DNA from: an uncultured Spirochaetaceae bacterium
GTDB taxonomy: Bacteria > Spirochaetota > Spirochaetia > Sphaerochaetales > Sphaerochaetaceae
Assembly (NCBI GenBank): GCA_944389275.1
Contig: CALXLT010000042.1
Span: forward strand, 1 to 64,000
Direction: 5' to 3'
DNA length: 64,000 nucleotides
Position numbers and translations under genes: made by a program
Notes under the pieces: generated by a model
The model's database searches: none
What the model was told of the DNA's origin: nothing
Seen by the model: only the letters and a program-made list of their open reading frames with translations
Shown here: piece after piece, positions 1 to 64,000 of the stretch
Layout of the letters: every line of letters begins with the position of its first letter
How positions within the stretch are numbered: position 1 is the stretch's first letter

Positions 1-2
1 CG

Positions 3-3000
3 GATATCGAGGCGATCATAGGCTCCGGCGATATGCTTGCGTCGAATGGGGTCGTCGATGGCCGTGATACGGATATCACCTGGAAGGAGTTCGTGAAGCG
101 CAATAAGCCGGACATCGCCTTCGAGGGCAATGACGGGCAGAAGGATGACATCCTTGTCAGCGCGATACAGGATGACGCCATCCTCTCAAGGTATCTCGGG
201 ATAATCGGAGAGGCCCTTTACCTGAATACGAGGTATCTCAACAACCATGATCCATTCATCGACCAGGCGCAGCGCGAGAGGATCAAGGACAGGGTATACG
301 ATACCATCACTAGCCGCGTGGTCAGGAATGCCGCAGGGCAGCTTGCAAGAGGGGAAGGCCCGCTTCCGGCACAGAGGCTTGCATCCGCCAGGAAGGAGAT
401 ATCGGACAACGCGAGGCTCTACAGGAACGCTCTCTCCATCCTCCTCAATGATGACTCGATGAGGCCTGAGAGCCTTGTCAGCGAGACAAGGGGGCTTTCA
501 ATACCTTCACGCGAGACCCTTGATGCCATGCCGATATCCCAGCTGAGGGAGCTTGTGAAGACAGCGCAGGATGCCGAGATAGTCTCGAAGATAGAGCGCG
601 GCTCCCTGAAGGTGAGGGGCGACATCGATGAGGCGAGGGCTGATGAGATAAACTCCGCCCTCAAGAGCCTTGCAGAGAAGGTGAAGACGCAGCAGGCAGA
701 GATGCGGAGCCTTGAATCCGCGAATGCCTCACTGCAGACATCGCTTGACGCCCTCTCTTCCGATATCGATGCGAGGGACAAGGCCATAGATGATGCGATA
801 AGGCTCATGCGGAAGACCGAGGGGCTTCTCTCCAGCGATGCATCAAAGCTAAGCCTGGATGAGATGGAGGCCTACTCGTTCACGGATAGGATGAGGGAGA
901 TACGCATCCAGCTCCGCCTTCTCGGCTCCGGCTATTACGATGAGATCGAGAGAAGGCGAACGAAGGGCAAGCAGGGCATCACAAGGGACAATGCCATCAC
1001 CGCCGCCAGGAACGAGTATATATCCGAGGTTCTCATGACATTCCCTGACATCCTTGACAGCGAGTATGCCAGGAAGACCCTCACGGGAAGCATGGACCGC
1101 ACGAGCGATACAGGCTTCAGGGCTATCCGGAAGATCTTCGATGCCAGGATGGATGAGCTTAGATCTGAGTGGAAGGATGAGGCTGCAGCATATGCAAGGG
1201 GGCTCTCATCAAGCGTCCGCGCCAAGGCCGATGCCGTCTCGAAGGGGATAGATTCTGCCCTTGATAGGATGGCAAGGCTTGAGAAGGATATCGAGAGGCA
1301 GAAGGCCCTTAGGGAGACAATCAAGGAGAACCGCAAGCGGCAGATCAGGGATGCGCGCACCGAGGAGAGATGGAGGGCTGCGAAGAAGGCGCTTGAGCGT
1401 GAGAGGAAGTTCAATCAGGAGCTCAAGGCCGCCAAGAGCTATGCCGAATGGAAGAGCGATCAGCAGGAGGCCCGCTTCCAGGATGAGATACGTGATATCA
1501 AGGGCATGGCAAAGGAGAGGGAGGCTGAGATCCGCGAAAGCTACAGGGTCCGCATGGAGGAGATGAAGGCTGAGCAGAGAGCGAGAAGGAAGGAGCTTGC
1601 CCTTACCAAGGCAATTGACAGAGAGAAGGCGAAGCTTGCCCGCGCGATCATGCGCCCGGTGAATCTCAATACGACAGACTATTCCGTAGCTGAGCCCATC
1701 ATGGCCATACAGGCGATCGTTGACCCTCATTTCCGCCGTGACTGGGTGTATGACATACGCCCTGAAGGCGAAGGGACGATGACGATAGATGAGGCCAAGG
1801 ATTATCTCAGAACCCTTTCTGATGAGGGGAGATCCATAGCGCTGTCCACGCTGTCTCCTGACCTTGTCGCACGCCTCACCGAGCAGAAGAGGCCTCTCAA
1901 TGACTTCACCGTCTATGAGCTGAGGACGCTTGCCCAGCAGGTCAATCTCCTCCGGAAGCAGGGAAGGGAAGCCCTTGCCGCGAAGAAGGAGGCAACGAGG
2001 GCAATCAGCAATGAGGTCATACGCTCAGTCATTCTTGCTGTAAGGGATAGGGCCGACAGGCAGGGCGATGCGCTCCCAGGAAGCCTTGAGAGGCTATCCA
2101 AGGCAAGGAGCCTCAAGTCAACCGTCAACGAGGGGCTATATGCGACATGGCGCCCGGATGAGCTTTCGCAGCTCCTTGACGGCGGCTTCGGCATCCATGG
2201 TCCGGCGCGCCAGGTCCTCATCGATGAGAAGCGCTATCATCAGGACAGGGAGAACAGGGCCATCGACAGGAGGAAGGATCCCATCGATGCGATGCTTACG
2301 AAGGACATGGCCAGGAGGTTCTTCGATAAGCACACAGTCGATTTCGGTGATATCAAGATGACACTCACCAATGACCAGCTCGCATACATCTATCTCTCGC
2401 AGTTCAACGATGAGACAAGGGATGCGGTTGCGTATGGAAGCCTTCTCCTGGAAAGGGAGAAGGGGACCGTGACCAATAAGCTCGTGCTTGAGAACGGCGA
2501 GGAGACCATACAGTTCCTTGTAGCTGACAATGGGGCCATTGCGGATGATGCTGTTCTGAAGGAGACCGGAGACAGGCGCTATAGGATCGCTGTCGAGTAC
2601 GCGGAGAATGCCCTTGAGGAGTCAGGGCTCATGCCTGTGGTGAAGGCTATCGAGGCAGACTTCAATGACCCGCAGAACAGAGAAAGGCTCCAGCGCGCGT
2701 CCATCGACTACTTCAATAAGCCGATGGAGCTCGTGAAGTACTACCTTCCTATCTTCCGCACTGACGTGAAGGGCAATGACTTCGATAACGTTACGGCCGG
2801 AGCCCTGTTCAATCTCAATACAGGAGAGGTCCAGGGAAGCCCCGAGAAAGGGTTTACAATCCCACGTATCAAGAACATCGCGCCGCGCCATCAGCGGGGA
2901 GCCAATCTCTCCCTGCTGTCGGTATGGGATGAGAGCGTAAGGAACCAGGAGCACCTCATCGAGTTCTCCGGATACGTGAAGAAGCTCTACTCGATATTTA

Positions 3001-4145
3001 ACAACAGGGAGCTCAATGCGATGGTGAACCAGGCATATTCCCCAGGTCTCATGCACGAGATCCAAAGCTACATCAAGCTCATAGCGAATCCTCTTGCCCT
3101 GAAGGATACAGGAGACAAGGCGGTCAACAAGCTCCTTAGGACGGGAAGGGGCAGACTTACTACAGCATACCTTGCCTGGAAGCTCTCCGGCATCGTCATG
3201 CAGGCGGCCACATCCCCATGGCCCTTCCTCCGCGAGATCAACCCCGTCCGCCTGGCATCGGCATACATGCAGCTCGCCACCGGCAGGACGAAGGTCCTTG
3301 ATGACATATGGTCCAAGTCTTCCATGATGAAGCACCGCTCCATGGACATGATCCTGCAGGAAGCTATGGACAGGCAGAGGAACGTGACTGAGAGTGCTCA
3401 GATGTCAACGCTCCGTGAGTGGGAGCAGAAGGGCATGAATGGCCTTGAGTGGGTCGATAGGATAGCTGTTGCCGGAGGCTGGCTCGCGAAGTACCAGGAA
3501 CAGCTTGAGGCCGGGCAGAGAGCAGGCCTTGATACCGCGACAGCAGAAGCCGCTGCGATAAAGGCTGCGGATGATACCGTCCTGGCGGTGCAGCCATCAG
3601 GCGACCCGACAGAGCTGCCGTCCCTCTTCCGTACCCGGAATGAGGGCCTGAAGGCGCTCCTGCAGTTCCAGTCATCCCTCTCGGTCATATGGAACAACAT
3701 GACGGCCGACAATATCGGATACAAGAGGACAAGGCAATACGGGAAGATGCTGGCAGGCTCCATCGCATATGCCCTTGCCGGCATCACGCTCGGCCTTGCT
3801 GCAGAAGGCTTCGATGATGATGACGAAGGGAAGGACGTGGCAAGGAAGCTTGCATACTGGGCCCTCACGCAGCCGATTGAATCGGTCCCTATCGTAGGCT
3901 CGACGATATCCTCTGCGCTGCAGAAGGCCATCACGGGAAGCGCGGACTTCTATGGCTCGGGCTTCTCCCTGTGGCCTCCGGTGGAGAAGGTCTCAAGGGG
4001 ACTGCAGAAGATGCTGTCCAAGGATCCTGAAGGGCTGTACTCGGTCGCTGAAGGTGCTGCGCTCTTCACAGGCCTTCCCGTAAGCGGCTTCAAGCAGGCC
4101 ATGAAGGCCGTGACCGGAGAGCCGGAGGCGCTTCTTGGAAGATGA
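3..4145 (+). CDS. Large phage internal virion/ejection-type protein (5' end outside window)
   Basis: The frame is already open at base 3 and reads coherently into the first ATG at 33, so the gene begins before the window; about 1,380 codons are visible. Counting from that ATG, residues 200-560 are rich in Lys, Arg, Glu and Ala and look like long coiled coil. The C-terminal third is more globular, and residues 1242-1260 (GSIAYALAGITLGLAAEGF) form a hydrophobic segment. Very large proteins of this composition, encoded just before a T7-like tail fibre, are usually internal core or DNA-ejection proteins of podovirus-type phages. No catalytic motif was recognised. The role is inferred from size, composition and position; reading it as a phage structural gene is safer than the exact role. 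Confidence 0.6.
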   Translation, partial: DIEAIIGSGDMLASNGVVDGRDTDITWKEFVKRNKPDIAFEGNDGQKDDILVSAIQDDAILSRYLGIIGEALYLNTRYLNNHDPFIDQAQRERIKDRVYDTITSRVVRNAAGQLARGEGPLPAQRLASARKEISDNARLYRNALSILLNDDSMRPESLVSETRGLSIPSRETLDAMPISQLRELVKTAQDAEIVSKIERGSLKVRGDIDEARADEINSALKSLAEKVKTQQAEMRSLESANASLQTSLDALSSDIDARDKAIDDAIRLMRKTEGLLSSDASKLSLDEMEAYSFTDRMREIRIQLRLLGSGYYDEIERRRTKGKQGITRDNAITAARNEYISEVLMTFPDILDSEYARKTLTGSMDRTSDTGFRAIRKIFDARMDELRSEWKDEAAAYARGLSSSVRAKADAVSKGIDSALDRMARLEKDIERQKALRETIKENRKRQIRDARTEERWRAAKKALERERKFNQELKAAKSYAEWKSDQQEARFQDEIRDIKGMAKEREAEIRESYRVRMEEMKAEQRARRKELALTKAIDREKAKLARAIMRPVNLNTTDYSVAEPIMAIQAIVDPHFRRDWVYDIRPEGEGTMTIDEAKDYLRTLSDEGRSIALSTLSPDLVARLTEQKRPLNDFTVYELRTLAQQVNLLRKQGREALAAKKEATRAISNEVIRSVILAVRDRADRQGDALPGSLERLSKARSLKSTVNEGLYATWRPDELSQLLDGGFGIHGPARQVLIDEKRYHQDRENRAIDRRKDPIDAMLTKDMARRFFDKHTVDFGDIKMTLTNDQLAYIYLSQFNDETRDAVAYGSLLLEREKGTVTNKLVLENGEETIQFLVADNGAIADDAVLKETGDRRYRIAVEYAENALEESGLMPVVKAIEADFNDPQNRERLQRASIDYFNKPMELVKYYLPIFRTDVKGNDFDNVTAGALFNLNTGEVQGSPEKGFTIPRIKNIAPRHQRGANLSLLSVWDESVRNQEHLIEFSGYVKKLYSIFNNRELNAMVNQAYSPGLMHEIQSYIKLIANPLALKDTGDKAVNKLLRTGRGRLTTAYLAWKLSGIVMQAATSPWPFLREINPVRLASAYMQLATGRTKVLDDIWSKSSMMKHRSMDMILQEAMDRQRNVTESAQMSTLREWEQKGMNGLEWVDRIAVAGGWLAKYQEQLEAGQRAGLDTATAEAAAIKAADDTVLAVQPSGDPTELPSLFRTRNEGLKALLQFQSSLSVIWNNMTADNIGYKRTRQYGKMLAGSIAYALAGITLGLAAEGFDDDDEGKDVARKLAYWALTQPIESVPIVGSTISSALQKAITGSADFYGSGFSLWPPVEKVSRGLQKMLSKDPEGLYSVAEGAALFTGLPVSGFKQAMKAVTGEPEALLGR

Positions 4146-4233
4146 TGATTTGACTTTCGGGAAGAGTATGGTGATAATATGAACAGAAAGAGGCACTGCC
4201 GATGAACGGTAGCCTCGCTAGTCACGAACGAAC

Positions 4234-4266
4234 AAGCCGTCCAGCTTTCGCGGAGCAGGGCGGCTT
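4234..4266. terminator. GC-rich hairpin beside the small toxin-like ORF
   Basis: The arms AAGCCGTCC and GGGCGGCTT pair over 9 bp (one G-U) and enclose a shorter GCT/AGC stem. The hairpin begins 2 bases after the stop codon of the minus-strand peptide gene at 4269-4343. A shared hairpin at the 3' end of a tiny membrane-peptide ORF is common in type I toxin-antitoxin loci, where toxin mRNA and antisense RNA overlap. It could serve as the toxin terminator or as part of the antitoxin RNA. Confidence 0.45.
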
Positions 4267-4268
4267 AC

Positions 4269-4343
4269 CTATTTCCGATTATCTATCAACAGCCCAATGA
4301 CCATAAGAATGATCACCAGAATATAGTAGGTTGAATCATCCAT
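4269..4343 (-). CDS. Candidate type I toxin-like membrane peptide, 24 aa
   Basis: This short minus-strand ORF encodes one hydrophobic helix (core YYILVIILMVIGLLI) with acidic residues before it and a short DNRK tail after it. An AGAGGTG ribosome-binding site lies about 8 bases before the ATG at 4343; a second in-frame ATG at 4349 would add two residues. Length, single membrane span and charged C-terminus resemble small holin-like or type I toxins of the Fst/TxpA kind. It lies between two plus-strand phage genes and is followed at once by a GC-rich hairpin. No family match could be tested, so the toxin role is an inference from form and context. Confidence 0.4.
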   Translation of the reverse strand: MDDSTYYILVIILMVIGLLIDNRK

Positions 4344-4496
4344 AAGCATCACCTCTCATGATCTACAAGAGAATCGAGAGGCAACGCCCCTCGATATCCA
4401 ATTCAGTTTCGAGAGGCTACCGTCCACCAATTTCATGGCAGTGCCGGGCTATAGTATCACCGTTTTCCACCCTCCTGGCAAGCCGCGCATCTTCGC

Positions 4497-4526
4497 TATT
4501 TCCGCGTGCAACCACCAATCTTGACT
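4497..4526 (+). promoter_or_regulatory. Repeated promoter-like element, copy 1 (before tail fibre)
   Basis: The stretch TATTTCCGCGTGCAACCAC followed by TCTTGACTTT recurs at 10487-10517, with one mismatch in the first part and a gap of 3 versus 4 bases. Both copies end roughly 55 bases before the ATG of a phage late gene. TTGACT resembles a sigma-70 -35 box, but no good -10 box lies 16-18 bases downstream. The element may be a phage-specific promoter or an activator site. Confidence 0.4.
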
Positions 4527-4579
4527 TTTCCTCTAATCTCATAGTCAGCAAGCGATTTTCCATAAGGAGGGAACAGAGG

Positions 4580-6892
4580 ATGCTGACAGATCAGGTAAGC
4601 AAGTATGTCTATGACATCACCGGGATCACGACACCGATCGCCACTGGATACGAGATACCCTTCACGATATTCCAGGCATCGGACGTGGTCGTATCGATCG
4701 GCAATGAGGACGGAAGCGTGACGGCCATCACGGAAGGCTGGAGCGTATCGATGGCCGAGACGGCCGCAGGAGTCAACAAGGTAGTCTTCAATGAGGGGTA
4801 CACCTTCCCTGAAGGGAGCACTACGCTGACCTTGTCGAGGGACGTGCCGGCAGAGCAGGACGTTGATCTACGCAACGGAGACAGGATGGATGCCGAGGTC
4901 ATCGAGAAGAGCCTGGACAAGATAACGGCCATGATCCAGCAGCTCAACGAGACTACGGGCCGATCATTCAAGCTCCCGATTTCAGAGGATCCTGATGACC
5001 TGACATTCCCCTCGGCCGATGCCAGGAAGAACATGATGATGGGTTTTGATGAAACAGGATACGGCATCAAGCTCGGTAACAACCCTGATGATGCAATCGC
5101 CCTGGCGAACGAAGCGCTCGAAAAGGCTGAGGAGGTTCAGACTGATGTCACTCAGAAGGCTGGCCAGGTAACGCTCGACAAGGAAGAGGTTGCGGAGAAT
5201 ACCGCGAAGGTCGAGCAGATTGCCGAGGATATAGACCTAGAGAACATCAATAACAAGTTTGAGGAGCTTGATCAGGATATAGAGAACGTTCAGAACAACA
5301 TCGTCCTTCCGGTCCCTGTGGTTGAGTTCGTCAAATACGCAGGAGGGGATGGAGGCCTTCTGACGCTCTCTCAGAACTGGGTAGGATATGCAGGCGTAAC
5401 CGTAAGGGCAAAGGTCGATGCCGACCCAACGGCAGAGGAGGCGGTGATAGATCCGACTGCAGGCCTTGCGATATCAGCGAACGGAACATGGCATATCAGG
5501 TCATTCTCGACTGACGGCACGAGCGGGAAGCCATCCCCGTCCGTATTCATGGAGATATCAGGGCTGAAGTGCCAGGCTCCGGCGATATTCTACAATGAGA
5601 CAAACCACCAGGTGACAATCACCGCTCAGACTTCCGGCTCGGTCATCCGCTATACAACCGATGGAACAGAGCCCACTGAAAGCAATGGCACTGTGTATTC
5701 CGCACCATTCGTCATTACAGCAAATTCGGTAATCAGCGCAAAGGCATTCAAGACAGGATTGATTGATTCGGACTGCGTGTCGAAAGAGTGCATTGTTGCA
5801 AGAGTCTATGGGGTAGTATGGAACAGGAACAGCAGCTCTACCAAGCTCACGAGACTCACTCCCGAGACGGACCCCTTCAACCTGGTCACGGAAACAATCA
5901 CGGAAGAGCCTGTCGCTGCGAAGAATGCCTCAGACCAGGGCTCATCCCCGATGGATGGCACAAAGCTTTGGGGACAGATGAAGATGAGGAATATCTCCGG
6001 CACGACTCTCGGCGCCTGGGAAGATGAGGAGGGGTTCTCCTTGTCTACAGCGGACGTTATGGTCAAGCTCCCTGACAATTGTTATTACACAATAAAGAAT
6101 GTAGAGAGTGATGGACAGAAGCTCCGGTATTACATAGTCGGGGACGGATACGCCCCAGGACTTACCAAGCATCAGGGGTCAGGCAAATATCTTGCTCGCT
6201 ACTTCACAAACTCCAGCTACAAGAGCGTTACCGGAGGAAGCGCGAGCACTAAAACCCTGAACGAGCATAGATCCGGTGCCGCTGCCAAGGGAACAGGATG
6301 GCATCAGCAGGGAATTGTTGAACGCTGCCTGGTAGACCTTCTCTATATAGTCGAGTATGCGGACTGGAATAGCCAGCAGGTTATTGGAAATGGCGATACT
6401 TCTTCTCAGAACAATAACGGAGGAACAGATGCAATGGTTTATCATACCGGCATCTCCGGCTCCACTTGCCAGTACAGGCACATAGAGAACCTATGGGGCT
6501 ATTACGAATGGGTTGACGGAATCCTCTTCCAAAACGGAAAGATATACATCTGCAAGGACTACGCTAAATTTTCCAATTCAATCACATCGGATTACACACA
6601 GTTCGGCTTTACTTATAGTTCGAGCATCGGAGATGGCTATATCAAGGACTTCGCGTATGACGAGGATGAGCCATGGCTCTTCATAGTGCCAAGTGCAGTC
6701 GGCGGTTCATCGACTACCTACGTTCCCGATTACGGCTATCTGTACTACAGCTCATCGGTCTTCGCGCTGTGGGTTGGCGGCAGCGGCGGCAGCGGCGACG
6801 CCGGCTACGGCTTGTTCCGCTTCTACGGCGGCAGCACGCCCGGCGGCAGCTACGCGTCTCGCCTCGTCTTCGAGGAGCCAAGCGCAGCGTAG
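4580..6892 (+). CDS. Phage tail fibre with T7-like N-terminus; target protein of the diversity-generating retroelement
   Basis: The 770-residue protein starts at the ATG preceded by AAGGAGG; the upstream open frame (from 4358) has atypical composition and was excluded. Residues 1-130 resemble the virion-attachment domain of T7-type tail fibres (RNGDRMDAEVIEKSLD region). A short coiled coil follows near 175-235. Residues about 330-402 resemble a chitobiase C-terminal-like beta domain (IRYTTDGTEPT). The C-terminal part is Gly/Tyr-rich and ends with the variable region at residues 726-762, only 8 residues before the stop. That layout is typical of retroelement targets, whose variable residues sit on a C-type-lectin-like surface. 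The inferred job is receptor binding with diversified specificity. Confidence 0.85.
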   Translation: MLTDQVSKYVYDITGITTPIATGYEIPFTIFQASDVVVSIGNEDGSVTAITEGWSVSMAETAAGVNKVVFNEGYTFPEGSTTLTLSRDVPAEQDVDLRNGDRMDAEVIEKSLDKITAMIQQLNETTGRSFKLPISEDPDDLTFPSADARKNMMMGFDETGYGIKLGNNPDDAIALANEALEKAEEVQTDVTQKAGQVTLDKEEVAENTAKVEQIAEDIDLENINNKFEELDQDIENVQNNIVLPVPVVEFVKYAGGDGGLLTLSQNWVGYAGVTVRAKVDADPTAEEAVIDPTAGLAISANGTWHIRSFSTDGTSGKPSPSVFMEISGLKCQAPAIFYNETNHQVTITAQTSGSVIRYTTDGTEPTESNGTVYSAPFVITANSVISAKAFKTGLIDSDCVSKECIVARVYGVVWNRNSSSTKLTRLTPETDPFNLVTETITEEPVAAKNASDQGSSPMDGTKLWGQMKMRNISGTTLGAWEDEEGFSLSTADVMVKLPDNCYYTIKNVESDGQKLRYYIVGDGYAPGLTKHQGSGKYLARYFTNSSYKSVTGGSASTKTLNEHRSGAAAKGTGWHQQGIVERCLVDLLYIVEYADWNSQQVIGNGDTSSQNNNGGTDAMVYHTGISGSTCQYRHIENLWGYYEWVDGILFQNGKIYICKDYAKFSNSITSDYTQFGFTYSSSIGDGYIKDFAYDEDEPWLFIVPSAVGGSSTTYVPDYGYLYYSSSVFALWVGGSGGSGDAGYGLFRFYGGSTPGGSYASRLVFEEPSAA
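6755..6865 (+). repeat. Variable repeat (VR) of the diversity-generating retroelement
   Basis: This 111-base segment aligns with the template at 7041-7154. Of 28 aligned template adenines, 19 differ here (15 A to G, 4 A to T). None of the roughly 83 aligned non-adenine positions differs. The VR is one codon shorter than the template within a run of AAC codons. The invariant ends, TCGGTCT on the left and GCGTCTCGCCTC on the right, bound the exchanged tract. The right end would act as the initiation-of-mutagenic-homing site. Confidence 0.95.
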
Positions 6893-6906
6893 GCGATCTT
6901 CGGGAG

Positions 6907-6932
6907 GGGTGCAGGGGAGGGCTCCCCTCACC
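6907..6932 (+). other. Hairpin downstream of VR, candidate retroelement target-recognition cruciform
   Basis: AGGGGA and TCCCCT pair around a GGGC tetraloop, and GGTG/CACC extends the stem after one unpaired C. It lies about 42 bases after the end of the VR and 15 bases after the fibre stop codon. No T-run follows, so it is a weak candidate for an intrinsic terminator. In the Bordetella phage BPP-1 system an inverted repeat just 3' of the VR is needed for efficient target recognition; this hairpin has the right kind of position. Confidence 0.5.
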
Positions 6933-7040
6933 GCATGAAACAAGGAGAAAGTGCAATGAATGATAGGATCAGATTCAAAGGAACATAGATATAGATCAGG
7001 GATGCCTTGTCTCCGCGTCCTCGTTGTAGGCTTCCTTTGT

Positions 7041-7154
7041 TCGGTCTACGCGCTGTGGGTTGGCAACAACGGCAGCAGCAGCAACACCAACAACGGCTTG
7101 TTCCGCTTCAACAGCAACAACACGCCCGGCAGCAACAACAACGCGTCTCGCCTC
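7041..7154 (+). ncRNA. Template repeat (TR) of the diversity-generating retroelement
   Basis: This 114-base tract is nearly identical to the VR except at adenines and is packed with AAC and AGC codons in register with the VR frame (30 adenines in all). AAC is the classic template codon because adenine mutagenesis of its first two positions reaches most amino-acid classes without stop codons. It lies between the fibre gene and the reverse transcriptase, as expected for the RNA copied by the enzyme. The flanks (about 6893-7040 and 7155-7382) contain no convincing gene and are probably part of the template RNA. Confidence 0.95.
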
Positions 7155-7382
7155 ATAGTCGGAGGGTGGTCCAAAGCCGTCCTTTGCCGAAAAACAAATC
7201 AAAGCAACTATATCCATACGATATATGCCCAGGCACTGCATTCCTCACACAGCGTGAAAATCTCGGCGATGAAGACAGGCGTTAGTAGGTCCACTCTCGA
7301 AAGCCCCTGCAAGACGAAAAGATGAAAGAAAGAGGCAAGACCCAAGGGACGGCACGACAGCGTATCTCGCAGCGCAGGAGTA

Positions 7383-8540
7383 TTGCGCCAGGATAGGAAA
7401 CGGCAAAGGAAAGCAGCAGTGCCCAAGAGAGTAGGGAATCTCTATCAGACGATCACGAAGGATTACATCCGGTCCATAATATTGAAGGCCGCATCCGGAA
7501 GGGAGAGCAGGCCCGATATAAAGAAGACCATCGAGAATCTCGATGCCTGCGTCAATCGAGTCTATTCGATGCTCATGGATGATTCATATGTCCCCCATAA
7601 GCCAAGGGTGGTGACCATATATGACGTGAGTTCGCAGAAGTTCCGGAAGATACAGATGCTCCCGTTCTTCCCGGACTGCATCATCCAATGGATAGTCGTG
7701 GATCTCCTTATGCCGGTGCTCATGAAGAGCATGGATGCGTACAGCTGCTCATCGATTCCCGGCCGCGGTGGCCATAAGCTGTATAGGCATTTCCGCAGAT
7801 TCATAAGGCGGAAGCACAGGCATGCCCGATGCGCCGTTCAGATGGATATCCATCACTATTACGAGAGCATCGATATCGGCATCCTCATGGCCATGCTGAG
7901 AAGGAAGTGCAAGGATGAGCGCCTGCTGCGCCTTGTGGAGGTCATCCTCCGCAGCACAAGCCAGGACGGCAAGAGCCTTGCCATAGGCTTCTATCTCAAT
8001 CAGTGGCTCGCCAATTTCTATCTCCAGTCAACCGACAGGCTCATCCACCAGGGAGGAGCCGTCAGATGCTATGGGCGGTATATGGACAACATCACTTTCA
8101 TAGGTAGCAACAAGAGGAGGCTGAGGGCGAAGATGCGGGAGATCTGCGAGAGCGTCAAACGGATAGGCCTCAGCATAAAAGGCGATTACCAGCTATTTCC
8201 CCTGCAGGAGACGAGGAAGGCAAGGATATCCAGGCTGCGCAGGCAGGCGATGCGGCCGTCTTCCAGGAAACCGCTACTGCCGTGCTGCAGGGATCTCAGG
8301 GCTGTCGGCTTCCGCTTCTTCGGGACGGGAAGGATCGCGCTGAGGCGGCGCAACTGGCTCCGCCTGAGGAGGCAGATGATCAGGATCATGGCAAGGCTGC
8401 CGGCAATAGGCAGGAAAACGGCGATGAGCTTCCTGTCGAGATACGGGAACATCAAGCATACATCGGCATTCCGCATCCGTGCGGGATATATCAAGGCGCC
8501 CGAGATCAGGGCTGTGAAGAGGAGTCTGAAGGCAGCATGA
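7383..8540 (+). CDS. Diversity-generating retroelement reverse transcriptase
   Basis: This 385-residue protein has the compact length of retroelement reverse transcriptases. Motif A is AVQMDIHHYYESID with Asp155. The motif-B region is IGFYLNQWLANFYL (201-214), matching the IGxxxxQ-type variant of these enzymes rather than the usual QGxxxSP. Motif C reads YMDN (233-236) instead of YxDD, so the second aspartate is Asn. The C-terminus is rich in Arg and Lys. The start is TTG at 7383 after AGGAG with tight spacing; GTG at 7419 after AAAGGA is an alternative. It reverse-transcribes the TR RNA with errors at adenines and feeds the cDNA into the VR. No separate avd-type accessory gene is visible. 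Confidence 0.93.
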   Translation: MRQDRKRQRKAAVPKRVGNLYQTITKDYIRSIILKAASGRESRPDIKKTIENLDACVNRVYSMLMDDSYVPHKPRVVTIYDVSSQKFRKIQMLPFFPDCIIQWIVVDLLMPVLMKSMDAYSCSSIPGRGGHKLYRHFRRFIRRKHRHARCAVQMDIHHYYESIDIGILMAMLRRKCKDERLLRLVEVILRSTSQDGKSLAIGFYLNQWLANFYLQSTDRLIHQGGAVRCYGRYMDNITFIGSNKRRLRAKMREICESVKRIGLSIKGDYQLFPLQETRKARISRLRRQAMRPSSRKPLLPCCRDLRAVGFRFFGTGRIALRRRNWLRLRRQMIRIMARLPAIGRKTAMSFLSRYGNIKHTSAFRIRAGYIKAPEIRAVKRSLKAA

Positions 8541-9010
8541 AGGCTACAGGGACAATGCCTACGACCGGGGCTTTTACGGTCATCGAGCGGGATGGCGTGG
8601 CCATCATCACTTTCTACGCGAACGCTTCCTTGGTCACGAAGGAAGACGGCGTGTCAACGGAATGGCAATGGGATGAATACACGATCAAGCGTGAATGGCG
8701 CGATGGCCTGTATTCCGATATCGAGGCGAACTACGATTCCTGGCTTGCCGTTGCGAAGGCAGAAGAGGAGGCCCGGACCCCGGTGGACGAGTGGCAGCTT
8801 AGGGCGGATGTCGACTTCCTGCAGATCATGCAGACGGCGGCCATGGGGATCGCCACGATGTCCCTTGGCTCAGATCCGGATGTCCTGGAGAAGGCGAGGC
8901 AGTACTATCCGAAGAGATGGTCCCAGGAGCAGCTTCAGATGCTGGTGAGCATGCAGAAGCTGTCCCAGGAGGATTATCAGGGGATAGCTGGAGAGGCTTT
9001 CTCAGCATAA
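8537..9010 (+). CDS. Hypothetical phage protein, 157 aa
   Basis: The gene begins with an ATGA overlap on the reverse transcriptase stop, so the two are translationally coupled. The product has a beta-rich N-terminus (TGAFTVIERDGVAIITFYA) and an acidic, helical C-terminal half. There is no signal peptide or membrane segment. It sits after the fibre-retroelement unit, where phages often encode a fibre chaperone or small tail protein; an accessory role in the retroelement cannot be excluded. The family is not recognised. Confidence 0.6.
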   Translation: MKATGTMPTTGAFTVIERDGVAIITFYANASLVTKEDGVSTEWQWDEYTIKREWRDGLYSDIEANYDSWLAVAKAEEEARTPVDEWQLRADVDFLQIMQTAAMGIATMSLGSDPDVLEKARQYYPKRWSQEQLQMLVSMQKLSQEDYQGIAGEAFSA

Positions 9011-9094
9011 AAAGAAAAATCTTTGCCGAAAGAGGGACGGTCAGGCGATTTCGCAATTATCATTTAAACAGAGTATGAGATTGCACTCTGTAAT

Positions 9095-9123
9095 TTGACA
9101 GATTTCAGGGTGCATGATATTAT
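9095..9123 (+). promoter_or_regulatory. Sigma-70 promoter of the XRE-ImmA operon
   Basis: TTGACA (9095-9100) and TATTAT (9118-9123) are separated by exactly 17 bases, close to the ideal sigma-70 promoter. It lies 38 bases before the XRE gene, in an AT-rich stretch that contrasts with the GC-richer late genes. Confidence 0.8.
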
Positions 9124-9132
9124 TGATTTAGC

Positions 9133-9144
9133 TAAACTGGTTTA
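9133..9144 (+). promoter_or_regulatory. Candidate repressor operator
   Basis: TAAAC-TG-GTTTA is an inverted repeat with a 2-base centre just downstream of the -10 box, overlapping the expected transcript start. A related TTTAAACA occurs upstream near 9063. Position and symmetry suit autoregulation by the HTH protein encoded next. Confidence 0.4.
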
Positions 9145-9160
9145 AACAAGGAGAAGAAGG

Positions 9161-9502
9161 ATGAACCGACCACTAGGAGATTTTATCCACAAGCTTCGGA
9201 AGGCTAAACGAGTCACCCTGAAGCAGGCAGGAGATGCCATAGGAATCTCATATGTGTATCTCTCGGAGATAGAATCAGGCAACAAGATCCCTTCAATTGA
9301 AGTCATCGAGTCTATCGCCGACTATTTCAATGTATCGGCCGAGGAACTCTTAGGCTATTTAAGGCAGCAGAAAGTACTTAACGAGACTACTGATTCCGAT
9401 GACCCGAGGGTTATTGCCGCAAGGAGGGTAATACTTATGTCCGAGAAGGACTTCTCGAAGATACAGCGCATGATAGCCAACATAGGAAAGGAGGATAATT
9501 GA
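9161..9502 (+). CDS. XRE-family HTH transcriptional repressor
   Basis: The 113-residue protein has an N-terminal lambda-repressor-type helix-turn-helix at about residues 8-62 (LKQAGDAIGISYVYLSEIESG). A polar tail without a peptidase domain follows. Start ATG is preceded by AAGGAGAAG. It lies one base from an ImmA-type peptidase gene, the arrangement of ImmR-ImmA regulatory pairs in mobile elements, where the HTH protein keeps the element quiet until the peptidase cleaves it. It probably binds the palindrome just upstream. Confidence 0.85.
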   Translation: MNRPLGDFIHKLRKAKRVTLKQAGDAIGISYVYLSEIESGNKIPSIEVIESIADYFNVSAEELLGYLRQQKVLNETTDSDDPRVIAARRVILMSEKDFSKIQRMIANIGKEDN

Positions 9503-10119
9503 TGGCAAGAATCGAGACGCCAGCAAACCACCAATCAGAGACAGTGATTCCAGGCTTCAGGGTGATGCCCCTGTCTTCTATTGCAATAGAGCGCAGGGCC
9601 AGTCTATTCCTGAAGCGGTACGGAAAAGAATTCGATATCGGTGATTTCATAGAGTACGATCTTGATGATATAGGATACGCGCTCAGGATATCCAATACAT
9701 TGAAGGAAGATGCTGTTACCAATTTCCATACAAGAGAGATCGTATTATCCAAGAGTGTTTACGAGAACATGGAATTGCCGCGCAATAGATTCACCATTGC
9801 CCATGAGCTTGGCCATGCCGTTCTCCATACGGACGAATTAAGCGATAGACAAGGAGCTGCAGCCAGGCATATAAACACATTGAAGCTAAAAGCATATGAA
9901 TCATCTGAGTGGCAGGCCAATCAATTTGCGGCTGCTGTATTGCTTCCATTTGAGGACGTTCTTGAATGTTTCTCTACAATCAGGTCTACAGCGTTTATGC
10001 GGTGGGATCTGATCTATAGACTGGCTGAGGGTTTTGAAGTGTCTGCAGAATGCGCAGAAAAGCGCATAAGGACATTAAAGCGCTTCTCACCACAAGAAAC
10101 AAGGAGCCTGATATGCTGA
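9502..10119 (+). CDS. ImmA/IrrE-type metallopeptidase
   Basis: The 205-residue protein contains the zinc motif HELGHAVLH (HExxH) near residue 100, preceded by RNRFTIAHE, the typical context of this family, and followed by EWQANQFAAAVLLP with the third-ligand glutamate. The ATG at 9502 overlaps the XRE stop (TGATG) and follows AAGGAGG, indicating coupled translation. It is expected to cleave the partner repressor on DNA damage or cell signals and so induce the prophage. Confidence 0.88.
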   Translation: MARIETPANHQSETVIPGFRVMPLSSIAIERRASLFLKRYGKEFDIGDFIEYDLDDIGYALRISNTLKEDAVTNFHTREIVLSKSVYENMELPRNRFTIAHELGHAVLHTDELSDRQGAAARHINTLKLKAYESSEWQANQFAAAVLLPFEDVLECFSTIRSTAFMRWDLIYRLAEGFEVSAECAEKRIRTLKRFSPQETRSLIC

Positions 10120-10294
10120 ACCAAGCTCCTCATTAACAGACGGCTTATGAACTGAGCGTTGCTCTGTCCTATCTTTCTTTGCAAGATTGTCTGTTCTACT
10201 TCTTCACACACATTATTTAGATCAGTCAATCCAAAAGTCAACGGGGGGATAGGAATAGTAAGCCGGTTCTTCATATAGAAAGGAGGCTTACGCT

Positions 10295-10435
10295 ATGGAT
10301 TTTGATGATCTTAACGAAGTCTCATCCGAGCCGGTAGGTTATATCTATCGCCCTTACATCACCATCAATGGTACAAGGTATTGGGCGAAGTGGTATGGCC
10401 ATCGTGCCTGGAAAATCCCCGTTTACGACAGGTAA
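10295..10435 (+). CDS. Small phage protein, 46 aa
   Basis: This short gene has a strong AAAGGAGG site 9 bases before its ATG. The peptide is mostly polar and aromatic (YIYRPYITINGTRYWAKWYG), with a predicted beta hairpin and no membrane segment. It stands alone between the regulator pair and the membrane-protein block. The family is not recognised; the ribosome-binding site and clean reading frame are the support. Confidence 0.55.
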   Translation: MDFDDLNEVSSEPVGYIYRPYITINGTRYWAKWYGHRAWKIPVYDR

Positions 10436-10486
10436 CGGATTGGCTGGTCCATGAGGGCCGGCCTCTTTCTTTGTGCCGGAATACCT

Positions 10487-10517
10487 TATTTCGGCGTGCA
10501 ACCACATCCTCTTGACT
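10487..10517 (+). promoter_or_regulatory. Repeated promoter-like element, copy 2 (before membrane-protein block)
   Basis: TATTTCGGCGTGCAACCAC followed after 4 bases by TCTTGACTTT matches the element at 4497-4526. It ends 57 bases before the ATG at 10574. Two copies, each upstream of a late-gene unit, suggest co-regulated transcription. Confidence 0.4.
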
Positions 10518-10573
10518 TTGCGTTATCCTGTCCTTGCTTGTGATTCAACCGAAGACAGAAAGAGGGACAGAAG

Positions 10574-10918
10574 ATGATTGAGTTCATCATCGTATCCGGG
10601 CTTCTCGCTGTCGCACTCATCCTTAACCTGATAGGTTCCGTCCTGAAGTACAGGACCGGGACGTCAAGGGAGCTTATCGCGGCGATACTGTTCGCGGTTT
10701 CCTTCCTCATTTGGTCCGCAATAGGGCTATGGAGATATGCCGGCACATATCCGGCATCGGCCTACATATATTCTGCCTTGGTGGAATCGGGGCTGTTCCT
10801 TGGCCTTCCATGCGCGGCCATGGCCATATCGGGATGGGATGCGCTGCACGGCATATGGAAGCATCGGAAGGACAGGAAGGCGGCGAGATCTGCCGCAAAG
10901 GAGGATGAGGAGATATGA
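10574..10918 (+). CDS. Small membrane protein, holin candidate
   Basis: The 114-residue product has three hydrophobic segments, at about residues 4-24, 35-53 and 66-87, and a highly charged C-terminal tail (KHRKDRKAARSAAKEDEE). Small size, three membrane spans and a basic/acidic cytoplasmic tail resemble class I holins. It opens a block of envelope proteins just before the integrase, where lysis genes would be expected. No endolysin is visible beside it, so the holin call is only by form. Confidence 0.45.
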   Translation: MIEFIIVSGLLAVALILNLIGSVLKYRTGTSRELIAAILFAVSFLIWSAIGLWRYAGTYPASAYIYSALVESGLFLGLPCAAMAISGWDALHGIWKHRKDRKAARSAAKEDEEI

Positions 10919-11598
10919 GGGCTAAGCTGATTGCAATCGGGAAGAACGCGGCCGCTCTCGGGATCGTGGTCGGGCTGTGGTGCATGTACGCGCTAATGGC
11001 CGCAGGCTTCCATGTCCTTCTCGAAGGGCTGACTGCGGTGATCTTCATCACCGGGGTGGCACTCTTCGTAGAGGACACCATGGAGAAGGCTTTCTATTCC
11101 AGGGAGCTCTTCACCTGGCAGTACCTGATCCTGGGGCTCTTCGTGATAGTGTCCGACCTGCTGTGGCTCTACTGGGCGTCATGCGATACATGGCTCCAGT
11201 TCGCGCTCAGGGGGCTTCTCCTGATAGGGGGGATCGCAGGCACTGCCGCATGGTACTGGTTCGCGTACTCATGGTCCGTCATGGGAGATGAGGAGCGCAG
11301 GATCCTTACCCTGGAGAAGGCCTATAGGAAGGCCGCGAAGGCTTTCCCGAAGCTGGATGATGAGGGGGTAAGGGACGCCCTGAAGGAAGTATTGTTTTGC
11401 AGGCTCAAGGGGGACACTCTCGAAGGTGATCTTCTCACTGGGAAGCCTCTTGCTGCTTCCTACAGAACATACAACGGGATTGCTCGCGCAGGCGATATGC
11501 TCTCTGCAGAGCGGGCTGCTGCCATGACCAACATCGGCCAGTACATCGAGAAGCTCATCGAGAGCAGGCATAAGGATGACACCGCCTCAGCATCCTGA
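10915..11598 (+). CDS. Phage membrane protein, 227 aa
   Basis: The start codon overlaps the previous stop (ATGA). The N-terminal half holds about four membrane segments (residues 9-30, 33-52, 66-88, 96-117). The C-terminal half is soluble, charged and helical (about 120-227). The pair with the preceding gene suggests joint membrane action. The family is not recognised; a role in lysis or superinfection control is possible but unproven. Confidence 0.55.
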   Translation: MRAKLIAIGKNAAALGIVVGLWCMYALMAAGFHVLLEGLTAVIFITGVALFVEDTMEKAFYSRELFTWQYLILGLFVIVSDLLWLYWASCDTWLQFALRGLLLIGGIAGTAAWYWFAYSWSVMGDEERRILTLEKAYRKAAKAFPKLDDEGVRDALKEVLFCRLKGDTLEGDLLTGKPLAASYRTYNGIARAGDMLSAERAAAMTNIGQYIEKLIESRHKDDTASAS

Positions 11599-11609
11599 GG
11601 AGGCACCGG

Positions 11610-11912
11610 ATGAAGAAGGAGAAGAAAGAAGATGAAGGAAGGAAAGGTTTATGGACGCGGATCAGGGAGGCTCTGCAGAGTCCTCCTGGCGCTTTCATTG
11701 CTGCTCTTCTTGGCACTGCCGCAGCTTGCGGCGTGGCCTATGCTGCAGGGAAAAGAAGCGGCAGAGGAGGCAGCTATCGCTATGACGGAGGAGCCGATAG
11801 CGGAGGAAGCATCGCAGAAAGAGCCCTCTGGGACAGCCTTGAAGGACATCTCGACAGAGCAGTCGAGATCGCTGGAAAAGGCAGAGCAGGGGAAGAGGCT
11901 GAGCGGGGATGA
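11610..11912 (+). CDS. Small membrane-anchored phage protein overlapping the next gene
   Basis: This 100-residue product has a charged N-terminus, one membrane segment at about residues 27-46 (GAFIAALLGTAAACGVAYAA) and a helical, charged C-terminal domain. GAGGAGG lies before the ATG. About 280 of its 303 bases overlap the gene at 11632 in another frame. Heavily overlapping inner- and outer-membrane genes in a lysis block recall the Rz/Rz1 spanins; this would be the inner-membrane partner. No sequence match to a spanin family is claimed. Confidence 0.4.
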   Translation: MKKEKKEDEGRKGLWTRIREALQSPPGAFIAALLGTAAACGVAYAAGKRSGRGGSYRYDGGADSGGSIAERALWDSLEGHLDRAVEIAGKGRAGEEAERG

Positions 11913-12252
11913 GTCAGAGGAGCTCTACCTTACCCTTGTCGAGGCAAGGGACGAGGCCAAGGCAGCCCGTGCTTCCAGCGAAGCCAAGTCAGCCGAGATC
12001 TCCGCTCTCAAGGCAAGGCTCGCGTCAGCCGAAGAGGAGGCAGGCACCAAGGCCTATCTGATGCTCGATGGCATCGTGGGCTTCAAGGACGTGATCCCGC
12101 AGTTCGGCGTAGGCCTGACCGTGGGCACAAGGCTTGGCAACAGCCTGATGCTTGAGCTCGGGGCCGACTACATGATAGGCGGCATGGATGGCTATAACGG
12201 CTTTGATATCGACAACTTCCAGTTCCGCTGCGGCGTGGGCTGGATGTTCTGA
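11632..12252 (+). CDS. Envelope-spanning phage protein with coiled coil and outer-membrane-like C-terminus
   Basis: The 206-residue protein has an N-terminal hydrophobic segment (LLALSLLLFLALPQLAAW) that is a signal or anchor without a lipobox. A Glu/Ala/Lys-rich coiled coil occupies about residues 85-140. The C-terminal part has alternating beta strands (QFGVGLTVGTRLG, LMLELGADYMIGG) and ends in Phe, as outer-membrane beta domains do. It could bridge both membranes. The start is nested inside the preceding gene and has a weaker purine-rich site (AAAGAAG). Confidence 0.55.
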   Translation: MKEGKVYGRGSGRLCRVLLALSLLLFLALPQLAAWPMLQGKEAAEEAAIAMTEEPIAEEASQKEPSGTALKDISTEQSRSLEKAEQGKRLSGDESEELYLTLVEARDEAKAARASSEAKSAEISALKARLASAEEEAGTKAYLMLDGIVGFKDVIPQFGVGLTVGTRLGNSLMLELGADYMIGGMDGYNGFDIDNFQFRCGVGWMF

Positions 12253-12263
12253 GGAGATTCAGG

Positions 12264-12959
12264 ATGAAGAAGATACTTATCATTATGCTGGCAGTGCTTA
12301 TCGCTGTCGGATTTATCGGATGCTCCCCGAAGGCGGTGGATGTGCCGCCTGAGGAGGATGCCGTCAAGGAAGCTGCGGCGGAGGACTATGCAGCCCTCTC
12401 CGGATACCTGGAGGCTTTCGGCCATGTCAGGGTGCTTGGAGATCTTGACCACGTGCTCAAGGGCGAGGAGGTGGATGATGAGGAAGGCGTGACCGTGCAG
12501 TCCATGGTGGCTGGCGATATCGTCTTCTCGGAGGATGGCAAGACGATGACCATTCCGCTGACCCTCACGAAGTATGACTTCGATGGCCATAGGAATGGCG
12601 AGGATGATGCCTACCTCTATACCAGGACAGCTACCGGGACTCTTACGCTTGAGCTCTCCGGAGAGACGAAGGACGGAGCCTTCACCGCTGATGCTTATGC
12701 TTTCAAGCATGTGGACCTCACGCTTGATGTAGGCACGGTCGAGGGCTACGCTAAGCTTCCGCTCCCGGTGACTGAGATCGAGGCCGGGGAGATCACAGGG
12801 GCCTTTGTCGGCTCTGACGGCTTCAAGCTCACTCCTGTCACTGTCACGGTGACGGATGGCAAGGCTGTCGGTATCGCGGATGTGACTGCGCCGAAGTTCG
12901 GCTATGCCGCCGGGGCTGTCACGATCAATGGCAGGGCAGGGGATATGGCTCTGCTCTGA
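12264..12959 (+). CDS. Phage-encoded lipoprotein, 231 aa
   Basis: A lipoprotein signal peptide (LIAVGFIGC, lipidation at Cys20) is followed by an acidic linker and a beta-rich domain with regular strands (GTLTLELSGETKDGAF, TPVTVTVTDGKAVG). GAGGAGATTC precedes the ATG. It is the last plus-strand gene before a terminator and the convergent integrase. Prophage lipoproteins in this place often alter the lysogen's surface or block superinfection; the family is not recognised. Confidence 0.65.
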   Translation: MKKILIIMLAVLIAVGFIGCSPKAVDVPPEEDAVKEAAAEDYAALSGYLEAFGHVRVLGDLDHVLKGEEVDDEEGVTVQSMVAGDIVFSEDGKTMTIPLTLTKYDFDGHRNGEDDAYLYTRTATGTLTLELSGETKDGAFTADAYAFKHVDLTLDVGTVEGYAKLPLPVTEIEAGEITGAFVGSDGFKLTPVTVTVTDGKAVGIADVTAPKFGYAAGAVTINGRAGDMALL

Positions 12960-12984
12960 CAGAGATTTCCTCCTTTTTGATACT

Positions 12985-13014
12985 GCCCTGCAGGAGTGCT
13001 CGCTTCTGCAGGGC
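12985..13014. terminator. Intrinsic terminator between lipoprotein and integrase genes
   Basis: GCCCTGCAG pairs with CTGCAGGGC (9 bp, 12-base loop), followed by TCTTTC on the plus strand. It lies between two convergent genes and may stop transcription from both sides. Confidence 0.7.
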
Positions 13015-13022
13015 TCTTTCAT

Positions 13023-14156
13023 TCAGCGCCTTATCATGCCAGTAAGCTTGAGCTGGATATCCTTTACCGCCGCAAGGTCATCAGCATTCAGATGAAGATA
13101 GTGATCAGTCATCTCCTCTGACTCATGCCCGATGATATTCCTTACGATTTCCCCGGAAAGTCCTGATGCAACGACCTGTGTGTTGAAGAAATGCCGGAAG
13201 GAATGGAATGAAAGCTCCCTGGCTTCATAGTCGATTCCAGCCTTCACCATCGCCTCCTTCAATGGGTCCGTAAGGACTTTGTCATCGTATGGTATCAAGC
13301 CATCGGCGGAGAAGATTAGCTCATTCGCAGCTCGGCCTTCCGCAAGGGACGCCAGGATGGAATGCATCCTTTTCGTCAGAGGGATTATCCTATCCTTTCC
13401 GCTTTTGGTGCACTTCCTGCCTTCCTTGTCAGACCAGCCGCTGTCCACCAGGATGTATCCCTCGTGGACCTGCGAGACCCACAGCGCCCGGATCTCCCCA
13501 AGCCTCATCCCTGTGAATGCAGCTATGAATGCCGCTGCATATGCCGGCTCGAAATCCCATTTCCTGGAGAAGATCCTCACGACCTCATCCATTGTGAAGG
13601 CTCCTCTTCTCCTTGGCTTCTCAACCAAGGGCCTGATCGTCTCTGCAGGAGACTCGGGGATTATCCCATCAAAGACAGCTACGCGAAGCATCTGCTTCAG
13701 AAGCGAGAGCATCTTATTGGCCGTAGATGCCGCTATATGATGCTCTTCAGGCAAGCGGAGTATCCACCTGTCAACATCCCTCCTGGTTATAGATGGAAGG
13801 GGCTTCTCCCCGAAGTATGGGATGATATGCTTTTCCATCGATTGCCGATTGGAGATGCAGAGATCTAATGAGTAATGTCCGCCCCTCTTGAGCTTGTCCT
13901 GGATTATCGGACACGTCTCCCATACCCAAAAGGGCTCAGAGAACTCCCTGAAGGTGATCTTTGAGATTGATAGCGAATGCTGGCTTTCGTAGAGTACGCC
14001 CTCTGCTATGCGACGATTGATTTCCATCAAGGCCTTCTGTTTCGTCCTGCATCCGGTGGATCTCCTGATCCGGTTTCCATGCTGGTCATAGGCATAGTAG
14101 TAGATCATGCCATTCGCAGCCTTTGTCAGGGTGTAATACTCCGGGCTTTTGTACAT
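13023..14156 (-). CDS. int: Phage tyrosine integrase
   Basis: The 377-residue protein has an N-terminal arm-binding domain (YYYAYDQHGNRIRRSTG), a core-binding SAM-like domain at about 85-170, and a catalytic domain. Catalytic residues are visible: Arg in TGMRLGEIRAL, Lys in the beta-hairpin GKDRIIPL, HSFRHF, GHES and the nucleophile Tyr in DHYLHL. It reads toward the prophage interior and starts about 120 bases from the 3' end of tRNA-Leu, the classic place for an integrase that uses a tRNA attachment site. It catalyses prophage insertion and excision. Confidence 0.93.
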   Translation of the reverse strand: MYKSPEYYTLTKAANGMIYYYAYDQHGNRIRRSTGCRTKQKALMEINRRIAEGVLYESQHSLSISKITFREFSEPFWVWETCPIIQDKLKRGGHYSLDLCISNRQSMEKHIIPYFGEKPLPSITRRDVDRWILRLPEEHHIAASTANKMLSLLKQMLRVAVFDGIIPESPAETIRPLVEKPRRRGAFTMDEVVRIFSRKWDFEPAYAAAFIAAFTGMRLGEIRALWVSQVHEGYILVDSGWSDKEGRKCTKSGKDRIIPLTKRMHSILASLAEGRAANELIFSADGLIPYDDKVLTDPLKEAMVKAGIDYEARELSFHSFRHFFNTQVVASGLSGEIVRNIIGHESEEMTDHYLHLNADDLAAVKDIQLKLTGMIRR

Positions 14157-14227
14157 AGTTCTCCTCCTTGTGATTGAACCGGAATTGAACCAGCTATTTC
14201 CGGAGGAAGGATTTCAGCTAGTGGTAT

Positions 14228-14268
14228 GAAAAAATCCTTCGACCGTATTTCCATACAGCAGAAGGATT
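14228..14268 (-). terminator. Intrinsic terminator downstream of tRNA-Leu
   Basis: On the minus strand AATCCTTC pairs with GAAGGATT across a 20-base loop and is followed by TTTTTC. It lies 9 bases past the 3' end of the tRNA. Because this is the prophage side of the junction, the hairpin was either brought by the phage or lies in the attachment region. Confidence 0.6.
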
Positions 14269-14276
14269 AACGAAAG

Positions 14277-14360
14277 TGCGGTCGACTGGACTTGAACCAG
14301 CATAGCCTTTCGACCACTAGCACCTCAAGCTAGCGTGTCTACCAATTCCACCACGACCGC
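14277..14360 (-). tRNA. tRNA-Leu (anticodon GAG); prophage attachment site
   Basis: Reading the minus strand, acceptor arms GCGGTCG and CGACCGC pair over 7 bp with discriminator A. The anticodon loop TTGAGGT sits in a CTAGC/GCTAG stem and gives GAG. A long variable arm and the GGTTCAAGTCC T-arm make it a class II leucine tRNA. CCA is not encoded. Its 3' end faces the integrase, so the 3' half of the gene is the probable attachment core; the other copy should lie left of the window. Confidence 0.93.
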
Positions 14361-14463
14361 TCAATTGGCACTGTGATAACCTACTACTTTTGGATATTTT
14401 CGTCAATCAGTTTTGAAAAATATTTTTATCAATTTCGTAATTATCAACAGTGCAACGAGTTAG

Positions 14464-15483
14464 TTACAGAAGCATCGCGCCATGCGCCTTCGCTTCCGCT
14501 CTTGCCTCATCCGGCCATACCGACGCCTGGACCTCTCCGACATGAGCCTTGTGGAGAAGGAACATGCAGAGCCTTGACTGTCCGATGCCTCCTCCGATCG
14601 TCTCCGGGTAGTCCCCGGCGAGAAGGCGCTTATGCCAGTAAAGGTCAGCCCTTTCCTTGCAGCCCCTTATATCTAGCTGCCTGAGAAGCGCGTCCCTGTC
14701 CACCCTGATGCCCATGCTCGAAAGCTCAAGGGAATCTGAGCGTACCGTATCCCACACTATGATATCCCCATTGAGGCCATGGTGGCCGTCCACGGTCGGC
14801 GTTGACCAGTCATCGTAGTCAGGAGCGCGTCCTGAGTGAGGAGGATTGCCATAGCCGATGCCGATGAGGAATACAGCGCCATAGCGCTTCGCGAGCTCTC
14901 TCTCCCTCTCCTGCGGAGTGAGCGTCGGGAACTCATCCCTCGCGTCCTCAGAGAACACGAATGTGATATCCTCCGGAAGGGTATCGTGGATCTCCGGGAA
15001 ATCCTCTGAAAGAAGAAAGGACGTGCGCTTTATCGCGCTGTAGATCGTCCTCACTGTTTCCTTGAGGTAATCCAGGTTCCTCTCACCCTTCGTTATGACC
15101 TTCTCCCAGTCCCACTGGTCGACGTATATCGAATGGATCGCGTCGATATCATCATCGGGGCGGAGCGCGTTCATGTCGGTATAGATCCCGCGGCCATGCG
15201 CGATCTTGTAATCGGCAAGCGCCATCCTCTTCCATTTCGCGAGCGACTGGATTATCTCCATATCCTTGCCATCGAGGTTCTTGACGCTGAAGCGGACAGG
15301 ATTCTCAATGCCATTGAGGTCATCGTTTATGCCGGACGCCGATGGAACGAAGAGGGGAGATGTCACGCGGGAAAGCCTCAAGGCTCCCGAGAGCTCGCGC
15401 TCGAACGTGTCCTTTGCGTCCTTGATCGCCTTCTCTGTCTCGTGCGGTCCGAGAAGCGGCTTGTATCCTTCTGGAAAAAACAT
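14464..15483 (-). CDS. asnA: Aspartate-ammonia ligase (asparagine synthetase A)
   Basis: The 339-residue product has the full length of AsnA, a class II aminoacyl-tRNA-synthetase fold enzyme that makes asparagine from aspartate, ammonia and ATP in the cytoplasm. Motifs typical of the family are visible: AKWKRMALADY, HSIYVDQWDWEKVI and the C-terminal GGGIGQSRLCMFLL, which forms part of the ATP site. It is divergent from mscL, with about 70 bases between starts. It is a chromosomal gene adjacent to the prophage-bearing tRNA. Confidence 0.96.
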   Translation of the reverse strand: MFFPEGYKPLLGPHETEKAIKDAKDTFERELSGALRLSRVTSPLFVPSASGINDDLNGIENPVRFSVKNLDGKDMEIIQSLAKWKRMALADYKIAHGRGIYTDMNALRPDDDIDAIHSIYVDQWDWEKVITKGERNLDYLKETVRTIYSAIKRTSFLLSEDFPEIHDTLPEDITFVFSEDARDEFPTLTPQERERELAKRYGAVFLIGIGYGNPPHSGRAPDYDDWSTPTVDGHHGLNGDIIVWDTVRSDSLELSSMGIRVDRDALLRQLDIRGCKERADLYWHKRLLAGDYPETIGGGIGQSRLCMFLLHKAHVGEVQASVWPDEARAEAKAHGAMLL

Positions 15484-15496
15484 CTTATTCTCCTTA

Positions 15497-15525
15497 TTGA
15501 CAACATGAAATCATAAATGCTTAAT
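15497..15525 (+). promoter_or_regulatory. Probable mscL promoter
   Basis: TTGACA (15497-15502) is followed after 17 bases by CTTAAT, or after 18 by TTAATG; the -10 box is weak. It lies in the AT-rich gap between divergent asnA and mscL, about 30 bases before the mscL ATG. Confidence 0.4.
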
Positions 15526-15556
15526 GAAGTGAAATTCAATAATATAAGGAAATAAA

Positions 15557-15979
15557 ATGAAAGAAACAGGTTTCTTCGCTGAATTCCGCAAGTTCATCGC
15601 TCGCGGCAATGTTATGGATATGGCCGTAGGCCTTGTCGTAGGCTCCGCTTTCACGGCTATCGTCAACTCACTTGTCAATGACATCATCATGCCGATCGTC
15701 GGCCTTCTCACTGGCGGCATCGACTTCCAGAACCTTCAGATCGTCCTCAAGCCAGCGACAGAGAGCGCAGAGGCTGTCGCGATCCGCTATGGTCTCTTCA
15801 TCAACAAGATCATCAGCTTCGTCATCATCGCCTTCGCTGTGTTCTGCATCGTCAAGGCCATCAACAAGATGAGGGAGGCAAGCGCAAAGAAGGAAAAGGC
15901 AGCAGCTGCTGCAGCTCCGGCGGCTCCAGCTCCGGACATCGTGCTCCTCACGGAGATCAGGGACCTCCTCAAGAAATAA
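15557..15979 (+). CDS. mscL: Large-conductance mechanosensitive channel
   Basis: The 140-residue protein matches MscL length and layout. The N-terminal amphipathic helix (FFAEFRKFIARGNVMDMAVG) runs into the pore-lining helix, and a second helix lies at about 74-97 (INKIISFVIIAFAVFCIVKAI). An Ala/Pro-rich linker (AAAAAAPAAPAP) leads to the C-terminal helix of the pentamer bundle. It opens under membrane tension and releases solutes in hypo-osmotic shock, relevant for a spirochaete with a weak wall. AAGGAAATAAA precedes the ATG. Confidence 0.97.
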   Translation: MKETGFFAEFRKFIARGNVMDMAVGLVVGSAFTAIVNSLVNDIIMPIVGLLTGGIDFQNLQIVLKPATESAEAVAIRYGLFINKIISFVIIAFAVFCIVKAINKMREASAKKEKAAAAAAPAAPAPDIVLLTEIRDLLKK

Positions 15980-16000
15980 GGGAAGAGACTCTGGAAAGGG

Positions 16001-16022
16001 AAAGCGGGCAATGCCCGCTTTT
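16001..16022. terminator. Intrinsic terminator after mscL
   Basis: AAAGCGGGCA and TGCCCGCTTT form a 10-bp stem with a 1-base nominal loop (opened to 3-5 bases in practice), ending in TTTTC. It lies between mscL and the convergent hydrolase gene and probably works in both directions. Confidence 0.85.
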
Positions 16023-16038
16023 CGATTGTCTTCTCATA

Positions 16039-17001
16039 TCATAATAAGCCGTATCGCGATAGGAATTCCTCTATCTTGCCATAATACTGCTTCGGATTCT
16101 CTATCTCAGCCATAGCATGTCCCGCGGCTTTTACTATCAGTATATCCTTATCTCCATTTGCTTTCGCATCATAATTCTTATAAACCATATAGGTCTTAAC
16201 GAAATTATCATCAGAACCATGTATGAATAATATAGGAACTGTAGTTCTCTTCAATTGGTTTATACTGGACGCTTCCTTTATGTCATATCCTGCCTTGAGC
16301 CTGATCATGACCCTGCACATCTCGAGAATCGGGAATGCGGGAAGATGGTAAAGCGACCTGAGCTCATCTGCAAAGATATCCCAGACGGATGTATAGCCGC
16401 AGTCATCTATCACGGCCTCAACGCCTTCAAAGTTCTCCCCAGCCGCCATCATGACAGTAGCGCCTCCCATGGAGACGCCCAGAAGCACTATCCTCACATC
16501 CTGGTTCCTTTTTCTTATCCAGTCAATCCAGAGCCCTATGTCATCCTTATCAAGCCAGCCCATGCCGATATACTTCCCGTCGCTCTCCCCATGCGCCCTG
16601 TTATCAGGCACGAGCACGCTATATCCCCAGCTATGGAAAACAGCTGCCTTGCTCATCATCTCCTTCCTTGATCCCGTGTAGCCATGCACGAGGATCGCGT
16701 ATCTGTCCCTGTCATTGGGAAAGAAGGACGCGCGGAGCGTCAGGAAATCCGGGGTGGTGATCTCAGGGTGGAGATCCTCCGTATTCTTCAGAAGTTCCTC
16801 AGCCCTCTTATCGAGAAGGGCCTTGGAGGCCTTTATCCTTTCCCTGTCCTTCTCCTTCTTTTCCTTCTCCTCGTCAGGCACGAAGCTATCAGAGGGCTTC
16901 TTCTTCCTGATGATGGCGATGGACATGAAGAATGAGCCGATTAGATAAGTCGATGCAAAGGCGCACATGAGGATGATCAATAAAGCGATAAGGAATTCCA
17001 T
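16039..17001 (-). CDS. Membrane-anchored alpha/beta hydrolase
   Basis: Starting at the ATG at 17001 the protein has 320 residues; the further-upstream frame lacks coding character. An N-terminal membrane helix (FLIALLIILMCAFASTYLIG) is followed by a charged linker. The hydrolase domain has the oxyanion-region HGYTGSR, nucleophile elbow GVSMGGA, aspartate in HGSDD and histidine in AGHAMAE. This is the family of BEM46/YqkD-like serine hydrolases with unknown substrate. It is divergent from the next gene. Esterase or peptidase activity is likely but the substrate is unknown. Confidence 0.85.
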   Translation of the reverse strand: MEFLIALLIILMCAFASTYLIGSFFMSIAIIRKKKPSDSFVPDEEKEKKEKDRERIKASKALLDKRAEELLKNTEDLHPEITTPDFLTLRASFFPNDRDRYAILVHGYTGSRKEMMSKAAVFHSWGYSVLVPDNRAHGESDGKYIGMGWLDKDDIGLWIDWIRKRNQDVRIVLLGVSMGGATVMMAAGENFEGVEAVIDDCGYTSVWDIFADELRSLYHLPAFPILEMCRVMIRLKAGYDIKEASSINQLKRTTVPILFIHGSDDNFVKTYMVYKNYDAKANGDKDILIVKAAGHAMAEIENPKQYYGKIEEFLSRYGLL

Positions 17002-17071
17002 GTCTGAGATTTTGCAGAAAGGAAGATTGTTGTCAATGAAGAAATGGTGTACATAGGTAGGAGGAGGAAAT

Positions 17072-17833
17072 ATGAAGTACATCAGGATGATCACTGATAG
17101 GGAAGGGGAGTGCTATGGAATCCTAAAGGACGGCAGGGCCTTTGCCGCGGAGGGAACGCCATTTACAGGGCTTGAGCTGACAGGTTCTTCTTACGATCTG
17201 CAGGATGTCAGGCTTCTTCCGCCGGTCTCCTATTCAAAGGCTCTCTGCATAGGGCTTAATTACCGCGACCATGCTGAGGAATTCGGCCTTCCAATCCCCG
17301 AGACGCCTGTTGTGTTCATGAAGCCGTCCACGGCGCTCATCGGGCCTGGTGATGACATAATCTACCCGGAGATGTGCCATCGCCTTGATTATGAGGCGGA
17401 GCTTGCGGTGGTGATCGGGAAAAGGTGCCGGAACGTGACGGAGGAGGATGCTCTTTCATATGTCCTGGGCTACACTATCGCGAATGATGTGACAGCACGC
17501 GACCTGCAGCCTAAGAACGGACAGTGGACCATAGCTAAGGGCTTTGACACGTTCCTCCCTCTCGGCCCGTATATCTCGGATGAGGTTGATGGCGGCAATC
17601 TCATGATCACAAGCCGCGTGAATGGCGAAACCAAGCAGAAGTCCAATACCTCGAATCTGATCTTCCCTGTTCCTTATCTTGTCTCATATCTCTCGCGCGT
17701 CATGACGCTTCTTCCAGGAGATGTCATCTCGACAGGCACTCCTGGCGGCATTTCAGGAATGAATCCCGGGGATGTCGTGGAGATCGAGATCGAAGGGCTT
17801 GGAATTCTGAAGAACAGGATCGCGAAGGCATAA
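17072..17833 (+). CDS. Fumarylacetoacetate hydrolase family protein
   Basis: The 253-residue protein contains the family core: GLNYRDHAEEFG, KPSTALIGPGDDI, the metal-binding stretch LDYEAELAVVIGK and the aspartate in NDVTARDLQ, then STGTPGGISGMNPGD near the C-terminus. Such proteins are Mg-dependent hydrolases, decarboxylases or isomerases (acylpyruvate hydrolase, oxaloacetate tautomerase, HpcE type). Length and an N-terminal lid favour an acylpyruvate/oxaloacetate-acting member. GGAGGAGG lies before the ATG. It stands alone, so its pathway is not shown. Confidence 0.88.
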   Translation: MKYIRMITDREGECYGILKDGRAFAAEGTPFTGLELTGSSYDLQDVRLLPPVSYSKALCIGLNYRDHAEEFGLPIPETPVVFMKPSTALIGPGDDIIYPEMCHRLDYEAELAVVIGKRCRNVTEEDALSYVLGYTIANDVTARDLQPKNGQWTIAKGFDTFLPLGPYISDEVDGGNLMITSRVNGETKQKSNTSNLIFPVPYLVSYLSRVMTLLPGDVISTGTPGGISGMNPGDVVEIEIEGLGILKNRIAKA

Positions 17834-17836
17834 GAA

Positions 17837-17858
17837 AAGGCCTCATCTCTGAGGCCTT
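17837..17858. terminator. Intrinsic terminator between FAH-family gene and tRNA
   Basis: AAGGCCTCA pairs with TGAGGCCTT (9 bp, TCTC loop) directly after the FAH-family stop and directly before the 3' end of the convergent tRNA. Confidence 0.75.
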
Positions 17859-17859
17859 A

Positions 17860-17932
17860 TAGCGCGAAAGGGACTCGGACCCCTGACCGAGCGGATATGA
17901 GCCGCTTGCTCTACCAACTGAGCTATCGCGCC
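17860..17932 (-). tRNA. tRNA with anticodon CAU (Met or lysidine-modified Ile)
   Basis: On the minus strand GGCGCGA pairs with TCGCGCT (one G-U at the end), discriminator A. The D-arm (GCTCAGTTGGTAGAGC), the anticodon stem AGCGG/CCGCT with loop CTCATAT, and the GGTCCGAGTCC T-arm are all regular. CAU can be elongator Met or tRNA-Ile2 read after lysidine modification; the sequence does not settle this by eye. CCA is not encoded. Confidence 0.88.
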
Positions 17933-18191
17933 AAACGTCTGCTTTTTCAGCAACAGAAGAGAATATAGCAGAAACAGATTGTTAATGCAATAGCAATAAT
18001 GCAAAATTCAATCTATATGTTCTAGATATATCAATCGGATATTAGCATCCTATCTAGGGCCTATAAAATCATAATGCGACGTAATATAGATTACGGAAAT
18101 AGTGATATACTAACAACAGTTTTTTATTTTTAGCGTTTGGAATTAAGCTATAGCTAGTGTACTTAAATGATATAAAACACAAAATGTCGCT
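17933..18191 (+). promoter_or_regulatory. AT-rich leader region of CRISPR array 1
   Basis: No gene is seen in this 259-base gap. It is much richer in A and T than its surroundings, and the last bases before the first repeat (ATGTCGCT, 18184-18191) are identical to those before array 2. Degeneration of the opposite, cas3-side repeat supports leader placement here. It should hold the array promoter and the site for new-spacer insertion. Confidence 0.65.
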
Positions 18192-18707
18192 GTTTTCTCC
18201 ACATATGTGGAGATGTTTCCATATGTATGCTTGGGAATTCCATTTGACCATCGTTTTCTCCACATATGTGGAGATGTTTCCTATACCCTTCCCGAGGCCA
18301 TGCTACCCGACACGTTTTCTCCACATATGTGGAGATGTTTCTGGCGGTTCACGAACAGGGCAAAGGTTGCTGTGGTTTTCTCCACATATGTGGAGATGTT
18401 TCTCTCACTCAGCTTCGTTACAGCATGTATACGGAGTTTTCTCCACATATGTGGAGATGTTTCTACGACGGGCCTCGGCATTAGCATCATTAAGAGGTTT
18501 TCTCCACATATGTGGAGATGTTTCTTGCCATCAAGCGTATAGAACTTTCCATCCTCAGTTTTCTCCACATATGTGGAGATGTTTCTCAATTCTGCGAGCC
18601 TGTCTATATCGGTGGAACGTTTTCTCCACATATGTGGAGATGTTTCCATGAAGAACTCCGACTATACGCTCAAGAACGAGTTTTCTCCACGTATGTGGAG
18701 ATGTTTC
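18192..18707 (+). CRISPR. CRISPR array 1, type I-E (9 repeats, 8 spacers)
   Basis: The 28-base repeat (GTTTTCTCC-ACATATGTGG-AGATGTTTC) recurs at an exact period of 61 from 18192 to 18680. Its centre CTCCACAT/ATGTGGAG is a perfect 8-bp palindrome, the crRNA hairpin recognised by Cas6e. The last repeat (18680-18707) has one change, CCACGT instead of CCACAT. Each spacer starts with T or C, so the functional unit may be a 29-base repeat ending in a pyrimidine plus a 32-base spacer. Confidence 0.98.
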
Positions 18708-18810
18708 AGTTATATACACTATGAATGAGTATTGAATTCCAAAGTTCACAATGCCTATAAGCTGTTTGATGAATATAATCAATGAACTATGGGTTATAAT
18801 CTATTCCATA

Positions 18811-21312
18811 ATGTTGCGGCCTAAGATTAAGCGGGTATGGAAGGATGAGATAAATCAGGATGCTTGCCTGGCGAAAACCGAAAGGATTGCCGGTATTGTG
18901 CAACCGGGAATGACTGTTGTCCAGCATTGTACTGCAACTGGAAGGATTTCTGAGGTCTTATCACAGCAATTCCCTTTTCTTGCAAGGCTCGGCTTATTTT
19001 TAGAGGGCTATCAACTGATCGCCTCATTGCATGATGTGGGAAAGATATCACCAACGTTCCAAACTAAGATAGCAAATGCATTACAACTTGAATCTGGAGA
19101 TTCCTTGCTGTCTTTGTTTGGGCTTAATGAATATAAGGAAAGCAAACCAAGTGATATACCGCATAGTGTCATAAGCTATTCAGCACTTAAGGATCTTCTG
19201 GGAAAGCAAGTTGCATATATTGAAGGTGCTCATCATGGATGGCTACAGGATGATAGATTTGCTGCGAATGCTGAAAGATTTGGCGGCGATGAATGGCAAA
19301 AGGCCAGGATTCGTTTTGTTGATGAAATGAAAAGCATATTTGGATGCGCCATACAGGATCTTTCGGGGTTTGATGCATCCATTATCCAATTTTTGCTGGG
19401 ACTGACTACAGTCTCCGATTGGATAAGCTCATCAATCGCTTTGAACGAGCTTGGTAGTAAAACAATATTCCTTGATTCTGTAGTTAAGTCTGGCTTTCAT
19501 GCTCATGAATATAAAGCAGGTCTTTCTTTTAAAGATATCTTTGGCTTTGATATGCGTCCTGAACAAGAGGCTTTTGTTGATAGTGTTAACGGTCCTGGGG
19601 TGTATATACTTGAAGCCGGAACAGGTTCCGGGAAGACCGAAGCCGCATTATATGCTGCATACAAGCTTTTATCAGCAGAAGAGGCCGAAGGAATCTATTT
19701 TGCATTGCCTACAACACTTACCTCACGTCATATCAAAAAGCGTGTTGATGCTTTTCTGAAAGCAATACTTGCAGAGGAATATATTCCTTCTAAACTTGTT
19801 TTCGGGAATTCCTTTCTGTACAACTGCGTGTTTGCTGATGGTTTTCCTGAATCTTCGTGGTTTGATTCTCGAAAACGTATGATATTGGCCCCATTCGGGG
19901 TAGGTACCATAGATCAGGCATTGATGAGCGTAATTTCCGTAAAGCATTCAGCTGTGCGTACATTCGGCTTGGCAGGAAAGGTTGTCATCCTTGATGAAGT
20001 ACATAGCTATGATAGCTATACAGGTTTGCTGATTGATGAGCTTATCAAGCAATTAAGGTCATTAGGCGCAACCGTGATCATATTGAGCGCAACATTGCAG
20101 AAATCAGTCAGGATGGAACTTATTGGAGCTCATGAAAGCGAAAATCTCTCCGATGCATATCCATCTGTCACGGTTAGCTCATGTGCGTCTATTAGAGAGA
20201 TAGCAGTAAAAGGAGATAAAAGAAAGACGATCTCACTTGTACATGAGAATGACAGGGAATCTGCAATTGATTCTGCGGTTGAGGATACCTTGGATGGACA
20301 ATATGTCCTTTGGATAGAAAATACAGTCGCAGATGCCCAGGATGCATATAGGAAGTTCTCCTCTAGGTGCTGGGGAGTTGCTGGAACAGGCCTTATCCAT
20401 TCCCGATTCCTAGGAAATGACAGAAGCCGGAAAGAGAATGAATACACAGCGATCTTCAGCAAGGAAAACTGGGATAAGCGAGGATTGGGAAAAGGCTTCA
20501 TACTTGTGGGAACACAGATTCTTGAGCAGTCTCTAGACATAGATGCTGACGTCCTGTATACGGCTATCGCGCCAATAGATATGGTTTTCCAGCGTATTGG
20601 CAGGTTATGGCGCCATGATCATCCCGGCAGAAGAGGGAAGCCTATCTGCCATTTGCTTCATCCTTCTGCTGAAGATGTACAGGATAACCCAGATGTACTT
20701 GGACCTAGTGCTGCAGTTTATTCAGGATACATATTATACCGGACAATTAAAGCATTGGAAAATACTGAAACGATTTCTGTGCCATATGAAATAAGATTGA
20801 AATTAGATGAAGTTTATAGTGATATAAATGAATATAATACTAAAATAATAAGTTTAAAAAATGAATTGATATCAAAAACATCAAAATTACGGAACCTTGC
20901 ATATAGATCAATTTCAAAGGTCGGTTCTGTTTTGTCTGACACTGCTTTGCCGAGATATTCGGAACTACGATATAAACGAGTTCTTCTTATCTCGAAAATC
21001 AAGCCAGAAGAAGGAAAGATATTGCTTATAGAGGGAGAGTGGATTGATCTTTTAAGGGCACAAGACCCACGAGAGAAGGCCATGATATCAATCCAGCTTG
21101 AGGAATCGATTATAAATGTTCCAGAAAGCAGCTGTCCTTCCCTTGTTAAATCCGAGAAAGCAGACGATATGCTATCTCGCTATATCTATGTTGATGATGA
21201 TTTCTACATAATGCTGAAGGGTGACGGACATCAGCTTTTCGATGTTTTCGGAAATTTGCTGGAAAAATGCCATTATGAGCCGAATCTAGGGTATTATCTT
21301 AGCAAGGAGTAA
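18811..21312 (+). CDS. cas3: CRISPR nuclease-helicase Cas3 (type I-E)
   Basis: The 833-residue protein has an N-terminal HD nuclease domain (SLHDVGKISPTFQ, His-Asp at 74-75; AHHGWL) and a superfamily 2 helicase domain: EAGTGSGKTEAALYAAY (motif I), VILDEVHSYD (II), LSATLQ (III), GTQILEQSLDID (V) and QRIGRLWRH (VI). It is recruited by Cascade to unwind and degrade target DNA. The ATG at 18811 was chosen because the family N-terminus begins near here; ATG at 18751 is possible. No good ribosome-binding site is visible for either. Confidence 0.96.
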   Translation: MLRPKIKRVWKDEINQDACLAKTERIAGIVQPGMTVVQHCTATGRISEVLSQQFPFLARLGLFLEGYQLIASLHDVGKISPTFQTKIANALQLESGDSLLSLFGLNEYKESKPSDIPHSVISYSALKDLLGKQVAYIEGAHHGWLQDDRFAANAERFGGDEWQKARIRFVDEMKSIFGCAIQDLSGFDASIIQFLLGLTTVSDWISSSIALNELGSKTIFLDSVVKSGFHAHEYKAGLSFKDIFGFDMRPEQEAFVDSVNGPGVYILEAGTGSGKTEAALYAAYKLLSAEEAEGIYFALPTTLTSRHIKKRVDAFLKAILAEEYIPSKLVFGNSFLYNCVFADGFPESSWFDSRKRMILAPFGVGTIDQALMSVISVKHSAVRTFGLAGKVVILDEVHSYDSYTGLLIDELIKQLRSLGATVIILSATLQKSVRMELIGAHESENLSDAYPSVTVSSCASIREIAVKGDKRKTISLVHENDRESAIDSAVEDTLDGQYVLWIENTVADAQDAYRKFSSRCWGVAGTGLIHSRFLGNDRSRKENEYTAIFSKENWDKRGLGKGFILVGTQILEQSLDIDADVLYTAIAPIDMVFQRIGRLWRHDHPGRRGKPICHLLHPSAEDVQDNPDVLGPSAAVYSGYILYRTIKALENTETISVPYEIRLKLDEVYSDINEYNTKIISLKNELISKTSKLRNLAYRSISKVGSVLSDTALPRYSELRYKRVLLISKIKPEEGKILLIEGEWIDLLRAQDPREKAMISIQLEESIINVPESSCPSLVKSEKADDMLSRYIYVDDDFYIMLKGDGHQLFDVFGNLLEKCHYEPNLGYYLSKE

Positions 21313-21317
21313 GCATC

Positions 21318-22799
21318 TTGGCTGATTCACGCTTCAATCTTGTCCATGAGAAGTGGATTCCTGCCGTAGGCAAGGGAAGGGTATCCTTATTGGATATCTT
21401 CTCAGATGATTCTATCCATGACCTTGCAGGAAATGCGATTCAGAAAATAGCGCTTATAAAGCTCTTTATAGCAATAGCCCAGGCTTCCTGTCGTCTTAAA
21501 GATGAAGAGGCCTGGAAAGAAACCGGGGTTAATGGCTTATCCGATAGGATAATCGATTATCTGCAAAGCCATGAGAGCTGTTTTTATCTTTATGGGGATA
21601 AGCCTTTCCTACAGATGCCCGTGCTTGCAGAAATCAAGGAGGCAAAGGTCCAGGAGATATATTTCGGATATCTTCCTGATCTAGCTTCAGAGAATGATTC
21701 ATTGCTTAGGCAGCTTCAGGATAAGTCTGAACTTGATGATGCGGATAAGGCTGTCTTCATTACCCAGCTGATGAACTATGCGCCAGGCGGGAAGCGTACA
21801 AGCTTCATCAAGCCGTTGTCACCTGGTTTCCAGACAAGAACCAAGAGCGCAAAGGCTGGTCCTAGCCTTGGAGGGACTAATGGATATCTCCAGACATGCT
21901 TGAAAGGCAATTCCATTAGAGAAACAGTATGGCTTAATTATTTTACTGATGATGATCTGATGGAGCTGCATGGAGGGCTCAGGCTTGATGTCAGACCTCC
22001 TTGGGAAAATATGCCAACCGGAGAAGCAGATAATAGGGCTAAGGAATTGCAATCTTCAGTGTACGCATGGCTTGTTTCCATCTCCCGCTTTGTGCTTCTT
22101 GATGATGGGGGAATAAGATATACGGAAGGTTTGCAGTATCCAAAGATCAAGGATGGTTATTATGAACCTTTTATAACAATCAGGAAGGAAGATAATGTGG
22201 CATTGTTTGCCGATCCTGCAAAGAAACCCTGGCGATCCTTTGTTGCTATGCTTCAGGCGGTATATGACGATTCATCGGAGTATTCATGCGATATCCTTCG
22301 CTTGTTCATGAGGCGTACCAAGGAGAATATGGATGTTTTCTCTGTGTGGTCAGGAGGTCTAAGGCTTAGGGCAAACAGCGGTGATCAAAGCGTTAAGCAA
22401 GACGATGATTACGTCGAATCGGAAGTGACTCTTGCAAGTGAGTTCATGGATTCCGACGGATATGGCCGCTTAGCTGAGGCTATGAAGAAGGTGGAAGGGT
22501 ATTCTGCTGGATTGCAGAAGGCAATCAAGGCATATTGCAGCCTGATTGATGATTCAACGGATATATCCGCAAAGGGCCGGAAGATGTATTGGCTTGCAGC
22601 TGAGCCATTGTCAAATGGACTCATCAACGCTTGCCTTTCTGATAACAACACAGAGATAGAGCTGATACTCAGTTCCATGAGGAAGATCGTAATTGATGTC
22701 TATGATTCTCTTTGTCCTCATGAAAGCGCAAGACAGATCCTGGTCTGGATGAAGAACAAGCCAATGAGAGGAGGTGTCGATCTTGGCAAGAAGCGATGA
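21318..22799 (+). CDS. cas8e: Cascade large subunit Cas8e (Cse1/CasA)
   Basis: The 493-residue protein has the family's typical opening FNLVHEKWIPA and mid-region MNYAPGGKRTSFIKPLSPG. It starts with TTG, supported by AAGGAG 8 bases upstream, 5 bases after the cas3 stop. Cas8e recognises the PAM and recruits Cas3. It forms Cascade with the four following gene products. Confidence 0.95.
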   Translation: MADSRFNLVHEKWIPAVGKGRVSLLDIFSDDSIHDLAGNAIQKIALIKLFIAIAQASCRLKDEEAWKETGVNGLSDRIIDYLQSHESCFYLYGDKPFLQMPVLAEIKEAKVQEIYFGYLPDLASENDSLLRQLQDKSELDDADKAVFITQLMNYAPGGKRTSFIKPLSPGFQTRTKSAKAGPSLGGTNGYLQTCLKGNSIRETVWLNYFTDDDLMELHGGLRLDVRPPWENMPTGEADNRAKELQSSVYAWLVSISRFVLLDDGGIRYTEGLQYPKIKDGYYEPFITIRKEDNVALFADPAKKPWRSFVAMLQAVYDDSSEYSCDILRLFMRRTKENMDVFSVWSGGLRLRANSGDQSVKQDDDYVESEVTLASEFMDSDGYGRLAEAMKKVEGYSAGLQKAIKAYCSLIDDSTDISAKGRKMYWLAAEPLSNGLINACLSDNNTEIELILSSMRKIVIDVYDSLCPHESARQILVWMKNKPMRGGVDLGKKR

Positions 22800-23286
22800 A
22801 TATGTGGATTATCTCTTCAGGAGATGTTCTGAAGATACAGGTTTCCGTGCTGATCTCAGGCGTGCTGATAATCCTTCATTTGAATGGCGTGTATGGCCTG
22901 TCATAATGAGCTTTGCAGGTAAGCTTGATTCTGATATGGTACGGCGATCATATGCTCTTATTGGATCTGCGATTGGAAAATCCAGGCAATCCGGCAATGG
23001 GGAAATCGGCATAGGAAAGGCTTTTCGTGTTATCTCTAAAGGCAAATCTGAAAACAAGCAGTTTCCTCCTAGATTGATTAGATTCCTTTCATGCGATGAT
23101 CTTCTGGATTTGATAGCCATACTCAGGCCAACCCTTTCTTATATGATTTCGGAAGGGATAGCCCTTGATTTCAAATGCTTATTGAAAGACCTATTAGCCT
23201 TCAGATATGAGGAGAATCGCGATCGCATCAAAGCCGCATGGGCAGCTGATTATCTAGGTGCAGAAGGAGATAATGATAATGAATGA
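22783..23286 (+). CDS. cse2: Cascade small subunit Cse2 (CasB)
   Basis: The 167-residue helical, basic protein matches Cse2 in size and position. The TTG at 22783 lies 8 bases after AGGAGG and overlaps cas8e by 17 bases; GTG at 22774 overlaps the Shine-Dalgarno sequence and is less likely. The QSGNGEIGIGKAFRVIS segment is family-like. Cse2 forms a dimer along the Cascade belly and stabilises the R-loop. Confidence 0.9.
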   Translation: MARSDEYVDYLFRRCSEDTGFRADLRRADNPSFEWRVWPVIMSFAGKLDSDMVRRSYALIGSAIGKSRQSGNGEIGIGKAFRVISKGKSENKQFPPRLIRFLSCDDLLDLIAILRPTLSYMISEGIALDFKCLLKDLLAFRYEENRDRIKAAWAADYLGAEGDNDNE

Positions 23287-23878
23287 TCTTTATCTCTCTC
23301 GATTGACTCTTCCTGTAAGGACCCGGCTGGTAAATCACATTGATGATTACTATTCGATCCATCAGTTTGTCTATGGCCTATTCCCGCAGGAGCGTGAGCG
23401 GAAGTTTCTGTACAGAACTGATTTTGATAATCTAGGGAATCTAGCTTTAACCATCCAATCAAGTGTATATCCATCCGATCCTGCAGTAGGTGAGATTCGG
23501 ACTAATCATATTCCATTGGATTTCCTGATGCAGGATAGGTACTTCTTCCGTCTGAGATTCGCTCCTGTCGTGAAATCAGACGGCAAGGTTATCCGAGTGG
23601 ATTCCAGAACAGATAAAGCTGTAGGCTGGCTCACTCAGCGTGCAAACCGCATTGGGGTTGCCTTTGAAGAGGACTCACTTGATAAGGAGTCATCTTTCAC
23701 GTTCAAGATGCGGCCAGGCAATGGCCGTGGAACCATAACCATCTCTTCCGTAGATATCATTGGGGTCTTTGATGTGACGGAAAGGGATAGTTTCATAGAT
23801 GCAATCAAGCAAGGTATTGGTCCTTATAAAGGATTTGGAATGGGACTGATGCAGCTCAAGCCAATAAAGGAGGATTGA
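23279..23878 (+). CDS. cas6e: CRISPR pre-crRNA endoribonuclease Cas6e (Cse3/CasE)
   Basis: The 199-residue protein has the tandem ferredoxin-like Cas6e layout. The catalytic-type histidine is seen in YYSIHQFVYGLFP (His28), and the C-terminal glycine-rich loop is GIGPYKGFGMGLMQL. It cuts the palindromic repeats of both arrays and stays on the crRNA 3' hairpin. It follows cse2 directly, whereas in E. coli-type operons cas6e comes after cas5e. ATG 23279 follows AAGGAG; ATG 23273 is too close to it. Confidence 0.93.
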   Translation: MNDLYLSRLTLPVRTRLVNHIDDYYSIHQFVYGLFPQERERKFLYRTDFDNLGNLALTIQSSVYPSDPAVGEIRTNHIPLDFLMQDRYFFRLRFAPVVKSDGKVIRVDSRTDKAVGWLTQRANRIGVAFEEDSLDKESSFTFKMRPGNGRGTITISSVDIIGVFDVTERDSFIDAIKQGIGPYKGFGMGLMQLKPIKED

Positions 23879-23880
23879 TA

Positions 23881-24954
23881 ATGAAGGATTATCGTGGAGT
23901 CAAGATCGAGTATCATATCCTGCAGTCATTTCCTGTGACATGCCTGAATAGGGATGATGTCGGAGCTCCTAAGACAGCTATTGTCGGCGGTGTAGAAAGA
24001 GGCCGTATAAGCAGCCAATGCTGGAAAAGGCAAGTAAGATTGGCATTGCGCGATCTTGATATACATATTGCTGTCAGGACAAAGAAGATTGCTGAGCTTA
24101 TCGAGGCACACTGCACAGGAGATGTCTCAGAAGAAAAGCAGAAGTTCATAAAGAAGATTGCAGAGATCCTCCCAAAGGATACTTTGCTCTTTATCTCTGA
24201 TAGTGAAGTCAAGGCCCTTGCCAACTATGTCGACAAAGAGTTCAAGCCAGGGGCGAAGGAACAGCCAAAGGATCTTGATAAGATTATTTCCAAAGAAATC
24301 AAAAAGGCTGGAAAGAAAGGATTTGCGGATCTTGATGGCCTTGATATCGCTTTGTTCGGTCGAATGGTCGCGAATGCTGTCGATCTAAATGTCGAGGCTG
24401 CAAGCTCCTTTTCACATGCAATCACGACTCATCGCATATCTTCCTCTGTTGATTTCTTCACTGCAGTTGATGACTTCGTAAGCGGAAATGATAAAGCAAG
24501 TGCTAAACATCTCGGATCGTCTGAATTCACATCAGGCACATATTATCGCTATATATCGCTGGATCTAGGCATGCTTGCAGATACATTAGGGGATGATGCT
24601 GATATAGCTAAGGCAGTAGATGCATTCACGAAAGCGCTCTATGTTGCTGTTCCCGCAGCACGTCAGACGACTTTCGCTGGGTACTGTCCTTGGAATTATG
24701 CTCATGTCTATGTTCGGAAAGGACAGTGTTTGCAGCTTTCATTCGACAAGCCTGTGATTTCAAGAGGCGAGGGATATGCCAAGCCAAGCATAGAAGCAAT
24801 GGAGGCTGCTCTGGATAGGAATGAGAAGTTGATGGGATCCCTGTTCCAGAAAATAGGAGAATTCACTTATGGGGATTCTGATGAATATGGGATAGATGAT
24901 CTTTGTTCAGATCTGCAGGATGCATTATCGAGTCTTCCTGATAAGGAGTCATGA
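23881..24954 (+). CDS. cas7e: Cascade backbone subunit Cas7e (Cse4/CasC)
   Basis: The 357-residue protein has the Cas7e opening (YHILQSFPVTCLNRDDVGAP) with the GRISSQCWKR motif, and STFAG-like VPAARQTTFAGYCPW later. AAAGGAGG lies 7 bases before the ATG. Six copies form the crRNA-binding backbone of Cascade. Start and stop overlap neighbours by a few bases, indicating one operon. Confidence 0.95.
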   Translation: MKDYRGVKIEYHILQSFPVTCLNRDDVGAPKTAIVGGVERGRISSQCWKRQVRLALRDLDIHIAVRTKKIAELIEAHCTGDVSEEKQKFIKKIAEILPKDTLLFISDSEVKALANYVDKEFKPGAKEQPKDLDKIISKEIKKAGKKGFADLDGLDIALFGRMVANAVDLNVEAASSFSHAITTHRISSSVDFFTAVDDFVSGNDKASAKHLGSSEFTSGTYYRYISLDLGMLADTLGDDADIAKAVDAFTKALYVAVPAARQTTFAGYCPWNYAHVYVRKGQCLQLSFDKPVISRGEGYAKPSIEAMEAALDRNEKLMGSLFQKIGEFTYGDSDEYGIDDLCSDLQDALSSLPDKES

Positions 24955-25643
24955 TGTCCCATTATGCTTTGTTGTGGCTTGAAGGACCTCTTCAGGCCTG
25001 GGGATATGATTCGAAATTCAGCTTGAGGACAACCCTCAGCTTCCCTACGCGATCCGGTGTGTTGGGCCTTTTGCTCTCGGCCATGGGAGCAGGAGGACCT
25101 CAAGTTGAATTGCTGAGGAGATTCAAAGGCTTGCCGCAGTATGTCTATTCATATTCAACTCAGAGCGCTGCTCCCTCTGAAATGGTAGATTATCAGGTAG
25201 TGGGAAATGGATATAAGTCGACAGGCTGGGAGTCAAGGATGATTCCGAAGAAGCGTGACGGTGGGAATTCTGTTGGCGGAGGAGCGAAACTGACCTATAG
25301 GCATTACCTCCAAGATGCGGCTTTCGCCGTTATCCTGGAACTTCCTGAGGGTCTTGAGAAAACCATAGAGGATTCTCTTCAGAATCCAGTTTGGCCTTTA
25401 TTCCTGGGCCGTCGGACCTGCATACCTTCTGCTCCTGTCTTTTGCGGTATTTATGACAGTATTGAGAAAGCTGAAGCTGCTAAGGACGAGAGGAGCGATG
25501 GTTATATAGAGCAATTCCATGTTATTGAAGGTCGATGTCCCGAAGATGGAGAGGTATTGGTCCTGAATGACATACCGATAGCATTCGGCGAACATAAGCA
25601 ATATGAATCGAGGTATGTAACGATAATAGAAAGCGATGCCTGA
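24954..25643 (+). CDS. cas5e: Cascade subunit Cas5e (CasD)
   Basis: The 229-residue protein shows the Cas5 signature: LLWLEGPLQAWG followed by TLSFPTRSGVLGLLLSAMG. It binds the crRNA 5' handle. The ATG at 24954 has AAGGAG at 5 bases; the one at 24951 is two bases from it. The gene overlaps cas7e and cas1e. Confidence 0.94.
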   Translation: MSHYALLWLEGPLQAWGYDSKFSLRTTLSFPTRSGVLGLLLSAMGAGGPQVELLRRFKGLPQYVYSYSTQSAAPSEMVDYQVVGNGYKSTGWESRMIPKKRDGGNSVGGGAKLTYRHYLQDAAFAVILELPEGLEKTIEDSLQNPVWPLFLGRRTCIPSAPVFCGIYDSIEKAEAAKDERSDGYIEQFHVIEGRCPEDGEVLVLNDIPIAFGEHKQYESRYVTIIESDA

Positions 25644-26487
25644 TAATAGACTTATCATCAAGATAACCCATGATAACCTCCCGCAGATCAAAGATAGATA
25701 TCCTTTTCTTTATCTTGAGCGTGGACGGATTGAGATTGACGATAGCTCTGTCAAATGGATAGATTCGCAGAACTTCGTTGTCAGGCTACCGATAGCTACG
25801 ATTGGTACGATATTGTTAGGGCCTGGGACTTCGGTAACCCATGAGGCGATCAAGGTGATGTCCGCAGCAAATACAACTGTCTGCTGGGTTGGAGAGGATA
25901 GCTTGCTATTCTATGCAATAGGGCAGAGTCCGACATCTGACAGCAGGTTTATGAGACAGCAGATGTCCTTGGCTTCTTCTCCTGATACCAGAACACAGGT
26001 AGCCAGGCGGATGTTTGCTGAGCGTTTTCCTGATGATGATATATCAACAGCAAGCATTCACGATCTTATGGGTAAGGAAGGATTACGGGTACGGGCTTTA
26101 TATGAGGAAAAGGCTAGGGAATATGGCGTCGGATGGAAAGGCCGCAGGTATGTCCCCGGACAGTTCGAGCTTAGTGATATCACCAATAAGATCCTTACAG
26201 CAGCAAACACAGCTTTATATGCCTTGGTTCTTTCTGTTGTTTTCTCGATAGGTTTCTCTCCTTATATTGGATTTGTCCATACAGGAAGTCCTTTACCATT
26301 TGTATATGATATAGCGGATTTGTATAAGGCAGATCTTTGCATAGATTTCGCTTTCTCTATGACTGCAAGGTTCGCAGGGGATTATGATCGGAAAGCATTG
26401 CTTGACGAGTTCAGGAAAAGAGTATCTGAACATATGCTCTTGGAGCGTATGCCAGATGACATCAAAAGAATTATCGGAGGCCAATGA
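25636..26487 (+). CDS. cas1: CRISPR integrase Cas1e
   Basis: The 283-residue protein has the Cas1e N-terminal beta domain (DRYPFLYLERGRIE) and the helical catalytic domain with Glu in ALYEEKAREYG, His in GFVHTGSPLPFVYDIADLYK and Asp in the same motif, the metal-binding triad. With Cas2 it inserts new spacers at the leader ends of the arrays. The whole triad is intact, so adaptation should be functional. Confidence 0.96.
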   Translation: MPDNRLIIKITHDNLPQIKDRYPFLYLERGRIEIDDSSVKWIDSQNFVVRLPIATIGTILLGPGTSVTHEAIKVMSAANTTVCWVGEDSLLFYAIGQSPTSDSRFMRQQMSLASSPDTRTQVARRMFAERFPDDDISTASIHDLMGKEGLRVRALYEEKAREYGVGWKGRRYVPGQFELSDITNKILTAANTALYALVLSVVFSIGFSPYIGFVHTGSPLPFVYDIADLYKADLCIDFAFSMTARFAGDYDRKALLDEFRKRVSEHMLLERMPDDIKRIIGGQ

Positions 26488-26777
26488 TGATTGTCGTAAT
26501 GGCTGAAAGAATTCCACCTGCAGTCAGAGGCAGGATGAAGCTTTGGTTTATTGAGATAAAGCCAAATGTCTTTGTATCTGGCGTCAAGGATTCGGTTGCC
26601 AAGCAAGTTGTTGATTATCTTTACAATAGTTGTTCCGAAGAGTCAGGCTTATTGATAATGGAAAGCTCAAGGAAGGCTCCGTACTATAAAGTAATCAAAA
26701 AAGGGTTTTCCTTGGATTATATAGGCAACATCAATGGATTGCCGCTGGTTTTTGATAGAAATAGCGTAGGACAATAG
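26484..26777 (+). CDS. cas2: CRISPR adaptation protein Cas2e
   Basis: The 97-residue protein opens MIVVMAERIPPAVRGRMKLW, the typical Cas2e N-terminus, and overlaps cas1 by ATGA. It is the structural centre of the Cas1-Cas2 complex. It ends 44 bases before the first repeat of array 2, so much of the leader of that array must be short or lie inside this gene. Confidence 0.95.
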   Translation: MMIVVMAERIPPAVRGRMKLWFIEIKPNVFVSGVKDSVAKQVVDYLYNSCSEESGLLIMESSRKAPYYKVIKKGFSLDYIGNINGLPLVFDRNSVGQ

Positions 26778-26821
26778 TGTAATATACAGTTATAGTTGAT
26801 TAAACAGCACTATATGTCGCT
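26778..26821 (+). promoter_or_regulatory. Short leader of CRISPR array 2
   Basis: The 44 AT-rich bases between cas2 and the first repeat end in ATGTCGCT (26814-26821), as before array 1. Leader-specific signals for Cas1-Cas2 should lie here and perhaps in the end of cas2. Confidence 0.6.
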
Positions 26822-29289
26822 GTTTTCTCCACGCATGTGGAGATGTTTCTATGCCCCGGTTCCAGCATTGCGTCGGCATCATGTTTTCTCCACGCATGTG
26901 GAGATGTTTCTACTTTGCATGTGGTGAGTATGGAGATAAGACTGTTTTCTCCACGCATGTGGAGATGTTTCCTCCCCAGGATGATACTCTTGAAGATGGT
27001 ACTAGTTTTCTCCACGCATGTGGAGATGTTTCCGGTCTTCCAGAAGAAGCCGGAGGACGTGGACGGTTTTCTCCACGCATGTGGAGATGTTTCTTTATAG
27101 ACGGCTATCAGCGCCGAGGCTTCCTGGTTTTCTCCACGCATGTGGAGATGTTTCTCCCAAGGGAGTTACTGTTACGCCCCAGGGTGAGTTTTCTCCACGC
27201 ATGTGGAGATGTTTCTGAGCGTCGGCTTTCTAAAGAAGCTGCTTATTTGTTTTCTCCACGCATGTGGAGATGTTTCCGAAACGCCCAGAAGCTCGAGGGA
27301 ATCTATAAGGTTTTCTCCACGCATGTGGAGATGTTTCCGATTCAACGGTGCTTTTTCAATTTTGACACTTGTTTTCTCCACGCATGTGGAGATGTTTCCG
27401 ACGAAGCAGCAGGCAGCGAAGGAAACGAAGGGTTTTCTCCACGCATGTGGAGATGTTTCTTTGATTTTATATTTTTTCGTTGCGTTTATACTGTTTTCTC
27501 CACGCATGTGGAGATGTTTCCCAAAATCATAAAACTGAGCATCATTATAGTCCGTTTTCTCCACGCATGTGGAGATGTTTCTATCTTCTTAGACAATGGA
27601 TGAGCCTTGCATATGTTTTCTCCACGCATGTGGAGATGTTTCTATCTCATCCTTATGCTCCTTCCATTCGGGGTCGTTTTCTCCACGCATGTGGAGATGT
27701 TTCTGCAATGGGCTGAGAATAAATCCAGAGGGCAGTGTTTTCTCCACGCATGTGGAGATGTTTCTCCAAGTTGTCACGGAGATGCCCAGCTACTCTAGTT
27801 TTCTCCACGCATGTGGAGATGTTTCTATCATCTTATTTTCTTTCGGTGTTCTGATGATGTTTTCTCCACGCATGTGGAGATGTTTCTACTTTCGGTTTCT
27901 GAGGTGATCTATGAGGTTCGTTTTCTCCACGCATGTGGAGATGTTTCCGCCTTACATTCGTAGAAGGACGCTGACTAAAAGTTTTCTCCACGCATGTGGA
28001 GATGTTTCTATCATCTTATTTTCTTTCGGTGTTCTGATGATGTTTTCTCCACGCATGTGGAGATGTTTCTATGGCTAATCGTCAGCAGGCTCTTTCTGAG
28101 GAGTTTTCTCCACGCATGTGGAGATGTTTCCTCAGACCTTGATCATGATTCTTCTTGTGTCTTGTTTTCTCCACGCATGTGGAGATGTTTCTTGGCAATC
28201 GCGCTGTTAAGTGCTATGACCGCAGTTTTCTCCACGCATGTGGAGATGTTTCTTGGCATATGTCTCGGTCACGCTGTGGTTCTCGGTTTTCTCCACGCAT
28301 GTGGAGATGTTTCTCGACATCCTTCTTCAGGACTACCGATGCACCCGTTTTCTCCACGCATGTGGAGATGTTTCTCCATGTGCCATTGGCTTCCCTGAAG
28401 GTGTAGTGTTTTCTCCACGCATGTGGAGATGTTTCTGTGGATCGTTCCTTCCTTTCTTATGATGGCGAGTTTTCTCCACGCATGTGGAGATGTTTCCTGG
28501 GAAAAGGATTATTTCACTTCTGGACTTCCGTTTTCTCCACGCATGTGGAGATGTTTCTTGCAATGGCCTTGCCTACGCCTAGGATATGAGGTTTTCTCCA
28601 CGCATGTGGAGATGTTTCTTGACACTGCCACTTTACCCATGTAGTCATACGGTTTTCTCCACGCATGTGGAGATGTTTCTGGGATCACTGCCGCCTGTCC
28701 GAAAGCCGGGGAGTTTTCTCCACGCATGTGGAGATGTTTCTGGGCGCTAGATGCGATACCTCAAAAGGCTGGCGTTTTCTCCACGCATGTGGAGATGTTT
28801 CTAAGATGATATTTTTCAGTTCATACCAACGGGCGTTTTCTCCACGCATGTGGAGATGTTTCCAAGCAATGATAGTGGGGCCGATTGAACTTATCGTTTT
28901 CTCCACGCATGTGGAGATGTTTCTGTCCCGTTTTGAGTTGCGCTCGTCCTTGGTATGTTTTCTCCACGCATGTGGAGATGTTTCTTACGAAAACCTCTAT
29001 TAATCGAATAAGTATAAGTTTTCTCCACGCATGTGGAGATGTTTCTTTGATTGGCTTGTCGTCATATATGATATGAACGTTTTCTCCACGCATGTGGAGA
29101 TGTTTCTGCTATGCTGGCATCTGATAAGCCTTCCTCATCGTTTTCTCCACGCATGTGGAGATGTTTCCAAGAAGAGAAGAGTAAGCAGAGTAAGAAGAGC
29201 GTTTTCTCCACGCATGTGGAGATGTTTCTAACATGCAGCCGTACTTGAGCTTGTATATGTGGTTTTCTCCAAGCATGAGGAGGGATTAT
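26822..29289 (+). CRISPR. CRISPR array 2, type I-E (41 repeats, 40 spacers)
   Basis: The 28-base repeat (GTTTTCTCC-ACGCATGTGG-AGATGTTTC) recurs at an exact period of 61; (29262-26822)/61 is 40. The last repeat (29262-29289) is degenerate, placing the leader on the left. The repeat differs from array 1 at two central positions (GC instead of AT). Spacers 17 (27826-27858) and 20 (28009-28041) are identical. All spacers begin with T or C. A deep array with intact adaptation genes suggests recent activity. Confidence 0.98.
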
Positions 29290-29459
29290 GATTAAAACTG
29301 AGAGGGTGTGTTTTGGTTTTGGTATCTTATGTGATTGTACGATGTATTTAGTTAAAGAGAATCTTTTTTAAAGATGTCTGTACAATATTGGTGAAAAGAC
29401 ATGATGCACTTAGTCATAGCTTATTGAGATTCATGCCCCATGGGGGTTATAGTGATGGC

Positions 29460-31679
29460 ATGAAGAAAAGACTTATCACTTCGGCTTTGCCGTATGTCAA
29501 CAACATACCTCATCTGGGAAATCTCACGCAGGTCCTGTCCGCGGATGTCTTCGCGCGCTTCTGCCGCAGCCGTGGCTATGAGACCATGTATGTGTGCGGG
29601 ACAGATGAGTATGGTACCGCAAGCGAGACCAGGGCTCTTCAGGAAGGGGTCACTCCTCGTGAGCTCTGCGATCATTACCATGAGATACATAAGGCCATCT
29701 ACCGCTGGTTCGATATAGATTTCGATTACTTCGGGCGCACATCAACGCCTCTCCAGACGGAGATCGTCCAGGCTATCTTCAAGGCCTGCGATGACAATGG
29801 CTATATAACGGAGAAGGAATCGGAGCAGCTTTACTGCCCTGAGTGCGGACGCTTCCTTGCGGACCGCTTCGTGAAGGGCACATGCCCGCACTGCGGAAAC
29901 GAGGACGCGAGGGGAGACCAGTGCGAGAAGTGCGGCACGCTCCTCGATCCCACGGAGCTTATCGATCCTAAGTGCTCCGTATGCGGCGCAACTCCGATCG
30001 TCAAGAAGACGAAGAACCTCTATATTGATCTTCCGAAGCTCCTTCCTCAGCTCCAGGCATGGATGGACAAGGCCTCGGTCGAGGGTTTCTGGGCCAGGAA
30101 CGCGGTGCAGACCACGATGTCATGGATTAGGGATGGGCTTCAGGAGAGGTGCATAACCCGTGACCTCAAGTGGGGCATCCCTGTGAATAAGCCAGGATAT
30201 GAGGACAAGGTCTTCTATGTCTGGTTCGACGCTCCTATCGGATACATCTCGATCACGGCCAACAAGACGAAGGACTGGGAGTACTGGTGGAGGGATCCCG
30301 AGAACACGGAGCTCTTCCAGTTCATAGGAAAGGATAATATCCCATTCCATACTGTTGTCTTCCCGGCAACGCTCCTTGGCACCAAGGAGAAGTGGACGAT
30401 GCTCTACCACATGTCCTCGACCGAATACCTTAACTATGAGGGCGGCAAGTTCTCGAAGTCCAAGGGCATCGGAATATTCGGCAATGATGTCGAGGAGACC
30501 GGTATCCCCGCGGATGTCTGGCGCTTCTACATGTTCTACAACAGGCCCGAGAAGAGCGACTTCACATTCACCTGGCTCGATTTCCAGGAGAAGGTCAACA
30601 AGGAGCTTATCGGGAATCTCTCGAACCTCGTGAACAGGACGCTTACGTTCGTCAAGCGCTTCTATGATGGCAGGATCGAGGGCGCGGGCTTCGATGAGGA
30701 GCTCCTTGCCGAGATCAGGAAGAGGGAGGAGGAGATCACGGCCTCTCTCGAGAAGGCTGATGAGAAGGATGCGCTCCGCGCGATCTTTGAGCTTTCGGAT
30801 GTCGGCAACAAGGCATTCCAGGAGGGCGAGCCTTGGAAGGCGAGGAAGGAGGATCCGGAGAAGGCGGAAAGGCTCCTTGCCACGCTGATGTACCTTATCA
30901 GGGACCTGGGCGTTATGGTCACACCGTATATGCCTTCCACAGGACGGAAGATCCTTTCGTTCATCGGCTCGGAGAGCGCCACGTGGAATGATATCGGGAA
31001 GACCGACGTCACGCTCGAGGTCGGTTCTGTCGAGCTTCTTTTCGAGAAGCTTGAGGATGAGAGGATAAAGAGCCTCAAGGAGAAGTACTCCGGATCCCAG
31101 CAGGAAAGGGAGGAGCGCAAGGCCGAAGAGGGCAATGGAGAGATGAAGATGGAAGATAATGCAGAGAAGAAAGAGACGCTTGCGGAGGAATTCTCCCGCC
31201 GCGTCATACTGAAGGTTTCGAAGATCGTCGATGTCGAGAAGCATCCTAATGGCGATAAGCTCTATATACTCAAGCTTGACTGCGGCGAGGCCGAGCCAAG
31301 GCAGATCGTTTCCTCTATCGTGCCGTACTACACGATAGACGAGCTCATGGGAAGGAACATCGTGCTTGTGTCCAACCTCAAGCCAGCTAACTTCCGTGGG
31401 GTCAAGAGCTTTGGGATGCTCCTTGCCGCGTCCGCTCCGGATGATGAGACCCACTCCACATGCGAGCTTATCTGGGCCGATGACATCGCTCCGGGAACGG
31501 TTCTCAAGTATGAGGGAGAAAGCGAGGTGGAGAAGGTCACGACATATATCAAGCCGGATCACTTCTTCGCACTTCCGATGAAGACAATCGATGGCTATGT
31601 GACCATCGAGGGAAAGAAGCTTGGTGCGGACGGGCATTTCCTCCGCGTCGAGAAGTATGTCAACGGGAATGTAGGCTGA
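29460..31679 (+). CDS. metG: Methionyl-tRNA synthetase with C-terminal tRNA-binding domain
   Basis: The 739-residue enzyme charges tRNA-Met. The ATG at 29460 gives the usual start MKKRLITSALPYVNN. The HIGH signature is HLGN, the zinc knuckle is CPECGRF...CPHCGNE...CEKCG, and the KMSKS-type motif is FSKSKG near residue 330. A helical anticodon-binding domain follows, then a charged linker and a Trbp111/EMAP-like domain (VSKIVDVEKHPNGDKLYIL), as in dimeric bacterial MetRS. No clear Shine-Dalgarno is visible. The gene follows CRISPR array 2 after a 170-base AT-rich gap. Confidence 0.96.
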   Translation: MKKRLITSALPYVNNIPHLGNLTQVLSADVFARFCRSRGYETMYVCGTDEYGTASETRALQEGVTPRELCDHYHEIHKAIYRWFDIDFDYFGRTSTPLQTEIVQAIFKACDDNGYITEKESEQLYCPECGRFLADRFVKGTCPHCGNEDARGDQCEKCGTLLDPTELIDPKCSVCGATPIVKKTKNLYIDLPKLLPQLQAWMDKASVEGFWARNAVQTTMSWIRDGLQERCITRDLKWGIPVNKPGYEDKVFYVWFDAPIGYISITANKTKDWEYWWRDPENTELFQFIGKDNIPFHTVVFPATLLGTKEKWTMLYHMSSTEYLNYEGGKFSKSKGIGIFGNDVEETGIPADVWRFYMFYNRPEKSDFTFTWLDFQEKVNKELIGNLSNLVNRTLTFVKRFYDGRIEGAGFDEELLAEIRKREEEITASLEKADEKDALRAIFELSDVGNKAFQEGEPWKARKEDPEKAERLLATLMYLIRDLGVMVTPYMPSTGRKILSFIGSESATWNDIGKTDVTLEVGSVELLFEKLEDERIKSLKEKYSGSQQEREERKAEEGNGEMKMEDNAEKKETLAEEFSRRVILKVSKIVDVEKHPNGDKLYILKLDCGEAEPRQIVSSIVPYYTIDELMGRNIVLVSNLKPANFRGVKSFGMLLAASAPDDETHSTCELIWADDIAPGTVLKYEGESEVEKVTTYIKPDHFFALPMKTIDGYVTIEGKKLGADGHFLRVEKYVNGNVG

Positions 31680-31933
31680 TGGATAAGGAAACGCTCCACA
31701 TAAGGCTCAAGAAGGCAGCCGGCCAGGTCATGGCTGTCGACAGAATGCTTGAGGAGGGCCGGGACACCGCCTCCCTCCTCGTGCAGCTCAACGCAGCGAA
31801 CTCCGCGCTGATGAAGGTAGGGGAGATGATCCTCGAGGAATCGGTGAAGGAAAGGCTGGAGAAGCTTGCTGCTACGGATGAGGACAAGGAGAAGACGGTC
31901 ACCGAGATCAGACGTCTTTTCTCGATGAGCTAG
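31679..31933 (+). CDS. CsoR/RcnR-family protein lacking metal-ligand cysteines
   Basis: The 84-residue all-helical protein fits the CsoR/DUF156 fold: LKKAAGQVMAVDRMLEEGRD then LVQLNAANSALMKVGEMILEE. Copper or nickel sensors of this family carry conserved Cys and His at the start of helix 2 and on its later turns. Here the sites read RDTASLLVQL and EESVKERL, with no Cys or His, so metal sensing is unlikely. It overlaps metG (TGATG), so it is co-translated. It may be a DNA-binding protein responding to something else. Confidence 0.7.
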   Translation: MDKETLHIRLKKAAGQVMAVDRMLEEGRDTASLLVQLNAANSALMKVGEMILEESVKERLEKLAATDEDKEKTVTEIRRLFSMS

Positions 31934-33212
31934 GATCCTTGATCCTCTCCGCTATCGTCCTGAACTCCCTTCCGCGCTCGAACTCGTTTGCAAAGTGCTC
32001 ATCGGCGTAAGCCCCGGGAGAGAGCAGGACGATCTCTGACGTGTTCTTCACGCCGCGCCGCTCCATTATAGTGCCGATCGCGGCGTCGACCGCGTCCTCC
32101 ATCCTGTCAAATGGCCCGTTGTATCTTATGCCTTCTCTCCTGAGGAGGGTTAGAAGCTTATCGGTAAGGGATCCCGAAAGCAGTGTCACGGATACGGCAT
32201 CCTCTATCGCGTCCATGAACATCGAGGGATCAGTGGGTCCATGATCGGTTCCTCCAAGTATGAGGTTCACGGGAGTTCCCCTCATGCCGCGCATCGAGAA
32301 TGCCACTGAAAGGGGAAGCACCGATGCAGAGTCGTTTATGAACGATATGCCGTCATGCACGCACACAAGCTCAAGCCTGTTAGGTATTCCCCTGTAGCTC
32401 AGGAAGGCCCTGAGCGCATCGCGCTTCCTGAAGCCCATGGCGCATACGCACTCCCACGCGAGCTCCATCCCGCTTCTGTATCTATATGGATTGAAGATAG
32501 ACGGGAACGTTCGGACCTTTGTCTTCGGCACAAGGCCGGCGAAGACAAGCCTGTCCTTGAGTGTGCGCGGTATGATGACCTTGCGCGCCCAAGGCCCGAA
32601 GAGGAGCGCTCCCTCCGCGTTGAAGTCACTGGGGGAGGATGGCATCTTCAGCTCATCGGTCACGCCTATTATATCTATCCTTGGCCATTTGTAGTTCAGC
32701 GATTCCGCGGTGTCCCTTATCTGCCAGTGCGAGAGCTCTAGTATCAGGACATCATACATCATGTTGTCGTTCTCAAGCTCTGAGAGGATGTGGAACGCCG
32801 AGTAACCGATGCCCTCGGAGAACGCGGCCTTCATCCCCAGCTGCGACAGCGCGCTTGAAAGGGCAGAGGCGGTGCTTGTCTTACCCTTGTCTCCTGCGAT
32901 CAGTATCTTCTGTATGTTCTCTGTCCTAGGGTTCTCCAAAAGCGCCGCGATATCATTGGTGGTGCGCTTGGCACGTGTCTTGATCGCATATGGTATAGGG
33001 ATGCCCGGGAGCTTCACAACCAGGTCCGCGTCCTTGGCTGCCTCAAGCGCCTCGCTTTTCGAGACAATGACAGCCCCCATCCTCTTCAGGTTCTCCGGAA
33101 GGTTCTTCCCAGAGCTCTCCATTATGAGGACTTCATTCCCTAGCTTAAGATAATACTCGGCAGCTTCAGCTCCACCTCCTGAAGAGCCAAGTCCAAGGAT
33201 AAGGACGCGCAT
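31908..33212 (-). CDS. murD: UDP-N-acetylmuramoyl-L-alanine-D-glutamate ligase (divergent)
   Basis: The 434-residue protein (ATG at 33212, MRVLILGLGSSGGG) has the Mur-ligase layout: N-terminal Rossmann domain, central ATPase domain and C-terminal domain with ILGGTDHG and LLSPGAYADEHFANEFERGREF, diagnostic of MurD. The P-loop reads AGDKGKTS rather than the usual GTNGKTT, and SHWQI replaces the usual SSFQL. It adds D-Glu to the muropeptide precursor in the cytoplasm. The 3' end overlaps the CsoR-like gene by 26 bases, convergent. Divergence in the P-loop is unusual but keeps GxxGKT/S. Confidence 0.85.
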   Translation of the reverse strand: MRVLILGLGSSGGGAEAAEYYLKLGNEVLIMESSGKNLPENLKRMGAVIVSKSEALEAAKDADLVVKLPGIPIPYAIKTRAKRTTNDIAALLENPRTENIQKILIAGDKGKTSTASALSSALSQLGMKAAFSEGIGYSAFHILSELENDNMMYDVLILELSHWQIRDTAESLNYKWPRIDIIGVTDELKMPSSPSDFNAEGALLFGPWARKVIIPRTLKDRLVFAGLVPKTKVRTFPSIFNPYRYRSGMELAWECVCAMGFRKRDALRAFLSYRGIPNRLELVCVHDGISFINDSASVLPLSVAFSMRGMRGTPVNLILGGTDHGPTDPSMFMDAIEDAVSVTLLSGSLTDKLLTLLRREGIRYNGPFDRMEDAVDAAIGTIMERRGVKNTSEIVLLSPGAYADEHFANEFERGREFRTIAERIKDPSSSRKDV

Positions 33213-33370
33213 GTAGAAAGTATAGCTGGTAAAAGGCACTGGCGAAAGTGGGAGGGGGTGGTGAGTTTTAGCTATCAATATAGTTTTTCGCACTACTTGA
33301 CGCTAAAAATCCAATTGCGCATAATAAACCGGTAATTACAAAAATCCCCATTGGGGAGAGGAGCAATATT

Positions 33371-33460
33371 GTGCCTTGTGGTAGAAAAAGAAAGAAGCAT
33401 AAGATAGCAACTCACAAGAGGAAGAAAAGGCTTAGAATGAACAGACACAAGAAGAAGTAA
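33371..33460 (+). CDS. Very small basic ribosome-associated protein, COX24/AURKAIP1-like
   Basis: This 29-residue ORF starts at GTG after GGAGAGGAGC and is almost entirely Lys, Arg and His (KRKKHKIATHKRKKRLRMNR). The pattern matches the C-terminal COX24/AURKAIP1 domain also found as tiny stand-alone proteins in several bacterial phyla, where it is thought to bind the ribosome. An intrinsic terminator follows 17 bases after the stop, so it is a single-gene unit. It is easily missed by gene finders. Confidence 0.75.
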   Translation: MPCGRKRKKHKIATHKRKKRLRMNRHKKK

Positions 33461-33476
33461 GCCCTTCTTGCTATCA

Positions 33477-33500
33477 AAGCCACCGAGCGATCGGTGGCTT
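33477..33500 (+). terminator. Intrinsic terminator after small basic protein
   Basis: AAGCCACCGA pairs with TCGGTGGCTT (10 bp, GCGA tetraloop) and is followed by GTCTTATAAA, a weak T-tract. Confidence 0.75.
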
Positions 33501-33520
33501 GTCTTATAAAGGGAGGATAA

Positions 33521-33871
33521 ATGAAGATCGATAAGCTGCCGGCAGTCATCAATGCCGAGAACGCGGATGGATCGGTGAAGGCCGTGCTGAGGATAGGCGA
33601 GGAAGACGGAAAGGGCATCTATATGTTCACGGTCCGTACCGGGCGCCTTATAAGGATGAGGGACTGGAGAGAGGATAACGCTGTCTCCCTGCTTCTTGAT
33701 GGCAAATGGGAGAGCTTCACCGCCTCAGGCCTTTCCACTCGTGATGATGCAAGGCTTTCTGTTGAGATACTCGAGAACTGCAACAAGGGATCGAGATACA
33801 GGATAAGGATAGAGATACCAGGAAGCGTCCCGTCCTCGATAGAGGCGAAGGCTGAGGGGATCAGCTTCTAG
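33521..33871 (+). CDS. Hypothetical protein, 116 aa
   Basis: AAGGGAGGA lies before the ATG. The product is soluble, mixed alpha/beta and charged (AVLRIGEEDGKGIYMFTVRTG), with no signal peptide or known motif. Its end overlaps the convergent tcdA by 11 bases. The family is not recognised; it is supported by its ribosome-binding site and normal codon usage. Confidence 0.65.
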   Translation: MKIDKLPAVINAENADGSVKAVLRIGEEDGKGIYMFTVRTGRLIRMRDWREDNAVSLLLDGKWESFTASGLSTRDDARLSVEILENCNKGSRYRIRIEIPGSVPSSIEAKAEGISF

Positions 33872-34607
33872 GCTTTCCCTCCTTCTCTCCGCGGAGCGTT
33901 CCCTCCGGAAGGAGACGCCTGAGAGCGAGTTCCGCCATCCTGATGCCGAATACAGCCGTCACGGTCGGAAGGGAGCCAAGGACACGCTCTCCGCTCTCAT
34001 CTTCGCCCGCTGCCCCCGGCCTGAGCTTCTCAGGCGAGAAGACAGCCTCTATGCCTCTTCCGACACCTCTCTTGCGGAGCCTTGAGCGCACCTCGCGCGC
34101 AAGCGGGCAGCCATAGGTGTCGAGGATATCCGCGCTCTGGACAAGGGAAGAGTCCCGCCTGAGAGCCGCCCCCATGCTGCTGATGATGGGGATTCCCCTT
34201 CTGTATGCTCCTTCAAGGAGCGCGACTTTTGCTGAGAGCGAGTCTATGCAGTCCAGGAGAATATCAGAGGCGCAGAGCACTTCATCGAGGTTCTCCTCTG
34301 AGATATAGAGAGGAAGCGTCTCTATCGCGCAGTCCGGGTTTATATCCTTGACCCGGAGCGCCGCCGCGTCTGTCTTGAGCATGCCGAGAGTCGAATGGAG
34401 CGCGAGGATCTGGCGGTTTATGTTCGAGATCTCTATCCTGTCGAAATCAACGACGCGGATATGCCCGATCCCGCACCTCGTGATCGTCTCGAGCGCGTGG
34501 CCTCCCACGGCCCCTATGCCGCAGACCGTGACGCTCTTTCCAGCGAGTGCCTTCACATTGCCGCTCCCGATGAGCCTTTCAAGCCTCATGAACTGTCCGC
34601 CTAGCAT
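33861..34607 (-). CDS. tcdA: tRNA threonylcarbamoyladenosine dehydratase (TcdA-like)
   Basis: The 248-residue protein has the E1-like ThiF/MoeB fold: nucleotide loop CGIGAVGGHALE, VVDFDRIEISNINRQ, and the aspartate of LDCIDSLSAKV. TcdA-type enzymes cyclise t6A to ct6A in ANN-decoding tRNAs. Members of this group have about 250-270 residues and no rhodanese or C-terminal sulphur-carrier part, as here. GGGAGG precedes the ATG, which overlaps the stop of the upstream TatD-family gene. Confidence 0.82.
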   Translation of the reverse strand: MLGGQFMRLERLIGSGNVKALAGKSVTVCGIGAVGGHALETITRCGIGHIRVVDFDRIEISNINRQILALHSTLGMLKTDAAALRVKDINPDCAIETLPLYISEENLDEVLCASDILLDCIDSLSAKVALLEGAYRRGIPIISSMGAALRRDSSLVQSADILDTYGCPLAREVRSRLRKRGVGRGIEAVFSPEKLRPGAAGEDESGERVLGSLPTVTAVFGIRMAELALRRLLPEGTLRGEKEGKPRS

Positions 34608-35215
34608 AACGCCTCCCTCATTATCCTCTCGCTCTCCTTCTCGATATCCCTTCCCGTGAGATCCGAAAGACGCCTGTTCCAGGCATCCAGCGCCCTCATC
34701 TCCTCGTCCCCTGTCGGCATATCCGTCTCCGTGACGAAAGGAAGGTGAAGAAGCTTCAGAAAGCTTTTCGCCCTCTCGGCCCTGGGGGATAGCGATATGA
34801 TGCCGCCGAGCCGCATGAAGCGCTCTGCCATCTCCTCAGATCCCGTGTAGCCATGCATCATGAAGCGTTCGATACGCATATCAGAGAGAATCCGGTATAT
34901 CATCCCATACTCACGCACCGAATGTATCACAGCAAGCCTTCCGCACTCCTTTGCGATCTCAAGCGCGTCACGGAATACCTCGATCTGCCTGTCCATATCA
35001 GGATAGCGCCTATCAAGCCCTATCTCCCCGACATGCCCTCCTGAAAGCGCCGCCTGATAGAGCTTATCCATGTCATGCTCCTTTCCCTCAGGTATTGCGC
35101 CAAGGGCCCAGTGCGGGAATAGCCTGGCCTTATTCAGATCCTCCGTGCCTGCGGTGCATACGAATGCGTTTCCTGTAAGCTTGCCGATATGGGCATGTGC
35201 GTCGAGCATTGCCAT
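34601..35215 (-). CDS. TatD-family hydrolase
   Basis: The ATG at 35215 gives MAMLDAHAHIG and a 204-residue TIM-barrel metal hydrolase, shorter than the usual 255-265. Metal ligands are HAH near the start, Glu in GEIGLDRRY, His in VIHSVREYG and MHGYTGS, and Asp in VTETDMP. Family members are 3'-5' exonucleases or D-aminoacyl-tRNA-type hydrolases. It forms a two-gene unit with tcdA. Confidence 0.82.
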   Translation of the reverse strand: MAMLDAHAHIGKLTGNAFVCTAGTEDLNKARLFPHWALGAIPEGKEHDMDKLYQAALSGGHVGEIGLDRRYPDMDRQIEVFRDALEIAKECGRLAVIHSVREYGMIYRILSDMRIERFMMHGYTGSEEMAERFMRLGGIISLSPRAERAKSFLKLLHLPFVTETDMPTGDEEMRALDAWNRRLSDLTGRDIEKESERIMREALC

Positions 35216-35452
35216 ATTGTAGCAGTACGGAAGGAAGAAAAGAAGCGCCGCCGCATGAAAACATATATGCATTTCAGCTAGGGGAGGGGTGATCCGGCGG
35301 CGCCTCTTCAGCTATATATACGCTCCAGGCGCGCATTCATGCCAACACCATATGACGCGCTGAGCTCTATGTGGCATTATATCTGCTTTTGGGATATGCA
35401 ATAATATCATTTGTCCATATTTTTCCCGAAAGCGCGGATTTTGCAGTATCTA

Positions 35453-35482
35453 TTGACGCGGATGCCCTGAACGGGATATATT
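35453..35482 (+). promoter_or_regulatory. Probable promoter of the rpsF operon
   Basis: TTGACG and TATATT are separated by 18 bases, ending 59 bases before the rpsF ATG. The rest of the 326-base gap (35216-35541) contains no gene and no other clear signal. Confidence 0.65.
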
Positions 35483-35496
35483 CATGAAGCCTCTTT

Positions 35497-35512
35497 ATCC
35501 GGGTAACCGGAT
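35497..35512 (+). promoter_or_regulatory. 5'-UTR hairpin upstream of rpsF, possible S6:S18 control element
   Basis: ATCCGG and CCGGAT form a perfect 6-bp stem with a GTAA (GNRA) tetraloop, 29 bases before rpsF and inside the expected transcript. Many rpsF leaders carry an RNA structure bound by the S6:S18 complex for autoregulation; both genes are in this operon. The match to that structure was not verified. Confidence 0.35.
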
Positions 35513-35541
35513 CGAAAATCCAAAGGCCACAAGGAGGAACC

Positions 35542-35829
35542 ATGATCCAGAATTATGAGTTCACAGTAATCCTCGAATCAGATGAGGAGAAGTTCAAGGC
35601 AGGCATGGAGCTTGTCAAGGAGACCTTCGCACGCTACAACGTCAATGTGACGAAGGAAGAGGATATGGGCGTCAAGACGCTTGCATATCTGATCAAGAAA
35701 CAGGATAGGGGACATTACGTCTACTTCGAGCTTGAGGCGGATACGTCTTCCATCTCCCCGATGAACAACATCTTCCAGCTTTCAACGCTGGTGATGAAGT
35801 TCCTGTTCGTCAACCCCGAGAGGAAGTAA
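35542..35829 (+). CDS. rpsF: Small-subunit ribosomal protein bS6
   Basis: The 95-residue protein opens QNYEFTVILESDEEKFKAG and keeps the S6 ferredoxin-like pattern (MGVKTLAYLIKKQDRGHYVYF). AAGGAGGAACC precedes the ATG. It binds bS18 and 16S rRNA at the platform. It heads the rpsF-ssb-rpsR-rplI-dnaB operon. Confidence 0.96.
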   Translation: MIQNYEFTVILESDEEKFKAGMELVKETFARYNVNVTKEEDMGVKTLAYLIKKQDRGHYVYFELEADTSSISPMNNIFQLSTLVMKFLFVNPERK

Positions 35830-35838
35830 GGATAGCCT

Positions 35839-36309
35839 ATGCCTTCTGATATGAATGTCGTCGCTCTCACCGGCCGCCTTGTTCGCGGAAGCGAGCTCAG
35901 GTATCCGCAGAACGGCGGTACGCCAAGCCTGAGATTCTCGATCGCTGTCAACAGGAACCGCAAGGGAGCCGATGGCAGCTGGGTTGAGGACCCTAGCTAT
36001 TTCGATTGCGTCTATTTCGCAAGGAATGCTGAGGCCATGAGCCAGTATCTCGAGAAGGGAAGGCAGGTTGCGATCCAGGGAGAGCTGAGGCAGAACAGAT
36101 GGGAGAGCGATGGTCAGCAGAGATCCCGCGTGGAGATCTTCGTGAACAGCCTCGTGCTCCTCAGCCAGCCTCAGGGAGGTGGCTCTGCACCACGCCAGCA
36201 GGGTCAGTCATCATATTCTCAGGCCCCGCGCCAGCAGGCTCCGGCTATGCCGCCGATGCCCGATATGGCAGGTCCTGAGGAATTCCAGGATGATAATATT
36301 CCATTCTGA
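35839..36309 (+). CDS. ssb: Single-stranded DNA-binding protein
   Basis: The 156-residue protein has an N-terminal OB-fold (NVVALTGRLVRGSELRY...FSIAVNR) of about 110 residues, a Gln/Pro-rich linker, and the acidic tip DDNIPF that recruits replication and repair partners. It lies between rpsF and rpsR, as in most bacteria. Confidence 0.96.
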   Translation: MPSDMNVVALTGRLVRGSELRYPQNGGTPSLRFSIAVNRNRKGADGSWVEDPSYFDCVYFARNAEAMSQYLEKGRQVAIQGELRQNRWESDGQQRSRVEIFVNSLVLLSQPQGGGSAPRQQGQSSYSQAPRQQAPAMPPMPDMAGPEEFQDDNIPF

Positions 36310-36325
36310 TTTTTAGGAGAATAAA

Positions 36326-36613
36326 ATGCGCGAAGAGAATAATAACGAATTCATGGATAAGGATGCCGCACTTAAGGATAGGAAGGCCGGCGGCGTCAGG
36401 AAGCTCGGATACAAGAAGAAGGTCTGCAAGTTCTGCCAGGGTGCAGCTCCTGCTGACTACAAGAACCCGGATATGCTCCGCCGCTACATCACGGAGCGCG
36501 GAAAGATCCTTCCTGCCCGCATCACAGGCACATGCGCAAAGCATCAGAGGGCTCTCAACAGGGAGATCAAGAGGGCTCGCGTGCTCGCATACCTTCCATT
36601 CGAGAAGAAGTGA
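36326..36613 (+). CDS. rpsR: Small-subunit ribosomal protein bS18
   Basis: The 95-residue protein has the core KKVCKFCQG...[32 protein letters not shown]... and the C-terminal AIKRAR-like [13 protein letters not shown]. An N-terminal extension of about 25 charged residues precedes the core. AGGAGAATAAA lies before the ATG. Confidence 0.95.
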
Positions 36614-36625
36614 GGATAGCGTAGG

Positions 36626-37609
36626 ATGCAGGATGGCAGCAGAACAGGCCTGAGGAGCCTTGTCGAGGGGATATTGATGTTCGTCATCAGCTATGTCCTC
36701 TTCAATCTTGAGCTTTTCTCGCTGTTCTTCATGGTGCCGCTGCTTCTTTATGCCATCAACAACGGGACGAGGAAGGCTGGGCTTTTGACAGCTGTATTCA
36801 TGCTCTTCATAATCGTGACGGATATCTTCCTGATCGAGGGCAGCATGGATACCAGGCTTGGCTTCGCTTTCCTCCTCATCGATCTGTACATACCCCTGTC
36901 GCTGTCAGCGGCTGGGATCATATGGCTTAGGACAAGAGGCGAGAGAAGGCTTCTTGGGCGTCTATGGATGACCTTGCTGCCGTCTATCGTCCTCATTGTT
37001 CCATGCGCCGCGTTCATCTTGTCTGATAGGGCGCTTTCCTCAGCAGTCTATACTGCATACGGAAATGCGTTTGCCGTGATGTTCGGTCCGGTTCTCGGCC
37101 TCGTCGCGCCAGGTGTGGATATGAAGGTCCTTACCGATCTCATACTCATCACCGTGATGAGCCTGCTGTTTCCGGTGCTGTTCTGCGGCATCTGTGCGAC
37201 GTGCTTCATATATGAGAGCGCGCTGCATTCAAGAGAAAGCGAGTGGGAGGAAGCTGTCATGCGCTTCTCCTTCCCCCAGGACGCGATCTGGGGCTTCATA
37301 GCTTCATGGGCCCTGGTTCTCCTCCTACGCTTTGTATCAGCACCCCTGCCGCTGGAGATAGCGGTGATGAATCTAGCGTTCGTATGGACACTCTTCTACG
37401 CGATACAGGGCTTTACCGTCGTGTTCGCGAGAGTGCGCAGGCATCATAGGACCGTGAAGAGCATGACTGTCTTCCTGGCCCTTGCTGTCATAGGCCTGCT
37501 GATCCCGGGGATCAACTTTATAGTTCTCATCGGCGTTCCGCTTCTGGGCGTCCTTGAGACCTTCTTCGACATGAAGAAGATAGGAGTAGGATATGAAGAT
37601 CATTCTTAA
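36626..37609 (+). CDS. Polytopic membrane protein, YybS/DUF2232-like
   Basis: The 327-residue protein has about eight hydrophobic helices from residue 12 to 310 and little soluble sequence. DUF2232/YybS proteins are found between rpsR and rplI/dnaB in many bacteria, and this one matches in position, size and topology. Function is unknown. It overlaps rplI by 17 bases. Confidence 0.7.
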   Translation: MQDGSRTGLRSLVEGILMFVISYVLFNLELFSLFFMVPLLLYAINNGTRKAGLLTAVFMLFIIVTDIFLIEGSMDTRLGFAFLLIDLYIPLSLSAAGIIWLRTRGERRLLGRLWMTLLPSIVLIVPCAAFILSDRALSSAVYTAYGNAFAVMFGPVLGLVAPGVDMKVLTDLILITVMSLLFPVLFCGICATCFIYESALHSRESEWEEAVMRFSFPQDAIWGFIASWALVLLLRFVSAPLPLEIAVMNLAFVWTLFYAIQGFTVVFARVRRHHRTVKSMTVFLALAVIGLLIPGINFIVLIGVPLLGVLETFFDMKKIGVGYEDHS

Positions 37610-38216
37610 CCAGGATGTGACACACCTCGGAGAAGAGGGTGACGTAGTAGAGGTAAAGGACGGTTACGCAAGGAACTACCTCCTTCCTACCAAGACTGCC
37701 GTTATCTACAATAAGGCAAATGAGGCCCTGTTCAGGTCCAGGGCTGCCGCTATTGAGCAGAGGAAGGCTGAGAAGAGGGCTGCATCAGCGTCCCTCAAGG
37801 AGAAGCTTGACGGCATCACGCTCTCCATCACCGTTCCAGCTGGCGAGTCAGGCAAGCTCTTCGGATCCGTCACTTCCCAGATGGTCCAGGCTGAGCTCCA
37901 GAAGCTCGGCTTCGAGATCGAGAGGAAGAGGATCGATGTCGCGACTCATGCCATCAAGATGACGGGCACATACAGCGTGATCATCCATCTCTATGAGAAC
38001 GAGTTCTCAAGCGTCAAGCTTCTTGTCCAGTCTGAGGCTGAGAAGCTCGCTGCGGAGAGGAAGGCTGCTGAAGAGGCTGCCAAGGCTGCAGAGGAGCAGG
38101 CGAAGGCTGAGGCCGCAGCTGCAGCAGCTGCTGCTGAGGAAGCACAGGACGCAGAGGAAACGGCTGAGGCAGAAGCCGCTGAGGAAGCTCCGGCTGCTGA
38201 GACCGAGTCTCTCTGA
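37593..38216 (+). CDS. rplI: Large-subunit ribosomal protein bL9 with Ala/Glu-rich C-terminal extension
   Basis: The 207-residue protein starts KIILNQDVTHLGEEGDVVEV and has DGYARNYLLP, the bL9 N-domain, then the long helix and the C-domain. The family normally has about 150 residues; here residues 155-207 form an extra tail of Ala and Glu repeats (AEAAAAAAAAEEAQDAEETA). The tail may extend from the ribosome surface. Start ATG follows GGAGTAGG. Confidence 0.95.
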   Translation: MKIILNQDVTHLGEEGDVVEVKDGYARNYLLPTKTAVIYNKANEALFRSRAAAIEQRKAEKRAASASLKEKLDGITLSITVPAGESGKLFGSVTSQMVQAELQKLGFEIERKRIDVATHAIKMTGTYSVIIHLYENEFSSVKLLVQSEAEKLAAERKAAEEAAKAAEEQAKAEAAAAAAAAEEAQDAEETAEAEAAEEAPAAETESL

Positions 38217-38227
38217 TAGGGCCTGAT

Positions 38228-39631
38228 GTGAGGACCTTACCTCATAATGATGACGCCGAGAGGGCTATTCTCGGCGCGATACTTCTTAACGAGGAGGCTT
38301 ACGACAGCGTTTCACAGCTGGTCGGGGCCTCCGATTTCTATCAGCCGGCCAATGCTGAGATATTCACGGCCATAACAAGGATGAAGGAGTCCTCATCCGC
38401 GTTCACCGTTGATATCGTGACGCTTGTCGATTACCTCAAGAAACAGGACAGGCTAGAGAAGGCTGGCGGGATCGCGTATGTCTCATCGCTTACCGATTCC
38501 AACGCGATCATAAGCAACGCGGAGCAGTACGCCAAGATCGTCCGGGAGCTTTCCATAAGGCGCCAGGTCATAGCGCTCACGACCGATGTCAACAGCGCGG
38601 CTTATGACGAGGTCAATGATATATACGACCTCCTGGACAGCAGTGAGAACTCCCTCATGAAGCTTTCTGAGGAAGGCTCTCTGGATAAGGCTGATTACTC
38701 CATCAGCTCGATCGTGTCAGGTGTCATCGACACCATGATGCGCCGCATCGAGGGAACCGCGGAGGATGACTCCGTGCCCACTGGCTTCCAGATACTCGAC
38801 AAGTACACGAACGGAGGCTTCAAGCCCCAGGACTATGTAGTTGTCGCGGCTCGCCCGGGTATTGGAAAGACAGCCTTCGGCGTCTCCATGATCCGCAACA
38901 TGATCAGGGAGTACAGGAAGAGCGTCGCCTTCTTCTCGCTGGAAATGCCCGCCTCCCAGATCACTGTGCGTCTTCTTGGCACCATTTCCAGGGTCAATAC
39001 GAGGAACATCTCGATGGGAGACCTTGCCGAGGATGAGATGACAAGGGTAGTGGACGCTGCCAACTCGCTCTATCCGCTCCCGCTGTACATAATCGATGTT
39101 CCTAATATAAAGCTGAGCGATCTCAGGGCTAAGGCTAGGATGCTTCGCCGCGATAAGAAGATCGACTGTATCGTCATCGACTACATCGGTCTTATCGATC
39201 CGGGCCTCGATCCGCGCACGCCGCGCCATGAGGTCATCGCGACTGTATCGAAATCGCTCAAGCAGCTCGCGCGTGAGCTCAACATACCTATCATAGTGCT
39301 CTGCCAGGTGTCCAGGGACAGCGAGGAGAGGGAGCCTATGCTCTCCAATCTCCGTGATTCCGGATCCATCGAGCAGGATGCCGATGTCGTCATGTTCATC
39401 CACCGCAAGAGGGCGCTTTCCGAGGAGGACAAGCAGAAGCTTGCCAAGGACGCCAACGGCAAGGCCGTGCTTCAGGTTTCGAAGATCATCGTCGCCAAGC
39501 AGAGGAACGGCGAGACCGGAAGCTTCAAGGTTGGCTACAACGCGAACACGACCTCGTTCGAGGAGGTATCCCAGAGCGAGGAGTTCATAGAGCCTGTGCT
39601 TCCTGATAAGAAGGGCTACGACAAGAAATAA
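38228..39631 (+). CDS. dnaB: Replicative DNA helicase
   Basis: The 467-residue protein starts at GTG (the nearby ATG at 38226 is out of frame). The N-terminal helical domain (PHNDDAERAILGAIL) precedes a RecA-like ATPase with Walker A ARPGIGKTAFG, Walker B IVIDYIGLI and the arginine-finger motif LRDSGSIEQDADVVMFIHR. It unwinds DNA at the fork as a hexamer. It ends the rpsF operon, convergent with rseP by a 16-base overlap. Confidence 0.96.
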   Translation: MRTLPHNDDAERAILGAILLNEEAYDSVSQLVGASDFYQPANAEIFTAITRMKESSSAFTVDIVTLVDYLKKQDRLEKAGGIAYVSSLTDSNAIISNAEQYAKIVRELSIRRQVIALTTDVNSAAYDEVNDIYDLLDSSENSLMKLSEEGSLDKADYSISSIVSGVIDTMMRRIEGTAEDDSVPTGFQILDKYTNGGFKPQDYVVVAARPGIGKTAFGVSMIRNMIREYRKSVAFFSLEMPASQITVRLLGTISRVNTRNISMGDLAEDEMTRVVDAANSLYPLPLYIIDVPNIKLSDLRAKARMLRRDKKIDCIVIDYIGLIDPGLDPRTPRHEVIATVSKSLKQLARELNIPIIVLCQVSRDSEEREPMLSNLRDSGSIEQDADVVMFIHRKRALSEEDKQKLAKDANGKAVLQVSKIIVAKQRNGETGSFKVGYNANTTSFEEVSQSEEFIEPVLPDKKGYDKK

Positions 39632-40929
39632 GCCTTGAAGTCCAGGGTGTACATCGCGGCCATTATCAAAAGCGCAAGAACCATGCCTATTATCTGGAGC
39701 ATGACATAGGTCCTCGGGGAGAGGGCCTTTCTTCTTACCGCCTCATAGAGCGCCATCAGCATCTGCCCGCCATCGAATGTGGGTATCGGCAGGATATTCC
39801 CCGCGGAGAGCGACACGCTGATGATGGCAAGAAGCTGCAGGACGCCTCTGATGCCGCTTCTCTCGCTTATGGCGAACGCCTCTGTCGTGATGTTCCCGAT
39901 GCTCTCCGCAGCCTTAACCGGTCCCGTGAGCACCTCTAGCGCCTCCTCGAAGTGGAAGGTGAGGAACGCGCCGAGAGCCGAGAGCGTGGATATGAATAGC
40001 TCCGAGCTCCTTTCGACGGCATGGATGAGGGGCGCGTATGAATCCCTGGAGATCCTCGTGCCGCTCTGCCAGGCGAATGGAAGAGATCCTCCCTCTATTT
40101 CCCTCTCCATCAGCTTTCCATCGCGCTCTATCGTAAGCGTGAAGCTTTCCTTGCCGTATGAGTAGATATCATAGGTGAAGGATACGGGAATCCCATCTAT
40201 GGCCACGACAATGTCTCCTGGCATGAACTCTTCTGATAGCGTACGGCCGATCACAGGCTTCTGCAGGAGTGCTATGCCGTAGGCCCATCCATCCTCAGTC
40301 CTTTTCGGAGTGAGGATTGTCTCTGTCTTCTTGCCATCCCTGAGCACAGTGAGCGGGATGATCTCGCCGCTATGAGCGCTGATGAAGCTCTCCGCATCCT
40401 GCCAGTCCAGGAAGTCCCTCCTTCCTGAGGAGAGTATCTTGTCTCCCTTCATTATCCCTTCCTGCGTGATATCCGATCCAAAGAGCTCGCTGTATTCCGA
40501 TATGGGCGTCACATAAGCCTCATCTGAAAGCCGCTCGACAGGTATCAAGGCCGCTGCGTAAAGAAGGAGGATGGCGAGGAGGAAGTTCGAGAGAGGACCT
40601 GCAAGGTATATCGCGAAACGCTTCCATGGCGATGCCGCGAAATAAGATCCGGCCTCTGCCTTATCAAGAGTCCTCGCGTTGTCCTGCAGGGCCTTCGTCA
40701 GATCCAGCGAGCCATGCATGCGGCAGTATCCTCCGAAGGGGATTGCCGAGATACGGTATTCGGTGCGCTTCCCCTGATACGATAGGATTCTAGGCCCAAG
40801 CCCGAAGGAGAGGACCTCCACCTCCACATTGAAAAGCCTCGCGACAGCGAAGTGTCCAAGCTCATGGAAGAAAAGGACAAGGCCTATCACTACAAGGCCG
40901 ATTGCAAGGAGCAGGAGATGCATCAGCAT
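39616..40929 (-). CDS. rseP: Site-2 protease RseP (RIP metalloprotease)
   Basis: The 437-residue protein has the zinc motif HELGH in the first membrane helix, one PDZ-like region around residues 200-300, and the third ligand in NILPIPTFDGGQ near the C-terminus (LDG-type, here FDG). About four membrane helices are visible. It cleaves membrane proteins inside the bilayer. It is the last gene of the rpsB-to-rseP series; the start overlaps the dxr stop. Confidence 0.93.
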   Translation of the reverse strand: MLMHLLLLAIGLVVIGLVLFFHELGHFAVARLFNVEVEVLSFGLGPRILSYQGKRTEYRISAIPFGGYCRMHGSLDLTKALQDNARTLDKAEAGSYFAASPWKRFAIYLAGPLSNFLLAILLLYAAALIPVERLSDEAYVTPISEYSELFGSDITQEGIMKGDKILSSGRRDFLDWQDAESFISAHSGEIIPLTVLRDGKKTETILTPKRTEDGWAYGIALLQKPVIGRTLSEEFMPGDIVVAIDGIPVSFTYDIYSYGKESFTLTIERDGKLMEREIEGGSLPFAWQSGTRISRDSYAPLIHAVERSSELFISTLSALGAFLTFHFEEALEVLTGPVKAAESIGNITTEAFAISERSGIRGVLQLLAIISVSLSAGNILPIPTFDGGQMLMALYEAVRRKALSPRTYVMLQIIGMVLALLIMAAMYTLDFKAYFLS

Positions 40930-41987
40930 AGGCTCTCTGCCTCTATGCGGGCCTTCTTCTCGATCTCGAGTATATCCTCGATGGAGGAAGGCGTGTGAGA
41001 CCAGTCCTGTGTGAATATCCTCTTCGTATTATCCCCGATTGATGTGAAGGGAATCCTTCCGGAGAGGAACGCGTTGACGAAGACCTCATCCGCGGCTGCG
41101 TAGGCGATTGTGTAGCTCCCGCCAAGCCTGAGCGCCTCATATGCAAGCGAGAGCATCGGGAAACGGTCGCGGTCCCATGATCGGAACGAGAGGTCGAGAT
41201 CCGAGAATGAAAGAGGGGAGACAGCATCGTATCCAGAGTCGACGCCGATGACAGCGGAGACAATCGGAAGCGTCATGTCTGGCCTCGAGAGAAGAGCGTA
41301 CACAGCCCCATCATCCATCTCGATCATCGAATGGACGATGGACTCCTTATGCACGGTCACCTCTATGGTCTCAGGCGGGAAGGAGAAGAGCACGGATGCC
41401 TCTATCACCTCCTGTCCTTTATTCGCAAGCGTAGCGCTGTCGATCGTGATCTTACGCCCCATCTTCCATGTCGGATGGCAGAGAGCCTCCTCTACAGTAA
41501 CGGAGGAAAGATCCATCCTATCCCTGAAGGGGCCGCCGGAGGCCGTGATGATGAGCTTTCGGGCCTTTCTGCCACGGAGAAGCGCGTAGATTGCGCTATG
41601 CTCGCTGTCCACGGGGATTATGGAGACTCCGCGCTCTGCAGCGCTTTCCATGACGAGCCTTCCTCCCAGCACGAGGGATTCCTTGTTGGCAAGCGCGATG
41701 TCATACCCAAGGTCGATGGCCGCCATCGTATAGGAAAGCCCCGCCGTGCCGGAGACGGCATTGAGGACAATATCAGGAGAAGATGACTGAAGATTGTCCA
41801 GTATCTCGCTTCTTGATGAATGCGATGACCTGAGAGCGGTGGCGTGGAATTCAGATCCGAGGTGAGCTATATCAGAGGTTGAAGAAAGAAGGAATACAGG
41901 CTCTGCGTCAAGCTTGCCGCTCCTGATTGCATTGAGGCATGTCGTGCCGATTGATCCGGTCGCTCCAAGGATCGCTATCCGCTTCAT
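40923..41987 (-). CDS. dxr: 1-deoxy-D-xylulose-5-phosphate reductoisomerase
   Basis: The 354-residue enzyme begins MKRIAILGATGSIGTTCLNA, the NADPH-binding loop, and has IPVDSEHSAIYALL, SGGPFRDR and HPTWKMGRKITIDSATLANKG, all diagnostic of IspC/Dxr. It makes MEP for isoprenoids, feeding the undecaprenyl pathway of its neighbour uppS. Confidence 0.96.
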   Translation of the reverse strand: MKRIAILGATGSIGTTCLNAIRSGKLDAEPVFLLSSTSDIAHLGSEFHATALRSSHSSRSEILDNLQSSSPDIVLNAVSGTAGLSYTMAAIDLGYDIALANKESLVLGGRLVMESAAERGVSIIPVDSEHSAIYALLRGRKARKLIITASGGPFRDRMDLSSVTVEEALCHPTWKMGRKITIDSATLANKGQEVIEASVLFSFPPETIEVTVHKESIVHSMIEMDDGAVYALLSRPDMTLPIVSAVIGVDSGYDAVSPLSFSDLDLSFRSWDRDRFPMLSLAYEALRLGGSYTIAYAAADEVFVNAFLSGRIPFTSIGDNTKRIFTQDWSHTPSSIEDILEIEKKARIEAESLC

Positions 41988-42826
41988 CAGAGTCCGACGA
42001 ACATCAGGAGCGCGACATAGACAGGAGCTGCCATGATGATGGAATCCACGGAATCAAGTATGCCGCCGCGCCCCGGTATGAGCGTGCCGCTGTCCTTCAC
42101 CTCAGCGCTTCTCTTGAATGATGACTCGATAAGGTCACCGACAACCCCGAGGGCTGCTGTCCCGATACCCAGGATGAAGCCATCGACGATGGAGTAGGCG
42201 AATACCTCAGGGAACAGTACGGAGGAGAGTGAGCCGAATATGGCTGGCACCAGAAGCCCTCCGATAAAGCCCGCGATGCTCTTGTTCGGGCTTACCTTTA
42301 TCACTCCCTTGTTGTTCCTTCCAAGCGCCATCCCGAAGAAATAGGCGAAGGTATCGGAAGAGAAGACAAGAAGGAAGAAGAAAAGGATGAACCAGGCCGC
42401 GTGCTGCATGAACGCGAGGCGGATGATGAACGAGGCGAAAAGCCCCGGGTATATGATATTCAGCACCGTCTTGCTGTTGCGCTCCCAGGTTCCCGCGAAG
42501 TTATCCTTGGCTCCCGTGAATATCTCCAGGAAGAGCGTGAGGCCGATGAGGAACATCAGCGTGTAGAACGTGAGCTCCGTCTCCGGGAAGTAGCGGAACT
42601 GGACATACTGCGCGAGCGGCAGCAGGGCACCGGAGTAGGATGTGAAGAGAAGCTTCTCCTTATCCTTTGATAGGAGGCTGTGCATCTCCATCGATCCGAG
42701 GACGGCGAGCGCCATGATGAAGATACAGAATGCAAGGTAGTTCGCGTGCGGCAGGCACACGACAAGGACAATGAGAAGAGGAATGGCAACAAATGCAGTT
42801 ATCAATCGCTTCGTAATCCCTTTCAT
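41987..42826 (-). CDS. cdsA: Phosphatidate cytidylyltransferase (CDP-diglyceride synthase)
   Basis: The 279-residue protein has about eight membrane helices and the family signature near its C-terminus (SFKRSAEVKDSG...PGRGGILDSVDS). It activates phosphatidic acid with CTP for phospholipid synthesis at the inner membrane. It directly follows uppS and overlaps dxr by one base. Confidence 0.93.
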   Translation of the reverse strand: MKGITKRLITAFVAIPLLIVLVVCLPHANYLAFCIFIMALAVLGSMEMHSLLSKDKEKLLFTSYSGALLPLAQYVQFRYFPETELTFYTLMFLIGLTLFLEIFTGAKDNFAGTWERNSKTVLNIIYPGLFASFIIRLAFMQHAAWFILFFFLLVFSSDTFAYFFGMALGRNNKGVIKVSPNKSIAGFIGGLLVPAIFGSLSSVLFPEVFAYSIVDGFILGIGTAALGVVGDLIESSFKRSAEVKDSGTLIPGRGGILDSVDSIIMAAPVYVALLMFVGL

Positions 42827-42827
42827 C

Positions 42828-43508
42828 TCAAATGCCCCCGAATCTCCGGTCTCTTTTATTGAAGTCCTCGATGATCGTATCGATCATGGATTCGTCCCAA
42901 TCAGGCCAAAGTCTATCATAGAATCCGATTTCTGCATAGCTTGCTTGGAGAAGTAGGAAGCCGGAAAGCCTTCTTTCTCCGCTGCTTCGGCATATATAGT
43001 CGGGAGATGGGATGTCCGGATTGTCCACATAGGAGAGAAGAGTGCTGAAGGATATATCCTTCTCGCCGCTTGCGATGGCCCTTCTGACGCACCTCTCGAT
43101 CTCATCCTCGCCGCCATAATCTATGGCAAGCTGGAGCGTCATCCCCTTGTTCTCCCTTGTCCTCTCTACGGCCTTGTCCAGGCGCGAGAGGAGGGAGGAG
43201 GGGAGGCGGTCCCTGCGTCCGAGATGGACGATGCGGATGTCTTCGCTCCCTATCTTCTCCAATAGGCTCTCGAATTCTGAAGAGAAGAGGCCCATGATGG
43301 AGTCTATCTCCGCCTTGGGCCTTTTCCAATTCTCTGTGGAAAAACAGAAGAGAGTGAGATAGCCTATGCCCCTTCTTGAAGCCGCGAGCACTACGTCAGC
43401 TGCCGCTTTGGCTCCCGCCTTGTGGCCTTCGGAGCGCGGGAGAGAGCGAAGCTTCGCCCATCTTCCGTTTCCGTCCATTATCAAGGCAAGGTGCATAAGC
43501 TTTCCCAT
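42828..43508 (-). CDS. uppS: Undecaprenyl diphosphate synthase
   Basis: The 226-residue protein has LALIMDGNGRWAK with the catalytic Asp, GHKAGAKA, FSTENWKRP and the C-terminal PDYICRSSGERRLSGFLLLQ. It makes the C55 carrier used for peptidoglycan and other envelope polymers. Its usual SGExRLSNFLLWQ motif has small changes (GFLLLQ). It lies between frr and cdsA as in other bacteria. Confidence 0.95.
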   Translation of the reverse strand: MGKLMHLALIMDGNGRWAKLRSLPRSEGHKAGAKAAADVVLAASRRGIGYLTLFCFSTENWKRPKAEIDSIMGLFSSEFESLLEKIGSEDIRIVHLGRRDRLPSSLLSRLDKAVERTRENKGMTLQLAIDYGGEDEIERCVRRAIASGEKDISFSTLLSYVDNPDIPSPDYICRSSGERRLSGFLLLQASYAEIGFYDRLWPDWDESMIDTIIEDFNKRDRRFGGI

Positions 43509-43509
43509 C

Positions 43510-44064
43510 TTATATTTCCATTATTTCCTTTTCTTTCGCCTCAGCGACCTTCGCGATATCAGCGATAGCGGCATCGGTGAGCTTCTGGATCTTCTGCTCG
43601 CCTTCCTTCTGCTGGTCCTCGCTGATCTCTCCGTTTTTCTGAAGCTTCTTGAGATCCTCCATCGCGTCGCGGCGCACGTTGCGCACTGCGACCCTGGAGT
43701 TCTCCGCGGTTGCCTTGGCGCTCTTCGCGAGCTCCTTTCTCCTGTCCTCAGTAAGAGGCGGGAAAGCGACGCGGATAAGCTTTCCGTCATTGTTCGGGTT
43801 AAGCCCGAGCTCAGACTTCTGGATAGCCTTCTCAATGGCAGGGAGCACCGTCTTGTCCCATGGCTGGATAACCACGAGGCGAGCCTCAGGAACGCTTATG
43901 GAAGCGACCTGGGAAAGCGGCGTCTCTGCACCATAGTAGTCAACCTTGATCTTGTCGAAGAGCTGTGCCGAGGCACGTCCTGTCCTCAGCATAGAAAATT
44001 CATTCTCAAGTGCCTGGACGCACTTCTTCATCTTCTGATCGCAGTTGTCGATAACGTTCTGCAT
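43510..44064 (-). CDS. frr: Ribosome recycling factor
   Basis: The 184-residue protein has the RRF core LRTGRASAQLFDKIKVDYYG and VRNVRRDAMEDLKKL with coiled-coil arms. It splits post-termination ribosomes with EF-G. It follows tsf directly. Confidence 0.97.
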   Translation of the reverse strand: MQNVIDNCDQKMKKCVQALENEFSMLRTGRASAQLFDKIKVDYYGAETPLSQVASISVPEARLVVIQPWDKTVLPAIEKAIQKSELGLNPNNDGKLIRVAFPPLTEDRRKELAKSAKATAENSRVAVRNVRRDAMEDLKKLQKNGEISEDQQKEGEQKIQKLTDAAIADIAKVAEAKEKEIMEI

Positions 44065-44074
44065 CGTGATCTCC

Positions 44075-44929
44075 TTAGGCTGTTACGCCTGCCTGGTAAA
44101 CACAGTAGTTGACGATATCAAGCTTAGCGCCATGTGCCTTGCCAGTCTCCGCGAGAACCTGGGAAACAGACTTGGAATCGTCCTTTACATATGCCTGGTC
44201 AAGGAAGCAGATCTCCTTGTAGAGCTTGGAGAGCTTGCCCTTTATGATGCCCTGGCGGACATTCTCAGGCTTGGAAGCGAGCTTCTCGTCTCCCTCGACC
44301 TGCTTCGCGAAGATCGCCAGCTGCTCCTCCTCGTATGCCTTGTCGACAACCTTGTCGGAAAGGAACTGAGGCTTGTAGGCAGCCGCGTGGAGAGCGAGGT
44401 TGTGGGCGATGTCCTCGACATCAGCCTCCTTGAAGATCTCAGGCTTGTCGCTCTTGAGAAGGACAAGGACAGCCACCGCGCCATTTCCATGGATGTATGT
44501 AGCTGCATACTCGTCAGCCGCGACATCGTATACGGAGAAGCGCACAAGGTGCATGTTCTCCTTGATGACCGCGATAAGGGCGTTGACCATGCCCTCGAGC
44601 TCCTCGTTGATCTCGGTGTATCCCTTAGCGAGGATTACGGAGCAGAGGTCCTCGCCGAGCTTCGCGAACTCAGCGTTGCCTGCCACGAAGTCAGTCTCGC
44701 ATGAAAGCGAGAGCACGACAGCCTTGCCGTTCTCGCTCTTGACGAATACGCGGCCGTTCTCTGTTGCCCTGTCCTGGCGCTTAGCTACGGCTGCCAGTCC
44801 CATCTCCTTGAGGATCTTCTCGGCCTGTGCGAAATCGCCATTGGCCTCCGTAAGAGCCTTCTTGCAGTCCATCATTCCGGCTCCTGTGATATCCCTAAGC
44901 TTCTTTACGTCTGCTGCGTTGATAGCCAT
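44075..44929 (-). CDS. tsf: Translation elongation factor Ts
   Basis: The 284-residue protein begins VKKLRDITGAGMMDCKKALTEA and has SCETDFVAGN, both EF-Ts signatures. It recharges EF-Tu with GTP. It lies 10-11 bases from both rpsB and frr; the usual pyrH between tsf and frr is missing. Confidence 0.97.
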   Translation of the reverse strand: MAINAADVKKLRDITGAGMMDCKKALTEANGDFAQAEKILKEMGLAAVAKRQDRATENGRVFVKSENGKAVVLSLSCETDFVAGNAEFAKLGEDLCSVILAKGYTEINEELEGMVNALIAVIKENMHLVRFSVYDVAADEYAATYIHGNGAVAVLVLLKSDKPEIFKEADVEDIAHNLALHAAAYKPQFLSDKVVDKAYEEEQLAIFAKQVEGDEKLASKPENVRQGIIKGKLSKLYKEICFLDQAYVKDDSKSVSQVLAETGKAHGAKLDIVNYCVYQAGVTA

Positions 44930-44940
44930 ATTTCTCCTCC

Positions 44941-45816
44941 TTACTTTGTGAAGTAGTCCTCTTCGTCCTCTTCCTCAGCCTCTTCAGCCTCGTCCTTCTT
45001 CTCTTCCTCTGGGACGTAGTTGGAGTAATCTACTTCCTCATCTTCCGCGTTCTCGTCCTTGTCCTCTACAGGATTTGCGTTGATGGCCTCTTCCTCATCC
45101 TCGTCATCAAGGGACTCAATGATCTGGATTCCAGCCTCGCTGTCCGCGTCGATGACCGCGTTCGCGATGATCTCAACGAAGAGGGAGATAGCCCTGATTG
45201 CATCATCGTTGCCCGGGATAGGGTAGGTGATGTCCGTAGGATCGCAGTTCGTATCGACGACGGCGATCACAGGGATGCCAAGCCTCTTGGCCTCTGCAAC
45301 GGCAAGGGCCTCCTTCTTTGTATCGATGATGAAAAGCGCGCCTGGAAGCTCCTTCATGTCCTTAATGCCGCCAAGGTTCTTCTCAAGCTTGTTCTTTTCC
45401 TTTGTGTAGAGGGCGACTTCCTTCTTGGTAAGGGAAGCGAAGGTTCCGTCAGCCTCCATCCTCTCTATCTTCTTGAGCTTTGCGATGCTCTTCTTGATTG
45501 TCGTGAAGTTAGTAAGCATTCCGCCAAGCCAGCGGTTTGAAACATAAGGCATCCCGCATCTCTTGGCCTCGGTCTCGATAGCCTGCTGTGCCTGCTTCTT
45601 TGTTCCGACGAAAAGGATCTGCTTTCCGTTCTTGACCTGTGCCCTTACTGCCTCGTATGCCTCAACGATGCATGCAGAAGTCTTCTGCAGGTCAATGATA
45701 TGAATCCCGTTCCTCTCAGTGAAGATGAAGCGGGCCATCTTCGGATTCCATCTCTTTGTCTGATGTCCGAAATGTACGCCTGACTCAAGCAGGCTCTTCA
45801 TGGTTACTACTGCCAT
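44941..45816 (-). CDS. rpsB: Small-subunit ribosomal protein uS2 with acidic C-terminal tail
   Basis: The ATG at 45816 follows GGAGGATTACT and gives [19 protein letters not shown], the standard uS2 start; the longer upstream frame was discarded. [21 protein letters not shown] and VDTNCDPT are family motifs. Residues about 235-291 are an Asp/Glu-rich tail not present in most uS2 proteins. It is the first gene of the rpsB-to-rseP series. Confidence 0.95.
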
Positions 45817-45906
45817 AGTAATCCTCCATACGCTCGACGTTGAACGTCTCCAGCACTGTATCTCACCCATACGGGCGGAAAATCTGCGTTAAAACACAGT
45901 CGAAGG

Positions 45907-45937
45907 ATAATATGTCATGAATTCGACACTTGTTCAA
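45907..45937 (-). promoter_or_regulatory. Possible rpsB promoter
   Basis: On the minus strand TTGAAC (45937-45932) is followed by TATTAT (45912-45907) at a long 19-base spacing; CATATT at 17 bases is an alternative. It lies 91 bases before the rpsB start. Confidence 0.45.
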
Positions 45938-46007
45938 GTAGCTGATATCGGTGTAACCTTTTATAGTACTTGTGCTCTATTATTGATAGCATGGTAGGGA
46001 GAGAGTA

Positions 46008-46934
46008 ATGGCAAGAAGATTGATGGTCATCCTGATGTCGGCAATGATCATGATAGGTTTCGTGTCCTGTGATCTGTCAGATGCGATGAAGTTCATGAGC
46101 AACAACATAGCTGGTCCTAACCCTGGCAAGATCGACAAGGTAGATGAGACCGTAGATGCTATTTGGGATAAAGAAGGCTCTAATGGAGCAACCCCAGTTG
46201 CCCCTGGCGAAGATGTGGTAATCGGCAATATCAATATATCCAATTGGATATCAGATGATATAAGCACATATCTTACTCCTTTTGACGATGAATCGGATTT
46301 CAACGACCTTGCTGCGTCAATCAGCTCTGCTGCCAGTACTCCTCAAGGTAAGGATGCTTTGAATGCCAGCCTGTCAAAACCTTTGGATCCTGTGAAAGAT
46401 AAAGATAAGATCGATGCTACTCAGGGCAGTGCCAAAATCATAAAGAACATGATCTATGATGCTTTTGATTCTATTGATGATCCCTCGTGGACAGGAGGAT
46501 CAATCAATGATTCCAATATCGAGAATTATATAGAAGAAGTAATGGCACCTTCCGAGGACGCTTCTGATGAAGTCTATACTTATTACGAGATATCAAAAGC
46601 AGCGATTCTTGGTGTTGTTGAGATGACGACAAGTGATGCTGAGATATCAAAAGGTGACATGATCATCATGCAGACGCTGTTCACTGCAGTAAGCCAGGCG
46701 GGAAATGAGTTCTTTACAGGAGAGATTGATGCAGAGACTGGATTCCCTGGAATAAAGGAAGATATAACACCTGAGACGATTGATATGGATAAGCTTCTCA
46801 CCTATGCAAATGGAGGTGTGAAGATCGTTGATTCAATCTCTGCTTCCTCCAAATTCGGTGATATCAGTGTATCTAGTCTTCTTTCTGAACTGATCTCATC
46901 CATGCAGGAAAGCAGCGAAGGAGGTGAAAACTGA
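46008..46934 (+). CDS. Spirochaetal lipoprotein, 308 aa
   Basis: A lipoprotein signal peptide (MIMIGFVSC) precedes an acidic, Asp/Ser-rich mature protein with helical segments and no known domain. It is translationally coupled to the following outer-membrane protein gene (stop and start overlap by 1 base). The pair may form one envelope complex. The codon usage is more AT-rich than that of the ribosomal genes next door. Confidence 0.7.
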   Translation: MARRLMVILMSAMIMIGFVSCDLSDAMKFMSNNIAGPNPGKIDKVDETVDAIWDKEGSNGATPVAPGEDVVIGNINISNWISDDISTYLTPFDDESDFNDLAASISSAASTPQGKDALNASLSKPLDPVKDKDKIDATQGSAKIIKNMIYDAFDSIDDPSWTGGSINDSNIENYIEEVMAPSEDASDEVYTYYEISKAAILGVVEMTTSDAEISKGDMIIMQTLFTAVSQAGNEFFTGEIDAETGFPGIKEDITPETIDMDKLLTYANGGVKIVDSISASSKFGDISVSSLLSELISSMQESSEGGEN

Positions 46935-48172
46935 TGAAAAAGATAGCACTTATCCTTCTTGTCGCTGTTTTCTCGATTGGAAGCGTGTTTGCCGTAAGTG
47001 TAAGTGATCTTCTCAGCCCTACATACTCAGCTATTGCAGAGCCATATGCTCCAATGAGTGCAAGGATGCTTGGAATGGGAAGCGCCGGAATAGCGATTCC
47101 AGGAAGAAGCGATGCGTTCTTCATCAATCCTGCGGCTCTTGGTGCCGGGCATTTCGAGCTTTCGCTCCCATACGTGCAGTTCACCCTTTATCATCCATAT
47201 GACCTCATTGGAAAGGATGAGAACGGCAACAGCATGGTATCCTCAATCATAAATGGCCTTACGAAGGAAGATGGGGATATGTCTGCGGCAATATCGCAGC
47301 TGTTCGATTTCGTTGGATCCGGAAAGGGCAAGCTCCTTGATATGGATGCCGGAATATCATTTACGGCAAAGGGATTTGCTCTTGGCGTATTCGCCAATAC
47401 CGCTATCCATACATATTCAACTGTCGGAGGAGTTGATTCAGATTTCCTTGCAGAGGTGAATGCCGTAGCTGTCCTTGGCTTTGGACATAGGTTTGAGCTT
47501 CCGATGGACTTCTCACTTGATGTCGGTGCGACAGTCCGCTTCAATTATCTTGCTTATTCTGAGGCAATAGGCGTAAAGGGCCTTCTCGGGGATATCCAGT
47601 CTTCAGCTGATAAGTTCGATCCCCTTGATTATCTCAAAGGCAAATCATTGATTGGAGGCTGGTCGCTTCCTATCGATGTCGGCATCAACCTCAATATGCC
47701 ATATGGCTTCAGCTTCGGTATCGTAGCAAGGAACCTCAATGGCAACTATCATATGGCTATCCATGATTACGATAGCCTGCAGACGGATCCATTTGGGAAT
47801 AAGGATGGTGTAGAGCGCTTCACGCTTGGCTCTGATTTCTCCCTCGATACAGGTATCGCATGGCAGTGGGACAACGTGTGGTTCCGCCCGACTATCGCCA
47901 TTGATATTGTTGACTGGGTCGGGATGTGCACGGAGCCGGTTGGCTTCAGGACGTTCCTCACGCACCTGAACATCGGAGCGGAGATAAGGCTTCTTAGCTT
48001 CCTCGATCTCAGGGCTGGCATAAGCCAGGGATATCTCTCGATCGGCGCGGGCCTTGATCTCTGGGCTATCAAGGTTGACATGGCCTACTACTGGAAGGAA
48101 TTCGGAGAGACTGCCGGTGATTACGGCCTTGATGGATTCACGGTCAGGTTCAATATCGGCTTCGATAAATAA
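46934..48172 (+). CDS. Outer-membrane beta-barrel protein, FadL/PorV-like
   Basis: The 412-residue protein has a signal peptide (ALILLVAVFSIGSVFAVS) and then a beta-rich sequence with alternating strands. The early ARMLGMGSAGIAIPGRSDAFFINPAAL resembles the N-terminal plug of FadL/UPF0164-type spirochaetal proteins. It ends RFNIGFDK, not in Phe. It likely forms an outer-membrane channel or scaffold together with the preceding lipoprotein. Confidence 0.75.
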   Translation: MKKIALILLVAVFSIGSVFAVSVSDLLSPTYSAIAEPYAPMSARMLGMGSAGIAIPGRSDAFFINPAALGAGHFELSLPYVQFTLYHPYDLIGKDENGNSMVSSIINGLTKEDGDMSAAISQLFDFVGSGKGKLLDMDAGISFTAKGFALGVFANTAIHTYSTVGGVDSDFLAEVNAVAVLGFGHRFELPMDFSLDVGATVRFNYLAYSEAIGVKGLLGDIQSSADKFDPLDYLKGKSLIGGWSLPIDVGINLNMPYGFSFGIVARNLNGNYHMAIHDYDSLQTDPFGNKDGVERFTLGSDFSLDTGIAWQWDNVWFRPTIAIDIVDWVGMCTEPVGFRTFLTHLNIGAEIRLLSFLDLRAGISQGYLSIGAGLDLWAIKVDMAYYWKEFGETAGDYGLDGFTVRFNIGFDK

Positions 48173-48193
48173 TCAATGCTTCTTGATACGATG

Positions 48194-48222
48194 GGTCAGC
48201 GCCTCTAGCGCTGGCCTTTTTT
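48194..48222 (+). terminator. Intrinsic terminator after outer-membrane protein gene
   Basis: GGTCAGCGC pairs with GCGCTGGCC (9 bp with one T-G wobble, CTCTA loop), followed by TTTTTT. Confidence 0.9.
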
Positions 48223-48357
48223 CGTTAACGTATATTTTGAACGAAGGGACTTATGTATCCATAAGATTTTCCTGTTTTTCGCTGAGATTGTCATTTATAC
48301 TCTAGACTGAGCAGGATGGTGGCGATCCTGTCCCGTCCTGCCAGGAGGACGGTGTTT

Positions 48358-50433
48358 ATGACTTTATCGCTGAATGTTTTCTACATTCTTTCATTCCTTG
48401 CATCGGTCATTGCATTCCTGTTTGCTCTTTATCTCTATCTCTGGGTCAAGAAGGAGAGGGTGGAGAACAAGCGGATCGAGGAGGTCTCGGCGCTTATCGC
48501 TGAAGGCGCAAGGACATTCATGGGAAGGGAATACAGGATCCTTGCCATGTTCGCTGCAGTCGTTGCTGTTATCATATTCGTTCTGCTTCCGACGCCTATC
48601 TGGCAGGGCGGAATAGTTGATAACATCATGATGGTCGCGGCATATATCGCGGGAACGGTCCTGTCAGCCATTGCCGGAAAGATCGGCATAATGGTCGCGA
48701 CGCTTTCGAATGGACGCACCGCGGAGAAGGCGCAGAACGGACTGAAGGATGCGTTCCTCATCGGATTCCGGGGAGGCGCTGTCATGGGCCTTCTTGTTGT
48801 CGGCTGCTCACTCTTCGGTGTCGCGGCTGTGCTTATGATCGCAGGAGATCCTTCCATAATCCTCGGCTTCTCATTCGGAGCAAGCTCCCTGGCGCTCTTT
48901 GCCAAGGCCGGAGGCGGAATATTCACGAAGACTGCGGATGTCGCTGCGGACCTTACGGGAAAGGTTGAGCTTGGGATCGCTGAGGATGATCCGAGGAATC
49001 CTGCGGTCATCGCTGATAACGTGGGAGACAATGTCGGTGACGTTGCTGGAATGGGCGCGGATCTCTTTGACTCCAATGTCGCGGCGATGGCCTCATCGCT
49101 TGTGATAGCCGCATCCCTTGCGGACAGCGCGTCAGCTATCGCGATGGTCTTCTGCTACTCAATCCTTGGCCTGATCGCGTCGATGATCGGAATCGCGACT
49201 GCAAAGGTAGGTAAGGACGGCAATCCGACGCGCGCCCTCAATTCATCTACCTATGTGACCACAGCTGTGTATCTTGTGCTCACTGCTCTTGCAACAGCCT
49301 TCATCAGCGGATTCTCGTGGAGGATCTGGATCGCGGCTGCCACCGGGCTTCTTGTCGGCGTCATCATCGGAATAACTACGGATTACTTTACAGATGATAC
49401 CAAGCCTATCGTTCAGAGGGTTGCTAAGGCTAGCGCGACAGGGCCTGCATTCACGATCCTTTCCGGAATGTCCTATGGCTTCATCTCAGCGCTTCCCGCG
49501 ATGGTGGGTATCGCGCTCTCGGCGCTGATCGCGTATTTCGTCTGCGATCCAATAGGACCTGGATACGCCATATTCGGCATAGCGATGTCCGCTGTAGGCA
49601 TGCTCTCCATCGTCGGCATGATAATCTCCAACGACGCGTATGGTCCGATCGTCGATAACGCGAGGGGACTTGCGGAGATGGGAGGACTTGGAGAGGAGAC
49701 GATAAAGGTCGCTGATGAGCTTGATAGCGCAGGAAACACGGTCAAGGCCGTGACTAAGGGTTTCTCTATTTCAGCGGCTGGGCTTACCGTGATATCCCTT
49801 CTGGGCGCGTTCATGTCTGAGGCGAACGCGGCGCTTGCCGCGGCAGGGGAGGCCCTGATAACAGGCTTTGACATCATGGATCCGAAGGTGTTCTTCGGCA
49901 TACTTGTCGGAGCCTCGATCCCGGCTCTCTTCTCGGCTCTTCTTATCCTCGGCGTTGACAGGAACGCAGAGCGCATGGTCAAGGAGATCCATAGGCAGTT
50001 TGATACGATACCTGGGCTCAAGGAAGGAAGCGCATCCCCTGATTACGGCAAGTGCATAGATATCGCGACGACAGGAGCGCTGAGGGAGCTTATCCCTGCA
50101 GGTCTTGCCGCGATACTTGCCACGATACTTGTCGGCTTCATCGCAGGCCCATTGGCTATCGGTGGATTCCTTCTTGGCAATATCGTGTCAGGTCTTCTGA
50201 TCGCGCTCCTGATGTCCAACGCCGGAGGCCTTTGGGACAACTCCAAGAAGTACGTCGAGAGCGGACATGAAGGAGGGAAGGGCAGCGAGGCGCATAAGGC
50301 TGCCGTCATCGGCGACACGGTCGGAGATCCGTTCAAGGATACCGCGGGCCCGTCGATCAATACGCAGATCACGGTCGTCTCACTTACCGCGTCGCTCTGC
50401 TCCGCGCTTTTCGTGGCTCTTTCGATATTCTGA
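48358..50433 (+). CDS. hppA: Membrane-bound proton-pumping pyrophosphatase
   Basis: The ATG at 48358, 10 bases after CAGGAGG, gives 691 residues with about 16 membrane helices. The substrate site shows GGGIFTKTADVAADLTGKVE and DDPRNPAVIADNVGDNVGD; a second acidic cluster lies near the C-terminus (DTVGDPFKDTAGPS). GNTVKAVTKG carries Lys at the position that separates K-independent (Lys) from K-dependent (Ala) enzymes, suggesting a K-independent proton pump. It couples PPi hydrolysis to ion export. Confidence 0.95.
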   Translation: MTLSLNVFYILSFLASVIAFLFALYLYLWVKKERVENKRIEEVSALIAEGARTFMGREYRILAMFAAVVAVIIFVLLPTPIWQGGIVDNIMMVAAYIAGTVLSAIAGKIGIMVATLSNGRTAEKAQNGLKDAFLIGFRGGAVMGLLVVGCSLFGVAAVLMIAGDPSIILGFSFGASSLALFAKAGGGIFTKTADVAADLTGKVELGIAEDDPRNPAVIADNVGDNVGDVAGMGADLFDSNVAAMASSLVIAASLADSASAIAMVFCYSILGLIASMIGIATAKVGKDGNPTRALNSSTYVTTAVYLVLTALATAFISGFSWRIWIAAATGLLVGVIIGITTDYFTDDTKPIVQRVAKASATGPAFTILSGMSYGFISALPAMVGIALSALIAYFVCDPIGPGYAIFGIAMSAVGMLSIVGMIISNDAYGPIVDNARGLAEMGGLGEETIKVADELDSAGNTVKAVTKGFSISAAGLTVISLLGAFMSEANAALAAAGEALITGFDIMDPKVFFGILVGASIPALFSALLILGVDRNAERMVKEIHRQFDTIPGLKEGSASPDYGKCIDIATTGALRELIPAGLAAILATILVGFIAGPLAIGGFLLGNIVSGLLIALLMSNAGGLWDNSKKYVESGHEGGKGSEAHKAAVIGDTVGDPFKDTAGPSINTQITVVSLTASLCSALFVALSIF

Positions 50434-50440
50434 CAAAGAA

Positions 50441-50466
50441 GAGCGCTGGCTTCGCGGCCAGCGCTC
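50441..50466. terminator. Bidirectional intrinsic terminator
   Basis: GAGCGCTGGC pairs with GCCAGCGCTC (10 bp, TTCGCG loop) between convergent hppA and the TRAP permease gene. T-tracts are weak on both sides. Confidence 0.75.
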
Positions 50467-50488
50467 CATCTCTTATCGCATGCTGCTC

Positions 50489-52525
50489 TTATGCCGCAGC
50501 AGGCTCATCCTTCTTCTTCATTCCCATCTCATAGCCAAGGATAGCTATAAGGACGACAAGGCCGAAGAGGTCCGTGATCGTTCCGGGGATCACCATGCAC
50601 AGTCCCGCGATCGCGAGTATGATGCGGAGCACAGGATTGAGAGGGCGCACCAGGAATCCATTGAGGCCAGCGGCTATTCCGAATATTCCTATCAGGGCGC
50701 TTATGCAGATCTGGATGATCTCGAAGACACTCGTGACGTTGACGAAGAGCATCGCGGGGCTGAAAGCGAACACATACGGGACGACAAACGCCGCGATCGC
50801 GAGCTTGGTGGCCGTGAGGCCGGTCTTCATCGGATCGGACTTCGCTATAGCTGAGCCGGCGTAGGCCGCAAGGGCGACAGGCGGCGTTATATCAGCGACG
50901 ATGCCGAAGTAGAAGACGAAGAAGTGCGCGGCGATCGTCTCGACATTGAGGGCGATGAGGATAGGCGCGCAGACACCTGCCATGATGCAGTAGTTGGCCG
51001 TCGTGGGCACTCCCATGCCGAGCACTATGCAGCAGAGCATCGTGAGCACGAGTGCGATGATGACGTAGCCGTGCGAGAGCGAGACGATTGCTCCAAGGAG
51101 TATCGAGGCAAGTCCCGTTACCGTTATGCATCCGGAGATTATGCCGGCGATGCCGCACGCGACGACAACCGTTATGGATCCCCTTGTGCCGCCTTCGAAC
51201 GCATCAAGTATCCAGCGGAACGAGAGGCTTGGCTTCTCTCCCTCTTCCTCCTCTTCCTCTCCATCCTTCGTGAATCCGATATGAGGGATGATCTTATGGA
51301 TGACGCCGACGACGATGGCGACGACGATCGAGAGTGTGGCGGAGTAGGCCATCGTGTACGTGTTGGATCCCACAAGGTAGATGAGCGCGATGAGCGGAAG
51401 CAGCAGGTAAAGCTCCTTCACAAGCTCCTTAGGCTTCGGAAGATCCTCCTTGGGTATTCCCTTCATCCCCATCTTCTTCGCCTCGAGATGGACGGCGATG
51501 AATATGCCCGTGAAGTAGAGGATGGCGGGAAGGATAGCCATCACGGCGATGCGGCCATAGGGGATTCCCGTGAACTCAGCCATGAGGAACGCGGCTGCAC
51601 CCATGATCGGAGGCATTATCTGCCCGCCTGTTGATGCAGCGGCCTCGACAGCTGCAGCGAATTCCGGGCGGTATCCCATCTTCTTCATCATCGGGATCGT
51701 TATCGAGCCAGATCCTACGGTATTGGCGACAGATGATCCCGATGCCATGCCTTCAAGCGCGGACGCGACGACCGCGACCTTCGCAGGTCCTCCCGTGAAC
51801 CTGCCTACAGCGGCATTGGCGAAGCGGATGAAGAAGTCAGCGACTCCGGTGCGCTCCAGGAACGCCCCGAATATGATGAATATCACGATGTACTTCACGC
51901 AGACTCCGACAGGGGTCGAGAAGATACCGTTCATCGTGTAGAAGAGCGTCCTTATAAGCTGCATCACGCTCATGCTGAAGCTCAGTCCGGTGCTCATCCC
52001 GTTATAGATCGTATAGAGCACCAGGACGCCCGCCACGCATAGTATCGGAAGGCCGACGCAGCGGCGGCAGAGCTCGATGAGGGCGAGTATGCCTATGGCT
52101 CCGATGATCATGTACATAGGATCCGCCATGATCCTCGCCGAGAGCCTGATGATTGTCATCGCATTTGCCGCATAGAAGAAGTATGCACCCGACCCTAGTA
52201 TCATTATGATGATGTCATACCATGGGATATGATTGACTCTCTCGACTCCCTTTCGGACAGGGAAGGTGAGGAAGCCCAGAAGGACGATCATGCCCATGAA
52301 GAACGAATAGCGTATCTCCGGAAGCGTCGTGAGGAATATGGCGTCGATGATGCAATAGAAGGCGAAGGCCGCCATGACGTAATGTATGATCAGCTTCGGG
52401 ATCCCTTCCCAGACCCTTATGTTCGACTCCCTGTCATACTTCTTCATCACCGCTTCGACATCAGCCATCGTGCCGACTGAGTCGTCATGGATGTATTCAG
52501 TGTCTTTTCTCTTGTCTTTGCTCAA
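50489..52525 (-). CDS. TRAP transporter fused permease, TAXI type
   Basis: The 678-residue protein has about 17 hydrophobic helices: a DctQ-like N-terminal part and a DctM-like large part (AGIISGCITVTGLASILLGA, MLCCIVLGMGVPTTANYCIM). Fusion of both permease subunits is usual for TAXI-family transporters. It uses an ion gradient to import a carboxylate or amino acid. The binding protein gene lies directly upstream in the same direction. Confidence 0.93.
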   Translation of the reverse strand: MSKDKRKDTEYIHDDSVGTMADVEAVMKKYDRESNIRVWEGIPKLIIHYVMAAFAFYCIIDAIFLTTLPEIRYSFFMGMIVLLGFLTFPVRKGVERVNHIPWYDIIIMILGSGAYFFYAANAMTIIRLSARIMADPMYMIIGAIGILALIELCRRCVGLPILCVAGVLVLYTIYNGMSTGLSFSMSVMQLIRTLFYTMNGIFSTPVGVCVKYIVIFIIFGAFLERTGVADFFIRFANAAVGRFTGGPAKVAVVASALEGMASGSSVANTVGSGSITIPMMKKMGYRPEFAAAVEAAASTGGQIMPPIMGAAAFLMAEFTGIPYGRIAVMAILPAILYFTGIFIAVHLEAKKMGMKGIPKEDLPKPKELVKELYLLLPLIALIYLVGSNTYTMAYSATLSIVVAIVVGVIHKIIPHIGFTKDGEEEEEEGEKPSLSFRWILDAFEGGTRGSITVVVACGIAGIISGCITVTGLASILLGAIVSLSHGYVIIALVLTMLCCIVLGMGVPTTANYCIMAGVCAPILIALNVETIAAHFFVFYFGIVADITPPVALAAYAGSAIAKSDPMKTGLTATKLAIAAFVVPYVFAFSPAMLFVNVTSVFEIIQICISALIGIFGIAAGLNGFLVRPLNPVLRIILAIAGLCMVIPGTITDLFGLVVLIAILGYEMGMKKKDEPAAA

Positions 52526-52592
52526 ATCTATCTCCTGTATCTATGCAAATAAGGGGCTGCCTTCTGACAGCCCCGGATGTGCGGATGCCATC

Positions 52593-53546
52593 TCAGTTCG
52601 TCGGAACCTCGATTCCCTGCTCTGCGAAGTACTTCGCGGCACCTGGGTGGTATGGCACGTTGGTGATCGATGACGCGAATGCAAGGTCAAGCTCGTTGCC
52701 CTTGTCATGGCTCTTCGCGATCTCTGCCTTGTCGTTGAAGACCGTGGAGACGAAGTCGTAGACAGCGTCTTCGGAAACGGTGTTGTTCGCGATGACGACA
52801 GCACCTACCGCCACGGTCTGGCAATCCTCATCGGTGCCATAGACAGATGACTTGATCGTGTACGGCGTGTAATAGGGAGACACAGCGATGAGGTTCTCGA
52901 TGTGCTCGTCATCTATGGATACAAGGCGTACCTTGTGCGTGCTCGCAAGCGTTGATACGGCTACAGTCGGAGCGCCCGCGACGACGAATGCCGCGTCGAT
53001 CTTCCCGTCCTGGAGAGCGTCAACGCTGTCGCCGAAGCTCTGGTAGGTAGGGTGGATGTCCTTCTCGGTGATGCCGTAGGCCCCGAGGATATCAAGGGCA
53101 TTGTAGTAAACGCCTGAGCCTGAGGAGCCGATCGATACCGTCTTTCCGCGGAGATCCGCGACCGTCTTGATAGATGGATCAAGCGTTACGATCTGGACCT
53201 GCTCGAGGTAGAGCGCGGCGACGGTCGAGAATCCCGTGACAGCCCCTGTCTCCGCGAAGAGGTTGGTTCCGTTGTATGCGTAGCTCATGACATCGGACTG
53301 GACGAAGCCAAGCTGGTAGCTTCCCATGTCCATCATCTCGATATTATCCTGGCTTCCTGCGCTGACGACTGCCGTGACCTTTGTATCGGTCTCGGATGAG
53401 ACACGCTGAGCAAGTATATTGCCGAAGCCGTAGTAGGTTCCCTGGTCTCCGCCCGTGCCGAACCTGAGCGTCTCGCTGCTGCCTGAGGCGAATACGGATG
53501 CAGCAAGCAGCAGAGCAATGGCCGCAAGTGCGATGGTTCTCTTCAT
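52593..53546 (-). CDS. TAXI-family TRAP transporter substrate-binding protein
   Basis: The ATG at 53546 after GAGGAGGAATATT gives a 317-residue secreted protein with signal peptide (LAAIALLLAASVFASG). TAXI signatures are visible: GTGGDQGTYYGFG, SAGSQDNIEMM and VSIGSSGSGVYYNALDILGAYG. It captures the substrate in the periplasm for the fused permease. The substrate (glutamate/aspartate or dicarboxylate in other members) is not shown by the sequence. Confidence 0.93.
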   Translation of the reverse strand: MKRTIALAAIALLLAASVFASGSSETLRFGTGGDQGTYYGFGNILAQRVSSETDTKVTAVVSAGSQDNIEMMDMGSYQLGFVQSDVMSYAYNGTNLFAETGAVTGFSTVAALYLEQVQIVTLDPSIKTVADLRGKTVSIGSSGSGVYYNALDILGAYGITEKDIHPTYQSFGDSVDALQDGKIDAAFVVAGAPTVAVSTLASTHKVRLVSIDDEHIENLIAVSPYYTPYTIKSSVYGTDEDCQTVAVGAVVIANNTVSEDAVYDFVSTVFNDKAEIAKSHDKGNELDLAFASSITNVPYHPGAAKYFAEQGIEVPTN

Positions 53547-53789
53547 AATATTCCTCCTCTTCCGGAAATGCCGGAAAAAATCATGCGTTATTGATTGCGT
53601 CTGAAAGGAATAGATAGGCAATCATTAAATAACTGTTAAGTCTATAATTCAGGATAGGGAGTGCATTGTCAAGCTTCTGGCATTATAAAATGCAAATTAA
53701 TTGAATAAAAATGCAGGATATGCAATTTTGATGCATGAATATGCAACGCCTATTGCGCTGAATTCCGGATTTGGGTAAAAAGATAGCAT

Positions 53790-53909
53790 ATGTGCACAGA
53801 AGAGACAGAAAAAGAGGCGGAGGACGAGCTCAGCTCGGCCTGGAGCCCGGATGATGATATCGTCCTTGAATGGGCTGGAAGGGCAGAGGGTATAAGCGAG
53901 GAGCAGTGA
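53790..53909 (+). CDS. Possible small acidic protein, 39 aa
   Basis: A short ORF with many Glu and Asp residues (TEETEKEAEDELSSAWSPDD) and no clear ribosome-binding site. It lies in the 565-base gap between the TRAP genes and mraZ and ends 44 bases before a hairpin terminator. The rest of the gap (53547-53789) is AT-rich without gene signals. Low confidence as a real gene. Confidence 0.3.
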   Translation: MCTEETEKEAEDELSSAWSPDDDIVLEWAGRAEGISEEQ

Positions 53910-53953
53910 TCATGGCCTCGCGTGCTTATCTTTGAAAAGAACGTATAAGCCAG

Positions 53954-53990
53954 GTTCCGGATGATTTCCTTCCGGAACTTCCTTTTTAGC
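53954..53990 (+). terminator. Intrinsic terminator upstream of mraZ
   Basis: GTTCCGG pairs with CCGGAAC (7 bp, 11-base loop), followed by TTCCTTTTTA. It insulates the division cluster from upstream transcription. Confidence 0.7.
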
Positions 53991-54111
53991 TGACACTTTG
54001 CAGAATAAGTGTAATTTTATATGAGTTTTCAATTTGTTCTTGCTTATTTATGGATGCTAGTGTAGAGTTGTGGCAAGAAATGGGATGAATTCCCATGGAA
54101 TGGTGGAAATG

Positions 54112-54564
54112 ATGCAGCTGCTTACTGGGATGTACAATGCAAGGTTTGATGACAAAGGCCGTCTTTCCCTGCCTTCGCGTCTCCGTACCGCTCTTGCATC
54201 TGAACAGGTTGTTGTTCTTCCAGGATTGGATGAAAACCACTTGATGCTGATGACTCCTGAGTATTTCGAGAAGGAATTCTCCGGGCCTATTCTCTCATCC
54301 CCAATGGCTATGCTCGATAAGAAGAAACGTATCCTTATCAGAAAGCTCATATCACCAGCACAGTACGTTGACATCGACAGCTCTGGAAGAATCAACATCC
54401 CCCTTAAGGACAGGGAGCGCTATTCCCTGCCCAATAAGGGAGAAGCTCTCCTTATCGGCACTGGATATGCGGTGGAGATCTGGAATCCGGAAGTATTCGA
54501 TTCCTTCTCGGACGACGAGTCCATCGCAGATCTTGTCCAGGGCATCTATGAGGAGAGAGAGTGA
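54112..54564 (+). CDS. mraZ: Transcriptional regulator MraZ
   Basis: The 150-residue protein has two AbrB-like halves: TGMYNARFDDKGRLSLPSRLR and the second SSGRINIPLKDRERYSLPNKG. ATG 54112 was chosen for its GGTGG spacing; ATG 54109 and GTG 54070 are alternatives. MraZ binds repeated sites in its own promoter and controls the division cluster. The stop overlaps rsmH. Confidence 0.94.
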   Translation: MQLLTGMYNARFDDKGRLSLPSRLRTALASEQVVVLPGLDENHLMLMTPEYFEKEFSGPILSSPMAMLDKKKRILIRKLISPAQYVDIDSSGRINIPLKDRERYSLPNKGEALLIGTGYAVEIWNPEVFDSFSDDESIADLVQGIYEERE

Positions 54565-55451
54565 TGGAGATCGTCCATTACCCGGTGCTGCATGAGGAAG
54601 TGCTCGCGAATCTTCCGATAAAGGATGGGGATTCGCTCATGATCGACTGCACCACGGGCGAGGGCGGGCATACATCGCTCTTCCTGTCCAGGTATCCGGA
54701 TCTGAAGGTCATCGGATTGGATAGGGACCGCGTGATACAGCAGAAGGCCATCGAGAGGCTCCGTCCTTTCGGCTCCCGCTTCACGCCGGTGCTCTCATCC
54801 TTCGATGATTACCTCGAGTCCGCCGCACCGGACATAGCTGATGCGATCCTCTTCGACCTTGGGATAAGCATGTTCCATTACGTCGAGAGCGAGAGGGGGT
54901 TCTCATTCAGGCGGGACGAGAAGCTTGACATGAGGCTCAATCCGGAAGAGGGCATCAGCGCGGCAGACATCGTGAATGGGTACCAGGAAGAAGCGCTGGC
55001 GGATGTGATCTACCGCTACGGCGAGGAAAGGTATTCAAGGCGCATTGCACGGGCCATAGTGGCAAGGCGCCAGGAGAAGGCTATCGAGCGCTCGGCAGAG
55101 CTGGCGGAGATAATAGCCGGAGCCGTTCCCCGTGAGTACAGGTACGGACGCATACATCCAGCGACCCGGACGTTCCAGGCTTTGAGGATCGAAGTCAATG
55201 GCGAGCTCTCAAGGATAGAACCAGCCTTGAGAAGCGCCATAAGGGTCCTCAGGAAGGGTGGAAGGATAGGAGTGATAACCTTCCACTCGCTTGAGGACAG
55301 GATCGTCAAATGGTTCTTCAAGGATGAGGCGGCGAAGGAGGATCCTGAGATCAGGATCATCACCAAGAAGCCGATCGTCCCATCCGAGAAGGAAGAAGAG
55401 GAGAACGCGCCCTCGAGAAGCGCGAAGCTAAGGGTAATAGAGAAGATCTGA
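54564..55451 (+). CDS. rsmH: 16S rRNA (cytosine1402-N4)-methyltransferase
   Basis: The 295-residue enzyme has the SAM-binding segments DCTTGEGGHTSLFL and GLDRD, LFDLGISMFHYVESERGFSF, and the terminal FHSLEDRIVKWFF. It methylates 16S rRNA at C1402. ATG overlaps the mraZ stop after GAGAGAG. Confidence 0.96.
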   Translation: MEIVHYPVLHEEVLANLPIKDGDSLMIDCTTGEGGHTSLFLSRYPDLKVIGLDRDRVIQQKAIERLRPFGSRFTPVLSSFDDYLESAAPDIADAILFDLGISMFHYVESERGFSFRRDEKLDMRLNPEEGISAADIVNGYQEEALADVIYRYGEERYSRRIARAIVARRQEKAIERSAELAEIIAGAVPREYRYGRIHPATRTFQALRIEVNGELSRIEPALRSAIRVLRKGGRIGVITFHSLEDRIVKWFFKDEAAKEDPEIRIITKKPIVPSEKEEEENAPSRSAKLRVIEKI

Positions 55452-55459
55452 GGTGTCTT

Positions 55460-55714
55460 ATGAAGGATATTGAAATCAACAGAAACGTAACCAGGCCAGT
55501 GAAGTGCCTTATCATCGCGATGCTTTCCCTTATGTTCCTTGTTACCCTTATCCCTCTCTGGCAGATGGGGGCCAGGAGCAACGCTGCGGCCACGCTTGCC
55601 GCGGTCAAGGCTGATATCACGGATATCGACAGGGAAGGAAGGGCCCTCAGGGCGGCGGTCGCCGCGGGGCTACCCGAGGCTGAAGGCGAATTTCTTCTCA
55701 GCGCATCTATTTGA
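55460..55714 (+). CDS. ftsL: Cell division protein FtsL
   Basis: The 84-residue protein has a short cytoplasmic N-terminus, one membrane helix at about 17-35 (CLIIAMLSLMFLVTLIPLW) and a short coiled-coil periplasmic part (ATLAAVKADITDIDREGRAL). Sequence is weakly conserved in this family, so the call rests on topology and position after rsmH. In other bacteria ftsI follows; here ftsW follows directly. Confidence 0.75.
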   Translation: MKDIEINRNVTRPVKCLIIAMLSLMFLVTLIPLWQMGARSNAAATLAAVKADITDIDREGRALRAAVAAGLPEAEGEFLLSASI

Positions 55715-55738
55715 ATCGGCAGATGTTGTGTATAATTC

Positions 55739-56911
55739 ATGACTATGCCAAGGATACCCGCTGAACGAAGCTATGATGATATAACCTACAAGGCAGGGGA
55801 TAACCGGGTGAACGCATCCGGTTCATTCTCTCCTTTCACATTTCTCTGCATCACGCTTATCCTGACCCTTCTGGGGCTTGTGGTGCTCTACAGCGCCTCC
55901 TACACGAAGGCGATCTCTCTTGGCTATCCTCATTACCATTACTTCGCGCTTCAGTCCATAAGCGCTGCCGTGGCTGTCATCGCGGGCGTCTTCATATCGA
56001 TGCTTCCCTCGCGCCTTATCGCGAAGGGATGGACCGTGCTCCTGCCTCTCTCCATCCTTGCCATGATCCTCACGTTTGTCCCGGGCTTCTTCTTCGGCGG
56101 CATGCTGCGGGTCATGGGCGTGCCGGTCGTGCAGCCGGGTTCCCTCGCTATCCTCGCGACTGTATTCGTGATCTCATCCCTTCTTTCGTTCAGCAAGGAT
56201 GAGCGTGAGGCAAGGCATGTTGTGGCCGCGTCAGTCTTCCTTATCGTCATCGAGCTCCTTGTCCTCTTCTCATGCGGCGTCTCATGGTTCACGATAAACT
56301 CGCTTATTATCCTGCTGATGCTCAGACGCTGCCGCGTCCCGCGCTCAGCTGTGGTGCTCACGCTCCTTTTCATGCTTGTAACGGGAGTCGCGGCTTCCAT
56401 CATCTTCCCATATCTACTATCCCCGGTCCTCTCGTCCGTGCTGCCGGTTACGGACAGCTCGCTGTACGACCAGGCGCTTATCGCCTCATGCAACGCGATC
56501 GCGGATGGCGGTATAGCCGGAGCAGGGCTTGGATCCGGGCTTTATAAGCTCGGGGAGCTGACAAGTCCTGAGTCCCAGTTCATTTTCGCAGTTTTCGCGG
56601 AGGAGCTCGGCATAGTCGGCGCCGCTTTCCTCCTTATCCTTTTCATACTGTACCTTGTCATAGGCATAAGGACATCCTCCAGGAGCCTTGATAAGGAGGA
56701 TGGGGTGACTGCGTCGCTGAGCTACGGGCTTTCGCTCATGATAGCCCTCAAGGCCCTCTTTGACATGCTCTATGTCCTTGGCGTCCTGCCTCTTTCAGGC
56801 ATAATGCTTCCTTTCTTCAGCTATTCCGTATCGGAGGAGGCGATAACGATGCTCTCCTCTGCCGTACTATATAGGCTCGTGTACAGGATGGGGAGGGAGC
56901 ATGAGTCCTGA
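55739..56911 (+). CDS. ftsW: FtsW-type SEDS protein lacking the catalytic aspartate
   Basis: The 390-residue protein has ten hydrophobic helices and SEDS landmarks (LVVLYSASY, GAGLGSGLYKLG, IFAVFAEELGIVGA). The catalytic Asp of FtsW glycosyltransferases, in the PEAHTDFIFA-type loop, aligns with Gln280 in SPESQFIFA without a gap. The QPSE-type motif is QPGS (132-135). The enzyme is therefore probably inactive as a glycan polymerase. The genes ftsI, murF and mraY that often surround ftsW are absent. A TATAAT at 55731-55736 ends 2 bases before the start. Confidence 0.88.
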   Translation: MTMPRIPAERSYDDITYKAGDNRVNASGSFSPFTFLCITLILTLLGLVVLYSASYTKAISLGYPHYHYFALQSISAAVAVIAGVFISMLPSRLIAKGWTVLLPLSILAMILTFVPGFFFGGMLRVMGVPVVQPGSLAILATVFVISSLLSFSKDEREARHVVAASVFLIVIELLVLFSCGVSWFTINSLIILLMLRRCRVPRSAVVLTLLFMLVTGVAASIIFPYLLSPVLSSVLPVTDSSLYDQALIASCNAIADGGIAGAGLGSGLYKLGELTSPESQFIFAVFAEELGIVGAAFLLILFILYLVIGIRTSSRSLDKEDGVTASLSYGLSLMIALKALFDMLYVLGVLPLSGIMLPFFSYSVSEEAITMLSSAVLYRLVYRMGREHES

Positions 56912-57461
56912 TAGGAAAGCCCTTGCCGCCTCAGCTCCTCTGATCTTCCTTTTCCTCATAGCTTCATTCTCCCATCTGGGAGGCATGAGGATAGGCGATG
57001 TGGAGATCGACCATCCTACGCCCTCGATCGAGGGCATGCTTCTCCCTCTCAAGGGAATGTCCTTTCTTTCCAGCAGCCGCGTTGACGTGGAGCGGAGGAT
57101 AGAAGGGCTTCCATATGTCGAGAGCGTCAGGACAGAGCTTATCGACGGAAGGCTTGCGGTAAGGGCAGGGTACAGGGCTGATGGGATAATCGCGCTATCG
57201 GAAAAGGGTGCGTATATTGTCTTCCCGGATTCTGCAGAGCCTCTGGCGCTGAGGGATATCCCAGCGCTTCTTGCAGTCTATACGTCTGTCACGCTGGGCG
57301 CTGAGGCCTACGATTTCTTCGTTCGGTTCGGCTTTGATCATGACTTCTTCACAAGAGAGGCGGGGGAAAGCGCTCAGCCATCTTCCATCCGCCATGCTCT
57401 TGATGTTAATGTAAGCGATATGGGGGCAGTGTACGCGCTGCCTGCAGGTATTGAGAGGTAG
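56901..57461 (+). CDS. ftsQ: Cell division protein FtsQ/DivIB-like
   Basis: The 186-residue protein has one N-terminal membrane helix (APLIFLFLIASFSHLGG) and a POTRA-like stretch (SRVDVERRIEGLPYVESVRTEL) typical of FtsQ. It is shorter than the usual 240-280 residues and lacks much of the beta domain that binds FtsB/FtsL. It overlaps ftsW by 11 bases and lies before ftsA. Confidence 0.8.
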   Translation: MSPDRKALAASAPLIFLFLIASFSHLGGMRIGDVEIDHPTPSIEGMLLPLKGMSFLSSSRVDVERRIEGLPYVESVRTELIDGRLAVRAGYRADGIIALSEKGAYIVFPDSAEPLALRDIPALLAVYTSVTLGAEAYDFFVRFGFDHDFFTREAGESAQPSSIRHALDVNVSDMGAVYALPAGIER

Positions 57462-57465
57462 GGCG

Positions 57466-58698
57466 TTGGTTTCTGATAAGACTCTTGTTGGACTTGATAT
57501 AGGTACTAGCTGGGTTCGCGCTGCGATAGGTTCCGTCTCGCGCGATGGCAATCTGATGATCGAGGCGATCTCGGAGCGCGCGAGCGATGGAGTCAGATCC
57601 GGCTCCATCGTGAATATCGAGCAGACGCTCAAGGTGATAAATGCCGTGATATCCGACGCCGAGCTGCAGGCCGGTACCGAAGTCTCCTCGATGATACTCG
57701 GTGTAGGAGGCGACCATATAAGGGGCATACAGTCATCCGGCGTCGTCGGCATCCAGAGCAAGGACCAGGAGATAAAGCGCGAGGACATAAGGCGCTCGAT
57801 AGATGTCGCCAGGGCCAGGGAGCTTCCGAAGGATACGGAGATAATCCATACCCTTGTCCAGGATTTCCAGGTCGATTCAAGATCCGGCATCAAGGACCCG
57901 ATCGACATGCTCGGCCATAGGCTCGATACCAGCGTGCTGCTTGTGACAGGCTCATCCTCGATCTGCCAGAACCTCCGAAAATGCGTGCAGAAGGCGGGGC
58001 TCCAGGTGCAGAGGATGGTGCTGCAGAGCCTCGCGGACAGCGAGGTCGTGCTCGCTCCGGATGAGAAGGAGATGGGCGCTCTCGTCATAAACATCGGCTC
58101 AGGCACGACCAATGCCATAGCGTATGTCCAGGGCGCTCCTGTCTACTGCGGAGGCATCCCTCTTGGCGGGGATAATGTCACCGGGGATATCGCGTATATG
58201 CTCCAGCTTCCGCGCGCCGCGGCAGAATCGCTGAAGATATCAGATGGCTGCTGCCATACTCCATCGGTCTCCGATTCAGAGATGATCATAACCCCGGCTG
58301 TCGGAGGCAAGCCTTCCATCAGGCTTCCGAAGAAGGAGCTCGCGAAGCTCATCGAGCCAAGGATGGCCGAGATATTCTCGATGCTCTCTGGGGAGATGGA
58401 GAAGAGGGAGGTGTCAGGCACGTTCGGAGCAGGCATAATCCTCGTGGGTGGAGGCTCGCTGCTTTCCGGCGCGACGGAGCTTGCTTCCGAGATATTCAGG
58501 ATGCCTGCGCGCATAGGCTTCCCTGAGGCCATCAACGGACTGGACAGGATGTACATCGATCCAAGGTATTCCACGCTGCTTGGGCTGCTGAAGATCGAGG
58601 CAAAGAAATACAGGGAGAACCCGAATCTCGGACAGCCTTCGAAGGAGAAGGCGGGGCTCGGCGGCAAGGTCAGGAATTTCTTCGGAAAGCTATTTTGA
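57466..58698 (+). CDS. ftsA: Cell division protein FtsA
   Basis: The 410-residue actin-like ATPase begins at TTG 57466 ([20 protein letters not shown]), preceded by GAGAGGTAGGG. TTG 57451 is further up and less likely. [20 protein letters not shown] and [20 protein letters not shown] form the nucleotide site. The C-terminal amphipathic helix [10 protein letters not shown] anchors it to the membrane. It tethers FtsZ. Confidence 0.94.
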
Positions 58699-58708
58699 GA
58701 GGTGCACC

Positions 58709-59992
58709 ATGGGTATGGATTTTGATATTTTCGACATTGAGGACGCAACGGCAACGGAACAGGCTGCCCCGACGATCATAAAGGTCGTAGGAGTCGGCGG
58801 AGGCGGCGGCAACGCCGTCAACAGGATGATCGCTTCAGGCTTGAGGAAGGTTTCCTTCATAGCTCTCAATACCGATGTCCAGGCGCTACAGCGCTCGAAT
58901 GCCCAGACGCGCATAGCTATCGGAAAGGAGCTGACTGGAGGGCTTGGCGCCGGCGGCATTCCCGAGATCGGCGAGAAGGCGGCGCTGGAATCCAAGGAGG
59001 AGATCAAGGCTGAGCTCGAGAACTCGGACATGATCTTCATCACGGCCGGAATGGGCGGAGGAACCGGCACTGGAGCCGCTGCAGTTGTCGCGGAGATCGC
59101 CAAGTCATGCGGCGCCCTTACTGTGGCTGTCGTCACGACTCCGTTCGCGTTCGAAGGCAAGAAGAAGCTCCTTCTTGCCCAGCAGGGCATAGAGAAGCTC
59201 CGCAAGCAGGTCGATACGCTCATTCTCATCCCTAACCAGCATCTGCTCAAGGTCGTGGAGAACAACACCCCGATAAAGCAGGCGTTCCTCATCGCGGACA
59301 GCGCTCTCCTGCAGTCCGTGCAGGGCATTTCCGACCTCATAACGGAGCCAGGCGAGATCAACATAGACTTCGCTGACGTGAAGACCGTCATGAAGGGCAA
59401 GGGAGACGCGCTTATAGGGCTTGGCTTCGGTGAGGGCGAGAACAGGGCTGTCGATGCCGCGAAGCTCGCTATCTCCAATCCTCTTCTGGAGAACGCCAGC
59501 ATAGACGGAGCTAAGTCTGTCCTTGTCAACCTCGCGGGCGGCGATAACCTCACGCTCCAGGAATACCAGGATGTAGTCGAGCTTATAACCGAGAACTGCG
59601 CTGAGGATGCCCTTATCATAGCGGGACAGAGCTACAACCAGAGCCTTGGCGACAGGATCAAGGTAACCGTGGTCGCTACCGGATTCGAGGAAAGGCAGGC
59701 TTCCACCATAGTGGAGCCGGAGACCGAGGTCTTCAGGAGAAGGGAAGAGGCACCAGCTTCCCCTGTCCATGAGAGCGCCCCGGCAGAACCGGTACAGCCG
59801 CAGGCGCAGCCCCAGCCAGAGGCAAGGCCGCAGAAGCCTGTCGAGCGTCAGGGCGCAGATCCATCCACGATAACAGTCAACAGATGGCAGGACCTGCAGA
59901 TGCAGCTTGGAAAGCGCAGCGGATCGCAGAGCGATTACTCCATCCCTGCTGTCCTCAGGTACTCACGCCATGACGAGGATGAGGATAAGTGA
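58709..59992 (+). CDS. ftsZ: Cell division protein FtsZ
   Basis: The 427-residue tubulin homologue has the T1 loop [12 protein letters not shown], the GTP signature [12 protein letters not shown], and the T7 loop in [12 protein letters not shown] Pro/Gln/Glu-rich linker at about 340-395 leads to the C-terminal peptide YSIPAVLR that binds FtsA. GAGGTGCACC precedes the ATG. Confidence 0.97.
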
Positions 59993-60882
59993 CCTCCCTT
60001 CTGAAAAGGTTCGATGATTTCATAATCTTCACAAGACGCCTCTCTGAGAAAACCAGAGAGGTTTATTCAATGGACGCGAGGCTCTATCTTGAATACCTTG
60101 ACGAGAGCGGCATAAGGCTGGAGGACGCCGGGGTGGAGGAGATAGAGTCCTATCTTATATGGCGGCGGCGCACGGGGAAGCTTGAGGAGCGGACGGAGGG
60201 GCGCATACTCTCTTCCCTCAGGGCATTCTATCTCTTCCTGTCCTCAGAGGGGCTTTCCGGGAAGAATCCAGCCACTCTTGTGGAAAAGCCAAAGGAGAGC
60301 GCCCATCTTCCGCGCGTCATAAGCGAGGATGAGGTTGATGAGCTGCTCTCCTCATTCCCTTCCTCCGATCCTCTCTCCCAGCGCGATTACACGCTATTCG
60401 AGCTCATATACTCCTCTGGCATGAGGATCTCCGAGGCTGTAGCGCTTGATGTCTCGTCATACAGGAGGGACGAGAGCACCATCGCGGTTATCGGGAAGAG
60501 GGACAAGGAGCGACTCGTGTTCATCGGAGAGATAGCGTCAGCAGCGCTTGATAGATATCTTGAGGAGGTGAGGCCGCTTCTTCTGAAGGATGAGAAGGAG
60601 AAGGCCTTGTTCCTGAACAGGCGGGGCGGAAGGCTTACGAGGCAGGCCGCACATAAGCGCTTCCATGAGGCTGTTGGGAAGCTCGGGATCGACGCGACGG
60701 TACACACGCTCCGGCACTCATTCGCGACCCATATGATAGAGCATGGCGCTGATATCCGAAGCGTGCAGGAGATGCTCGGCCACAGCGATGTGCGCACTAC
60801 CCAGATCTACACGCACCTCGACACTTCATCCATCCTGGCCTTCTTCGACAAGTACTCTCCGCTGGGGGATGACGATGATTGA
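59989..60882 (+). CDS. xerC: Tyrosine recombinase, XerC/XerD-like
   Basis: The 297-residue protein starts at GTG overlapping the ftsZ stop. A SAM-like N-domain ([20 protein letters not shown]) is followed by the catalytic domain with Arg in SGMRISEA, Lys in [28 protein letters not shown] with the nucleophile Tyr. It resolves chromosome dimers at dif. A second Xer starts at 63751; which is C and which is D is not clear. Confidence 0.88.
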
Positions 60883-61624
60883 GCCTCTTTCCCTTCTGTT
60901 CCTCATTCCCCTTATCTTCCTCGCTGGCTTCATCGACTCCATCGCGGGAGGAGGCGGGCTTGTGTCGCTGACAGCGTACTTCGCCGCGGGTCTTCCCGGT
61001 CCTGTCGCGCTCGGGAACAACAAGTTCTCCTCTACCTTCGGCACGCTTATTTCAGTATGGAACTACGGCAGGAACGGGAGCATACTCTGGAGCATCGCTG
61101 GGGTATCTGCGGCATTCACGATCATCGGCTCTCATATAGGGGCAGAGCTTGCCTTGCTGTACTCTGACAAGGTCCTCTCCACAGTCCTTCTTATCGCGCT
61201 TCCGGTCCTGACCATCCTCGTGCTGATACCGCGAAAGGAACGCTCATCCCTTATCCTTCCTCGCTCAGCTGTATTCGTCCTTGCATCCAACCTTTCATTC
61301 CTCACAGGACTTTATGATGGCTTCTTCGGACCCGGGACGGGGATGTTCCTCACGATCGGCTTCTCATTCATGGGCATCCCGCTCCTGAAAAGCGCTGGAA
61401 TGACGAAGGTCGTCAACGCATCATCGAATATATCAGCGCTCGTGACATTCATCCTTTCCGGCTCTGTAATCTACTGGATAGGCATTCCCTGCGCGCTCTC
61501 CTCGATAGCCGGCAACGCGCTTGGATCTCGCTTCGCTATCCGCCATGGCGCCAAGGCCATAAAGCCGCTTCTTGTAGTGGTCATCATCATGCTTTATATC
61601 GACATCATCACGACAATGGTTTGA
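60875..61624 (+). CDS. TauE/SafE-family sulfite/anion exporter
   Basis: Starting at ATG 60875 the protein has 249 residues and about eight membrane helices. It has the family's AGFIDSIAGGGGLVSLTAYF and a repeat GLYDGFFGPGTGMFLTIGF. TauE/SafE proteins export sulfite, sulfoacetate or related anions. It overlaps the xer gene by 8 bases, but nothing else points to sulfur metabolism, so the substrate is unknown. Confidence 0.9.
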   Translation: MIEPLSLLFLIPLIFLAGFIDSIAGGGGLVSLTAYFAAGLPGPVALGNNKFSSTFGTLISVWNYGRNGSILWSIAGVSAAFTIIGSHIGAELALLYSDKVLSTVLLIALPVLTILVLIPRKERSSLILPRSAVFVLASNLSFLTGLYDGFFGPGTGMFLTIGFSFMGIPLLKSAGMTKVVNASSNISALVTFILSGSVIYWIGIPCALSSIAGNALGSRFAIRHGAKAIKPLLVVVIIMLYIDIITTMV

Positions 61625-61681
61625 GATTGATAATCTGCAGAGGAGAGGGGTAATATATCTTTCGTGAAGTCGGAGGATGCA

Positions 61682-62308
61682 ATGAAGCGATTTCTGCTTG
61701 TTCTGATGATTCTTATAGCTTTTGTTCTTTCTAGCTGTGACTTAGGTCTTACTGGGAGCGATGACAAGGATGATGATATCCTTGCTGGAACTGAAGGACT
61801 TCCTCCGGAGATGCCTGATGCGGAAGGAACAGTTTCTGCTCCATCATCAGAGGAGTCTGCTCTTCTTGACGCAATCATCGAGAATTCATTGCAGTATGCC
61901 ATCAATGATTCCTGCTATCCTGCTGTGATTGAGGCAATGGCCGAAGCCTCAAAGATAAATCCTCCGCTTCCTGGAGAGGCTTGCAAGGTTGATGATTTCA
62001 AATATGGTCCTGCTGTGATATCAGGCTCATTCATCATCGAGGATGATGGTGATATCCCTTACATGAATATTGATTTCAGGATTGAGGATGGCTATCTCAT
62101 AAAAGGAAGCCTTGCATATAGTACCCTTGGTACAGTTTATGACATATACATATCTGATTATGAACCGAGAAATCCTGACGGTGTTGATCTTATAGATAAC
62201 GGCCGCATTTACATGAACACGGATTCGGACTCATTTATCGCAAGTTTCTCCGCAGCAATCACCGATGAGGGAAAGAAGCATTCCCTTGAATACTATTCAG
62301 GTGGATGA
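61682..62308 (+). CDS. Lipoprotein, possibly 5' part of a frameshifted gene
   Basis: The ATG at 61682 follows GTCGGAGGA. A lipoprotein signal (LIAFVLSSC) is followed by an acidic linker and beta-rich sequence (ISGSFIIEDDGDIPYMNIDFRI). The 208 residues end abruptly in EYYSGG. The next open frame resumes with similar composition in another frame, and its coding-like part starts before any good start codon, which suggests one longer gene with a frameshift near 62290. Confidence 0.6.
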   Translation: MKRFLLVLMILIAFVLSSCDLGLTGSDDKDDDILAGTEGLPPEMPDAEGTVSAPSSEESALLDAIIENSLQYAINDSCYPAVIEAMAEASKINPPLPGEACKVDDFKYGPAVISGSFIIEDDGDIPYMNIDFRIEDGYLIKGSLAYSTLGTVYDIYISDYEPRNPDGVDLIDNGRIYMNTDSDSFIASFSAAITDEGKKHSLEYYSGG

Positions 62309-62327
62309 GCGTGATGTGGAAGGGAAT

Positions 62328-63044
62328 ATGGTAGAGAAAGTAGTATGTCTTCTCGATGACCGTAATCTTTCCTATATTCTCTTTGCCTTTACCGGCTCTT
62401 CAATGGTCCCTTCACCAGCTCCAAGTTCGGAAGAGCTGATTAAAATGATTTTTGATTCCTTTAATGAAGGATATTCATATCTTTGGGATATCTGCTCAGT
62501 CGCTGTGTCGTATACGCTTTATGAGAATGGAGTTGACGGATTTGGCGATACAAGCACTCCTGCTGAAACTAGTGAAGTCGAAACTTCATTTCCTCAGAAG
62601 CCTATTGATATGAACTATCTTGATCCGTCTGGCAACGAGATAAAAGGGATAGTGACAATCAATGGAATTGATGAAGATGGAAAGGTTTCCTCATATGATT
62701 GTGTCATATCCAGCTTTAAGATAAGCAAAAGAGATGAGATGAATGATTATTCATTCAGTGGAAGAGCCGAGGTTCAGTTAGAAGGATCTGATAATTATTA
62801 TTTTCCTTTTATCTCATCGATTGATGAATCTATGTTCAATAACAGGAATAATGAGTTTGGTTCATTCTCAGATTCTTCGTTTAATATAGATCAGGATGAA
62901 CATCTATTTACATTCTCTTGTCTTACTTATAACGGAAAGAAATTGGAAATCAAATACACGGACTACGGTGTAGGAGAGCCTACGGTGGATAATATCAGCA
63001 TTACATTGGATGGCATTCCTCAGGATCCTTCAATTCTGTCATAG
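62328..63044 (+). CDS. Hypothetical acidic protein, possibly 3' part of the same lipoprotein gene
   Basis: The ATG at 62328 has GGAAGGGA 2 bases upstream, giving 238 residues; GTG 62301 and ATG 62265 are in the same frame. The product has no signal peptide, although its composition (Ser, Asp, Glu, aromatic beta strands such as KLEIKYTDYGVG) matches the secreted protein upstream. That mismatch makes a frameshift in a single gene of about 450 residues likely. Codon use is AT-rich, as upstream. Confidence 0.5.
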   Translation: MVEKVVCLLDDRNLSYILFAFTGSSMVPSPAPSSEELIKMIFDSFNEGYSYLWDICSVAVSYTLYENGVDGFGDTSTPAETSEVETSFPQKPIDMNYLDPSGNEIKGIVTINGIDEDGKVSSYDCVISSFKISKRDEMNDYSFSGRAEVQLEGSDNYYFPFISSIDESMFNNRNNEFGSFSDSSFNIDQDEHLFTFSCLTYNGKKLEIKYTDYGVGEPTVDNISITLDGIPQDPSILS

Positions 63045-63088
63045 CTTTTGCAATTGGATTAAAACGATTCTTCAGGCGTATATAGGGT

Positions 63089-63754
63089 ATGGAAAGCTAT
63101 ATACCGCTTGTCGATGATGGCTTCAATGCCATAAGGGAAACGAATGTATCGGGGCTTGATCTATGCTATATGGGAAGTCTCCCTTCTGGGCCTTCCATCC
63201 TTATAGGGACGACAGCCAGATACCTCATGCATGAAGAGCGCAGGGCGATCTATATCTCCGCGCTTGAGGCAGCTCTCTCAGGCTTTGGGATCGTGACGCT
63301 GGCGCTCAGCGGAGGGCTCTTCTCTCTTATAAAGGGCGCCGAGGATGGAGGAGGGCGTATCCACATCGTAACGGCAGAGGGGCTGGATGATTATCGACGG
63401 AAAAGGGAGGAGAGGATGCGGCGCGCGCTCCTTACAGGTGGTTCCGTGATATCCCCATTTCGCCATGGATACGGCAAGGATGAGGCGATCGAGGTGTCGC
63501 TCTCACTCTCATCAGCTCTTATTACGACCGGATGCGGACGCCTCATGCAGAGCGCATTGGACAATGGCATTGACACGGCGATCCTAAGGCCTTCCCTCGC
63601 TAGGAGCGCGGCGCGGAAGGCCGCAGAACAGGGCGCTCCTGTCATCGACACGTTCTCCTCGTTCCTGGCCTTTCCGTCCCGCATCGCATATCCTGATGAG
63701 AATGGTGAATATAGATTCGGCACCGAGCGTTTTGGTATAATCTCGTTGAAATGA
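63089..63754 (+). CDS. DprA-like DNA-processing protein (short, divergent)
   Basis: The 221-residue protein has a Rossmann-like fold resembling DprA/Smf (IVTLALSGGLFSLIKGAEDGGG, then SVISPFRHGYGKDEAIEVSLSLSSALITTGCG). The usual family length is about 300-370 and the usual GxARGID and RNR motifs are degenerate. DprA loads RecA on incoming single strands. The stop overlaps the start of the following xer gene; the two are often adjacent in bacteria. The call is moderate because motifs are poor. Confidence 0.55.
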   Translation: MESYIPLVDDGFNAIRETNVSGLDLCYMGSLPSGPSILIGTTARYLMHEERRAIYISALEAALSGFGIVTLALSGGLFSLIKGAEDGGGRIHIVTAEGLDDYRRKREERMRRALLTGGSVISPFRHGYGKDEAIEVSLSLSSALITTGCGRLMQSALDNGIDTAILRPSLARSAARKAAEQGAPVIDTFSSFLAFPSRIAYPDENGEYRFGTERFGIISLK

Positions 63755-64000
63755 AAGAGATTGAGGATTTCCTTTCATATATCTCTGATATCCGGGGGCT
63801 GTCAGAGAACACGGTCAAGAGCTATCGGGTGGATCTTGAGGAATGGGCAGTATTCCTCGATAAGATCGGCGTGCCTCTTGCTTCGTTCTCAGCTGACGAC
63901 GCCAAAGGCTATGTCAGGGAGATGATGGCGGAGTTCTCCGAGCGCTCGATACTCCGTAAGCTCACGGCGCTCCGCACCTTCTTCGGTTATCTTGAGAAGA
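63751..64000 (+). CDS. Tyrosine recombinase, Xer family (3' end outside window)
   Basis: The visible 83 residues (KEIEDFLSYISDIRGLSENTVKSY, then SERSILRKLTALRTFFGYLEK) are the N-terminal SAM-like core-binding domain of XerC/XerD. The catalytic domain lies beyond base 64,000. It starts at ATG overlapping the DprA-like stop. With the gene at 59989 it probably makes the XerC/XerD pair. Confidence 0.85.
   Translation, partial: MKEIEDFLSYISDIRGLSENTVKSYRVDLEEWAVFLDKIGVPLASFSADDAKGYVREMMAEFSERSILRKLTALRTFFGYLEK

Follow-up and report, generated by a model that had tools for sequence, protein, structure and literature searches.

Organisation of the locus

The window, by which we mean the whole 64,000-nucleotide stretch of DNA analysed, opens with the right part of a prophage lying next to a tRNA-Leu gene in the genome of a gut-type spirochaete (Table 1); the features by which a prophage is recognised, namely an integrase, a repressor and structural genes at a tRNA, are all present. 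The contig itself begins at window base 1, so that the left end of the prophage is cut off; neighbouring CRISPR spacers do not match the part of the prophage that lies inside the window. The tail fibre matches PHROG 5302, a tail protein (E 9e-39), and PHROG 1640 (E 2e-18), with CHB_HEX_C_1 / Fn3_assoc domains in its middle. It carries a variable repeat (VR) near its 3′ end and is followed by a template repeat (TR) and a reverse transcriptase (RT) gene, whose stop overlaps the start of the next tail-module gene; relatives have a gene in the equivalent position.

Table 1. Features of the retroelement and of the surrounding prophage, in window coordinates.
Feature	Position	Strand	Basis or remark
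Prophage tail fibre (target), C-terminal part variable	4580..6892	+	ORF, 770 aa
Variable repeat (VR)	6755..6865	+	Fibre residues 726-762; mismatches to TR only at template A
GCGTCTCGCCTC, VR 3′ end, same as TR 3′ end	6854..6865	+	Sequence comparison
6-bp inverted repeat AGGGGA-GGGC-TCCCCT, 3′ of VR	6913..6928	+	Sequence
Template repeat (TR), AAC codons abundant	7041..7154	+	Alignment with VR
12-bp 3′ block, TR copy	7143..7154	+	Sequence comparison
Reverse transcriptase	7419..8540	+	Likely GTG start 7419; ORF from TTG 7383 (7383-8540)
D118, fingers	7734..7736	+	90% of the YxDN cluster representatives have Asp here, most sister YxDD RTs Tyr
RT motif B IGFYLNQ (NQ, not SQ)	7983..8003	+	Alignment
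RT motif C Y-M-D-N-I-T	8079..8096	+	Alignment
A307, counterpart of bRT F260, FLGY motif	8301..8303	+	Alignment
Next tail-module gene, XkdX-like C-terminus	8537..9010	+	PF09693 E 9e-6
HTH repressor and M78 peptidase, lysogeny module	9161..10119	+	Family matches
Tyrosine integrase, prophage edge	13023..14156	-	phrog_1 E 1.6e-50
tRNA-Leu(gag), adjoins integrase	14276-14360		ARAGORN

In an ungapped alignment of VR 6755-6851 with TR 7041-7137 (97 nt), all 19 mismatches fall on the 27 template adenines present, an outcome with a probability of 3e-14 by chance; the gapped alignment extended to 6865/7154 (111 nt) comprises 15 A>G and 4 A>T changes and a single 3-nt gap, the VR being one AAC codon shorter than the TR. 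A preliminary description of this DNA had claimed a complete diversity-generating retroelement (DGR) acting on a prophage tail fibre, and the A-only TR/VR pair, the BPP-1-like RT, the VR-TR-RT order common to relatives and the integrase, repressor and tRNA bear this out; its count of 19 adenine-only differences is exact once the gap that it left unmentioned is allowed for, and it correctly placed the variable residues 8 residues before the C-terminus of the fibre. The one-codon gap was dropped as a point of interest, since AAC-repeat slippage has already been described for DGRs (PMC12875486).

Beyond 6865/7154, VR and TR are no longer alike, and the VR is the only match to the TR in the genome. 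By analogy with BPP-1, the 12-bp block at the 3′ end of both repeats is a candidate IMH. The window offers one VR state only: no contig carrying the TR core was found in IMG/VR, and the search for near kin of the window phage within the genus returned just one 139-bp match, at 71%.

The reverse transcriptase and its motif C

The RT probably starts at GTG 7419, where the predicted VPKRVGNLY fits the MPKR.GxLY of relatives; its residues are numbered here from codon 7383. It matches PF00078 (RVT_1; E 3e-8) and phrog_1423 (E 1.5e-67) and groups with RTs having A-only TR/VR pairs. Among solved structures, the DGR RT of the Bordetella phage BPP-1 (bRT) is nearest by both sequence (8ub7, E 9e-16) and predicted fold (8ub7, Z 27.3; model mean pLDDT 81.5). 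The preliminary description had spoken of an RT with the retroelement-type motif B; an RT ORF is indeed there, but its motif B is a minority form. The (I/V/L)GxxxSQ signature occurs in RT domain 4 of 90% of 155 DGRs, with NQ among the rare forms listed (PMC3521204); failure to meet it therefore does not exclude the window RT from the DGRs.

Motif C of the window RT reads YMDN, a point on which the preliminary description had made no remark. The aspartate of motif A is retained. N236 (8088-8090) is aligned with the catalytic D216 of bRT, T238 (8094-8096) with V218, and A307 with F260, which belongs to an FLGY motif that we take to be the primer grip. Both aspartates of YxDD are regarded as essential in reverse transcriptases. 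In the 2012 survey they were 100% conserved in 155 DGRs (PMC3521204), a criterion that the window RT does not meet.

The locus has much in common with the DGR of BPP-1 (mtd / avd / brt): the target is a receptor-binding tail protein whose gene has the VR at its 3′ end, the TR lies between target and RT, mutagenesis is confined to adenines, motif B is of the (I/V/L)Gxxx.Q type and bRT is the closest solved structure. The reading that this is an ordinary BPP-1-type DGR and nothing more is nevertheless ruled out as a complete account by motif C itself, bRT having YMDD (D215, D216) in place of YMDN; with the NQ motif B, the shifted mutation spectrum described below and the failure to detect an Avd within the cassette or close to it also against it, it is scarcely tenable. 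BPP-1 has Avd, and a search that detects this protein as a positive control gave no bAvd (PF22296) match in the window genome or in 14 whole phage records with the same type of RT, nor is there an evident Avd-like ORF between VR and RT, although this leaves room for a diverged accessory protein. Among spirochaetes, a DGR is likewise reported for Treponema denticola (PMC4891356).

The YxDN branch and its activity

Four other RTs, from four other genomes of the window's genus, also have MDN-x-T and are 35-47% identical to the window RT; A-only TR/VR stretches accompany at least three of them, while the fourth RT sits at the end of its contig. An initial protein-based viral scan for relatives returned zero matches, but an alignment query and DNA patterns did find them, the RYMDN.T patterns bringing in about 70 contigs from IMG/VR whose RTs are homologous. 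As the YMDN patterns forced a threonine at +2, the association was checked again by means of a pattern built on motif B with no requirement on motif C, which retrieved 28 YxDN among about 100 RTs; threonine stood at +2 in 28/28 YxDN versus 2/70 YxDD sequences. Clustering at 75% identity gave 42 YxDN clusters, and N236, T238 and A307 are the only residues that set all 42 apart both from the 66 clusters of sister YxDD RTs and from the six interleaved RTs with YxDD. In the tree, YxDN sequences fall into two unmixed groups separated, at weak support, by a few YxDD rows; two separate origins, hinted at by FastTree and a quick IQ-TREE run, were not retained, the AU test not rejecting one clade (p 0.66).

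YxDD RTs of the same branch, from Butyrivibrio phage Arawn, Lactobacillus phage LBR48 and crAss-like phages, are 27-33% identical to the window RT; Arawn resembles the window in its VR-TR-RT order and in having, ahead of the RT, a TR/VR pair that differs at A only, but the RTs of Arawn and LBR48 have DD in motif C. The YxDN RTs apparently constitute a widespread and undescribed branch. Neither 'YMDN' nor 'YxDN' was found for an RT in the open-access literature searched, subscription papers and supplements being outside the scope of that search, and the novelty of these DGR RTs is accordingly likely but not certain. The main text of the 2021 global DGR survey does not contain the words 'motif' or 'catalytic' (PMC8144416), and existing DGR datasets may hold such RTs unremarked.

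At 53 YxDN loci there is an A-only TR/VR pair close by, counted only if it spans 60 nt or more, holds 6 or more changes and has its TR no further than 1 kb upstream of the RT or 300 nt into the RT ORF; nearly all of these loci follow the VR-TR-RT order. The YxDN RTs are thus an active clade, and the published YxDD rule is too strict: the window locus is still a DGR. The requirement that the TR lie near the RT start removed one contig, L132, whose TR belonged to a second, YxDD RT. It could be objected that the YMDN enzyme is dead and that the A-only VR is a relic predating the loss of the aspartate, or that the copying falls to another RT; replacing both YMDD aspartates by Asn abolishes the polymerase activity of HIV-1 RT (PMC5498913), in work on BPP-1 bRT the control with a mutated active site had SMAA in place of YMDD (PMC12875486), and the window genome holds two further RTs. 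Such a history is very improbable, given the A-only pairs at 53 loci and the invariance of N236 and T238 across 42 diverse open-frame clusters, which decay would not yield; in addition, of 14 whole phage records, 13 show no RT besides the YxDN one, and a spectrum unlike that of YxDD DGRs indicates that the changes were made by the YxDN clade and not by YxDD ancestors.

Stems of at least 8 bp follow the VR in 27 of 56 YxDN loci, where 0.4 would be expected from shuffles; the window stem has just 6 bp, and the inverted repeat at this position is no more than a weak candidate for a homing hairpin.

Mutation spectrum and base selection

For the mutation spectrum, a TR near the RT was required and 12 nt were trimmed from both ends of each segment, as edge effects inflated A>C. 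The YxDN loci then show 455 A>G, 191 A>T and only 17 A>C changes (17/663, 2.6% A>C), versus 146/653 (22.4%) A>C in sister YxDD loci of the same motif B type and 244/1344 (18.2%) in other YxDD loci; the difference holds by locus (p = 1e-15) and after thinning to one locus per RT cluster (p = 1e-11). The YxDD RTs of the branch that the window RT shares with Arawn, LBR48 and the crAss-like phages stand at about 22% A>C; the BPP-1 reference VR has 11 A>T, 4 A>G and 3 A>C. The window's own clade (clade 1) contributes 4 loci only, with 3/48 A>C. The A>C share is lower in YxDN in every context where YxDD has A>C, for instance at the first A of AAC (3.2% versus 19.9%) and in NAC (1.8% versus 19.2%), while the fraction of adenines mutated in AAC contexts is equal (.56/.59 and.48/.48).

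A spectrum difference of this kind could be real and still stem from selection on amino acids, from codon bias or from the host cell instead of the RT; the targets are somewhat unlike (median 615 and 520 aa), and the hosts of the phage contigs are unknown. Serine codons provide a synonymous control, as an AAY codon can become AGY without any A>C change and TCY only with one. Among AAY-derived serines, AGY:TCY is 105:0 in YxDN versus 50:25 in sister YxDD (p=2e-11) and 176:25 in other YxDD loci (p = 3e-5 versus YxDN), and remains 82:0 versus 46:21 when thinned to one per RT cluster (p=7e-9); synonymous codons thus differ as strongly as the spectrum at large. Outside the VR, the TCY share of serine in the target genes is alike (41% YxDN, 42% YxDD), which argues against codon bias, and within nine metagenome samples containing both kinds the difference persists (Mantel-Haenszel odds ratio for A>C 0.20). 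The unchanged mutated fraction in AAC contexts likewise speaks against selection or host. Since the serine codons, the positions outside the VR and the same-sample comparison all agree, amino-acid selection, codon use and sample environment are not the explanation, and an origin of the shift outside the RT is unlikely.

We therefore consider it highly likely that the window holds a working tail-fibre DGR whose RT, of the YxDN clade, hardly misincorporates dG any longer. The direct observations are the A-only TR/VR pairs, the clade and the shifted spectrum with its synonymous-codon control; copying of the TR RNA by the RT and RT-dependent homing into the VR are inferred from BPP-1, without an enzyme assay. 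On that model, the adjacent RT would copy the TR RNA with errors arising opposite template adenines only, and the mutated cDNA would take the place of the VR, which falls within the final 45 codons of the fibre gene. With the second motif C aspartate changed to Asn, the YxDN-x-T enzyme would keep polymerisation and mutate adenines at the usual rate, dG being rarely misincorporated, so that a template A would become G or T and seldom C. The residues open to an AAC codon would then be Ser, Tyr, Gly, Asp, Val, Phe and Ile, with His, Thr, Ala, Pro and TCY-encoded Ser almost out of reach, and a narrower amino-acid set is predicted in the receptor-binding site; that fibre variation alters host range is inferred, not shown.

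A large active YxDN clade contradicts the rule of an invariant YxDD, and screens requiring YxDD would miss such RTs. Having kept adenine specificity and the AAC mutation rate but lost one of three error types, these enzymes offer a natural handle on how DGR RTs pick the wrong base, which is an open question. Insertion of dG by bRT is context-dependent and has been ascribed to slippage (PMC12875486); the drop of A>C in the YxDN loci across the contexts given above, AAC and NAC included, favours a change in base selection over a mere loss of slippage.

As to the residues responsible, we infer with moderate confidence that N236, together with T238 and A307, alters the choice of base, making insertion of dG opposite a template A rare. 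The more specific proposal, that the Asn replacing one motif C carboxylate is offset by T238 and A307 (perhaps also D118) and that the site so remodelled abolishes dG misincorporation opposite A, we hold to be evenly poised between right and wrong; if true, the catalytic centre would set the error spectra of DGRs and evolution could tune them. The YxDN clade may have a single origin, which leaves the causal role of N236 only inferred, and because the AU test does not reject such an origin, a single evolutionary event may be all that connects the residue with the spectrum. It is also possible, though somewhat less probable, that the RT sets the spectrum through residues other than N236, such as the primer-grip A307 or T238, both of which are equally diagnostic of the branch. 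With the present data, A307 and N236 are inseparable as cause. Threonine at +2 was considered as the driver of the spectrum and set aside: the two YxDD RTs that carry it show ordinary A>C (5/22 changes), so that the threonine alone is insufficient.

Reverse transcriptases with unusual motif B

Among the reverse transcriptases (RTs) carrying the YMDN form of motif C, that of locus L037 (G024:C5, RT at 7661-8740) has a motif B, IGSPMGHDVGN, entirely devoid of the usual SQ; despite this, an adenine-only TR/VR pair is present, in which the VR exceeds the TR by about 12 nt. In the YMDN RTs of five other loci (L134, L159, L130, L129 and L127), motif B reads IGYYICQWLAN, with CQ replacing SQ, and adenine-only TR/VR pairs were found at L134 and L159. 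The phage contig L132 encodes, besides a YMDN RT, a second and different RT of the YMDD form with its own TR/VR, and is thus a single contig with two DGRs. Two additional RTs in the window's genome, at G000:C37:194-760 (L002/L040) and G000:C52:984-1394, are not close to the DGR RT.

Hairpins downstream of the VR

Hairpins lie 20-30 nt past the VR at L134, L159, L147, L168, L096, L448 and other loci. Their stems are G+C-rich and 8-11 bp long, often closed by a CGCA tetraloop, and they constitute a candidate homing signal of the YxDN clade.

The prophage and a neighboring CRISPR-cas system

Neither Pfam nor PHROG gives a match for the 1370-aa ORF. The CRISPR-cas system, with its array at 18192-18707 and its cas genes beginning at 18751, is probably of type I-E; its array, whose final repeat differs by one base and whose spacers have no match in the window, lies 4 kb from the prophage edge.

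Additional features of the window
Feature	Position	Remarks
1370-aa ORF	33-4145	inside prophage
CRISPR array	18192-18707	nine 28-bp repeats, 33-nt spacers
Cas3-like ORF (by reading)	18751-21312	beyond CRISPR array
Cse1-like ORF (by reading)	21318-22799	after Cas3-like ORF

Follow-up and report, generated by a model that had tools for sequence, protein, structure and literature searches.

An FtsW with an apparently dismantled active site is kept beside FtsL and FtsQ in Sphaerochaetaceae that appear to lack peptidoglycan synthesis

The FtsW protein of an uncultured Spirochaetaceae bacterium is probably a pseudoenzyme orthologue, retained alongside FtsL and FtsQ in a structural module of the divisome, a role that we infer from gene content, alignments, and patterns of constraint. 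It is encoded in a 64,000-nucleotide stretch of DNA (the window, meaning the whole stretch that was analyzed), and the features of this stretch that bear on the argument are as follows.

54070-54564, + strand: mraZ (Pfam, 58.5 bits)
54561-55451, + strand: rsmH (mraW) (Pfam and NCBIfam)
55460-55714, + strand: ftsL-like gene, 84 aa (position, and a family profile that picks up ORFs at the ftsL position in walled kin)
55739-56911, + strand: ftsW, SEDS family, 390 aa, active site apparently dismantled (ORF, PF01098, alignments)
55772-55780, + strand: N-terminal YDD motif of FtsW, residues 12-14 (alignment)
56132-56143, + strand: FtsW residues 132-135, QPGS, corresponding to the QPSE motif of walled kin (alignment)
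56576-56578, + strand: FtsW codon 280, CAG for Gln, at the catalytic-Asp position (alignments to E. coli D297 and Thermus RodA D255)
56901-57461, + strand: ftsQ-like gene, 186 aa (family profile that recovers the FtsQ-type POTRA protein of the walled locus L093)
57451-58698, + strand: ftsA (Pfam and NCBIfam)
58709-59992, + strand: ftsZ (Pfam and NCBIfam)
59989-60882, + strand: gene for a xerD-like recombinase, a conserved downstream neighbor (Pfam, NCBIfam, locus comparison)
42828-43508, - strand: uppS, polyprenyl diphosphate synthase (TIGR00055, 211.7 bits; cut-off, 109.55)

The protein scores 137.4 bits against Pfam PF01098 (curated cut-off, 26.4) and is thus a member of the SEDS family. Its best NCBIfam match is ftsW (TIGR02614; 153.7 bits), below the equivalog cut-off of 337.5, and it is identified as FtsW by its descent and its place in the dcw cluster, not by the NCBIfam threshold. 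It is homologous over about 350 residues to 25hr (phmmer, E = 1.4e-15), and an AlphaFold model of low confidence (pLDDT, 46), too poor to carry weight, places its helices in an order compatible with the ten-helix SEDS fold. The genes are ordered mraZ-rsmH-ftsL-like-ftsW-ftsQ-like-ftsA-ftsZ-xerD, such that ftsW lies between ftsL and ftsQ and upstream of ftsA-ftsZ. The ftsL-like and ftsQ-like products have no Pfam match; the ftsQ family profile recovers the POTRA-domain protein of the walled locus at 29 bits, over the cut-off, and the wall-less proteins at 18.7 to 20.5 bits, below it. A sequence-only reading of this DNA had reported that ftsI and all mur genes are missing from the division cluster, and the ORF list, Pfam, and NCBIfam searches agree. 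Elsewhere in the window are a type I-E-like CRISPR-Cas operon (18751-26487) coding for Cas3, Cse1, CT1975 (Cas7), Cas5, and Cas1, a reverse-transcriptase-domain ORF (7383-8540; 385 aa, 33.9 bits), and, at the window start, an open frame of at least 1370 aa with no Pfam match (3-4145).

In phmmer alignments Gln280 of the window FtsW falls on D255 of Thermus RodA 6BAR and on the catalytic Asp of P. aeruginosa FtsW; a separate alignment puts it on D297 of E. coli K-12 FtsW. The earlier proposal that Gln stands at the catalytic Asp and QPGS replaces QPSE is borne out; the Gln codon is CAG, and none of the three references gives the window protein an Asp at this site. Directly before QPGS there is a deletion, in which the G-A/S-R-R-W stretch of walled kin is gone. 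Site 280 is Asp in all 43 walled-kin FtsW proteins examined (43 of the 64 available, being the 30 highest scoring and 13 chosen for genus coverage), whereas among wall-less FtsW proteins it is Asp in just 6/48 (6/49 in the set mapped to E. coli) and Glu in 10/48. The 29 g1-type proteins, comprising 28 of the window's genus, g1, and the named relative L002, have E (7), D (6), Q (4), M, T, S, and I (2 each), and L, A, V, and K (1 each) at this position; the 19 other wall-less proteins have K (8), P (4), E (3), R (2), and Y (2).

The change goes beyond the catalytic Asp. Sixteen E. coli FtsW residues at which mutation is reported to be dominant-negative and non-complementing (PMC8765783) were mapped onto the alignment, and at 12 of the 16 conservation among the 43 walled kin reaches at least 90%. 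Of these 12, walled proteins retain 10 to 12, the 29 g1-type proteins 1 to 4, the 20 other wall-less proteins 0 to 3, and the window protein 3. E. coli R137, W138, R246, and E150 are absent from 49/49 wall-less FtsW proteins, such that those retaining the Asp are altered too; E150 is not dominant-negative in E. coli. Judged from these alignments, the active site is dismantled in all 49 wall-less FtsW proteins examined, and the window FtsW can hardly be a normal SEDS polymerase. Other parts remain: G257-K270, E288/E289, and PFFS are still conserved in wall-less FtsW, with PFFS nearly fixed in every group. An N-terminal [YF]DD motif is present in 28/29 g1-type proteins (a contig end truncates the one exception) and in 17/20 other wall-less proteins (one of the three misses is truncated), compared with 22/43 walled ones.

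The peptidoglycan pathway was surveyed in 119 genomes of the window's family, drawn evenly from a larger group (120 requested), with profiles for the transpeptidase, MraY, Mur ligase, MurG, MurJ, and class A glycosyltransferase. Fifty-three genomes, in genera g1 (the window's own, with all of its 28 genomes), g7, g8, g9, g11, g13, g14, and g19, are wall-less candidates, "wall-less" being a designation by gene content. The PF01098 scores of the 119 genomes fall, fragments aside, into two sets of 27 to 146 and 164 to 310 bits, and the low set consists of g1 (28/28 genomes), g7, g8, g9, g11, g13, and g19. The transpeptidase domain is found in 0/53 wall-less candidates versus 59/66 other genomes, and MraY in 0/53 versus 63/66; among the 66, only G005, of uncertain status, is without both. 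For MurG, matches in walled kin reach about 76 to 275 bits; none among the 53 exceeds 52.5, and most of these lie in the C-terminal half. Walled kin mostly have four to six Mur-ligase matches per genome and the 53 have none to two, several showing two Mur-ligase-type matches rather than one; the common match in wall-less genomes is taken as FolC. The highest-scoring Mur-ligase hit overall (160 bits; C62:3437-4000) is in a wall-less candidate with 4% contamination (G064), and its contig is probably foreign. MurJ is over the cut-off in 61/119 genomes, all walled among the matches listed; a full-length MurJ-like protein (86 to 106 bits) is present in five g1 genomes, where a remnant lipid-handling step may survive, and G112 has a 48-bit match. 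All five of these genomes (G085, G074, G097, G078, and G052; loci L043, L045, L054, L060, and L061) have Asp or Glu at site 280.

By gene content the wall-less candidates are peptidoglycan negative, with no transpeptidase, MraY, or class A match and with MurG, MurJ, and Mur ligase at background apart from a few exceptions. Completeness is at least 90% for 30 of the 53 and at least 95% for 20. Across the class, the transpeptidase is found in 259 of 295 genomes (minimum completeness in the request, 90%) and in 105/111 genera; the six genera without it equal the number expected from g1, g7, g8, g9, g14, and g19 alone, with 20 of the 36 match-less genomes listed. On this gene content, the peptidoglycan pathway appears to be lost, as far as tested, in the window's genus and in the other wall-less genera. 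The class A glycosyltransferase is found in none of the 119 genomes, walled members included, and FtsW is thus probably the sole glycan polymerase in the walled members. Nearly all SEDS-bearing genomes have a single SEDS protein, and wall synthesis, even in the walled members, seems to rely on a single SEDS protein and one transpeptidase. An OmpA-like peptidoglycan-binding domain occurs in 1/119 genomes and is uninformative, as it is missing from walled members as well.

The genome from which the window derives (57 contigs, 87.7% complete) fits this pattern. Profile searches of it found no second SEDS protein (PF01098) and no transpeptidase domain (PF00905), and thus neither the second FtsW/RodA nor the class B PBP that would speak for an ordinary synthase; MraY has no match, and MurG has just a 26.6-bit match to its C-terminal part. 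The sequence-only reading gave weight to the absence of ftsI, which is indeed gone, but the loss spans the peptidoglycan pathway as far as tested. Its premise that Sphaerochaeta genomes lack penicillin-binding proteins fails for the walled genera: the transpeptidase is present in the 59 walled-side genomes counted above, Sphaerochaeta coccoides is counted with one transpeptidase in PMC4423922, and the window genome belongs to another, wall-less genus. It is highly improbable that some peptidoglycan is still made from unrecognized or salvaged precursors and polymerized by FtsW. The Asp kept in six wall-less proteins, the G064 Mur-ligase match, and the capacity of metagenome-assembled genomes such as this one to miss genes could be read that way, but the 30 candidates of at least 90% completeness are still without MraY or transpeptidase, no class A glycosyltransferase is found in any genome of the survey, and R137, W138, R246, and E150 are gone from every wall-less FtsW examined.

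The distribution of wall-less genera points to more than one loss. A tree of RsmH, FtsA, and FtsZ (53 rows, mixture model) was built with rows of 600 residues or fewer left out and with 11 long-branch, near-duplicate, or truncated loci removed beforehand (L112, L113, L114, L087, L090, L076, L089, L046, L069, L065, and L081); g7 and g14 have long branches and were not placed. The sister of genus g1 is the one walled g12 genome included (100/99), with the g8/g9/g11/g13/g19 group at another place in the tree. The set constrained together in the AU test was fixed by gene content ahead of any tree, and a single loss for g1 and g8/g9/g11/g13/g19 is rejected (p-AU, 2.3e-6). Unless peptidoglycan was regained, its loss thus appears to have occurred at least twice, and it seems that FtsW was kept and disarmed each time.

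Within these lineages ftsW is retained in 48/53 wall-less candidates, with no internal stops. The ftsL position and ftsW are about 2.5 kb apart in walled kin, with a Mur ligase gene and mraY between them; in wall-less genomes both of these genes are gone from that place, and ftsL, ftsW, and ftsQ adjoin. An assembly, frameshift, or misalignment artefact has a negligible chance of accounting for this. The genomes are probably mostly metagenome assemblies, as three uncultured relatives suggest, but the same uninterrupted cluster recurs in tens of independent assemblies of different species and the alignment is backed by independent references; we reject an artefact on the number of independent genomes. 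Among the five candidates without FtsW, two may be incomplete: G028 is broken by a contig end beside ftsQ, and G039 is also without an FtsZ match. None of the three g14 genomes has a SEDS match (PF01098). In the two of these that show sequence upstream of ftsA, ftsL, ftsW, and ftsQ are all absent at the ftsA-ftsZ locus, and in the third (G043) the contig begins within ftsA. The g14 division machine seems to erode further; in G013 (L114:8486-10302), a locus without ftsL, ftsW, and ftsQ, FtsZ is a highly divergent protein of 280 aa with 60.8 bits to the Tubulin/FtsZ GTPase domain.

Purifying selection on wall-less FtsW persists. Ratios of dN/dS (Nei-Gojobori, own script; 14 wall-less pairs) are 0.03 to 0.29 in 13 pairs and the 14th is saturated, the ratios being rough in several pairs with dS above 1.5. 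FtsA and FtsZ evolve more slowly than FtsW, and ftsQ reaches a dN/dS of about 0.41. At like RsmH distance, wall-less FtsW diverges faster than walled-kin FtsW, and constraint is therefore relaxed overall. It has also moved. Segment rates were expressed relative to the mean of each protein for 30 walled, 26 g1-type, and 14 other wall-less sequences (after 80% thinning), with segment borders that are approximate, as they come from the low-confidence helix assignment. From walled kin to g1 the relative rate falls in the N-tail (1.68 to 0.93), TM1 (0.92 to 0.64), and ECL1 (1.10 to 0.73), and it rises in ECL2 (0.75 to 1.22), the catalytic loop (0.42 to 0.97), ECL5 (0.32 to 0.83), and ECL5b (0.06 to 1.05). 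Constraint in g1 FtsW has thus moved to the N-tail and TM1/ECL1, with the catalytic loops now free to vary. The N-tail rate also falls in the second wall-less group, to 1.07, and TM1 is nearly flat (0.92 to 0.90).

These patterns also bear on the notion that FtsW is a decaying relic, retained merely through its place in a tightly packed essential operon. The faster divergence, the loss of FtsW in g14, and the position of g7 FtsW close to the detection limit (27.7 bits) are consistent with decay, but the low dN/dS ratios and the open frame in 48 genomes are not, and in g1 the N-tail and TM1 are more conserved than in walled kin even in absolute rate (0.59 versus 0.86 and 0.41 versus 0.47, respectively). 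Moreover, mur genes did leave this same operon, so removal is possible, and we regard a relic as distinctly unlikely.

We note that uppS is kept though MraY and MurG were not found, which implies that the lipid carrier is still made. The gene sits between frr and cdsA, and the carrier presumably serves another glycan. A polyprenyl-linked substrate for FtsW is thus possible, which counts against a structural module, and FtsW might have taken up a different polyprenyl-linked sugar (e.g., of an envelope glycan) as an enzyme or as a transporter, rather than being a pure scaffold. The conservation of G257-K270, E288/E289, and PFFS and the Asp or Glu in the five genomes with a full-length MurJ-like protein would also suit such a role. 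A new enzyme, however, should fix a new site, and the catalytic position holds 14 different residues in 48 proteins, and the outer loops show no newly fixed acid or base; repurposing is unlikely.

The structural module remains the reading that fits best, and in this respect the earlier suggestion that FtsW serves as a scaffold or in another role is sustained, the scaffold itself being the inferred part. Matches are missing for the Mur ligase and mraY that walled kin have between ftsL and ftsW, for ftsI, and for the rest of lipid II synthesis as tested. FtsW remains next to FtsL and FtsQ, with the cytoplasmic N-tail, TM1, and first outer loop staying conserved in g1. An FtsQ-FtsL-FtsW membrane module might couple the FtsA/FtsZ ring to the membrane, or stabilize or signal constriction, with no glycan made. 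In the cryo-EM structure of P. aeruginosa FtsWIQBL, FtsL contacts TM1 and EC1 of FtsW (PMC7614612), and catalytically dead E. coli FtsW is reported still to localize and to recruit FtsI and FtsN (PMC8765783). The absence of ftsL, ftsW, and ftsQ together from the g14 ftsA-ftsZ locus favors a module; the small TM1 shift in the second wall-less group, the Asp or Glu that some wall-less proteins keep, and the overall relaxation of constraint count against it.

Compared with the FtsWI/FtsWIQBL septal synthase of E. coli and P. aeruginosa, the window FtsW shares its homologous region and its ftsL-ftsQ place in the dcw cluster, but is without the catalytic Asp, the R-W of ECL2, R246, the QPSE Glu, and the ECL5 glycines, and its genome is without a detected FtsI partner or lipid II pathway. 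Mollicutes are wall-less and have no peptidoglycan pathway. Peptidoglycan-negative intracellular species (PMC5814848) likewise lack the pathway; here, however, FtsW is kept. The dead E. coli mutants (D297A and others) are missing the same active-site residues and still localize and recruit partners, but they are laboratory forms that block division, whereas the dead form here is natural and the only copy (PMC8765783). Sphaerochaeta and Bullifex, presumably members of the window's family, are likewise described as coccoid and without rodA, but both retain murA-G and mraY, with a transpeptidase in S. coccoides (PMC7738495, PMC4423922); one account gives murA-G, murJ, and mraY as present and just the PBP1a, 2, and C homologues as absent (PMC7738495). 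In Clostridioides difficile a dcw-encoded SEDS/bPBP pair acts in sporulation only, also an FtsW-type protein freed from vegetative division, but there the pair is still enzymatically active and the cell has a wall (PMC10693644). Literature searches of open PubMed Central papers turned up no report of peptidoglycan loss in the window's family or of FtsW kept without peptidoglycan; subscription papers fall mostly outside that scope, and the priority of the finding is not proven.

FtsW is regarded as the septal glycan polymerase. Because dead FtsW blocks division in walled cells, it is difficult there to tell whether the protein has a non-enzymatic role that is essential as well. Lineages without the substrate, with the active site dismantled and the gene under selection, would amount to a separation of the two roles by evolution and may show which residues serve the second one. 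They would also form a graded series, from walled kin through wall-less genera with a disarmed FtsW to g14 without ftsL, ftsW, and ftsQ at the ftsZ locus, and the wall-less keepers of FtsW contradict the pattern, as described in PMC5814848, that peptidoglycan-negative bacteria are without it. We lean slightly toward the stronger proposal that at least two wall-less lineages independently kept the FtsQ-FtsL-FtsW module with FtsW now a dedicated, non-enzymatic part of constriction whose working surface consists of the N-tail (YDD) and TM1/ECL1. If this is true, a core function of FtsW that is independent of glycan, and masked in walled bacteria, would become exposed.
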